42,150 nucleotides of DNA, from positions 1-42,150 of IMG/VR virus record IMGVR_UViG_3300008267_000109; one strand, written 5' to 3'. Below, in pieces: positions 1-42,150 of this stretch. The DNA comes from a virus. The notes under the pieces were generated by a model, which did no database searches, had not been told where the DNA came from, and saw nothing but the letters and a program-made list of their open reading frames with translations. Positions within the stretch are counted from its first letter, which is position 1. Every line of letters starts with the position of its first letter. The translations under genes were made by a program, and so were the position numbers.

Positions 1-58
1 AGTTTAATAAAAAATAATAATTTATTATTAAAATATATAATAGCATAGGAAGTACAAC

Positions 59-394
59 ATGGCAATGGGAAGTTATTTTTTGGGATCTGAAGTAAAAATA
101 CCAGTTACTGTTCAGGTTAATGGAATACCCCTTACTGGTGTTGTTCCAATAATTGACAAAATAATATTGCCGTCTGGAACTAGTGCCTCTGGATTCCCCT
201 CTGCTATGGAGGCCACTCACACAGGATCGTCAACTTATTTTTACAATTATAAGCCCAATGTAATTGGAGACTACATAGTATTAATAAATATTAATTACCA
301 GGGATCTACATATACCACTATTGAAAATTTTACTGTAAATGACAATGTACTAAAAATAGCAACTAAAAATATTCCAAGGGCGGTAGCAAGCTAA
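59..394 (+). CDS. Small Ig-like virion protein (hypothetical)
   Basis: This 111-aa protein has no recognised family by sequence. It is rich in alternating hydrophobic/polar beta-strand segments. It follows an Ig-like pattern: a GSEVKIPVTV strand near residues 9-18, a central TGSSTYFYNY strand around 56-65, a GDY...NINYQGSTYT hairpin and a final FTV strand. The same pattern recurs in the N-terminal half of the next gene, so the two look like diverged copies of one fold. ATG 59 is preceded by AGGAAG at 48-53. The stop overlaps the next start as TAATG, indicating translational coupling. It is probably a small decoration, neck or tail accessory subunit; that role is inferred from its place at the head of a virion gene block. 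No signal peptide or membrane segment is visible. Confidence 0.6.
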   Translation: MAMGSYFLGSEVKIPVTVQVNGIPLTGVVPIIDKIILPSGTSASGFPSAMEATHTGSSTYFYNYKPNVIGDYIVLININYQGSTYTTIENFTVNDNVLKIATKNIPRAVAS

Positions 395-1305
395 TGTCAA
401 ATGACAGAACAAAAGCAACTCAGGGCGAAGTTGTAGAATTAACAGTAACATTTTACGGTTTTGATGGAGCACCAACTCAATCAATACCAAGTCCAAAAAT
501 TTCAATTGTATCTTCAGATGGATCAGTAATATTAAGTCAAACATCTGCTGGTATAACTAATCCAAGTACTGGAGTATATAAATACTTTTATGATGTTCCA
601 AAAACAGCAGAAAGAGGTTTGTGGAAAGATCTATGGACATCAAATATTGATGGCGTCGAACTAGAAAATGAATTTAACTTTTTGGTGGTTTCAGAATCCG
701 CTGCAATACCAGATGGTAGTATAAAACTTGGTGATGATGTTTCTTTTGATTTTTCACAGGAAGAATTAGAGGGAATAAATGTTCTTTTAAAACAATTAAA
801 ATGCAGATTAAGATCTGATGGTCGTAAGCCAAAAAGAGATAGATATGGTGCCTTTATTTATGATGCCTATGGGGAGTTGGTAACTGAAGAGTGTAATGTT
901 TTTTCTGATGAAATTTTAGCCTGCTTTCTGGTCCAATCACTATCCGAATTTAATTCTACTCCATTCTTTACATCATATCAATTTTCCGACCAAATAATCT
1001 ACAAAACTTTTGCAAATGTTATAATAGAGGGAGCTTATGTAGTGGCATTGGCATCACAAGCACTGGTTGAAAGAGGAAGAGATTTCACAATAAGTGATGG
1101 TGGTATATCCTACCAGCCACCACAGTTAGGAGATTTTTTACAATCTCATTATCAAAATTGGTTGACAACATATCGAGAGAGGCTTAAATTTATTAAAGCC
1201 TCTATTAGACCTGGTCCTGCAACATTTGGTACATATTCAAATTTATCCTCTGGAAGTCCTGCTTTTGCAAGGTTAAGACATATAAGACAAAGAAAAATAG
1301 TATAG
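394..1305 (+). CDS. Virion structural protein, Ig-like N-terminus
   Basis: This 303-aa protein has two parts. Residues 1-100 form an Ig-like beta domain resembling the upstream small protein (GEVVELTVTF, then TGVYKYFYDV, then NEFNFLVV). Residues 115-303 form a separate, more helical domain containing RGRDFTISDGGISYQPPQLG and a basic tail ending RLRHIRQRKIV. The C-terminal segment looks like conserved phage connector-type proteins I have seen, but I cannot name a family. It starts within the TAATG overlap with the previous gene and ends with TAG, one of the genes that shows the code is standard. A head-tail connector, neck or fibre-attachment role is inferred from context only. Confidence 0.6.
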   Translation: MSNDRTKATQGEVVELTVTFYGFDGAPTQSIPSPKISIVSSDGSVILSQTSAGITNPSTGVYKYFYDVPKTAERGLWKDLWTSNIDGVELENEFNFLVVSESAAIPDGSIKLGDDVSFDFSQEELEGINVLLKQLKCRLRSDGRKPKRDRYGAFIYDAYGELVTEECNVFSDEILACFLVQSLSEFNSTPFFTSYQFSDQIIYKTFANVIIEGAYVVALASQALVERGRDFTISDGGISYQPPQLGDFLQSHYQNWLTTYRERLKFIKASIRPGPATFGTYSNLSSGSPAFARLRHIRQRKIV

Positions 1306-1311
1306 ACTTTT

Positions 1312-1320
1312 TGGTAGAAT
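1312..1320 (+). promoter_or_regulatory. Possible extended -10 promoter motif
   Basis: TGG followed by TAGAAT sits in the 30-bp gap between a TAG stop and ATG 1336, preceded by a short T run. It matches the TGn-TAnnnT extended -10 form and closely resembles the motif at 19228-19236, also a T run then TGG then a -10 hexamer just upstream of a gene. There is no -35 match. In DNA this AT-rich the motif may be chance. Confidence 0.25.
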
Positions 1321-1335
1321 TATTAGGAATATAAA

Positions 1336-1842
1336 ATGATTTTAAAAATAGCAAAAAAATCACAAATAGAGGAAAAACATAAATTACTTGGCAAAATAAG
1401 AACTCATTTAAAAAATAATGATATGGCCAAAGATTTGCTAAAAAAATATAAAATAAAAGATTGGATTCTTGATGCATTTCCATTAGATTTCAAAGAGATG
1501 AAGGTTACTGCAAAAACAATAAATGGAACTGTATATTTAAACCCAAATGTAATTAAGATGAATTTTGATATAATTATGAGATATGTAATACATGAATTTG
1601 TCCATGTACTTCAACATATTTCAGAGGAAAAAAACGGTGAAGACACTGAAGATGATAAGGTAGATGATTATTTAGATAGAGATGATGAAATAGAAGCATT
1701 TCAACATCAAGTTGCTTTTGATGCAGATAATAGGGGTGAAAAAGAAGCAGAAGAATATGTTGATGAATTATTAGAGTTTCATAAAATTCCAAAAAAAGAA
1801 AGAGCGGAAAAAAAGAAAGAATTAATGAAACATGTAGATTAA
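1336..1842 (+). CDS. HEFVH zinc metalloprotease-like protein
   Basis: This 168-aa protein carries an HExxH motif, HEFVH, at residues 86-90 at the end of a hydrophobic helix (IIMRYVIHEFVHVLQH). This is the zinc-binding and catalytic signature of the zincin metallopeptidases. An acidic helix with DEIEAFQHQ (residues 117-125) follows about 30 residues later, and E118 or E120 could be the third zinc ligand of a gluzincin arrangement. The preceding GTVYLNPN strand (residues 64-71) resembles the edge strand of minimal proteases. There is no signal peptide, so it acts in the cytoplasm or within the virion. It is Lys/Glu-rich, unlike its beta-rich neighbours. ATG 1336 follows AGGAAT. The role could be virion protein maturation, a packaged effector or host modification; sequence does not decide this. 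Confidence 0.65.
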   Translation: MILKIAKKSQIEEKHKLLGKIRTHLKNNDMAKDLLKKYKIKDWILDAFPLDFKEMKVTAKTINGTVYLNPNVIKMNFDIIMRYVIHEFVHVLQHISEEKNGEDTEDDKVDDYLDRDDEIEAFQHQVAFDADNRGEKEAEEYVDELLEFHKIPKKERAEKKKELMKHVD

Positions 1843-1880
1843 CTGCTATTATTTTCCATCTAAATTAGAGAGTAGATGAT

Positions 1881-3905
1881 ATGATTATAATATCGGGACA
1901 ATCTCCTGCGCCAAGTGAAAAGTTGGTATTGCCAACCGAAGTGGTTTCATTTATTTTAGTAGAAAAAAATAATTCTATTGTATCTATATCAAATACAGAT
2001 GTATATATAGACAATTTTTTGGCGATAAAATCTGGAGAATTTACACCAGAGTTTGACGGTGAAGATTCATTAATAGACAGGGATGGAGATAATGTAATAT
2101 TTACTATTTCTGCATTAAATCCTTTTAAACTTGGATCAAACGTAGAAGTTAGAATAAGGACAGAAGATCTTGATAACAATGTATATAATTTTTCATATAT
2201 ATTTAGTGTAATTCCAAATAATCCAATTTTAATAGACTCAAATCCGAAAAATGATCAAATAATAAAAAATCCACAAATATTATATTTTTCATTTGAAGAT
2301 GTAATATATGATGTTGATGTTTCAAGTTTAAAAATCCTCTTAGAGGATAATATATTATTAAATAATTCATCTTTCAATGAAGATTTTTGTTCTACATCTT
2401 TATCCGATATAATAAGAGTTTCAGACGGAGTACTTGTTAGAATTGGTTTAAAAAATTTTTTAAAAAATGGAAAGTTTAATATAAAGTATTCAATAAAGAA
2501 TACAAATTCTGGAATTTTAAATGGATTTTTAAAATTTGAAGTAGAATTAACAGAAGCTACATTGCCAGATATATTTCCACAGATTGTATACGAAGGAAGC
2601 CAGAGGGGTATTGAGAGAGTTGCAAATCTTGGAATTGGAGATTCCGTTCTTATAAAATGGCGTAAGCCCTTTTCCAGATCTTATAAAGGCGAAACATATT
2701 TTTCTATATATCAAAGTGAAAGTAGATTGGGAATCTTTGATCAAAATCCAAAATATATAGCAAAAAACTCTATATTAAATGGTAATATAAATGGACTAAG
2801 AAGCGGTACAATGTATGCCTTTGCAGGAAGAGCTTTTGAGGTATATTCCGAATCATTTACAACAGATGGAATGACTGAACATAATAATAGCTTTTTTATT
2901 GTTCCAGAAAAAACCACATTAACATCCATGGTATCTGCGACTTCTCTAATACTAGAAGTAGAATCAACTGATGGTTATCCTGATTATGGAATATTAATTA
3001 TAAATAAAACAGAGGTAGTAAGATATGTTAGTAAAACAGAAAATTCATTCATTCTAGGCTCTGGATACAGGGGGTTAAGTGGCACTCAACCATCGGTATT
3101 TGTTCCTGGAGATGAGGTAAACTTATTTTTTGCCTGCCAGGATAAAAATTCAAATATAGTTACTGTAGTTCCGACTGCAAGCGATGGATATTCAATAGAT
3201 AGAAATATTAACGAGGTAGGAACACTTGTAACTGATTATTCTGATGAAGACCAGAAATTCTTTCAGGGCTTTGACTTCTGTGGTTATCACAGAGCTTTGC
3301 CACAAAAGACATTACAGGGGGTTGATGACTGTCCATCTTATCTTGGTGGAGAGTTTAATGGATTTAGAGGATTTAATCTATTTGATAGAATGATTAGCAG
3401 AGAAGAGGTTTTATTAGATCAAACTGGCGAACCAGTAATATTACTAAGAAGGGTGTGGAATGGAAGAACATGTAGCTGCGCAAACTTGAGAGGTCAGCAT
3501 CCAAAGCTAAAGTCATGCAAAGATTGTTTTGGAACAACATTTGAAGGTGGGTATGACCAATTTAACTATAGAAGAAGAATAGACGGAAGAGTTATGGTTA
3601 AATTTGGTGATACAACAGAAGATCTAAAATTAGGACAGCAAGGCCATATGCAGGTTGAGTACGAACCATCATGCTGGACCCTTCCAGCTCCAGCGATAAG
3701 AGATAGAGATTTGATAATTAGATTTGATTATACTAATGATATAGAATATATATATGAAGTATTAGATGTTACAAAAGAAAAATTAGTCTTTAGACATTTT
3801 ACACGTCAAAGGTTAAGATTAAAGAGGCTTGATAAAACAGATATTGTATATACTTATCCAATAGATTATTCATTAATAAGGAGTTACGGTGAATTTCTGG
3901 GTTAA
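1881..3905 (+). CDS. Large Ig-like virion protein with Cys cluster
   Basis: This 674-aa protein begins with two or three beta-sandwich, Ig/FN3-like modules (about residues 1-120, 110-220 and 225-320). The third holds the FN3-like VLIKWRKPFSRSYKGETYFSIY. A region resembling 'EVVRYVSKTENSFILGSGYRG' phage tail modules follows around 375-405. The C-terminal 200 residues carry a four-cysteine cluster, C531, C533, C546 and C549, as CxC-x12-CxxC followed by FGTTFEGGY, suggesting a zinc-binding ribbon. ATG 1881 is chosen because the earlier ATG at 1876 hits a stop at once. Its last 17 bases overlap the next gene. It is probably a neck, whisker or connector protein; the role is inferred from context. 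Confidence 0.6.
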   Translation: MIIISGQSPAPSEKLVLPTEVVSFILVEKNNSIVSISNTDVYIDNFLAIKSGEFTPEFDGEDSLIDRDGDNVIFTISALNPFKLGSNVEVRIRTEDLDNNVYNFSYIFSVIPNNPILIDSNPKNDQIIKNPQILYFSFEDVIYDVDVSSLKILLEDNILLNNSSFNEDFCSTSLSDIIRVSDGVLVRIGLKNFLKNGKFNIKYSIKNTNSGILNGFLKFEVELTEATLPDIFPQIVYEGSQRGIERVANLGIGDSVLIKWRKPFSRSYKGETYFSIYQSESRLGIFDQNPKYIAKNSILNGNINGLRSGTMYAFAGRAFEVYSESFTTDGMTEHNNSFFIVPEKTTLTSMVSATSLILEVESTDGYPDYGILIINKTEVVRYVSKTENSFILGSGYRGLSGTQPSVFVPGDEVNLFFACQDKNSNIVTVVPTASDGYSIDRNINEVGTLVTDYSDEDQKFFQGFDFCGYHRALPQKTLQGVDDCPSYLGGEFNGFRGFNLFDRMISREEVLLDQTGEPVILLRRVWNGRTCSCANLRGQHPKLKSCKDCFGTTFEGGYDQFNYRRRIDGRVMVKFGDTTEDLKLGQQGHMQVEYEPSCWTLPAPAIRDRDLIIRFDYTNDIEYIYEVLDVTKEKLVFRHFTRQRLRLKRLDKTDIVYTYPIDYSLIRSYGEFLG

Positions 3906-4230
3906 AAATTCAATAGGTAAAGAGGATGCAATGTTAACATTTGCAACTATATCTTTTTTTGTTATAACAATATCAATAATATTGGCATCAATATCTGAGA
4001 TAAACGTTGGCGGTTTTAAAGTAAATTTTATACCACTTGATTCAGGCTTGGCGTCAATATATCTTGGTGCAACATTTACTGCTTATGTAACAAGAAAATG
4101 GACAGATAAAAAATATGATAAAAATGAAAAAAATAAACCATCTGAAGATAAAGATATTATAGATCAAAAAACAGAAATAGTATCAGTTGTTTCTAATTTT
4201 AAAAAAGATAATAAAAATGAAAAAAAATAA
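3889..4230 (+). CDS. Two-TM holin-like membrane protein
   Basis: This 113-aa protein has two hydrophobic segments, about residues 15-35 (MLTFATISFFVITISIILAS) and 52-68 (around LASIYLGATFTAYV). A highly charged, Lys-rich tail follows. This layout is common among small phage holin-like proteins encoded near structural genes. The start used is GTG 3889, six bases after AAGGAG (3879-3884), inside the end of the previous gene. An alternative ATG at 3931 with AGAGG at 3921-3925 would give 99 residues starting directly at the first membrane segment. I favour GTG because the short amphipathic lead with NSIGKEDAM looks like part of the conserved protein. Holin function is inferred from topology only. 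Confidence 0.5.
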   Translation: MNFWVKNSIGKEDAMLTFATISFFVITISIILASISEINVGGFKVNFIPLDSGLASIYLGATFTAYVTRKWTDKKYDKNEKNKPSEDKDIIDQKTEIVSVVSNFKKDNKNEKK

Positions 4231-4546
4231 TTTTTTTAAAAAGTTACCATTTCAGGCAAAAATATTTATAATATCTGTTTTAATTTTATTTTTAACTTTT
4301 TTTTTATTAAACAAATTAGACAAAAAATTTCTAAAATCTTTAGAAGATTCAAAAAATAAAATTAAAAAAGAATTAGAATCAATTGAAAAAAAAGAAAATG
4401 AAATTATTATTAACAATAATAAAATAGAATCAATTGGAAATGAGATATCTGCAACTGAAAATAAAATAGAAGAAATAAAAAATAAAAAAACTGAAGAAAG
4501 TACATTAGATAATTTTTTTGATAAACAAATAGAGAAAATAAAATGA
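4217..4546 (+). CDS. Single-TM coiled-coil protein, i-spanin-like
   Basis: This protein of about 109 aa has one N-terminal membrane segment (FIISVLILFLTFFLLNKL). A long Lys/Glu/Asn-rich coiled coil follows, reaching almost to the C-terminus. An N-in anchor with a periplasmic coiled coil is the layout of inner-membrane spanins of the Rz type, but no sequence signature confirms it. The frame is open upstream to a TTG at 4187. I chose ATG 4217 because the TTG has no Shine-Dalgarno and would add a 44-bp overlap. The ATG overlaps the previous stop by 14 bp, and the next gene starts in an ATGA overlap. Base composition is extremely A-rich. Confidence 0.5.
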   Translation: MKKNNFFKKLPFQAKIFIISVLILFLTFFLLNKLDKKFLKSLEDSKNKIKKELESIEKKENEIIINNNKIESIGNEISATENKIEEIKNKKTEESTLDNFFDKQIEKIK

Positions 4547-4758
4547 TTTTTGATAAATTAAAAAAAATTGCAAATTTAATAAAAGATGAAAAAAATAAAA
4601 ATAAAATAATATCTAATATACAAAAAATTTCAGATGATTTATCTTCAAAGGACAATTTATTAATTGACATTAAAGAAATGTCATCAATTTTTGATAATGA
4701 AAAAGTTGAAGAATTTTCATCAAATGATAAAATAAAAAAAATAACATTGGACGTTTAA
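4543..4758 (+). CDS. Small Lys/Ile-rich helical protein (hypothetical)
   Basis: This 71-aa protein is made of charged amphipathic helices (FDKLKKIANLIKDEKNKNK; EMSSIFDNEKVEEFSSND). It has no membrane segment, signal or recognised motif. It is joined to the upstream gene by an ATGA overlap, and its stop touches the next ATG, so it is translated as part of the same four-gene cassette. Composition matches its immediate neighbours (very A-rich) rather than the tail genes. It could be a regulator or partner of the adjacent membrane proteins; nothing in the sequence shows which. Confidence 0.45.
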   Translation: MIFDKLKKIANLIKDEKNKNKIISNIQKISDDLSSKDNLLIDIKEMSSIFDNEKVEEFSSNDKIKKITLDV

Positions 4759-5166
4759 ATGTTTTTAATATTATTATTACTAAATAATGCTTTTGCTGGA
4801 GATGAAATGAAGGCTGGAGATAAGCTTAAATATGATTCATATGTATTAAGCATTGAAGAAGCTAATAAATTAAAAAAAAGAATTATAGAATTGGAAAAAA
4901 AAGAAGAGTTATTAACTCAATATGAAAAATTAAATACATTAAGAAAAGAACAAAATGAAATTCTTACCTTTAACTTATCTTTAAAAGATAATCAAATTTC
5001 TTCTTACAAAAATATAATTAAAGAATATGAAGAAATAGAAGATATAAAAAATAAAAAAGAAGTTAATAAATTTATTAAAAATGGATCGTTAATTTTATCA
5101 GGTGTTTTATTTATGGGCCTGTCAGTTTATGCTGCAGATAAGTTTGATGATTCTTTAGAAAAATAA
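4759..5166 (+). CDS. Secreted coiled-coil protein with C-terminal TM
   Basis: This 135-aa protein opens with a very short signal-like segment, MFLILLLLNNAFAG. It has a plausible signal peptidase I site after AFA, but no lipobox cysteine and no basic n-region. Residues about 30-105 form a Lys/Glu-rich coiled coil (EEANKLKKRIIELEKKEELL). The C-terminus holds a hydrophobic span (SLILSGVLFMGLSVYAA) and a short charged tail. A secreted N-terminus plus a C-terminal membrane anchor recalls the topology of unimolecular spanins, minus the lipidation. ATG 4759 directly follows the previous stop, with GGA upstream. Function is inferred from topology and neighbours. Confidence 0.5.
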   Translation: MFLILLLLNNAFAGDEMKAGDKLKYDSYVLSIEEANKLKKRIIELEKKEELLTQYEKLNTLRKEQNEILTFNLSLKDNQISSYKNIIKEYEEIEDIKNKKEVNKFIKNGSLILSGVLFMGLSVYAADKFDDSLEK

Positions 5167-5176
5167 TGGAGAGATT

Positions 5177-8100
5177 ATGGGAAAATCAAATTACCCAGAA
5201 AAATACGATACATCAGTTGAAATTCCACAAGTTCGTGGAAATATAAATGATATTTCAATAGATTTACTTTCCTCTATAAGATCGGCCATTTTTCAGATAG
5301 AGCGTACACTTGGAATAAACCCACAGGGTTCTGCGACAAATACTGTTGCAGAAAGATTATCAAAATCAATTGATGCCTCTGGAAATATAAAAAAGGAAGC
5401 ATTCGATAGCGCTGGAGTAATTTATGGCCCAATAACAAATGATTTAATATCATCTGTTGCGGCAATTGATGAATCAAAATTAAAACTAAACTTTCCCACA
5501 TCATTATTACAGACAGAGATAAATTTAACTTTATCTAAATTAAATAATATTCTAAGTCAGCTAGAAGAAGTATCTTCAAAATTATCATCTCATATCTACT
5601 TAGATACTCCAAATAGACATACTGCAAAATCTATTTATATAGACCAAATTATTCAATCTGGATTAGAAACCGCAAAAACTTCTATTGGAGAAGAATCTTT
5701 ACATGATTTTCTATCCGATCTATTAAATGGCCATATTAAATATACTGGCGCAAATATTAGTGAGTTAAATAATTCTCATTTATCTAATCAAATATGGTTT
5801 GACAGCTCAAATGTATCTGACATTATATCTTCAAATAATGTACAAAGCGCACTTGAAGATATAGCTATTATTGCCTCTGGACAAGAAGAGTCTCATCAGA
5901 ATACATTTCATGGCAATGGATATTTAAATTATTCAAATATTGAACTTTTAAATTTAAATAATTTTTATTACGAGAATATACAAGTCTCATTTACAGAGCC
6001 TTTGTCAGTTGATTCTAGTAGAAAAACTAAAATTTTCATAACAACTCCTTTTGATCTATATAATATAGGTCAAGGAGATATTGTATCTTTAAATTTATCT
6101 AGCGGAAATGTAGAATATGTAATATCTGATATATTTTATACTGGATTAAATGTATCTAGCTTTAATATATTTGGATCGTTACCGGAATCATCTAATATAA
6201 ATTCAGTTGCATCTTTTAGAAAAAGAGATAAACAGAGCACGGTTGATTGGGGTTGGTCAACAACCGTAATTGAGTATCCAGATTTATTATCTGCAAATTT
6301 AATAAAAATTGCAAACCCTAGATCCCCTGGTGTAATTTCTAGAAAATTTTCATCAAATTCTGTATTATCTACAAATACTTTTACTATTGAAATAAATGGA
6401 AAAGAATATACAATAGAGTCTTATAAACCAGGGTATCAACATCAAACAATAGAATCAACAATATCTGCTATAAATGAATCACTATTGGAACAGGGAGCTG
6501 GAGCGTTAGCATATAAGGTTTTATCAAAAAATACAGGCCAATATGAGCTAGCAATAATATCAAATTTTTCAGACGAAGAATCATATATAAAAATATCATC
6601 AACATCTAATTCTTTAGAACTTTTAAAATTAGATCATTTGAATAATAAAATTATATATGGAAATAATGGATCAATATTAAATATAAATGGTGTTAAAAAA
6701 TTAGATAATAATATAATATTTTCTCTAAATGGCCTTCAATTAGACGTAGGGTTAAATTCAATATCTGGTGCTAATTTTTCAGAATATGAATTAAAAGTCG
6801 GAGATATGATAGATATATCTGGGTCAGAACAAGACGATGGAAGCTACATAATAGAGTCAATTCTTTCTGACAGAATATTTGTAAACAGTTCTCAGCTACA
6901 ATCTGGAATTTGGACATCTACGTCTGATGAGGCAACAAATTTTAAAGTAAATAGAAATATAGTATCTTTAAATTCTTATAATTTTATAGGAACAATAGCA
7001 TCCCCACAGGGCACATTGTTGGAGATTATTTTAGATAAAAATTTAAATCCATCATATAGAACAAAATTAGAATATAAAATGACTTTTTATTCTGGAGATT
7101 CACTGTATTCTATAATTGAATCATCTAATGTAAGTCAAAATATTTCTGAAATTTTATATTTTAAATATGATGGAACAGATCTTTATTGTTATTTTAGTGA
7201 AAATAAAAAACAAAAAATAACAAATTATAAAAACAAATATGTAACTATTTTTAGTGAAAATTATAATTTTAATATTAAAATTATAATATATAATGCTGAT
7301 GATATTATATCTTATATGTCATCACTATCTATAACAGAATTATCAAGAGAGGTATATGCATATGGTATAGTAGATTATGAAAGTATAATACTACTATCAG
7401 CATTATCATATTCATCCGCCAATGCAAGGGTCGAGGGAGGTTTTTTTAGACTTCCTTATGTACTGGACCTTAAAGATACTGGATCTTTAAAATATAAAGA
7501 TTTATCAAGAGATTCTATATTAAATATTCAACAAATTCCAACTATGGAATTAAGAAACTCTGGCATTATTAATGGTCTTGAAATATTAAATGTATCATTA
7601 GATATAAATTTAAATTATATAGTAAATGTATCTCCAGGGACTGCTTATATTTCTGGTAAAAGATTTTCTTTTGAAAAGTTTAATTCAATAAACACAGGAA
7701 TTGATTCAACATCTTTTGATAAAATAATTTTGTTTATAAACAAAGATGGTATTTTGTTTGCAGATTCTGCAAACTCATTAACATGTAATTTTTCTATAAA
7801 TTCAAATGATAATATCATACTTGGCACAATTGAATACAACAATATAGAATTTCAAATAATAGACCAGAGATTGCTAATATCAGATCTAGATTTTAAAATT
7901 TTAAACTCAGTAACTGTTAGCCCAGTAAATGGAATGGGTCATTTTACATCTATAAATAAAGCTATAAAATATGTAAAAAGATTTTCACAGATTTATCCAA
8001 ATGCAGGAATTCCAGAGATAAAATTAAAATCAGGAACGCATAGAATAGAAGTAGATACAAATTCTACATTTGCATCAGTATCTAATTTAAATCTTATAGA

Positions 8101-9955
8101 ATATTCTGAATTATCAGGCATTTTAATTGATTTTCCTGTTAAAATCTCTGGAGAAGGTGACTCTACAGTATTAGATATAATAAATGGATATTCTGATTAC
8201 CCAATATCTTCAGATGACAGATCTACATCTGCAAGAAATAGAGGCTACATTATAATAAATGGATCTGCATCCTCCAACTATCCTGCATTTTCTAACGATA
8301 ATTTTTCTAATGGAAATATATATCTTGAAAACTTTAAATTAAAAAATGGAACAATACTGGTTGTTGATCCATTAGTTTCAAATAACTTAAATAAATTTAT
8401 ATTTGATATAAAAATAAAAAATATTTATTTTGATTGGTCAAATTTTGTATTCCCAAATGTATTAGGATCTTTAAGTCTTACAAATTATTTTATAAATGGA
8501 TTTGCCATAAGTATACTGCCAACTTCTCCAACCCTACTATCAAATTTTGGAGGATTGACAATAGATTCATGTATATTTGATACTTGTTATATTGACTTTT
8601 CTAGCTCAATATCATATTCAAATATATTAATTAGTAATAATTCATTTTTATCTAGAGATGAACTATCTAAACCATTAGCAAGATCATTTTTAATAAAGGT
8701 AAATTCATTAACATCTTCTACTCTTTTAGAAAATAATAATTTATTGATTAATAATAAACCATCATATAACTTATATAATAATGGTTATTTGCTATATAAC
8801 TCTTTAGGATCGGTTGGTTTATTAGCCAGTGAAGCTGCATTTTATTTATCAAAAAACAAAATAGGAAATGATTCTGTATCACTAGTTGATGATGCATTTT
8901 TAATAAACTCAAGTGGAGTAATAATTGATGGTGACTTAACTGTAAATAATAATTTAAATATTTTAAATGATGTAACAATATCAGGAAATCTTACATCCTC
9001 TGGTCTGTCCACTTTTGGCGGAACATTACTACCAGAAACTGTATCAATAGACGTTGGAGATTCGTCTAATTACTTCAGAGCTGGATATTTTACAACATTA
9101 AGATCTAGTATTTTAAATACTACAACTTTGGCTAAAATAGGATCTGCAGCTATTGTGTTGAAAAATACAGCAGATACATCAGTTCCGGGTTCAAAACTTC
9201 ATATTAGACAGAATTCTGACTCTGTTGTATCTGGAGTTGGACCTGGACTTAGACTTGAGGGACCAGTGCTTAATAGCGCCTGGGATATCTATTATACAGG
9301 ACTTAGGCAGTTACAATTTTCACTTACAGATCTTTCAACAGGAGTAAGCTCCGACCGTGCTTATATCCAAGATTCTGGATCAAATACAGTTTTAAACTTT
9401 ACCGGACAACATAAATGCTGTACAATAGATTCTGATAATATAGATGATTACAAATCTTTAGTTGGATTAATAGTTGTTTCCTCTGGATCTTATTCAAACA
9501 TAGCTGTTGATAAAACATTGCCAACAATAAATGAGTCATTGCCAAAAATTACATTGTCTTCAAAGAAAAATCAGAAAAATGTTTTTGGAGTTGTATCTGA
9601 TTCAGAAGATCTAAATAGTGACAGAAGAGAGTATGCTATAGGCGCATTTGTAACTATTTTTGATAAAAAAATGACAAAAGATGATACAAGGGTTGTTGTA
9701 AACTCACTTGGCGAGGGTGGAATATGGGTCATTGATCAGTCTGGTGATCTTGAAAATGGTGATTATATTACCACATCGGATGTGCCTGGATATGGGATGA
9801 GGCAAGATGACGATATATTAAGAAACTATACAGTTGCGAAAATAACAGAAAATTGTAATTTTGATAATATTTCTAAAAATAGAATAAAAAATATTACTTT
9901 TAATGGTAAACAATATAGGGCAGTCTTTGTCGGCTGCACTTATCACTGCGGATAA
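5177..9955 (+). CDS. Giant tail fibre with C-terminal autochaperone-like domain
   Basis: This 1592-aa protein looks like a fibre. Residues 1-115 form a virion-attachment-type module (IFQIERTLGINPQGSATNTV; AGVIYGPITNDLISSVAAID) shared with the next gene. Residues 120-235 are a coiled coil and linker, also shared. Long beta-rich repeats follow. At about 905-1005, GMGHFTSINKAIKYVKRF and then LKSGTHRIEVD and ISGEGDSTVLDI look like the start of a pectate-lyase-type right-handed beta-helix. Around 1260-1330 a VNNNLNILNDVTISGNLTSS segment resembles trimeric fibre shafts. The last 130 residues (GDYITTSDVPGYGMRQDDD; end VGCTYHCG) match a C-terminal domain common on phage and giant-virus fibres, likely for trimerisation or chaperoning. 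GGAGAG precedes ATG 5177. Host receptor or polysaccharide binding is inferred. Confidence 0.75.
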   Translation: MGKSNYPEKYDTSVEIPQVRGNINDISIDLLSSIRSAIFQIERTLGINPQGSATNTVAERLSKSIDASGNIKKEAFDSAGVIYGPITNDLISSVAAIDESKLKLNFPTSLLQTEINLTLSKLNNILSQLEEVSSKLSSHIYLDTPNRHTAKSIYIDQIIQSGLETAKTSIGEESLHDFLSDLLNGHIKYTGANISELNNSHLSNQIWFDSSNVSDIISSNNVQSALEDIAIIASGQEESHQNTFHGNGYLNYSNIELLNLNNFYYENIQVSFTEPLSVDSSRKTKIFITTPFDLYNIGQGDIVSLNLSSGNVEYVISDIFYTGLNVSSFNIFGSLPESSNINSVASFRKRDKQSTVDWGWSTTVIEYPDLLSANLIKIANPRSPGVISRKFSSNSVLSTNTFTIEINGKEYTIESYKPGYQHQTIESTISAINESLLEQGAGALAYKVLSKNTGQYELAIISNFSDEESYIKISSTSNSLELLKLDHLNNKIIYGNNGSILNINGVKKLDNNIIFSLNGLQLDVGLNSISGANFSEYELKVGDMIDISGSEQDDGSYIIESILSDRIFVNSSQLQSGIWTSTSDEATNFKVNRNIVSLNSYNFIGTIASPQGTLLEIILDKNLNPSYRTKLEYKMTFYSGDSLYSIIESSNVSQNISEILYFKYDGTDLYCYFSENKKQKITNYKNKYVTIFSENYNFNIKIIIYNADDIISYMSSLSITELSREVYAYGIVDYESIILLSALSYSSANARVEGGFFRLPYVLDLKDTGSLKYKDLSRDSILNIQQIPTMELRNSGIINGLEILNVSLDINLNYIVNVSPGTAYISGKRFSFEKFNSINTGIDSTSFDKIILFINKDGILFADSANSLTCNFSINSNDNIILGTIEYNNIEFQIIDQRLLISDLDFKILNSVTVSPVNGMGHFTSINKAIKYVKRFSQIYPNAGIPEIKLKSGTHRIEVDTNSTFASVSNLNLIEYSELSGILIDFPVKISGEGDSTVLDIINGYSDYPISSDDRSTSARNRGYIIINGSASSNYPAFSNDNFSNGNIYLENFKLKNGTILVVDPLVSNNLNKFIFDIKIKNIYFDWSNFVFPNVLGSLSLTNYFINGFAISILPTSPTLLSNFGGLTIDSCIFDTCYIDFSSSISYSNILISNNSFLSRDELSKPLARSFLIKVNSLTSSTLLENNNLLINNKPSYNLYNNGYLLYNSLGSVGLLASEAAFYLSKNKIGNDSVSLVDDAFLINSSGVIIDGDLTVNNNLNILNDVTISGNLTSSGLSTFGGTLLPETVSIDVGDSSNYFRAGYFTTLRSSILNTTTLAKIGSAAIVLKNTADTSVPGSKLHIRQNSDSVVSGVGPGLRLEGPVLNSAWDIYYTGLRQLQFSLTDLSTGVSSDRAYIQDSGSNTVLNFTGQHKCCTIDSDNIDDYKSLVGLIVVSSGSYSNIAVDKTLPTINESLPKITLSSKKNQKNVFGVVSDSEDLNSDRREYAIGAFVTIFDKKMTKDDTRVVVNSLGEGGIWVIDQSGDLENGDYITTSDVPGYGMRQDDDILRNYTVAKITENCNFDNISKNRIKNITFNGKQYRAVFVGCTYHCG

Positions 9956-9965
9956 CGGAAGGAAA

Positions 9966-12900
9966 ATGCCAAAATCATCTTATCCAAATAAAATAGATTC
10001 TTCCATAGAATTACCAATAGTAAGAAATAATGTAACTGAAATTAACTCTGAAATAATAAATTCACTAAGAGATGCTATTATTCAAATAGAAAAAACTCTT
10101 GGTATTAATCCAAATGGATCATCAACATTATCAGAAAGATTGCTGGTATCAATAGATAATAATGGTGAGTTAAAAAAAGAAGCCTTTGATAAGGCTGGTG
10201 TAATTTACGGCCCAATAACAAATGAAGTTGTTTCTGACTTTGCAGCAATAGAAGAGTCTAAGTTAAAATTAACTTACCCAACTGTATTACTACAATCAGA
10301 ATTTTCTTTAGTTAAAAAAGAATTGGATAATTTAATTTTAGTGCTAAATGAAATAGAGGCAAAGCTATCAACCCATTTGCTAAGAACTGCGGTGAATGTA
10401 CATAATTCAGATAATATATCTGTAAATACGATATCTTCTGGATCTTCAGAAACTGCGGCTTTATCATTTTCTAGCGGAACACTAAGTGATGTATTAACAG
10501 ATATTTTTCACGGACACATTGGATTTTCCGGCGCAACATCAGAGCAGAATAATTCTCATCTTGCATCTCAGATATTTTTTAATAATGAGAATGTTTTAAA
10601 TATAATTACTCAAAATAATTTACAAGGAGCAGTAGAAGAGTTATCTTTATCAAATAACAATTTGTTGAAAACAAACATATTTAATACAAATTCAAATGGA
10701 ATTTGCAGACAGTCTAAGATATTGGATATTGTAAATGGTGTTGATGGTGGATTGAAATTAGACTCTACATCAGTAAGTTATTCTGCGACTACTAATGGCG
10801 AACAAATAATAAACATATCTACACCTATAGAGCCACTATTTTCATTGGAGAAATATGATATTGTAGAGGTTACATCTAGTGTAACACAAACAACGAATAG
10901 ATACCTATTGCTAGATTTTACAACTTCATTGGGTCTGATAACTAGTATAACCGTATTAAATGGATCGAATAATGACAGTGATGCAACATCTCAGGTAAGA
11001 ATTTTAAAAAATCCATATCAAATATCAAATATTAATTCTTATAACACAGTTGTAAGACCCAGGTATAACAGAACAAATACACCAGATATAATTGTTGCCC
11101 ATCCATCTTCCGCAACAGTTACAACTAATAATTTTTCTGCAGAAAAGATAAACTTAACAAAATCAAATATCTCTTTTGAAGTAGATGGAGTTTTGGTTGA
11201 AATTCCTGTATTTAATTCATCTAGGGGTGACACAAACTCAATTGATGAAATTATTTTAAATATAAATGAATATTGCTCCGATAACAAAATTCCAATATTT
11301 GCCTATAAAATTAGAAGTCTTTCATGCTATGAAATAGCAATTTCTCATGTAATTCCATCATGGATTGATAGCTCAAAAAACAGAACTATAATTCCAAGAA
11401 TATCATCATCAAATGATTGCTCTGAAGAATTTGGAATAATGGATTTTATAAATGTTGAGTTTTATGGATCTTATGGAAATTCAATATTGATAAACGGATC
11501 AATATCTGGAGATCCATCCACTGTAAAAATGTACTCTTCTGATGATCTATCTCTTGTTATAGGCTCAAATAATATAGAATTTTTGGCATTAAATCCAATT
11601 TCAGAAGGAATAAAAATAGGCAACCTATGCTATATTGATGGAAATGGACTTTACAGGATCTCTTCTATAGATGAAAATTCAATAACATTAGATGATCAGG
11701 GTAGTACTTTTTCAGTACAAATTTCAAATACTGACAAAGTTTTTATTATAAAAAATACAATATCTTTAGAGCAGTTTGAACTATCTGAAATAGTTGGATC
11801 AAATGGATCATTAATATTAGATCTTTTTATGACAGATGATTTCCAATTTGGAGCACATATCAGGGCCGCAATACAGGATAACTTAAAATCTAATTTGTTT
11901 AGCGGAATAATATATGATATATCATCAGGATATTCTATCGATTCAAGTGACGAGATAAATATATCTGTAAATGGTATAGTTACTGTTTTCGATGGATCTA
12001 GCACTTCATCTGGAGATCAAGTTTATGGATCTGGAGATTATATAATTAGATCTCCATCCGGAACTGGATTTTACAGAATGAAAACAAATGGTGTTCTGCC
12101 TCTTTTAACAACACTTAGCATTACAGTAAATGGTTACTCAGAATTACCGATGGGCTTGATACATCTATCCAGATGTATATATTCTACTGCATTTGGAAAT
12201 GTAATAGGAGAGGACGATATTGGAGTTCCATCCTTAATAGACAGAAGGCCATCTGGAAATGTTAATGAGGTAATCATATCACCATCTGTAATAGAAAAGT
12301 ATGTAAGTGGACCAAGAGGAGAGCTTAGATCCGATGGTGTAGTATCTGGTTTGAGTTACTCATTCTCAGATGAGACAGCCACAGATTGCAAGGTGTCAAT
12401 AAATCCTGGATTTTATTATAATATTGGAATCAGATATAAATTCAATGGAGTGGTAGACTTACCAATAACACACAATGGAAGTGATTTCTTTATAGGATTT
12501 GATAAAGATGGATGCTTAAGAATTGGAAATACAATTACAGATCCAATTACATCAAATAGTATATCTCCATTCTTTGGAGAGAGAATGACATATTTAGCAT
12601 ATGTCATACCAGATTTATCTGGAACTTTACTTATAAATGATTTAAGAAAATCTATATCATTAATAGATAAAAAAATTAATGAAATTATAGTATCACAAGA
12701 TGAAGATTATGGTCATTTTACCTCTATAAAAGATGCAGTTGCATATGCCAGATATTATAAAATGTTTAATAAGGTAAACTCAATTCCATCAATTTTGATA
12801 AAAAATGGTACATATGAAATTGATGAAACAATTATATTAGATTTCGATATATCAATATCTGGATCTGGCCCATCAACTATATTAAAGCCATCAAATAATC

Positions 12901-13574
12901 TTCTTTCTAATAGCTCTTCAGAGTCTTTATTGCTATCTCATTATGACTCTGCTATGTTTTTAATAGGATCAAGTGATATAGATTCTGCAAACCAGTCATC
13001 TAATTTTGTGTATGGGGTAAGAATAAGTAATCTTACATGTACTTATCATGATAACTATAGTATTTCATTGGATTCAAATTTTAATATATTGTTTTTAATA
13101 ACACAAGGCATTAGCAATTCAAGTGATATCAAGCTATTTAAATTTGATAATATAACATTTGATGGATCATCATCCATGTCAGAATCAACAAATAATACAC
13201 CTGGATCATTAGATGGAACAAGGCAAATTATTCCAATTTGCTTTGGTGTTGCCTCTGATTCATCTGGAACAATTCCATCTAATTATGGAAATTTAATGGT
13301 TAATAATTGTATATATAATTATATTGGTACTGGCTGGTCATTAATGGGCTCAATTATATCATTTGCAGGTACTTATAACATAAGTAATGTTGTTATTAAT
13401 AATAATATAATTAAGAAGGCATCTCCAAGTCAAAATACTGTTTCTAGTGGCGAATATTATATATTTAATAGCTCAACAAACTATGTAATGTCTGGCTTTA
13501 CTTATCCAACTACAGACTCTGTAACCCTTACCATGACACAAATTTCTATAAACGGAAATGTAATATCTGATTAA
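9966..13574 (+). CDS. Tail fibre paralogue lacking C-terminal chaperone domain
   Basis: This protein of about 1202 aa has an N-terminal 230 residues that align end to end with the upstream fibre (SSYPNKIDSSIELPIVRNN; IIQIEKTLGINPNGSSTLSE; AGVIYGPITNEVVSDFAAIE; and the NNSHLASQIFFNNENV stretch). The middle is divergent beta-rich sequence. Residues about 905-975 (EDYGHFTSIKDAVAYARYY; LIKNGTYEIDETI; ISGSGPSTIL) again look like the start of a parallel beta-helix. The protein stops after the helix and lacks the GDYITTS/VGCTYHCG domain of its paralogue. The frame is open to an ATG at 9903, but I place the start at ATG 9966 because it follows GGAAGGA and aligns with the paralogue's start. It may form mixed or stacked fibres with it. 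Confidence 0.72.
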   Translation: MPKSSYPNKIDSSIELPIVRNNVTEINSEIINSLRDAIIQIEKTLGINPNGSSTLSERLLVSIDNNGELKKEAFDKAGVIYGPITNEVVSDFAAIEESKLKLTYPTVLLQSEFSLVKKELDNLILVLNEIEAKLSTHLLRTAVNVHNSDNISVNTISSGSSETAALSFSSGTLSDVLTDIFHGHIGFSGATSEQNNSHLASQIFFNNENVLNIITQNNLQGAVEELSLSNNNLLKTNIFNTNSNGICRQSKILDIVNGVDGGLKLDSTSVSYSATTNGEQIINISTPIEPLFSLEKYDIVEVTSSVTQTTNRYLLLDFTTSLGLITSITVLNGSNNDSDATSQVRILKNPYQISNINSYNTVVRPRYNRTNTPDIIVAHPSSATVTTNNFSAEKINLTKSNISFEVDGVLVEIPVFNSSRGDTNSIDEIILNINEYCSDNKIPIFAYKIRSLSCYEIAISHVIPSWIDSSKNRTIIPRISSSNDCSEEFGIMDFINVEFYGSYGNSILINGSISGDPSTVKMYSSDDLSLVIGSNNIEFLALNPISEGIKIGNLCYIDGNGLYRISSIDENSITLDDQGSTFSVQISNTDKVFIIKNTISLEQFELSEIVGSNGSLILDLFMTDDFQFGAHIRAAIQDNLKSNLFSGIIYDISSGYSIDSSDEINISVNGIVTVFDGSSTSSGDQVYGSGDYIIRSPSGTGFYRMKTNGVLPLLTTLSITVNGYSELPMGLIHLSRCIYSTAFGNVIGEDDIGVPSLIDRRPSGNVNEVIISPSVIEKYVSGPRGELRSDGVVSGLSYSFSDETATDCKVSINPGFYYNIGIRYKFNGVVDLPITHNGSDFFIGFDKDGCLRIGNTITDPITSNSISPFFGERMTYLAYVIPDLSGTLLINDLRKSISLIDKKINEIIVSQDEDYGHFTSIKDAVAYARYYKMFNKVNSIPSILIKNGTYEIDETIILDFDISISGSGPSTILKPSNNLLSNSSSESLLLSHYDSAMFLIGSSDIDSANQSSNFVYGVRISNLTCTYHDNYSISLDSNFNILFLITQGISNSSDIKLFKFDNITFDGSSSMSESTNNTPGSLDGTRQIIPICFGVASDSSGTIPSNYGNLMVNNCIYNYIGTGWSLMGSIISFAGTYNISNVVINNNIIKKASPSQNTVSSGEYYIFNSSTNYVMSGFTYPTTDSVTLTMTQISINGNVISD

Positions 13575-13593
13575 TATATTTAGGGGATTAAAA

Positions 13594-14094
13594 ATGGAAA
13601 GAGAATATTCAGCAGTAGATGCGGTCTTTTTAATTCTTGAAAAAATAGAATTATTGGAAAAAAAAATATCTGTAATTGATGATAATTTAAAAATTTTAAA
13701 TAATAAAATAACAAAAATAAATAAAAATAATAATATTCAATCACAAGAAACATCAAAATCCATGCCTATGGCGGTAACAACGAATCAACCATCAAAACCA
13801 ACGGATGATTCCAATTCTATAAAGCAAAATGAGCCAGATAAACTAGTGCTTGGACCAGTAAAAGTTTATGGTGTAATAATAAATAAAATGAGGGAACCTA
13901 TTAAAGATGTTATTATTAACTTATTTGATGCATCAAATAAATTAATAAAGTCAACAAAAACTGACCAAAATGGCTATTGGGATGTAAGGGTTCCTTCTGG
14001 AAGATATAATATAGAATATACACATAGTAAGTTTAAATCAATAAATAAAGAAATAGAGATTCCAAAAAATACAAAAGAATATGAGGTAAAATAA
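13594..14094 (+). CDS. Coiled coil plus transthyretin-like (CarboxypepD_reg) protein
   Basis: This 166-aa protein has an N-terminal coiled coil (residues about 8-48, ILEKIELLEKKISVIDDNLK) and a Ser/Pro/Thr/Gln linker (50-85). Its C-terminal beta-sandwich runs from about 88 to 165. The sandwich has the hallmark of carboxypeptidase-regulatory or transthyretin-like domains: VKVYGVIINKMREPIKDVII, then TDQNGYWDVRVPSGRYNIEY. Such domains are frequent on virion surfaces and bind ligands or stabilise fibres. AGGGGA precedes the start, and TAATG couples it to the next gene. It sits right after the fibre genes, so a fibre-attachment or baseplate accessory role is a reasonable inference. Confidence 0.6.
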   Translation: MEREYSAVDAVFLILEKIELLEKKISVIDDNLKILNNKITKINKNNNIQSQETSKSMPMAVTTNQPSKPTDDSNSIKQNEPDKLVLGPVKVYGVIINKMREPIKDVIINLFDASNKLIKSTKTDQNGYWDVRVPSGRYNIEYTHSKFKSINKEIEIPKNTKEYEVK

Positions 14095-14438
14095 TGTTTT
14101 CTGTGTCAATAAAATCTGAAAATTCATCTGATGACATCTTAGCAAAAACAGGTAATAATATAGTTAATTTTATTAAAGATAATTTAGAAAAAAAATCATT
14201 AGTTATATTAAAAGATGAAAATGCTATAAATATAATATCTGGTAATATTAATTCAGATGTTAAGAGTTTAACTGCAGAGATTTCATTTAAATATCAAATT
14301 TCAATATCAGAAGACGAAATAAAAAATAAAGAATCATTAGATAAATTTATTTTTTACATAAAAAATTGTCTAGATAATATATCTTCAATTGAAGATATAA
14401 AATATATACCAATAGAGCATAGGAGAGATAAAAAATGA
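14094..14438 (+). CDS. Hypothetical protein in tail operon
   Basis: This 114-aa protein has no recognised family. It mixes amphipathic helices and strands (GNNIVNFIKDNLEKKSLVIL; SLTAEISFKYQISISEDEIK) in an alpha/beta pattern with no membrane segment. The start is in a TAATG overlap with GAGG upstream, and the end overlaps the next start as ATGA. Its position between the fibre and sheath blocks and its small size would suit a tail terminator or completion protein, but this is context only. Confidence 0.4.
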   Translation: MFSVSIKSENSSDDILAKTGNNIVNFIKDNLEKKSLVILKDENAINIISGNINSDVKSLTAEISFKYQISISEDEIKNKESLDKFIFYIKNCLDNISSIEDIKYIPIEHRRDKK

Positions 14439-15244
14439 TAGATCAGTTTAATTTACCTGGAGCTGCGGTAAATGCTGATCATATTGTATATTCTAGTTAT
14501 TTCAATGATCACTATATAATACAACAAACTGCAATTGTTCATCCAAAGTGTATACTAATAGATAGTTTGAGAAATATTTTTAGAAAAGATTCTATATATA
14601 CATATAGAGATGATCAGTATGGTTATCCATTAACTCCTGATCTGACCGGAAAAGAAATAGATTCCCCAGATACAACAAAGATACTTATATCTGATAGTTA
14701 TAGATATGAAACAAAGTTTTATCCTGCAATGATAATAAAATCAAATGGCGGAAGTTATAAGCCAAATTCATTTAATCAGGATATGACATTAAAATATAGA
14801 TCAGATGTAATACAAAATGAATTTGGCGGCAGAAGGGTTATATCAACACCAACCCATAGGGTTTATACTGGAAAATGGGATCTGAATTTTGAAATAGGAA
14901 TATATTCAGAGAGTTTATCTGAATTAAATGAGCTTGTAGATATAACTTCATTGGCACTACAGTTTTCACTATGGCATCCGTTAAGATCTGCTGGTTTATT
15001 TGTAAAATCTTTAAACATTGGATCAGAAAATGCTGAGCCGTATGCTAATGATTATGTATATAGTACTAGCATAACGCTAAATACACAATCTGAGTGGAGG
15101 GCCGAAATACCCATTGATAACTTGGTTGAAAAAATAGTGCTTAGAATCGAACCAACTTTTCATCAAGTATCCGGAGATGTTAAGCCCTCTGAAGAGCTGA
15201 CTAGCAAATACGAAAGTATTCTAGAAATAACACAAATAACTTAA
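14435..15244 (+). CDS. Virion structural protein upstream of sheath
   Basis: This 269-aa protein is mixed alpha/beta. It contains YRYETKFYPAMIIKSNGGSY (about residues 89-108), then a GGRRVISTPTHRVYTGKWDL strand pair. A helix (SLSELNELVDITSLALQFSL) and late beta strands follow. AGGAGA lies just upstream of ATG 14435, which overlaps the previous stop. The gene directly precedes the sheath, where contractile phages often encode neck or tail-terminator proteins. The alternation of an edge strand, a conserved THR loop and a helix that could line a ring is compatible with such a role, but no family is recognised. No terminator follows; a 76-bp leader separates it from the sheath. Confidence 0.45.
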   Translation: MIDQFNLPGAAVNADHIVYSSYFNDHYIIQQTAIVHPKCILIDSLRNIFRKDSIYTYRDDQYGYPLTPDLTGKEIDSPDTTKILISDSYRYETKFYPAMIIKSNGGSYKPNSFNQDMTLKYRSDVIQNEFGGRRVISTPTHRVYTGKWDLNFEIGIYSESLSELNELVDITSLALQFSLWHPLRSAGLFVKSLNIGSENAEPYANDYVYSTSITLNTQSEWRAEIPIDNLVEKIVLRIEPTFHQVSGDVKPSEELTSKYESILEITQIT

Positions 15245-15309
15245 TTCATTATTTATTGATAAATCAACATTATAACTACTAATAATATTTAATTTTGATG
15301 TAGAGCATC

Positions 15310-15315
15310 GGAGGA
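15310..15315 (+). promoter_or_regulatory. Strong Shine-Dalgarno for sheath gene
   Basis: GGAGGA lies five bases before ATG 15321. It is the best match to the anti-SD sequence in the window and suits a protein needed in very many copies per virion. The 76-bp leader upstream (15245-15320) is the second-longest plus-strand gap and may hold a promoter, but no convincing -35/-10 pair is visible. Confidence 0.6.
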
Positions 15316-15320
15316 TTTTT

Positions 15321-18300
15321 ATGGCTAACATTCCAGGTATATCAGGTTATATACAGCCTGGCGCATTCGCAAGAGACAGGGTTGTAACAAAAGCTGTCAG
15401 TATTCCAGGCGGCTTAAGAATAGCTGCAATAATGGGAGAAGGCATTAGCGAACAGGTATTGGTTGAGTCTGCAGCAGGAGGCGGTTCTGACGGAGTTGCT
15501 GATTGCTCTCCAACTGGATCAGGAGATGGCAGATTCTTTAAACTATCAAGTTTTCCTGTTGTATCAGGAAGAACAGAGTTATTGCTAAATGGCGTACAAC
15601 TTTATGGTATTGAGCAGGAAATAGATGAATCTGGATTTGACTCAAGATTTGATTTTAGATTAGATACTCAGACTGGATGTATAGAATTACAGTCACCATC
15701 GATAAAAGATCAGGGTGGCAAAGGATTTTCTGTTAGCTCTCTAAATATAGGCAACGGAACAGCTCCTTCTACAGACTTTCCTTGCAGCGTATTAGATGTA
15801 ATAGATCTAAGCGCTCCAGCCGAAAGATGGACATTGAAATGTGTTTCTGTAGTTAGAGACTCATCAGGATCGCCAGTTCCAGGTAGAGCTACATTTTCTG
15901 TAGTTGGAGAAAAGTCAGGCCAGTTGTATGATCAATCTGGTAACCCAATATTTTTTCATAGCACTTATTTCACAAGTTCTTCCGGTTCTGTATCTGGAAA
16001 TATAGATCCATGTTCTGATGCATATGTTGTTGCATCATCATCAGAATTTAGCCAAGGAACTCCAGAGCCAGACGGCGGAGAAACACCAGATACTACAAAT
16101 ATATTTACATTTACAGGTAATTTAGTATCACAAGGTCAAGCATTACCAGGGGATTTCCTATGTGTTGATGGTTATACATCTGTTGAAATTGAATCAATAT
16201 CTTATGATTCAGATACAGATACAACAACATTAATATTGGAATCAGATTCACTAGAGGGTGTTGGTGTAGCAAAAGATTGGGAAATAAGAGCAACAAATGT
16301 ATTTATAGACGATGTTGTTGACGGTAAATTTACAGGCTCTGATGTAGGAAAGATTATATTGGCTTGCCCAACAGGATCTTTTGACGGTGGTAAATTCTTG
16401 ATTACAAAAGTTACAGCACCAAACGTAGTAAGGGTTCAGAAATACGAAGATACATCGGTAGGATTTCCGGCACAGAGTGGTGTTGGCCTAACTGGTATAG
16501 CACAAGACAATATAACATTCCATTTAGTAGAAACAAATGGGGTTATTCAGGTTGGAATTCAAGAAGGAACAATAGCATTTGAAGTTGGGGACAGAATATT
16601 TATTGACGTTGCCTCAAGAGCACTATCATTTGGTGATAGGCTTGTAGCAAGGTTTATTTTTGAAGGGAATCTTAATGACCCAGAGTTATTTACAGATGCA
16701 GAACTTTTGTTCCAAAAGCATGGATTGCCATCTGAAACAAACACATTATCTCTTGGTGCTCAAATTGCATTTGAAAATGGAGCACCTGGAATATTAGCCG
16801 TTCAGTGCAAACCTAGCGTTCCAAGAAGGACATCGGCACAATTACTATCTGCAGTAAACTCATCAGGAGTTGGTGGTTTCACTGGATGTCTAGATTCATC
16901 AGGATTAATTGACGATGAACTATGCGGAGTTGAGGATCTAAGATTTATAATACCAAGACCATTATCCGGTCTAAGGTCTGGAAGACCACACTCTGACTCT
17001 AGAGTAAATATCTTTGTAAATAGAGCAGGAAAAGAGACTCAAATATTCCCAAATAAAGTTGGATTCTATAATAGCCAGCTAGATACAGATTCTCAGCAAT
17101 TAAACTTTATAATAAGTACAGATAATCCTTTCTCATACACAATAGTAAATACAGATACAGAAGTTTTATTTACTGCAGAAAATGGAGAAATTATTTCGGC
17201 ATCTGATGGCAGATCAATCTCTAGCTTATCACTAAATCTTGATCAGCAACACGTTGGAGCAACTATAGTCATAGAGTCAATGGAGGATTTATCTGGAAAC
17301 ATATATACATCAGTAGAGGATATATCAAATGAATTATATGGTTCATTATTAGATCCATCAGCTGAAGTTGTTATATCTTCAATATTATCTGACTCTAGAG
17401 CATTATTAGATGGTTCTGGAACAAACACTTTAACATTTACAAACAAATATGTAAATATACAATTTTTTGTAAAATCTACAAACACTTCAGTAAAGAGTGC
17501 TGCACTATTGCTGCATAAAGATTTGGTTAAGAGTGGGGCAATAAAGAAAGGCGATGGAATTAGAATTACATATGTAGACGAAAAAGATGCAGACTTCTTT
17601 GATACAAATTGGTTTTCAGCATTTGAAAAGTTAGAGTCTGCAGATGCTCAAATAATAGTTCCGCTACCTTCCAGTACAATATCTCCAATATTTAAGGCTG
17701 CAGCAAATCACTGTGATAATATGAGTTCTATAGCCAATAGAAAAGAACGAGTGACTATAATTGGAGCACAAAGAGGATTAACACCATCTCATTTAACAGG
17801 AGAGTCTCTTGCTGCGGTTGAAGACCTTGGTATACTTGAGGGAATACAGGGCGATGACCCACTAGAATTACTAGTTGGCGATATTGAAGATCTTTCAAAC
17901 TACAAATTATCTGATAATTTTGATACAAAGAGGGCTGTATATTTATATCCAGACACAATAGTTAGAAATGTGTCTGGTACAAATATAGCACTTCATGGGT
18001 TTTATATGGCACCAGCTGTTGCTGGATTATTGTCAGCGACACAAAATGTATCAATACCATTAACAAATAAGGTAATACAAGGATTCTCCCTTACAAGAGA
18101 TAAGGTTTTTAGACCACTAATACTAGATAGACTTGGTGGATCTGGAGCAACAGTTGTTCAACCATTGCCAGGTGGGGGAAGGGTTCTTGCAGGAAGAACT
18201 ACAAGCCAAAGCGGATTTGTGGAAGATGAAGAGATTTCAATAGTATTTATTAGAGACAGAGTAAAGCAAGTACTTAGGCAGTCTCTTTCCAGCTTTATAG

Positions 18301-18515
18301 GCGGCGTACAAGGGCCGGATACATTGAGTCTAATGTCTGCAAGAACAAAGGTTATAATGAATGGATTGGTATCGCAAGGTTTGGTTACAAACTTTAGTAA
18401 CATTAGGGTATCCAGAGATAAAGTTGATCCAAGACAGTTAAATGTATTCTTACAATTTGTCCCATCATATCCAATAAATTATGTATTTATAGATATAGAA
18501 GTCGGCGTAATATAA
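15321..18515 (+). CDS. Contractile tail sheath protein, enlarged
   Basis: This 1064-aa protein is the subunit of the outer contractile tube. The N-terminus (GISGYIQPGAFARDRVV; SIPGGLRIAAIMGEG) has the usual handshake-arm strand and entry to domain I. Residues about 720-1064 are the conserved sheath core: FEKLESADAQIIVPLPSS, then RVTIIGAQRG, LHGFYMAPAVAGLLSATQNV (about 890-909), and FIRDRVKQVLRQSLSSFIGG. The C-terminal strand (FLQFVPSYPINYVFIDIEVG) would complete the neighbour's sheet. Typical sheaths are roughly 370-700 residues, so about 400 residues of beta-rich insert between residues 60 and 700 are extra and probably decorate the outside. It is followed after 22 bp by the tube gene. Confidence 0.9.
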   Translation: MANIPGISGYIQPGAFARDRVVTKAVSIPGGLRIAAIMGEGISEQVLVESAAGGGSDGVADCSPTGSGDGRFFKLSSFPVVSGRTELLLNGVQLYGIEQEIDESGFDSRFDFRLDTQTGCIELQSPSIKDQGGKGFSVSSLNIGNGTAPSTDFPCSVLDVIDLSAPAERWTLKCVSVVRDSSGSPVPGRATFSVVGEKSGQLYDQSGNPIFFHSTYFTSSSGSVSGNIDPCSDAYVVASSSEFSQGTPEPDGGETPDTTNIFTFTGNLVSQGQALPGDFLCVDGYTSVEIESISYDSDTDTTTLILESDSLEGVGVAKDWEIRATNVFIDDVVDGKFTGSDVGKIILACPTGSFDGGKFLITKVTAPNVVRVQKYEDTSVGFPAQSGVGLTGIAQDNITFHLVETNGVIQVGIQEGTIAFEVGDRIFIDVASRALSFGDRLVARFIFEGNLNDPELFTDAELLFQKHGLPSETNTLSLGAQIAFENGAPGILAVQCKPSVPRRTSAQLLSAVNSSGVGGFTGCLDSSGLIDDELCGVEDLRFIIPRPLSGLRSGRPHSDSRVNIFVNRAGKETQIFPNKVGFYNSQLDTDSQQLNFIISTDNPFSYTIVNTDTEVLFTAENGEIISASDGRSISSLSLNLDQQHVGATIVIESMEDLSGNIYTSVEDISNELYGSLLDPSAEVVISSILSDSRALLDGSGTNTLTFTNKYVNIQFFVKSTNTSVKSAALLLHKDLVKSGAIKKGDGIRITYVDEKDADFFDTNWFSAFEKLESADAQIIVPLPSSTISPIFKAAANHCDNMSSIANRKERVTIIGAQRGLTPSHLTGESLAAVEDLGILEGIQGDDPLELLVGDIEDLSNYKLSDNFDTKRAVYLYPDTIVRNVSGTNIALHGFYMAPAVAGLLSATQNVSIPLTNKVIQGFSLTRDKVFRPLILDRLGGSGATVVQPLPGGGRVLAGRTTSQSGFVEDEEISIVFIRDRVKQVLRQSLSSFIGGVQGPDTLSLMSARTKVIMNGLVSQGLVTNFSNIRVSRDKVDPRQLNVFLQFVPSYPINYVFIDIEVGVI

Positions 18516-18537
18516 GTAAACTAAGGGGTAATTAAAA

Positions 18538-19176
18538 ATGGCATCATATCCATATACAGGAACTTTATTTGACTCTGAGGCTGTTACTGGCGCTAAAACA
18601 AGGACTAATCTTAGTACACAAATTGTTGTCTATGTAAATAATCAGCCAGTTGGAGCTATTCAAGATTTTCAAGAGCGTCAACAAAGATCTATTAAAAAGA
18701 TAACAGAAGTAGGAACAGATGGCATCATAGAATCCGTACCTCAGTCAGCAACAACAATATCCTTAACAGTAAGAAGGATAGTTTTTGATGGATTATCATT
18801 GCCAGAATCAATGGCTAGAGGTTTTAGAAATATTCATGCTCAAAGAATACCATTTGATATAGTTGTTATTGATAGATTTACTGGCACCGAAGAAGAGGGT
18901 GGTGCAATAGTCACTACTTATCATAATTGTTGGTTCGAAAGTCTAGGAAAATCTTATACAACTGGCGACTATACTATAACTGAAGATGCAACCTTATCTG
19001 TAGAAGCTATAAGTACAGAGAGAAATGGGGCACCAATTGCAAGCAGTCAGGGCGTTGGAGGGGGAAGAGATCTTGGTTCCGAAGGAAGGCAGATTGATTC
19101 CGTTGAGCAGGCAGCTGACTATGGAACATACAGAGGAAGTATGGATTTTCCAGGTTTAATAAAATCAGCATTTTAA
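18538..19176 (+). CDS. Tail tube protein
   Basis: This 212-aa protein is the inner tail tube subunit. It has the tube-like segment VYVNNQPVGAIQDFQERQQR (about residues 31-50), then IKKITEVGTDGIIESVP, a strand-turn pattern typical of myovirus tubes. The second half carries FDIVVIDRFTGTE and a CWFESLGKSYTTGDYTITED strand pair, then VEAIST. A flexible Gly-rich C-terminal tail follows (SQGVGGGRDLGSEGRQ). AAGGGG precedes ATG 18538. It lies directly after the sheath and is closed by a strong intrinsic terminator, so sheath and tube probably share one abundant transcript. Confidence 0.85.
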   Translation: MASYPYTGTLFDSEAVTGAKTRTNLSTQIVVYVNNQPVGAIQDFQERQQRSIKKITEVGTDGIIESVPQSATTISLTVRRIVFDGLSLPESMARGFRNIHAQRIPFDIVVIDRFTGTEEEGGAIVTTYHNCWFESLGKSYTTGDYTITEDATLSVEAISTERNGAPIASSQGVGGGRDLGSEGRQIDSVEQAADYGTYRGSMDFPGLIKSAF

Positions 19177-19194
19177 TATTAATTAAAATACTTA

Positions 19195-19228
19195 AAATAA
19201 ATCCACTATATAGTGGATTTATTTTTTT
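19195..19228 (+). terminator. Intrinsic terminator after tail tube gene
   Basis: A perfect 30-bp palindrome has arms at 19195-19209 and 19210-19224, with the core TCCACTATATAGTGGA. An uninterrupted T run follows to 19228. RNA would fold into a long stem with a small AT loop followed by U residues, the form of a rho-independent terminator. It lies 18 bp after the tube stop. The complementary A run upstream is short (19194-19197), so activity on the minus strand is less likely. Confidence 0.8.
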
Positions 19229-19236
19229 GGTATAAT
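19228..19236 (+). promoter_or_regulatory. Extended -10 promoter before chaperone gene
   Basis: TGG then TATAAT forms a perfect TGnTATAAT extended -10, directly abutting the terminator T run. Expected initiation near 19243 would leave a very short leader containing GGAG (19246-19249) before ATG 19255. No -35 hexamer is apparent at the proper distance, as is normal for extended -10 promoters. It would restart transcription after the terminator at a lower level for the chaperone and tape measure genes. Confidence 0.5.
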
Positions 19237-19254
19237 CTTTAATATGGAGTTAAA

Positions 19255-19707
19255 ATGTCAAAAGTATCAGCATCTTTAAATAGAGAAGAAAATCAAAAAA
19301 TTAATAATATTGAATCTGAAAATAAAAAAATATCTATGAAGTCTTTAAGAGATCTAATTTTTCTAGGAAGAATAGAAAGAAGTGTTGAAATTAATGGATT
19401 TTTATTCAAACTAACAACCTTGAGCGTTCAGGAGCAAAAGGATGTAGTTTTTAAGCTAATAAAAATACCAGAAGAAAATAGAATTTTTAACGCTAAGATT
19501 GTTTCTCTTGCATTTGCAGTAAAATCAATAAATCTAATTCCATTGGATCAAATAGATGTAGATGGTAATTTTGAAGATTTAAATGATAAAAAAATAAATA
19601 TAATGCAAGAACTGCAGGTATCTGTTATAAATAAATTATATAAAATATACGAAGAGATGATTACAGAGTCAGAATATGAAGTAAATATAGAAGAAATAAA
19701 AAAATAA
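19255..19707 (+). CDS. Tail assembly chaperone (G-type, short product)
   Basis: This 150-aa protein lies between tube and tape measure, the usual place for the tail assembly chaperone that binds the tape measure before tube polymerisation. An N-terminal disordered charged region (1-30) precedes RDLIFLGRIERSVEINGFLF and then FKLTTLSVQEQKDVV (residues about 52-66), a pattern I associate with myovirus chaperones of this type. The coding sequence ends ATA-AAA-AAA-TAA, placing a slippery heptamer directly before the stop. It is therefore also the N-terminal part of a 291-aa frameshift product (see 19704-20129). GGAG precedes the ATG. Confidence 0.75.
   Translation: MSKVSASLNREENQKINNIESENKKISMKSLRDLIFLGRIERSVEINGFLFKLTTLSVQEQKDVVFKLIKIPEENRIFNAKIVSLAFAVKSINLIPLDQIDVDGNFEDLNDKKINIMQELQVSVINKLYKIYEEMITESEYEVNIEEIKK
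19698..19704 (+). promoter_or_regulatory. Slippery heptamer A-AAA-AAA for -1 frameshift
   Basis: Seven A residues span the third base of an ATA codon and two AAA codons in the chaperone frame, with the stop TAA immediately after (19705-19707). Both tRNAs re-pair perfectly after a one-base backward slip, the X-XXY-YYZ rule. Slipping bypasses the stop and continues in an open frame of 141 codons. Confidence 0.82.
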
Positions 19708-20129
19708 CAGAGGGGCCAGATTCAAAAATACTCTGGTCCCTATCTAAACTATGGAAATGCCCCATTGATGATCAAAGAATTTTATCTTTAAATAAAAATC
19801 AAATACTATGGTATAGTTATATGATTCATAACGATCAGAAGAACGAATTTGAAAGAGATTTGTCATTTGCAGAATATATAGCAAGCTTTATAAATCCAGA
19901 GGCAGTATCCAGAGTTAAAGAATCAAGAGAAAAATCTAAAAATACTAATTTTATGGATGACAAAGAATTTGAAGAAATGATAAAGAATAAAGATTTCTTA
20001 AAGGTTGATGGAATAATAAATAGAACTGCTAATAATGAAGGTATTATTGATAAAAGAAAATCAGCAAGAGATACTAGACTTCCAAAAGAATTATCTAGTA
20101 TTTTAAAGATTAATAGAGATAATTTTTAA
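19704..20129 (+). CDS. Tail assembly chaperone GT extension (-1 frame)
   Basis: This 141-codon segment is read only after a -1 slip at 19698-19704. The joined product is about 291 aa (150 from the upstream frame plus 141). The extension starts ITEGPDSKILWSLSKLWKCP and runs through LNKNQILWYSYMIHNDQKNE, then a charged helical tail ending ILKINRDNF. It is open without a stop from the slip site. An internal ATG at 19821 would give 102 aa but has no Shine-Dalgarno, and the 113-bp gap it would leave is coding in this frame. By analogy with lambda gpG/gpGT, the T part would recruit tube protein to the tape measure. The tape measure gene follows 21 bp later. Confidence 0.75.
   Translation: MTEGPDSKILWSLSKLWKCPIDDQRILSLNKNQILWYSYMIHNDQKNEFERDLSFAEYIASFINPEAVSRVKESREKSKNTNFMDDKEFEEMIKNKDFLKVDGIINRTANNEGIIDKRKSARDTRLPKELSSILKINRDNF
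19711..19741 (+). promoter_or_regulatory. Frameshift-stimulating RNA hairpin
   Basis: AGGGGCCAGA (19711-19720) pairs with TCTGGTCCCT (19732-19741) in ten base pairs, one of them G-U, closing an 11-base A-rich loop. It is the most GC-rich short stem I noticed in this AT-rich window. It begins six bases after the slippery heptamer, the distance at which downstream structures pause the ribosome in -1 frameshifting. No loop partner for a pseudoknot is evident nearby. Confidence 0.78.
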
Positions 20130-20150
20130 TTATAAAAGCAGGAAATTTAT

Positions 20151-21956
20151 ATGTCACCAACTAATTTTTTTGAAAAAGCCACAGAATTTCTTGGAGATAC
20201 TTCAGCTGCAGCAAAAGATGCAAACATTGCAATAGATAATCTTAAAAAAGGAATATCTGGAATAACAGGTGGCTTAAATAATTCGCTGTATTCGCTAGAT
20301 ACATTTGCCTCGTCATTTGATAATATTAAATATTCAATTGATTCAATGAATGATTCAATGAATGGTTTTAAAAATATTTTAAACATATCCGGCGGAGGCC
20401 CTATAACTACAACATTAGGTTTGATGTCTAGTGTATTAGATGTTGCATCGCAATCTATAAAGATGTTTCGTGGCGGGTTAGAAGGATTTGATTCCGTATC
20501 TGAAGATATAAGAAAGGCAGATAAATCATTTTATGATTTAGGAAGAACAATAGGTCTAACCAATAAAGAAGCAATGGAGATGACAGATTCACTTCCTGAT
20601 AGAACAATTAATGATTTATCAAAAAGTCTTTATATAACAGAAGATAGATTTATATCTATGACTTCTAGTTTAAAAGAGTCTAATTTAAAATTTGATCAAT
20701 TAAATCAAAATATTAAAACATCTTATGGAAATATAGATTTATATACCATGATGATAGCTCAAGCAGATTCTGCTGGTGTTACACTTCAAGAATCTGTAAA
20801 TATTTTTGACACTCTAATATCAAAACAGGGTATGACAGCCCAGGCGGCCTCAGAATCTATGGCAGGATTTTCCCAAATTGCAGAGGATACAGGTATAAGG
20901 TTTTCTGAGGTAAAAAATATTTTAAATCAAAGTATTTCTGGCTTTGAAAAAATGGGAACAACCGTAGAATTTGGAAGGCCAATTTTGGAAAGATTTGCCA
21001 GTACTGTTAAGGATGTTGGACTAGGTATAAATGTCGCTAGTGATTCAACACAAGATTTCGTAAGAAATATAGCTGGATTATCAGATAATTATGGTCTTAA
21101 CTTCCTAACACAGATTAGAGGTGGCGGTAATCCTGCGGGAGTATTAGATGCGTCAATACAGATGAGACAGAGGATGCGTGAGGCAGAAGAGACTGGAGAG
21201 CAGGGATCTATTGCTGTTGAAATTGCAAAACAAATAAGAGATACTATAGCATCAATGACTGGCGGAAATATAATAACCCTGGAGCAGGCAGCAAATTCTC
21301 CTGAATTGCAAAATCAGTTTTATATGCAGGGTCAAATGTTATCTCAGTATGGTGTTAGAGATACTAGAAGTCAAGATTTGGTACTAGACATGTTGTCTAA
21401 AATAGACGAAGCTAGTATCACAGGAAGCGATAAGGCGCAGCAAGATCTTGCAAGAAGACTTGGTATAGAAATAGAAGCAAAAGAAAAGAATATGTCAGAG
21501 ACTGAAAAAATTGATTCATTTTTTAGATCGCAAAGTGCAAAAACAGCAATATCTATTAGGGATTTAGGAGAGTCTGCTTCATCTGTGGCACTTGAAATGA
21601 GGAAATATGCTGAAAATAACCTTTCAACAGTTTTTGATTTTTTAAGAGATAGAGTAAAAGATAATAATTCTTTTAATCAAGAAGATGCTGATGGTATCAT
21701 TGAAAAAATGAAACAAGAATTTCCCTTCTTAAATACGAATGAAGTTTCCCAACCGACTCCAAATACTCAGCCAAATGTAAATAATATTAATGAGCCTCCA
21801 GAGCTTAATTACTTAGGTGATTTAAGAGATTTAATTAAAGAATTAATTAATAAAATATCAAATCAACAAATAGTAAAAATAGAATTATCAAATGACGCGC
21901 AAAAACTTGTTAGTGTATCACCATCAGGTACTGCTGGTCTAAATACGAGTCCATAA
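20151..21956 (+). CDS. Tape measure protein
   Basis: This 601-aa, largely helical protein sits directly after the frameshifted chaperone pair, the defining position of the tape measure. N-terminal repeats of small and polar residues (IDNLKKGISGITGGLNNSLY; DSMNDSMNGFKNILNISGGG) and a mildly hydrophobic stretch (TTTLGLMSSVLDVASQSIKM, about 84-103) precede long amphipathic helices. The C-terminus is a linker rich in Pro/Asn/Gln (about 525-550) and a short helix. At about 1.5 angstrom per residue it would measure a tail near 90 nm, short for a virus with such large baseplate proteins. No peptidase or lysozyme domain is visible. AGGAAA precedes the ATG. Confidence 0.78.
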   Translation: MSPTNFFEKATEFLGDTSAAAKDANIAIDNLKKGISGITGGLNNSLYSLDTFASSFDNIKYSIDSMNDSMNGFKNILNISGGGPITTTLGLMSSVLDVASQSIKMFRGGLEGFDSVSEDIRKADKSFYDLGRTIGLTNKEAMEMTDSLPDRTINDLSKSLYITEDRFISMTSSLKESNLKFDQLNQNIKTSYGNIDLYTMMIAQADSAGVTLQESVNIFDTLISKQGMTAQAASESMAGFSQIAEDTGIRFSEVKNILNQSISGFEKMGTTVEFGRPILERFASTVKDVGLGINVASDSTQDFVRNIAGLSDNYGLNFLTQIRGGGNPAGVLDASIQMRQRMREAEETGEQGSIAVEIAKQIRDTIASMTGGNIITLEQAANSPELQNQFYMQGQMLSQYGVRDTRSQDLVLDMLSKIDEASITGSDKAQQDLARRLGIEIEAKEKNMSETEKIDSFFRSQSAKTAISIRDLGESASSVALEMRKYAENNLSTVFDFLRDRVKDNNSFNQEDADGIIEKMKQEFPFLNTNEVSQPTPNTQPNVNNINEPPELNYLGDLRDLIKELINKISNQQIVKIELSNDAQKLVSVSPSGTAGLNTSP

Positions 21957-21978
21957 AAATATATAAATAGGATTATTA

Positions 21979-23040
21979 ATGAAAACAAATAGAGATACAA
22001 TTATATTTTACCTACCAATAAGTATGGATTCATTGACTAGGGATATTTCGCCTGTTTCTGTTGCGCCTCCAATAATAAGCAAGTCATCAAATATAGCAGA
22101 TACTTCATCTACAAATTCTGGTGGCAAAGATAATGTTTTTTGGGAAAAAAAAAGATTATATTTAAATCCATCAGACTTCAAAGTAAATGAAGGAAAAATA
22201 ATAAAAGATACACTAACAAAGGGAGGGTATTCTGTTCAATATTGGGGAGAACAACTTACGACCATAGATATAAATGGAACAACTGGGTCATCAGGAATAG
22301 AGGGAATTAATGTATTATATTCAATATACAGGCATGAGCAGCTACACTATCCATCCGTATTAGAGGATAGGGATAGAAGGCTTGCAAAAGAGGCTCTTGA
22401 TCAGGCCGTAAACAATGGATCTTCTTCTCAAAATTCATCATTGGTTAATGCACTTACTATTGCAGATACAATACTAACTGGAGGGGAAATTTCAGAGACA
22501 ATAAGGGGTGTTTCAAGTACGATTAATTCTTTTAAAGATTTGATTCAAAATGGCGGAAGCGACTATACTCCAACAGTATCACCATCCATACCAACTCTGG
22601 CGGCGTTTGCAACAAATATACAGATGTATCATGACGGAGTTTTCTATAGAGGCTATTTTGGAAATTTTTCATTTTCTGAAAATGCAGAATCACCAGGATA
22701 TTTTACTTATAATTTTCAATATAAAGTAACAAGAAAATATGGAGAAAGAAAAAACTTTATGCCATGGCATAGAAATCCACTAGATATAGATGGAAACACT
22801 ATTCCGGCTCAAACGCCACAAGTTTCTAAGGGCACTTATCCTGGTGTAAATAGACTTTCATATCCTTTAGACCCAGTGGAGGGTAGGGCTGCTTGGAGTC
22901 AAAAGTCATATACCGATTCATATAGAGATGAAAATTCTGGAATATTTTCAGGACAGAAAGAGCAGAACTCTACATTTATAGATGATAATCCAACATCTCC
23001 AAATATATCTGTATCTAGAAGAAAATTAATTACTGGATAA
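21979..23040 (+). CDS. Baseplate/tail hub adaptor-like protein
   Basis: This 353-aa protein has residues 55-125 reading RLYLNPSDFKVNEGKIIKDT and then GGYSVQYWGEQLTTIDINGT. Residues about 209-255 read MYHDGVFYRGYFGNFSFSEN and then SPGYFTYNFQYKVTRKYG. The pairing of a strand-rich 'WGEQL..I.I.G' module with a 'G.YRGYF..FSF.E....PG.F.Y.F' module resembles proteins at the tube-baseplate interface (Dit or gpU-like), located between tape measure and hub as here. Ser/Gly-rich linkers separate the parts, and the C-terminal 90 residues look disordered. AGGATT precedes ATG 21979. Family assignment is by pattern, not proven. Confidence 0.6.
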   Translation: MKTNRDTIIFYLPISMDSLTRDISPVSVAPPIISKSSNIADTSSTNSGGKDNVFWEKKRLYLNPSDFKVNEGKIIKDTLTKGGYSVQYWGEQLTTIDINGTTGSSGIEGINVLYSIYRHEQLHYPSVLEDRDRRLAKEALDQAVNNGSSSQNSSLVNALTIADTILTGGEISETIRGVSSTINSFKDLIQNGGSDYTPTVSPSIPTLAAFATNIQMYHDGVFYRGYFGNFSFSENAESPGYFTYNFQYKVTRKYGERKNFMPWHRNPLDIDGNTIPAQTPQVSKGTYPGVNRLSYPLDPVEGRAAWSQKSYTDSYRDENSGIFSGQKEQNSTFIDDNPTSPNISVSRRKLITG

Positions 23041-23053
23041 GTATAATTAAAAA

Positions 23054-26000
23054 ATGAGTTTTAATAATTTAATCAAAAAAACATCACAAACTTTACAAAA
23101 AGTAAAAAAAGATATATTATCTGGAAACCCAATATATGTTTCAGCACCAAATCTGGTTGAAACTGGAGTTTCACTGTATCTAGAGGATAATATATTAAAG
23201 TCTTCTGTCCCAAAGTTTAGAAATTTTACCTCTCAATCACCAGAAGCTTCGATTTTAATAAAGAAGAAAGCATTTTCAACTTTTTCTTCTGCAAATGATT
23301 TAAGATTCATGGAAAGAACAGAGAGGATGTTTTTACGTGCAACAAAAGCACTTTTTGCATATAAAGTTCAACAGATTAGGGCTTATGAAAGCTTAACAAA
23401 ATTTGAAGACTTTTATACAAAAACTGGAACATATAGCATGAATTTGCTATCACTAATGATGAATCAAAGTTCATTTTTAGTAAAAAATCCTAACTCATTT
23501 ACTACACAATTTTTAAAAAAATTAGATTTTAAAAATGAGGATGATTATGCAAATTCAAAACTAGCAGAGTGGCTAAAACAGCCAATAAATATAAAAGACG
23601 TAGACAGATCTCTTTTGTCTTCAGATATAATAGTTGATAATAACGGTTTTTTAAGGAGGCAAACTGGATATATAAAAACAAATCAAGAGTTTATATTATC
23701 ATTAGATAGTTTTGCCGCAAATCAAGTAATAAAATCTAAAATAGAATTTTATAAAAATGAATATAATTCAGAAATAAATACTGAATTTTCAGATCCAAAT
23801 TCTTATTTTTCTTCAATATCTGATTATTATGATTATGCTTCAGGAAATAAAGATCCAGCTGTTGCTGAAATTTTAAGAATTATAAAAAGAAACGCATTTT
23901 CACAAGATTCAAAATTAACCACATGGATTGTTGATCCGGATAGTATAGATAACTATCTTACAGGTCCTGGTACTGGAGTTATAGAGCTTTGCAATTTTAC
24001 AAATTTTAATTGCTCATCTAGTATATACTCCAGCCCATCTACTGCATCCTTTTCGCTAGAACTACCATATGGTGTAGGCAGGATAATCGAAGATGATATA
24101 GAAATAGCCATCGAGGAGGCTTTAAGGGGCACCATTGGATTGTTTGCCGACCTGGCCTCAAATGGATTCATAACCTCTCCAGGTGGCATTATAAAGCCAA
24201 TTGCAGACGGCGTGTCAGTGATTGGCGCATCAACACTATTGGGATCTGCAGATGCAACAGATTCATCTATAGATGTTGATTATATAAGAAAAACACTTAG
24301 AAAATTTTATATTGGAAAAAATATAGTAAATCCATCTGATTATGTTCATTTTTTTATAAGAGGTAATAAATTTAAACAAACATATGGAAATTCTGATAAT
24401 GATTTAATTACTGATAAATCTGAATATTCAATAAGTGATTCTGTTTTTAAAGCAGAATATCAGTTATATACTGATAAGCAAATATCTTTTGAAGATTATA
24501 AAAAACTAAGAATTAATCAAGATAATTCATTTGGAATGGTGCAGGTATTTTGCGGCTATGTGGAGAGCTGCTCAGAACAATATGGGTCTGGAAGCTTTTC
24601 TCTGAATATTTCTGCAAAGGATAATATGGGATGGCTTTCATGGAGCAGGGTTCCTGCTGAGCCAATACTAATGGATGTTTCCGGCGTTCTTGAGGATCCA
24701 CTTACACCATATAAAATAAATAAATCAGATACATTATCTATTGATATAGAGTCTTTAGATCTTCTTGATGAAAATAAAGAACTTTTAAACTCTAAGTTAT
24801 TATCATTTAATAATGGTATTTTTTCTGGTCAAAATGCAAATACAAATAACATAATTCAAGGACAATATATTGGCCTTGGTTCATTGAACGGCTCAAGGAT
24901 TATTCAGCACCCAGATGGGCTAGTATATAGGTGGAAGAGCGGAATAATAGCGGCTACTGCAAATTTTAATACAGTTGGAAATAGAAGTACTGCTGAGTTA
25001 AGTCAGTATACTCAATACTATGCTCCAAGTGCTGTAAAAAATCCTGTAAATAATTTGGATGTTGCAAATATAATATCCACATTGGTAACTGGGGAACCAT
25101 ACAATGTATTGAGATTTGTTGAGCAGGCATTTGAAGCGGCCGGGAATAAATCATCAAGGTCAAATACATTATTAGGTAGAAATGATCCATTAAGAGGATA
25201 CCTTGACTCTGTAAGAAGGCAAAATAAAATATATGGAAATTTTAAGCCATATAGATTATTTACTCAAAACTCTGCAACACTAGAGATACTTTCATTACAG
25301 GGAAAAAAACAAGAATTAAACAATGAAATAAAAATCTTATCAAATAAGAAATCAAAATTAAATGATCAAATATTAAAACTTAAAAACTCTGGATTGAACG
25401 GCCCAATAGTTGAAGCGCTTACTGCAGAAATAAGTACAATAGATGTATCAATAAATGATAGATTAAAAGATGCATTAAGTATAAGCAATGCATTAAATTC
25501 TGCGGAAAGATTAAACTCAACAACATTCGGTAGTTTATTCAACCCTTTAAATTCACCGCCAATGTTTTTGGGAGAAACAAAGGATGAGCACGAAGAAGTT
25601 GTCAGATCAATGTCTCAGGTTGGAGCCTTAAGAAGAATTGAAGATGTTAGATTAAACAGAGATAATAATTATTTAATAGTATCTGATCAATATGATACTT
25701 CTGATATAAGACCATTTATTTTAGGATTAAATAATTCAGAATATAAAAAATTTGATGGAGAATATGAGGGCATATATGATTTGTGTGTTTCCGCTTCAAA
25801 ATATGTTCATATGGAATTTTTCTGCAATACACAGGGACACCTTGAACTTAGACCGCCTCAATGGAATAAAACTCCATTAACTTTATTAAGAGATATCGTA
25901 AGATACAAAAGAATAACTGGGAAAGATATAATACCTGATTTTATAACAAATTCTTTAAAAACTAGAGAGAAAAACATATACGAGCAAATATATTATTCAA

Positions 26001-28078
26001 ATATAAGAATAGTAATACTTGCCCTATTGCTTGGAAGATTTCCAGATAAAAGTTTAATACCAGGAATTAATGAATCAGAATTAAATTCATTAAAATTTTT
26101 TGGAGTAAGTATAGATAATGATAACGAATCAAGAGTAAGATCTCTTGACTCATATTCTAAAAATTTTAGAGATGATATATCCAGGCAAACATACTCATCT
26201 CAGAGGTTGAACAAAGGAATTTATATAAGCTTTACATTTTTAGATGACCCAATGTTTATTTTTTCAGATACAGAAACAATTATAGGTGAATTTGATGCAA
26301 TAAATATTGCATCTCAAACATTAATTGAAGATACACAAAATATATCTTATGGTTATGGTAGTCCAGTTGCAAAAGATATAGCAAATCCTGATAATTTGAA
26401 TAAATTAAAAAATGAATTTAAAAAGATGACAGGAAGGGATCCAGCTTTGGGTCTTTATTCCGGAGAAGAATTTGTCAATAAAGATTTTGCATTCTTTTTT
26501 GATCAAGAATATAAAAACAATCAATCAACAGATAGTGAAATATCTTTAACATCCAAAATAACAAAAATATTAAGAGAAATAAATTTAGCAATATCAAGCA
26601 GGGATTCTTATGTTAGATTGTTAAGATCTAGTCTTGAAAGAAAAAGACAGTTAGAAGAGGCGATTGGAATATTAAATAATAATGATAATCAGCTAAATAC
26701 AGAGGATGTATCAACTCAGGAGTTTTCAAGGCTTAAAAATGCCCAGGAAGTTCTTGAGAGAACATCAGATGTCATACAAACATCAATAGATATTATAACT
26801 GGTGATACTTACAGATCTACTGCATTTGACTACCTAATAGAGGATGATACATCAAATATAATTGGCTATGGATCTGGTAAAAGATTTATCATACATGACG
26901 ATCAAATAATTAGTTATAATTTTTCAGAAAACTCGCCATCTTTCACCAGATGTGATGTTGTTGGCGACACCCCTTTAAATTTAACTGGAAATATAGCATC
27001 TGCAACAGATGGAAAGCTTTTGTGGGCGGGTGCAACAGATTTTGATCTATGGAGACAATATGGCTATAAGGTAGAGACAAAACAAATTCCATTTATTACA
27101 GATAGCGAAACTATGGGAAAACCATACGCAATTTTGGAATTAATAGTTGCTGCATCAGATATAAATTCAGGAAATATATCTGTAATAGGAAATGAGTTTT
27201 ATCAACCAGGAGATATAGTTTATATAGCATCTAGAAATCTATTATATTATGTTGTAAATGTTACACATAGGTTCGATTATAGTGGTGGAAACTTTTCTAC
27301 AGATTTATCCTTAAAGTATGGAAGACCGCCAGGTGTTTATCTTCCAAGTCCAATGGATATATTGGGCCAGCAAGCACTTGGAACTGCAGATTCTAAGTTT
27401 ATAACCTATAGGACTGCCAGATCTGACGATAATTATATACCATTATCACCAGAGTCTACACTTATTATCCCTAAGTCAATAATGGATGGATCATCAACAA
27501 GTAAAGAAATAGATCTTTTGTCATTTGGGACTAATAATCTTAGATTTACGCAAATGATGTCTCAGCTATCTACTGGATTTTTATCAGGTGAAAGATACTT
27601 GTTGATAAGGGGTTTTGCAAAAAATAAAAATAATTCATCAGAAATAGAAAAAATAAATAATTCATTATCTGTAATTAGGTCTATTTTTCAAAATCCAATT
27701 CAAGTTGTAAAATCAACAAATGATATAATAAATTTTTCTAGCACAAAATATGTATCACAACAGATGTCACTACCAAACTCTAGACTAGCTCCATCAATTC
27801 CTGGTGATAAAATTATAGAACAAATATCTTATCTTGAAAAATCTTCAACAGATCAAACAACAATAAAATGTCTAGATAGAAAATTAGATTCAATTATAAA
27901 CAGTAGGGGTATAAATATTCAAAGTAATAATGAGTCTGGATCAATAGAGGATATATTTCCAAAGGATGGACCAAGGCAAAGATCATGGGTAGATATAAGG
28001 GACAGGCTATTTGATTTTTCTGAAAACTTTACAATAGTTGAAATAGGTATTATAACAATACCCGCAAAAATAAGGTGA
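23054..28078 (+). CDS. Giant baseplate hub protein
   Basis: This 1674-aa protein carries the landmarks of a phage hub (gp27/gpD-like). Residues 329-360 include SFSLELPYGVGRIIEDDIEI. Residues 430-446 have VHFFIRGNKFKQTYG. Residues 495-534 have MVQVFCGYVESCSEQYGSGS, then SAKDNMGWLSWSRV. At 1354-1438, ELIVAASDINSGNISVIGNE, QPGDIVYIASRNLLYYVVNV and THRFDYSGGNFSTDLSLKYG form the late beta domain seen in hub proteins. A coiled coil (about 743-780) and several helical inserts make it much larger than the usual 350-600 residues. It ends with TGA four bases before the spike gene. Trimers would form the ring that holds the spike. Confidence 0.75.
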   Translation: MSFNNLIKKTSQTLQKVKKDILSGNPIYVSAPNLVETGVSLYLEDNILKSSVPKFRNFTSQSPEASILIKKKAFSTFSSANDLRFMERTERMFLRATKALFAYKVQQIRAYESLTKFEDFYTKTGTYSMNLLSLMMNQSSFLVKNPNSFTTQFLKKLDFKNEDDYANSKLAEWLKQPINIKDVDRSLLSSDIIVDNNGFLRRQTGYIKTNQEFILSLDSFAANQVIKSKIEFYKNEYNSEINTEFSDPNSYFSSISDYYDYASGNKDPAVAEILRIIKRNAFSQDSKLTTWIVDPDSIDNYLTGPGTGVIELCNFTNFNCSSSIYSSPSTASFSLELPYGVGRIIEDDIEIAIEEALRGTIGLFADLASNGFITSPGGIIKPIADGVSVIGASTLLGSADATDSSIDVDYIRKTLRKFYIGKNIVNPSDYVHFFIRGNKFKQTYGNSDNDLITDKSEYSISDSVFKAEYQLYTDKQISFEDYKKLRINQDNSFGMVQVFCGYVESCSEQYGSGSFSLNISAKDNMGWLSWSRVPAEPILMDVSGVLEDPLTPYKINKSDTLSIDIESLDLLDENKELLNSKLLSFNNGIFSGQNANTNNIIQGQYIGLGSLNGSRIIQHPDGLVYRWKSGIIAATANFNTVGNRSTAELSQYTQYYAPSAVKNPVNNLDVANIISTLVTGEPYNVLRFVEQAFEAAGNKSSRSNTLLGRNDPLRGYLDSVRRQNKIYGNFKPYRLFTQNSATLEILSLQGKKQELNNEIKILSNKKSKLNDQILKLKNSGLNGPIVEALTAEISTIDVSINDRLKDALSISNALNSAERLNSTTFGSLFNPLNSPPMFLGETKDEHEEVVRSMSQVGALRRIEDVRLNRDNNYLIVSDQYDTSDIRPFILGLNNSEYKKFDGEYEGIYDLCVSASKYVHMEFFCNTQGHLELRPPQWNKTPLTLLRDIVRYKRITGKDIIPDFITNSLKTREKNIYEQIYYSNIRIVILALLLGRFPDKSLIPGINESELNSLKFFGVSIDNDNESRVRSLDSYSKNFRDDISRQTYSSQRLNKGIYISFTFLDDPMFIFSDTETIIGEFDAINIASQTLIEDTQNISYGYGSPVAKDIANPDNLNKLKNEFKKMTGRDPALGLYSGEEFVNKDFAFFFDQEYKNNQSTDSEISLTSKITKILREINLAISSRDSYVRLLRSSLERKRQLEEAIGILNNNDNQLNTEDVSTQEFSRLKNAQEVLERTSDVIQTSIDIITGDTYRSTAFDYLIEDDTSNIIGYGSGKRFIIHDDQIISYNFSENSPSFTRCDVVGDTPLNLTGNIASATDGKLLWAGATDFDLWRQYGYKVETKQIPFITDSETMGKPYAILELIVAASDINSGNISVIGNEFYQPGDIVYIASRNLLYYVVNVTHRFDYSGGNFSTDLSLKYGRPPGVYLPSPMDILGQQALGTADSKFITYRTARSDDNYIPLSPESTLIIPKSIMDGSSTSKEIDLLSFGTNNLRFTQMMSQLSTGFLSGERYLLIRGFAKNKNNSSEIEKINNSLSVIRSIFQNPIQVVKSTNDIINFSSTKYVSQQMSLPNSRLAPSIPGDKIIEQISYLEKSSTDQTTIKCLDRKLDSIINSRGINIQSNNESGSIEDIFPKDGPRQRSWVDIRDRLFDFSENFTIVEIGIITIPAKIR

Positions 28079-28082
28079 TAAT

Positions 28083-30476
28083 ATGTTGGAAGGAATAAAG
28101 CAGTTAATAAAATCTGAAATGCTTGATGATTTAATTTCTGTTATACCACAAGAAATAATAATAAAAGAAATTGAAAAAGATGGAACTATAGTAGCCAAAC
28201 ATATAGCATCTCCTAGTGAATTAATTGATACACAACTTGGATCTATTACTGGTGGTCAATTTGGTTTATTTTATAAGCCAAAACCTGGATCTAAAGCCTT
28301 GGCCATAAGGGTTTATCCAGGCTCTACAAATCATACGCAAATAATAAAAACCATTTCTAACCCATCTCAAATAAGGCACGATCATATATCAGAGCCGGTA
28401 GAAGATACTGAGCAGGGTCATCTTTTGGATGGAAATTTTGATGTAGAGCCTGGATCAGTATTGCTAAGGAGTGATATAAATCAAAAATTACATTTAAATT
28501 CTATAAATAAATCAAATGGATCAATAGAGTTAATAGATAATAATAATTCTGGTATAAATATTGAAACTTTTAATTCTTCTTCTATATTAAATATAATATC
28601 TCATTATCAACAGTCAGTTTCAAATGGCGGAAGATCTTTTTCAGGCGAGTACCACAATGGTATTAACGAATCTTATTATATAAAAAATAATTCAAATTTA
28701 TATTCAGTAAAAAGACCGGATATGACAACTATAAATAAAATTGGATTATTTTACCCTGGTAATGCATACACCGCAATGATTATGAATAAGCCAAGAAATG
28801 TGCCACTTACTTTTAATAAAAAAATAATTAATCATGTGGCGGAAAAGGCAAAATTTGTTGGATATGAAAATGAAAAACAAGTCATAATGTCTAAAAAAAA
28901 TCCAGAAGAATCCTACGATTTAATAGAAAATGGAAGATTGATTGAAAGCAGAAAAATATATAATTTATTTTTTATGGCCCCAGATCAATTATTACAGACA
29001 ATATCTGGAAACATACTAAGTGATATAGATGGTTATTTTAGCCCCGTAAATATTAACTATGGAGTTACACCATCTATTTTAAAATCATCAAAAGATATAT
29101 TAAAAATATTAGATAATAATTCATTATTATTTGATAAAATAAAAAACAATAACAAAAGAGGTATTGCTTATCATTTTCAACTAAATACACATGATAATAT
29201 AAAAGATGTTTTTTATGCCTCTAAAAATACAAGATTTATATTAGATAAAGAAGGAGTATTAAAAGCAAATATACCAAAAAGTTCTATACATGGAAATATA
29301 ATGTATCCAGACTCTACAACATTTATAAGTGGCAATGATATTTCACCAAAAATATCATCTGAATATTCAAATAGGTCATCAATAGAAAGAATTCCTATTA
29401 CAAATAGAAACTCTGATGGAAATGTTCAGCTTCCATCATTAACTTTCATAACTGAATCTCCAAACATTAAAAAAACTAGAAATACAGGAATTCAATTCTC
29501 TAATTCTAATGGCTATTTTGACAGTAGTGGAATTGGAAAGTTGAGAGTAAATACTACAAAATATCATAATATGTGGGCAGCATGTGAAATGCTTTTAGCA
29601 AATTACATAGTAAATGTATCATTACCTAGAGTTGTAAATGATAAATTACATAATATAGTTATGCTTGGTATGTCTAAGAATGAAACATTTGAAAAGATAG
29701 ATTCAACATTCTCAGGATCATTGGCGAATCCTAGCAAAAAGGAATATGAAATACCATCTTATGGAACCGTTTTGGTTTCGCCTCAAAAGCCAAGTATAAA
29801 TCCAGGAGGAGATGTTATATTTGGAGGAGCTTTATATAGAAATCTTCAGGATTACTCCAACTCTGAAGATTCTACGTCAGGATATAGCGGTGTTAGCTCT
29901 AATATAAATCTAGAAGGATCTTTGGAGGCATCAATAGGAAGTGATGATGCAGATGGAAAAAGTGTAACATTAGATACTAATGGTAGTATTGTTACTTGGA
30001 TTGGGAAAGATAAAAACAATAGAAGTCTTTCGATGCAAACAGACGGCTCTGTATTGGTAAATATAGGCGGTCACAGCTCAGATGGCACATTTAATGAGGG
30101 AAGGCTGGACTTGAGAGTTAACCTTACTGATAAAGGTAAGTTTGATGATGAAGAACTAAATCCAAGAGATAACATAGAATCAACAGATTCTGATTTTATT
30201 ATATCAATAAGTGATAAAGGAATAATTATATCTGGTATGAAGAAAAACATACCAATGTTAATAAATAACTCTGGACAAATAGTTATGCAATCACAAAGTG
30301 GTATAATATTGAATGGTGGAATGGGTGGGGTTAAGGTTATTGAGAAAAACAGGCCAGCAAAAGATGTTGGTCTACCACAATCAAATACTGCAAATTCCTT
30401 AGACTCCGGTGATCCAACGAATATTGATAGCATAGCCCAGACATTTAGGGAGCTTGCAGATTTATCTACAGAATAA
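28083..30476 (+). CDS. Baseplate central spike protein
   Basis: In this 797-aa protein, residues about 50-85 (LGSITGGQFGLFYKPKPGSK, then ALAIRVYPGST) resemble the OB-fold that docks gp5/gpV-type spikes onto the hub. A large middle region (150-600) is unassigned. Residues about 605-685 contain two or more repeats of 23-25 residues ending in IG (LEASIGSDDADGKSVTLDTN; SIVTWIGKDKNNRSLSMQTD; SVLVNIGGHSSDG). This is the intertwined beta-helix pattern of membrane-piercing spikes. The C-terminus continues with short strand repeats (MLINNSGQIVMQSQSGIILN). No lysozyme motif and no HxH tip are seen. AAGGTGA precedes ATG 28083. Its position right after the hub supports the assignment. Confidence 0.72.
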   Translation: MLEGIKQLIKSEMLDDLISVIPQEIIIKEIEKDGTIVAKHIASPSELIDTQLGSITGGQFGLFYKPKPGSKALAIRVYPGSTNHTQIIKTISNPSQIRHDHISEPVEDTEQGHLLDGNFDVEPGSVLLRSDINQKLHLNSINKSNGSIELIDNNNSGINIETFNSSSILNIISHYQQSVSNGGRSFSGEYHNGINESYYIKNNSNLYSVKRPDMTTINKIGLFYPGNAYTAMIMNKPRNVPLTFNKKIINHVAEKAKFVGYENEKQVIMSKKNPEESYDLIENGRLIESRKIYNLFFMAPDQLLQTISGNILSDIDGYFSPVNINYGVTPSILKSSKDILKILDNNSLLFDKIKNNNKRGIAYHFQLNTHDNIKDVFYASKNTRFILDKEGVLKANIPKSSIHGNIMYPDSTTFISGNDISPKISSEYSNRSSIERIPITNRNSDGNVQLPSLTFITESPNIKKTRNTGIQFSNSNGYFDSSGIGKLRVNTTKYHNMWAACEMLLANYIVNVSLPRVVNDKLHNIVMLGMSKNETFEKIDSTFSGSLANPSKKEYEIPSYGTVLVSPQKPSINPGGDVIFGGALYRNLQDYSNSEDSTSGYSGVSSNINLEGSLEASIGSDDADGKSVTLDTNGSIVTWIGKDKNNRSLSMQTDGSVLVNIGGHSSDGTFNEGRLDLRVNLTDKGKFDDEELNPRDNIESTDSDFIISISDKGIIISGMKKNIPMLINNSGQIVMQSQSGIILNGGMGGVKVIEKNRPAKDVGLPQSNTANSLDSGDPTNIDSIAQTFRELADLSTE

Positions 30477-30491
30477 TAAAATAGGTTTAAA

Positions 30492-33400
30492 ATGAGTAAT
30501 TCTATTACATCTCTTATTGCTGGCGAAATAAATACCAATGAAGATAAAACTTCTATTCAAATTAATTGCGAACCAGATTCTGTACAAAATAATGGTTCTG
30601 AAATATTCAATAGAGTAAAATACGAAGTTAAAATACCATTTAATAGTGGAAATTCTCTGCCAATTTCTGGAGGATCTATTGTAAAAATAGACCCAGAAAA
30701 TTCAACATATTTTTTAAATAAAAATGATGAGTATATAGCCAGAGTAGAAAGTCTAAATAGAATTATAAATAATGAGCTAAAAGATATATCAAATGATAAT
30801 TTTGTATTTTCAGAATATAAAGATTTATCAAAAATTAAATTAAGCATTAACAAGTGTTTATATGAATGTGCAAAATTTTTAAAATCAAGTAAAAATTTTT
30901 ATGATACAAGTTATGTACCTGAATTTATATTAAGCTCAATTAAATCAAGTCTAAATATAAATAGTTTATCAAGTGATTTGAATGAAAAAGCCAGTAAAAA
31001 ACTAAAAGATGAAAATCTCATTAGTTTTGGATATTTACAATATATACCATTTGAAAATATAATAAATATATATTCTTTAATTTCAAAAACAAAAAATCAA
31101 GATTCTCAACTTAAAGGAGTTGGAACTTTCACAGGAAACTTGGGAATTTCTTTTGAAAATATTTATAAAAAATTAAAAAATTTGGAAGATAGTCCTGAAA
31201 ATTTTACTGATATAGAAAAAGAAAATATAATATCTTGCGCAATATTAGAAATATTTCCAATTTATAGAATAGAAGAGGATATTATAGAGTCAGGAATTGA
31301 TGGAGATCCTAAAAACCAATTATCTGGATTTTATACATTCTTTGGATCAAAATTCTATATAAAAATGCCAGACCTATCTGGTAGAGATTTTAATGAAAAT
31401 ATAAGTACATTTAATTATGATACTGAAGACGGCACGCCAATTCTTCTTTATTATATTTTAGAAATTTTTGCAGGAAATAAAGATATAAGAGAATATAAAA
31501 ATATAGTATTTAACTATAGTCAATTTCCATCATTAACAATACAAGATTCAAGCATAAGTTATCCATCTACTTCTGGTGGACAAGAAGAATCTTTATTATC
31601 TTGGAATGGTGAAATAAGTCAATTTTTATCATTAAAACAAAACTTTTTAATAAATTTTAATAATTTAAGAGATTTTAAATTTTATTTATCGCCAGTTATA
31701 AAAAATAAATCAAAAAAAATAAAAGGAATATCTGGATTATCTTCAGACAAAATTGAAATATCTACAATACCAATTGATTTAACATTTAAGGATAAAATAC
31801 CAAATATAGATAAATTTTCAACCGTACCTTTATATTATAATTCAATTTCATCCCTAGACTCTATTTTATCTGCATTGAACAGGCCTGAGTTGATTATTTC
31901 TGATAAAAATAATTCAAAAAGATTACTAACAAATGAAAGATTATTTTATTCAACTGAACAACAAAACGTAAGAACTCTGGTCTGTGGAAATAGCCCTAGA
32001 TATATATATGATCTTAAAAAGATAGATAATTCAAAAGATATAGATTATGCTTTTACTCCAATTGTTCCATCTGATATATCACTTCATGTACCAAAACATT
32101 GGATGCCATTGGAAATAGATGATGGTGGTACATCAGGCGATACTTTATCTTTAAAGCTTTCTGAATTGGCAAAAAATAATTTAAAAAATTACTTTCCAAT
32201 AACAGGAGTATCATCAGGTACGGATGGTATTTTCCCAATTTCAAGTAATAATGATCTTGAATTTGCAACATATGCCATAGACTCTATAACAGGTCAGTTT
32301 CTAAGAATTCCAGGATATATAAAAATTAATGTATCTGAATCAAGAATAACGAAAATTACTCCAGATGGATATCAGGGGGGTAGTAAAATTAGCCTTAATG
32401 ATGAAATTAGATTAGATATAGAGGGCGAAGGCTTATCTGGTGCATATGAATTGATGCTAGATGTACCAGGAAATCCAAGATCTATTGTTAATAAGAATGA
32501 TCCAGAGGTTAGTATATTTTCATCTAGTGAAAATAAAGTTGAATTAATAATAAATAAAAACTGGTCAAATGTTTTAACTACTATCGGTGAGTTTCAAGTT
32601 TATTTGAAAACAAATAACACTATAAATAAAGAAACAAATAAATATAAGATAAATATATCTAATGAATTTCAGGTTGATTTAAAAACAAAAGAATCTGTAT
32701 TAGTTGACTTTGAATCATTAAATTGTATTTTTTATCCAGAAAAAGGGTTTAGTATTGGTGTAGACAAGAATATAATAACTGAAAATGGCCCAGATTCTAT
32801 TCCATATATAATTGGTGGCGGACAAGTATCATTAAATTTAAAATCAAAAAATAGAATATTTTCACAAGAAAACTTCGATAAAATATATGCATATATAGCG
32901 TTTGAAAATTTAGATGTACTAAAGCAGACAACTATAGAGGAAAATATTTTTTCTATATCTTATGGTAATAAAAAGTTATTTACAAATAAATCACTAGTAT
33001 GGAGCTATGGATCCAGCCCCTACTTTACAAGATCTGGTTCTGACAGAAGGGCTAAAATATCTTTTCCAGGCCCAATGAATTTGGCCGAGAATAATTTCAG
33101 ATATCTTATAGAAGATCATAATAATATTCCAAAAAATGCTTATTTGGTATTTTCAAATTCTTTATTGTCTTCAGATATTGAGTTTAATTTACAAGATTCT
33201 TATCCTATATCAATATTAAAAATAGGAAGTACAGATGAATCACCTGATTACTCACCACCATTTATAAGCCCTCCAAATATTGTTGGCACAATAATAAAAT
33301 CTGAAAACAACAGTAGCATATATGCAAATTTTGATCCATCACAAATAATTGCATCCACTGATTCATCAAGTCTTTCATTTTTAATTAAAAAATCTATACC

Positions 33401-36400
33401 AAATGATATGGTTTCTGAAGATGCAATATCAAGGATAATAAATGGTAAGATTTCCTCATCCAAGAAAATAAAGGGTTTAATTATATTATTTAACGGACCA
33501 GATAGACCATCTAAATATTTTAAAAATAATTATAAATTTTATATAGGTTTACAAAATATAACAAGAAATAGGGTTGGCAAGATAAAACATCTTAAAGATG
33601 GAGTTGTATGCGCTTATTTTAAAAATATAAATGTGCCATTACTAAATGGTTTTACGGATATAAATATAAAAGTATTTGATGAATTTGGTCAATATGATTC
33701 ATCTTTATTTACAAAGATAACAAAAAAGATTAATAAAACAAATATTTTAATATCTGGAAGTGGTAATGAAAAAACATTAAGTATTAATAATTTAAATGAT
33801 AGAAGAATTCAAACATATACAGATGGTTATGCTTCTTTAAGGCCAAATATATTTAACTTATCGCTTCCATTAAATGTAAGTATAGAAAAATTTTATTATC
33901 AAAAGTTTGGATATACAAATGGATCTCCAGGTGTATTACCAATTGCCAGTAGTGATCCATATATTGACTTCTTGTCTCCTATAAAAATAAGGCCACAAAA
34001 TTTTAATTTAATATTTGGAAATATAGATGCACAGTCAAATCCATCAAGCTCAATTAGCGGCTCAAGGATTCATAATTCAGACGGTCAAGACTCGATAATA
34101 GAAGTCTCTAGTAATTCTATAAAAGTAATATTAACAAAAGATGAATTAACAGCAAAAGCTCAAAGATTACTTGATGAAGTTAGATCCAAAGTTTCTAATA
34201 TAAAGAGTAGAAATAGTGACTTTTCCTCTGGTGACGAAGGAAGTGTTGGAGCCGAAATAGCAATTTCATCTGGAAATCAAGTTGTCAATATAGAAAGGTT
34301 ATCTGCAGAGCTTAATGAATTAATTGCTGATGCAAACTCAACTGTTGAGCAGATTCAGGAGAAAATAGATCTAATTAATTCCGTAATGAAAAAGGCTTCA
34401 CTTCTTGCAGATAAACTATCAAGTGCCAACTTTAGCTTATCAGATGCAGTAGAGCAAATTACAGATCAGGAGCTTTTACAGCTTGGAGCGCCGGACTCAA
34501 TAGTAAGGTTGAATCAAAAATTTACTTATATTCCAGAAAATATAAAATATAATGAATCTTTTATATCTGAATATAATGACTATATTATTTTGTCAAATAT
34601 AATAAAAATAGAGCAAAGCCATGTTATTGAGTTAAAAATTCCAGAAATAATAAATATAAGAGATTTAAAAAATAATAAAATTTACAATAAAAATAATTTT
34701 TCAGAATTAAAATTTGGAAATTCACAAATAGAAATAGAGGTTGACATTAGAGGGGGCGATAGAGACACAAAGATAGAACTTGGTGGATATAGGCTACCAA
34801 CCAATTTTACAAGAATATCAGGTGACATAGCAACTTATAATGTTATTATTAATCCTCAAAATTTGATACTAGTATTCTCTGGAAATAACTGTGTTAATAT
34901 ATCCATAACAAGCTCAAATATTCCAAGAATTGGTGCAGAAAGAATTTTAGATCCACTTGCCGGACAGAATATAGATTTGTTTTTCGAAAGAGCAAAGGGG
35001 TCTATAGATAAGGTTGGCAAAGGAAAATTAGACTCTATTATAAAAAGAACCAAGATGAAAGTTGGTCCTGTAATCTACGATAAATCATTGGCCGCAAAAG
35101 AGTTTTTAAAGAGTATATGTGATGCATCATTTCATTTGACTGCAGAAATATCTTTTCAATTAAAATTTTTAAAAATATTATATATTCCAATTAAAGTTAT
35201 ATTTTGTATTATAGACGTTTTATGTTCTTTATTGCATCCAGTTAAATTAGCATTTGCAGTAATTAGACTATTCGCATGTTTATTTGATTTATTGCTATTA
35301 TTACCTCCAATTGCAATGCCAATATTGTTCTTAACATTAATGTTGCATATATTAGAACTATTACTATGTGTTATTCAAAAAGCAATAGGGCTAGTTGTAG
35401 CTGTAAATGAGGTAATAACGGCACTAGATACAGCCGTAAGAGTTAGAGATATTGAGTCAATTAAAAATCTTGAGCTGACCCTTAACGAGCATTTCTTAAC
35501 AATAGAGGCGGATTTTCAAGTTCTTGAGCCAATATTCCAAATATTAGGATTAATACTTGAGCTACTACAATTAGCCTTCTCATTTCCTTGTCAAATAGTT
35601 CAAGATGAGGATCAGCCAACATGTATAGACCCATCAATGTTGGCTGGAATAATTTTGAGCAAGGTAGCTCCGAATGGCTCTTTGGTTCCAGACGCAATGT
35701 TGCCATTAGCACAAGATTATACCAGATTGTCCTCCCTGAGAACTGGTGAAAATGGCAACAGCCCAGAGGTTGAAAATAATAGAGTATCCATATTAGATGT
35801 TGACTATCAAACTCCTCCAGAGGATCCGCGTGGTTCTCCAATAAATAATGTTTTATTTAGAATATCAGAAGCTATAAACAATAATAAAACAATTATTGTA
35901 TCAGATAACAGTAATTATGCCGGAAATATATTGCCTGACTTAAAAGATTCTCAGACAAATGAATCAAAAACTGTTGAAAAGGGTGGATTTTTTTCTGGTG
36001 ATTTAAATGGAGATGGTTTTATAGATAATATAGATTATGAAAAAATGAGATTTTCATCTGGAGAGTTTGATGCATCATTTGTAATATCATGTACAAAATC
36101 AAAGAAAAAATTTAGTCTTGGAATACCTGTTTTTAAGCCAAAAAATGATCCAAGATTTGTTGAATTTCAATTTAATTCAGAGGGTCTAACATCTGAATTA
36201 TCATTCGTACTAGGCTCAAGAATCGGAATATTCTTTAAGAAAAAAATTGTTGATGAACTATTTACAGTAGACACACCTCCAGCGCTATTAAAAAAATCTG
36301 GAAAATCAATTACAATTCATAACTCTGCATCCATTAATCCAGATGATGTAAAGTTAATTAGTCCAATTGATGGATTTTCAGAATTTATAGAGTTTGCTGG

Positions 36401-38297
36401 AGTTGATGGAAATGAATATACATACAGGTCAAAGCCATTGGTAGCCGACATTGAAATATTTGAACCGTCAATAGATCCAGTAACAAATGAGGCAGTTGTA
36501 ACCAGTAGATTTGTCACAAAAACATTTGGCGGAATACCCTCATTTGCAATGGTTGATAACAAATTTAATGTTTACTTTATAGAGGAAAATGGATTAAGAA
36601 TAGAATTTATAGATATTGATGGCAAAAAAGTTCCTGTAATTAAAAGTTTATTTGCAAAAATGATAAATTTTCCAGCAGCAGAAACACAAAAAACAGAAAA
36701 AGAGGAGAGGCAGCAGGTAAGAAAAACTGGAGCTTACAACCAAAAGGGTGATATATTAAAAAGTTCTATTATTGATGAAATGCTTATTTATTCTGCAAAA
36801 GATGGCAATACAAGTTTAAATACATGGACAAATGGCTATAAAAATGAATTAGGAGATGCAATTTTAAAAATGCAGGCAAATGCAGCCTACTTTGAATCTT
36901 TAAATCCATCAATACTTGAAAAGATTAGTAATTTTGTAGATTCAAACTGGGTATCTATAGATACTGATACTGAACTATTTGGATCTTCACATCCAATATT
37001 GTTAGTAGGAGATCCAAGCGCAGGAATTCCATACGTAACTTATTTAAATTATAGAAAATTAAATCAAGATTTATTTCTAACAAATGATAAATTTACAGAG
37101 TCTGGAAATGATTTTGTTGGAGTAAATGGATCTACAAGGCTGAAAAATTTTATAGTATCTCAATCTGGTGGAGAAATATTATCAAGTGATATAGATTTTC
37201 CATATCCAGAATATGGCATATATGATTTTGCAAATGGAACTTGGGCAGAAAATGATGATTTTCAATATGCTATAAATATTATAGATGTTCTTAATTTTCC
37301 ACAGATTTATTTCGTAGATATGAGGCAGGTAGCAGACGACATTTCTGCAGCCTGCGGCACATCTCAGGCTAATGAATTACTTCTAGATATGCCAGGTTTT
37401 ACACTTGATTTTGGAAAAGACGTTGTCGGGCCATACCTAGAGTGTTTGACAACATTTAGGGACTTTTTTATAGGTCAAAATGATGGATTTATAACAAAAG
37501 CAAGAGAGTCTTTGGCATCCGGAAAAATACCTCCAATAGTATCATATGATGTAGTGAGAAAGGCCTATGATGATATAGTAGCATGTACAAATAAGGCAGT
37601 TGATGACTCTTGTAAGTTTGTTATAAACCCATTAAATACAACTTTTAAATTAATTGAAGACTCGAATGATTCGGATATACCAGGATATATAGATCCATCA
37701 TCTGTAATAACCGAAGTAATTACAGATGGTGCTGTATCAACTATGCCTAGTATAACAGGAGCCATGGAATATGCCTCTGGTATAGGCGACTCAGTAACTA
37801 TACCTGCCGGCAGCTTTGCAACGATACAGATTATACCAAGAGACTCTTATGACGATGAGGTTGTAGACTCTTTTGATGCTAGACAAAAAATAAATATAAC
37901 TATAATTTCAGATGAAACAAAAACTGGAGCAAAAATTGTAAAGATTGATAGATCACAGGAGCTTTTGTGGTCAAAAAATGGATCAATATATGCAGCAAGA
38001 ATAACATCAGATACTCCAGGTAAAGTTATATTTAAAGGAAGTATTTGCAATATAACAATACAGGCAGTAACTGATAGAGGTATAGATGTAAATATTTTAG
38101 AAAATAATTCAAATTGTGTTCCAAATGCAGACGATAATAATGATATAGAATTGTTTCCGCCAGGAGCTCTAAGAAAAGTTGACAGAATATTAACTGTATT
38201 ATTTGTGGCCAAAAATGATATATCGATAGATGATAATTTAAATGGAGGAAGTGCGGTTATTATGCCTCAAATACCTTACACAGACATGGTGAACTAA
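30492..38297 (+). CDS. 2601-aa virion giant with hydrophobic block
   Basis: This is the largest gene in the window. Residues 1-600 are mixed alpha/beta with no family I recognise. Ig/IPT-like segments appear around 617-660 (ITPDGYQGGSKISLNDEIRL). A coiled-coil region spans about 1216-1323. Residues 1557-1638 are an almost continuous hydrophobic block (FLKILYIPIKVIFCIIDVLC; LFDLLLLLPPIAMPILFLTL), enough for three or four membrane spans. A calcium-loop/dockerin-like motif, DLNGDGFIDNID, lies at 1837-1848. The last 250 residues are beta-rich and Ig-like. It follows the spike gene, where baseplate wedge or tail-tip proteins are normally encoded, and overlaps the next gene as TAATG. A baseplate or membrane-interacting virion role is inferred. 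Confidence 0.6.
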   Translation: MSNSITSLIAGEINTNEDKTSIQINCEPDSVQNNGSEIFNRVKYEVKIPFNSGNSLPISGGSIVKIDPENSTYFLNKNDEYIARVESLNRIINNELKDISNDNFVFSEYKDLSKIKLSINKCLYECAKFLKSSKNFYDTSYVPEFILSSIKSSLNINSLSSDLNEKASKKLKDENLISFGYLQYIPFENIINIYSLISKTKNQDSQLKGVGTFTGNLGISFENIYKKLKNLEDSPENFTDIEKENIISCAILEIFPIYRIEEDIIESGIDGDPKNQLSGFYTFFGSKFYIKMPDLSGRDFNENISTFNYDTEDGTPILLYYILEIFAGNKDIREYKNIVFNYSQFPSLTIQDSSISYPSTSGGQEESLLSWNGEISQFLSLKQNFLINFNNLRDFKFYLSPVIKNKSKKIKGISGLSSDKIEISTIPIDLTFKDKIPNIDKFSTVPLYYNSISSLDSILSALNRPELIISDKNNSKRLLTNERLFYSTEQQNVRTLVCGNSPRYIYDLKKIDNSKDIDYAFTPIVPSDISLHVPKHWMPLEIDDGGTSGDTLSLKLSELAKNNLKNYFPITGVSSGTDGIFPISSNNDLEFATYAIDSITGQFLRIPGYIKINVSESRITKITPDGYQGGSKISLNDEIRLDIEGEGLSGAYELMLDVPGNPRSIVNKNDPEVSIFSSSENKVELIINKNWSNVLTTIGEFQVYLKTNNTINKETNKYKINISNEFQVDLKTKESVLVDFESLNCIFYPEKGFSIGVDKNIITENGPDSIPYIIGGGQVSLNLKSKNRIFSQENFDKIYAYIAFENLDVLKQTTIEENIFSISYGNKKLFTNKSLVWSYGSSPYFTRSGSDRRAKISFPGPMNLAENNFRYLIEDHNNIPKNAYLVFSNSLLSSDIEFNLQDSYPISILKIGSTDESPDYSPPFISPPNIVGTIIKSENNSSIYANFDPSQIIASTDSSSLSFLIKKSIPNDMVSEDAISRIINGKISSSKKIKGLIILFNGPDRPSKYFKNNYKFYIGLQNITRNRVGKIKHLKDGVVCAYFKNINVPLLNGFTDINIKVFDEFGQYDSSLFTKITKKINKTNILISGSGNEKTLSINNLNDRRIQTYTDGYASLRPNIFNLSLPLNVSIEKFYYQKFGYTNGSPGVLPIASSDPYIDFLSPIKIRPQNFNLIFGNIDAQSNPSSSISGSRIHNSDGQDSIIEVSSNSIKVILTKDELTAKAQRLLDEVRSKVSNIKSRNSDFSSGDEGSVGAEIAISSGNQVVNIERLSAELNELIADANSTVEQIQEKIDLINSVMKKASLLADKLSSANFSLSDAVEQITDQELLQLGAPDSIVRLNQKFTYIPENIKYNESFISEYNDYIILSNIIKIEQSHVIELKIPEIINIRDLKNNKIYNKNNFSELKFGNSQIEIEVDIRGGDRDTKIELGGYRLPTNFTRISGDIATYNVIINPQNLILVFSGNNCVNISITSSNIPRIGAERILDPLAGQNIDLFFERAKGSIDKVGKGKLDSIIKRTKMKVGPVIYDKSLAAKEFLKSICDASFHLTAEISFQLKFLKILYIPIKVIFCIIDVLCSLLHPVKLAFAVIRLFACLFDLLLLLPPIAMPILFLTLMLHILELLLCVIQKAIGLVVAVNEVITALDTAVRVRDIESIKNLELTLNEHFLTIEADFQVLEPIFQILGLILELLQLAFSFPCQIVQDEDQPTCIDPSMLAGIILSKVAPNGSLVPDAMLPLAQDYTRLSSLRTGENGNSPEVENNRVSILDVDYQTPPEDPRGSPINNVLFRISEAINNNKTIIVSDNSNYAGNILPDLKDSQTNESKTVEKGGFFSGDLNGDGFIDNIDYEKMRFSSGEFDASFVISCTKSKKKFSLGIPVFKPKNDPRFVEFQFNSEGLTSELSFVLGSRIGIFFKKKIVDELFTVDTPPALLKKSGKSITIHNSASINPDDVKLISPIDGFSEFIEFAGVDGNEYTYRSKPLVADIEIFEPSIDPVTNEAVVTSRFVTKTFGGIPSFAMVDNKFNVYFIEENGLRIEFIDIDGKKVPVIKSLFAKMINFPAAETQKTEKEERQQVRKTGAYNQKGDILKSSIIDEMLIYSAKDGNTSLNTWTNGYKNELGDAILKMQANAAYFESLNPSILEKISNFVDSNWVSIDTDTELFGSSHPILLVGDPSAGIPYVTYLNYRKLNQDLFLTNDKFTESGNDFVGVNGSTRLKNFIVSQSGGEILSSDIDFPYPEYGIYDFANGTWAENDDFQYAINIIDVLNFPQIYFVDMRQVADDISAACGTSQANELLLDMPGFTLDFGKDVVGPYLECLTTFRDFFIGQNDGFITKARESLASGKIPPIVSYDVVRKAYDDIVACTNKAVDDSCKFVINPLNTTFKLIEDSNDSDIPGYIDPSSVITEVITDGAVSTMPSITGAMEYASGIGDSVTIPAGSFATIQIIPRDSYDDEVVDSFDARQKINITIISDETKTGAKIVKIDRSQELLWSKNGSIYAARITSDTPGKVIFKGSICNITIQAVTDRGIDVNILENNSNCVPNADDNNDIELFPPGALRKVDRILTVLFVAKNDISIDDNLNGGSAVIMPQIPYTDMVN

Positions 38298-40246
38298 TGT
38301 CAAATTACAATTTACAAAGAATAAACAATATAATAAAAAATAGCAATTCATTAGATAGTGTTGAGGCTGATAAATTAAATACAATATTAAATTTGGTTGA
38401 AGAATATTTTTCAGAAAGCTTTAATGTATCATTACAAAATGATAATATTTTTAAATATACTTTTAATTTAATAGATAATGATCTTGGTATTTTAATAAAA
38501 TCTATAGATAATATGAGATCTAGTTTTTTGCCACAAGAAATTATAGATTCTTTTTCATATGGAAGTTTAGAATCCAATAGCTCAGATTCTATATCTACCT
38601 CTCCAACTATTTTAGAAAGTTATCAAAATACATTTTTTAGAATGCTTGGATTGCCATCACTTTCTGACGTTTTTTTTGAAAATGAAAGTGCAAAAGTATC
38701 AATAATAAATAACAATGGAGATATTTTAGAAATAGATAAAGATTATGCCTATAGTATTCTTGATAATAGACAAAACTTTGCATCTGTTGAATGTTTTGAT
38801 GCAAAGTTTTTTAATATATTGGGTGATGAAATAGATAGTACAGAAGATATATTATCTAATATTGGATTTTCAAATGAAAAAATAATAGAGGTTAAAGATT
38901 TTTCCTTCTTATTAAAAGAATACTTAGAAGGATCCGAAGATGCTATTGTTAATATATCTAATTATCTTAATCAATATAAAGATTCTATTGACAAAATAAA
39001 AAAAGAAGATCCAGATAATAATTTGCTATTCCAATGGTATGATTCATTTATGAGTAATAATACCTATGATGAAACAACGTTGGAGCCCATCTATACCAGT
39101 TATTTGAATTTTCTTGTTAGTATACAAGAATTAACATTTTCATCTACACAAAGTTTTAAAAATTTTGAATCTAATTTGAGTGATTCCATAAAAACACTTT
39201 ACAACAGATTGGTATTAGGTATATTAAACTCTGATTCTATAGATAATATATCTAAAAATATTTTAAGATTTTCTAGTCTTTTATTTCCTCTTGTAAAAGA
39301 TGATAGAATATCTAAATGTATAAATAATTCAGATAAAATTGTTTCAGATCCATTTTTACCAATTACAAAAAGACAAATTAATGGAAATTTTATAAAATCA
39401 AGTTTATTAGAATCTATAATAAGAATTAGAACAGATGTAATATCAGGAACTAGAAGCTATTCTGGAGAAAACCCATACAAAATAGGGGAAGATAACGTTC
39501 AAATTTCGGACTCAATATCCGGAGAATTAATGGGCTATCTTGAATCACTTTTAATAGTGAAAATGTTTCAATCAATAGAATCTATAGCTGAATCCACTAT
39601 AAATAATATAGAACAAATATCTGAATCTCAAAGAAAACATAATATATTATTTAAATCAAAATGTATGAAGGAAATAAATACAAATACAGGAATTTCAAAT
39701 AATAATGAAGAAAAAAATAATGAAATTGATGAATTAAAAAAACTATTACTATTAGAAGACTCAATACTCTTGCTACTAGGTGCCAAAGATCAGGATGAGG
39801 ATTCTTTAAGTTTACAATCTGGAATAAATAGAAATTCTTCTGTTCCAAGCTCTCATCTTATGCCATCTCTAGTAAATATAGTTCAATCTCAAAGAAAATA
39901 TATTGTAAAGAGAATAGATAACTATAAAAATAACAAGAATAATAATAGCTCTGCAGGAACTAGTATTTTGCCAAATATAGAAAAAGAATTGGGCATAATT
40001 AGCGGTATTGGATATATAGATTTTGTAATAATAATAACTGCACTATTGACCATAGACGAAATAAGTCTTATTTCATTGCTTACAAATGAACAAATAGAAA
40101 ATATGTTAAAACAAATCAACAAAGATTCTTTTGATGATGATAAAATTAGAAAAATAAAAGAAATGCCAATTGAAATTGCTTTAAAAAATCTAACAATTAG
40201 AGTTTCTAGTATATATAAGATATTTATAGAACTTCTTGAACAATAA
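38297..40246 (+). CDS. Helical structural protein of unknown role
   Basis: This 649-aa, Ser/Asn/Ile-rich, mostly helical protein has no recognised family. Visible features are a helical N-terminus (residues 1-90), an FFRMLGLPSLSDVFFENE segment (about 114-131) and a long helical hairpin region near 400-500. A hydrophobic stretch (IDFVIIITALLTIDEISLIS, about 575-594) precedes a charged C-terminus. It is coupled to the 2601-aa gene by a TAATG overlap and is the last plus-strand gene of the block. The stoichiometric coupling suggests a partner of the giant upstream protein in the baseplate. It ends eight bases from the convergent minus-strand gene, with no clear terminator between them. Confidence 0.5.
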   Translation: MSNYNLQRINNIIKNSNSLDSVEADKLNTILNLVEEYFSESFNVSLQNDNIFKYTFNLIDNDLGILIKSIDNMRSSFLPQEIIDSFSYGSLESNSSDSISTSPTILESYQNTFFRMLGLPSLSDVFFENESAKVSIINNNGDILEIDKDYAYSILDNRQNFASVECFDAKFFNILGDEIDSTEDILSNIGFSNEKIIEVKDFSFLLKEYLEGSEDAIVNISNYLNQYKDSIDKIKKEDPDNNLLFQWYDSFMSNNTYDETTLEPIYTSYLNFLVSIQELTFSSTQSFKNFESNLSDSIKTLYNRLVLGILNSDSIDNISKNILRFSSLLFPLVKDDRISKCINNSDKIVSDPFLPITKRQINGNFIKSSLLESIIRIRTDVISGTRSYSGENPYKIGEDNVQISDSISGELMGYLESLLIVKMFQSIESIAESTINNIEQISESQRKHNILFKSKCMKEINTNTGISNNNEEKNNEIDELKKLLLLEDSILLLLGAKDQDEDSLSLQSGINRNSSVPSSHLMPSLVNIVQSQRKYIVKRIDNYKNNKNNNSSAGTSILPNIEKELGIISGIGYIDFVIIITALLTIDEISLISLLTNEQIENMLKQINKDSFDDDKIRKIKEMPIEIALKNLTIRVSSIYKIFIELLEQ

Positions 40247-40254
40247 AAACAAAT

Positions 40255-42150
40255 TTATAATAATTTTTTTACATCAAAACTAAATTCTTCTAAATTCATT
40301 TTTATCAATATGTTTGATAATTTAATCAAAGAATCTTTATAATTATTATCTGATTTTTTTCTAATACTTTCTGCATATTGTACCCATGTCATTCCACCTA
40401 TACTTTCTATAGGTTTATTTGCCCAGGGTTTTTTGGAAAATATTCTTATAAATCTATCCAGTAAAAGCCAATCTCCTATTTTCATAATTCGTTCTATAAC
40501 CAACTTTGCAGCTAAATCTATATAAGGCTCCGCCCAAGTTTCGTCTCCAAAGCTGCTGAGAAAATTAAAGCTATCATATTCTGCAGCTAAATTTGCTGCC
40601 TTATCTAGATAAGGCTTTGCAAAAGATCTGTTGTTAAAACTTTTTAAAAAGTGATAGCTATTACTTTCTGCAGCTATCTTTGCAGCTAAATTTATATAAG
40701 GTTTTGCCCAAGGCTTGTTGCTAAAATTTTTGAGAAAGTAATAGCTATCATTTTCTGCGGCTAACTTTACAGTCTCATCTATATAAGGCTTTGCCCAGTC
40801 TTTATCTTTAAAATATCTGATAAATTCAAGGCTATTTTTTTTTGCAGCCAACCTTGCTGCTATATCTAGATAGGGTTGTGCCAAAGGTTTATCGCTAAAT
40901 TCATAGAGAAAGGAAGAGCTATCATTTTCTGCAGCTAATTTTGCTGCTTTATCTATATAAGGCTCCGCCCAAGGTTCGTCGCTAAAGTAGCGGATAAAGT
41001 AAAGGCTATTATTTTCTGCAGCTAACTTTGCTGCCTTATCTAGATAAGGCTTAGCCCAAGGTTTGTCATGAAAATTTAGCAGAAAATGAGAGCTCTCATT
41101 TTCTGCAGCTATATTTGCAGCTATATCTATATAATCTTTTTTAGATGTTTTACCAGCTTCTTCTATAAGGAATTTAAAACTATCTTTTTCTGGATAATTT
41201 TTTTCTGCAACTTCTATAAAAGGCTTGTACTCTTGAATATCTTTTATATTGGATTGTAAAAATTCAAAAGGATTATCTTCTGCGAATTTATTTACTGCTA
41301 ATTGCATTTCTCCTAATTTCTTATAAGTTTTCCAAATTTGATTATTATCTGAAAACAATATATTAACTAAATATTTTTCTGTATTTAAAATATATTTATT
41401 ACACCAGTAGGCAACAACTGGTTTTATTTTTTCAAAAAGTAATGAATATTTTCCAAAATTCTTTTCTAATAATATAATATTATTATTTTTTATTTTTTTC
41501 TCTAAGTCTAAATCTAATTCTTCTATTCCTTTTTTATACCAATATGGTGCCCATCCTTTTTTATATGCTGATTCTTTATTTCTCCTAAATTCCTCTTTTG
41601 CCATTTCTATAGTAAGTGGTGGGAAATTCATATAGTCTATGCTATTTTTATACTTTAAACCATCTATAGTTTTAAACCACTCATCTGCTTTTTTTGCTCC
41701 TTCTACATCTGGTGGTATATTTCCCTTTCCTTTTGCTTCTGCCAATACATTTTTAAGAATTCTAATTGTAACCCTTGGTTTGTTGTTTGGATCTCTAACT
41801 GAATAAATTTCTCCTTCTGAATTATTTTGGTAAAGTCTTAAATTTGAACCAAGGCATAAGCCATTTTTATTTCCCTCTAGAATTCTGTCATGTGAGGTGC
41901 CTGATAAACCAGGATATTCCGGCATACCATTCTCACCAACTGCAGGTATATAGACAACTTTCCAGCCATCACTTAAATCCTTAATTTTTTTATCTGAAAT
42001 ATAAATCTCTTCGATTGATTCTGCAGCCTTTTCTTCTGCGGCTTCCTTTTCATCTAAAACTATTTTATATATTTTTTCAAATTCATCCATTATTGAAGAA
42101 GGACTTGAAATAGATTCAGCGGAAACACCAAAACTTCCTGGAGACAGCTC
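40255..42150 (-). CDS. 29-residue-repeat protein, partial at window edge
   Basis: The frame gives 611 aa from an internal ATG at 42088-42090, but it stays open for another 20 codons to the window edge (ELSPGSFGVSAESISSPSSI before that Met). No Shine-Dalgarno precedes the ATG, so the true start is probably beyond 42150. Residues 58-125 (counted from that Met) contain LSGTSHDRILEGNKNGLCLG, EGEIYSVRDPNNKPRVTIRI and EAKGKGNIPP. This motif set resembles PcfJ-like or large-phage proteins (from memory). Residues about 317-535 are eight tandem 29-residue helical repeats of the form KPYLDKAAKLAAENDSxxFLxxFSDKPWA. It is the only minus-strand gene, convergent with the tail block. The repeats suggest a protein-binding solenoid; target and role are unknown. 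Confidence 0.65.
   Translation of the reverse strand, partial: ELSPGSFGVSAESISSPSSIMDEFEKIYKIVLDEKEAAEEKAAESIEEIYISDKKIKDLSDGWKVVYIPAVGENGMPEYPGLSGTSHDRILEGNKNGLCLGSNLRLYQNNSEGEIYSVRDPNNKPRVTIRILKNVLAEAKGKGNIPPDVEGAKKADEWFKTIDGLKYKNSIDYMNFPPLTIEMAKEEFRRNKESAYKKGWAPYWYKKGIEELDLDLEKKIKNNNIILLEKNFGKYSLLFEKIKPVVAYWCNKYILNTEKYLVNILFSDNNQIWKTYKKLGEMQLAVNKFAEDNPFEFLQSNIKDIQEYKPFIEVAEKNYPEKDSFKFLIEEAGKTSKKDYIDIAANIAAENESSHFLLNFHDKPWAKPYLDKAAKLAAENNSLYFIRYFSDEPWAEPYIDKAAKLAAENDSSSFLYEFSDKPLAQPYLDIAARLAAKKNSLEFIRYFKDKDWAKPYIDETVKLAAENDSYYFLKNFSNKPWAKPYINLAAKIAAESNSYHFLKSFNNRSFAKPYLDKAANLAAEYDSFNFLSSFGDETWAEPYIDLAAKLVIERIMKIGDWLLLDRFIRIFSKKPWANKPIESIGGMTWVQYAESIRKKSDNNYKDSLIKLSNILIKMNLEEFSFDVKKLL
40490..41142 (-). 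repeat. Tandem 87-bp coding repeats (8 copies)
   Basis: Eight in-frame units of 87 bp each encode a 29-residue helical motif; the first and last units are the most degenerate. On the plus strand the phrase around CTATATAAGGC recurs at 87-bp steps. Nucleotide identity between middle units is high enough to suggest recent duplication or gene conversion, while the surface-variable positions (after AAEN) differ most. Confidence 0.8.

Follow-up and report, generated by a model that had tools for sequence, protein, structure and literature searches.

A predicted programmed −1 ribosomal frameshift, with a stop codon at a fixed place, in the tail assembly chaperone gene of an uncultured phage G-like virus

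Introduction

How a phage may draw a pair of tail assembly chaperones from a single start codon is the question raised by a gene whose zero reading frame closes on a stop codon abutting seven A residues while the −1 frame runs on. In the siphophage lambda a −1 frameshift near the end of the short chaperone gene (G/GT) makes a short and an extended form. The gene considered here lies in a stretch of DNA of 42,150 bases (the window; IMG/VR record IMGVR_UViG_3300008267_000109), a metagenomic fragment of 30% G+C from an uncultured phage distantly related to Bacillus phage G. Its site is like that of lambda in layout, near the end of a chaperone gene that in lambda stands between the tube and tape measure genes, although the tail module of the window is a contractile one. 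On the sequence evidence set out below it seems very probable that this phage uses programmed −1 ribosomal frameshifting to produce both a short and an extended tail assembly chaperone from the same start codon.

A contractile tail module of the phage G type

The surroundings of the site are a contractile tail module, read from the plus strand. A tail sheath gene (15321–18515, 1064 aa) matches phrog_2839 (2.1e-16) in its C-terminal part only, and a tail tube gene (18538–19176, 212 aa; phrog_985, 2.6e-11) lies directly upstream of the chaperone reading frame. This zero-frame ORF, encoding a short G-like chaperone of 150 aa, runs from the ATG at 19255 to 19707; the T-like extension in the −1 frame (19704–20129, 141 aa plus stop) would be reached only via a frameshift, and is followed by an ORF of 601 aa (20151–21956).

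Bacillus phage G is the only annotated isolate that matches the window's tube protein, with gp180 showing 29% identity over 60% of its length. In the published account of the phage G tail, gp180 is one of two tube candidates, and gp181/gp182 were named chaperones because of a lambda-type translational frameshift and were not detected in virions (PMC8570332). The two genes are annotated as joined tail assembly chaperones (NC_023719, 110944–112046). Both phages share the order of sheath, tube candidate, chaperone pair and next tail gene, and so a homologous tube protein, a frameshifted pair and a kept gene order mark the window's module as phage G-type (Donellivirus-like), at an identity of about 29–30%. 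The gp181/gp182 pair is the closest known relative of the window's pair. The phage G junction, TTA-AAA-AAC-TAG, is an A_AAA_AAC heptamer with an adjoining stop, laid out as in the window, but the extension there is of 252 aa as against 141 aa, the gene that follows encodes a tape measure of 2893 aa where the window has an ORF of 601 aa, and the hairpin at the site is weak (z −0.7 against codon shuffles, −4.1 in the window). A scan of genome contigs found no relative and so gave no clue to the host.

Several other features of the module and its neighbourhood deserve a record. Sheath families account for only the C-terminal third of the 1064-aa sheath protein (15321–18515, plus strand) and leave a large N-terminal or inserted part unexplained, the phage G sheath being of 579 aa. 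In one relative (L019, 3081–3170) a second partial match to the tube protein lies just past the tube gene and may reflect a tandem tube duplication. Two adjacent plus-strand ORFs of 1592 and 1223 aa (5177–9955 and 9903–13574, with a 53-base overlap) have N-termini that look paralogous by eye (SxYPxKxDxSxExPxVRxN..., KEAFDxAGVIYGPITN...), and are perhaps duplicated tail-fibre or baseplate proteins. Three small ORFs amid the structural genes (3889–5166, plus strand), with membrane-like segments and coiled coils seen by eye, are possibly a lysis cassette. At the window's end a minus-strand ORF of 611 aa (40255–42090) carries about seven tandem repeats of 87 bases (29 aa; FSDKPWAxPYIDxAAKLAAENDS-like), and family searches with it gave no convincing match.

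Anatomy of the frameshift site

The zero frame from the ATG at 19255 ends ...GAA GAA ATA AAA AAA TAA. Seven A residues (19698–19704) make up the slippery heptamer A_AAA_AAA, and the TAA (19705–19707) follows with no gap. A spacer of six nucleotides, the stop included (19705–19710), leads to a predicted stimulatory hairpin (19711–19741), the stem of which pairs 19711–19720 with 19732–19741 in ten base pairs, one of them G-U, around a loop of 11 nt. Its minimum free energy of −16.9 kcal/mol (z −4.5) was matched by none of 200 dinucleotide shuffles, and about 0.1% of 43-nt windows reach that folding stability. From 19680 onward the −1 frame stays open until a stop whose last base is 20129, and a fusion would have 291 aa (150 + 141). 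The layout agrees base for base with the preliminary description, which had set out the heptamer with its immediate TAA, the six-base spacer, the 10-bp hairpin with its 11-base loop and the length of the fusion.

The first ATG, GTG or TTG in the −1 frame is at 19821, and the conserved residues W11, K15, W17, C19 and DD22-23 of the −1 part lie upstream of it. The site therefore joins the features by which programmed −1 frameshifting is recognised, namely an X_XXY_YYZ heptamer in the zero frame, an open −1 frame that encodes a conserved protein without a start of its own, and a selected structure some 5–9 nt downstream, here at 6 nt. The A7 run alone carries little meaning, because A-runs are common in this AT-rich DNA (37 of seven or more within the window). 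When all 202 in-frame X_XXY_YYZ heptamers of the window (Y being A or T) were scored by the stability of the downstream fold, however, the one at 19698 came first, at −16.9 kcal/mol against −10.1 for the runner-up, and among the twelve top-ranked heptamers it alone touches its stop. The cassette at 19698 is not due to chance.

Conservation of the −1 phase and switching of the heptamer

IMG/VR was searched with two queries, the tube protein and the −1 frame part, and the loci so collected were reduced to distinct junctions, 65 in number once the window and Bacillus phage G are counted with the 63 relatives from IMG/VR. Every one of the 65 has its second part behind a slippery heptamer and in the −1 frame with respect to the first part. 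The preliminary description had held that a one-base difference or a separate start for the downstream frame in relatives would speak against a frameshift; neither of these, nor a fused frame, was found among the 64 other junctions. The alignment of homologues that it proposed shows a slippery heptamer kept in every junction and compensatory changes in the stem.

The heptamer is A_AAA_AAA or A_AAA_AAC at 47 of the 65 junctions (A_AAA_AAC at 8 junctions), U_UUA_AAA, lying one codon further upstream, at 16, and both in tandem, as U_UUA_AAA_AAA, at two (L132 and L161). In the tree of the fusion proteins L132 adjoins 13 U_UUA_AAA rows with a branch support of 100/99, and in view of that position its tandem site, U_UUA_AAA_AAA_UAA, looks like an intermediate in a switch of heptamer, which on the sequences is its likely status. 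Two further U_UUA_AAA rows are placed elsewhere on the tree, and so U_UUA_AAA may possibly have arisen a second time or have been lost.

The hairpin is under selection beyond the protein code

The hairpin sits inside −1 frame coding sequence, and for that reason each native sequence was set against 300 synonymous recodings that followed local codon usage and retained the stop. The mean z over the 65 junctions is −3.3 and that of the window −4.1, and the native stem falls in the best 5% of recodings in 56 of 65. In the remaining nine, which include phage G, L154 and L161, the hairpin is not set apart from its recodings; local hairpins are weak in phage G, L148, L154, L078 and L161. Compensatory changes were seen at two pairs (three cells in nine sequences, which are small counts) in the window's subgroup, and at five pairs (22 cells) in the main group of 39, where the covariation score was unmatched in 500 shuffles, shuffles that leave relatedness in place. 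At homologous, gap-free positions the relatives use three exclusive pairing registers (antidiagonal sums 33, 42 and 44), and the stem is thus kept while its pairs get replaced. This switching of register is, from the alignment, the strongest structural point for conservation of the stem, and together these results show that the hairpin is under selection beyond the protein code. Rfam at the gathering threshold gave no match anywhere in the window, and an exact-hairpin search of IMG/VR found no second copy.

Identities of the proteins

Scans with the window's chaperone parts as single sequences gave nothing usable (PHROGs at 1e-3, Pfam at 0.1), the first part having a weak PHROG match (phrog_1688, E 0.012), and PDB sequence searches with profiles of both parts found no match. 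Among 52 aligned relatives scanned singly, 22–23 matched PHROG tail assembly chaperone families, the best at 8.5e-7. The predicted structure of the first part (mean pLDDT 82) resembles phage G gp181 (E 6e-8) and gp182 (E 9e-8) most closely, and its top PDB match is HK97 gp13 (2ob9; probability 0.96, E 0.11, 15% identity), a likeness that suggests a resemblance of fold and not close kinship. The model of the −1 part matches phage G gp182 best (E 1.4e-3), followed more weakly by Bacillus and Staphylococcus tail chaperone or morphogenetic proteins. Family matches in relatives and predicted structures thus support a place for the first part in the tail-assembly-chaperone families, and, since the closest structural matches gp181/gp182 are a published frameshifting pair, the window's pair appears to belong to the known lambda G/GT type of −1 frameshifting. 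The earlier proposal of a −1 frameshift in a tail assembly chaperone is well borne out by these matches and by the architecture common to the other 64 junctions.

The preliminary description also placed the site between tube and tape measure genes. The tube side stands by family match; on the other side the 601-aa ORF is a tape measure candidate from its position, with no convincing family match and no similarity to the phage G tape measure gp183. Its complete homologues are nearly all of 580–713 aa (one is of 391 aa) and lie directly after the −1 frame stop. Far downstream a plus-strand ORF of 2601 aa (30492–38297) contains a long hydrophobic stretch, ...IPIKVIFCIIDVLCSLLHPVKLAFAVIRLFACLFDLLLLLPPIAMPILFL..., and showed no PHROG match and no similarity to gp183. 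Long hydrophobic stretches are common in tape measure proteins.

A proposed route to two products

Most ribosomes would read ATA-AAA-AAA and terminate at the adjoining TAA to release the 150-aa G-like chaperone. A minority would pause at the hairpin with two lysine tRNAs on A_AAA_AAA, slip back by one base and read on in the −1 frame to yield the 291-aa G-T-like fusion, so that the short chaperone would be in excess and the fusion minor. We infer the roles of the two proteins by analogy with lambda, in which case the tape measure protein would be covered by the short form and the tube protein brought in by the fusion. A few points count against a frameshift here. In E. coli A_AAA_AAA is less slippery than A_AAA_AAG (PMC5009743), and to this must be added the few compensatory changes in the window's subgroup and the unremarkable hairpins at 9 of 65 junctions.

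A zero-frame stop at a fixed place

All 65 junctions have a zero-frame TAA or TAG at one and the same aligned position, at the base of the hairpin and 0 or 3 nt past the slippery site. This stop directly touches the heptamer in 49 of them and comes one codon after the U_UUA_AAA site in the other 16, in the layout U_UUA_AAA_GNN_UAA. The −1 frame residues that overlie the stop are not fixed, position 1 being I, L or V and position 2 being T, I, A, V, S or M with a first base that is in every case a purine, and the chance of a zero-frame stop given those residues and local codon usage is 0.12–0.82 per sequence (median 0.39), for sequences that are related to one another. The distance from slip site to stop is 0 nt in the window, whereas published means for tail chaperones are 26 nt (SEA-PHAGES) and 36 nt (Xu set), figures that are means only and carry no claim that the window is unique (PMC10885494).

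At 18 of the 65 junctions the stop is at once doubled (TAATAA, TAATAG, TAGTAG and the like, for example L110 at 2502–2507), as if termination had been reinforced. Reassignment of a stop codon was considered and rejected, because both TAA and TAG are used at this place and every relative carries the homologous protein onward in the −1 frame.

Both stop layouts of this phage group have a counterpart in the polymerase frameshifts of luteo-, diantho- and umbraviruses (BYDV, RCNMV, PEMV2), where the foot of the stimulatory stem likewise holds a stop, 0 or 3 nt past the slippery site (PMC4737148). These are plant RNA viruses that use eukaryotic ribosomes, and the likeness is one of layout with no homology.

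We put forward tentatively, at rather less than even confidence, that in this group the frameshift signal includes the zero-frame stop at the hairpin base as a selected element in its own right, one that acts indirectly. The stop might do so by keeping zero-frame ribosomes from unwinding the stem, or by slowing down the queue of ribosomes behind them. A history to go with a selected stop, and one we hold just as loosely, is that the stop stayed where it was while the heptamer moved upstream via the tandem U_UUA_AAA_AAA_UAA and the stem changed its register. The plainer alternative is selection for a short product with that exact end.

Other explanations of the junction

Of other readings the best placed is a variant of the frameshift itself, with which its confidence overlaps, in which the P-site tRNA alone slips while UAA waits in the A site and the stop is obligatory. 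The suggestion in the preliminary description that the adjoining stop may boost slippage takes its strong form here. The contact of stop and heptamer in 49 junctions, and the single place of the stop in all 65 despite the varying −1 residues, would suit such a mechanism, and in pea enation mosaic virus frameshifting in vitro fell by 72% once a stop in a similar position had been removed (PMC4737148). At the 16 junctions of U_UUA_AAA_GNN_UAA form, however, the tRNA in the P site would be that for GNN, which cannot re-pair at −1, and so the slip must happen one codon earlier. A stop in the A site is then not obligatory for the slip, any help from it would be indirect, and an obligatory stop is rather unlikely.

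Slippage of the RNA polymerase, which by adding or dropping an A in the A7 run would give mixed mRNAs and through them the fusion, is very unlikely. The A7 run does stand in AT-rich DNA, and poly-A runs longer than 7 have been tied to transcriptional realignment (PMC3711429), but the phase is kept at 8 junctions with A6C and at 16 with only the A4 of U_UUA_AAA, runs that are not long enough for the polymerase to slip, and such slippage has no need of a selected downstream hairpin.

That the −1 frame begins right at the stop, and that the hairpin might serve as a spacer, could suggest two separate genes, with a start of its own for the second part or re-initiation beyond the TAA. This is more improbable still, as the first possible start in the −1 frame lies downstream of the most conserved residues and the invariant slippery heptamers would be left unexplained. 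Least probable of all is an error of sequencing or assembly, or a broken gene, hiding one continuous ORF, for although the A7 is a homopolymer in a single metagenomic record, with no second copy of the exact sequence found, 64 other junctions, the isolate phage G included, shift phase at the equivalent place and an indel would not produce a conserved stop and stem.

Implications

A −1 slip of the lambda G/GT kind is well known, and what merits a specialist's attention in this system is the stop that keeps its place, together with the documented changes of site and stem. The junctions supply 65 natural variants of the signal, which include a change of heptamer whose probable intermediate is present and stems that pair in three different registers. 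With the stop at one place in all 65 its role becomes testable, and the invariance offers a clean natural series in which to ask if −1 frameshifting by bacterial ribosomes is tuned by a stop close by, a matter on which the experiments we found concern plant RNA viruses. If a selected stop is indeed part of the signal, it would be a parallel in bacterial viruses to the luteo- and umbravirus layout. Overall the findings support the view that uncultured phage G-like myoviruses build their tails with lambda-type frameshifting.
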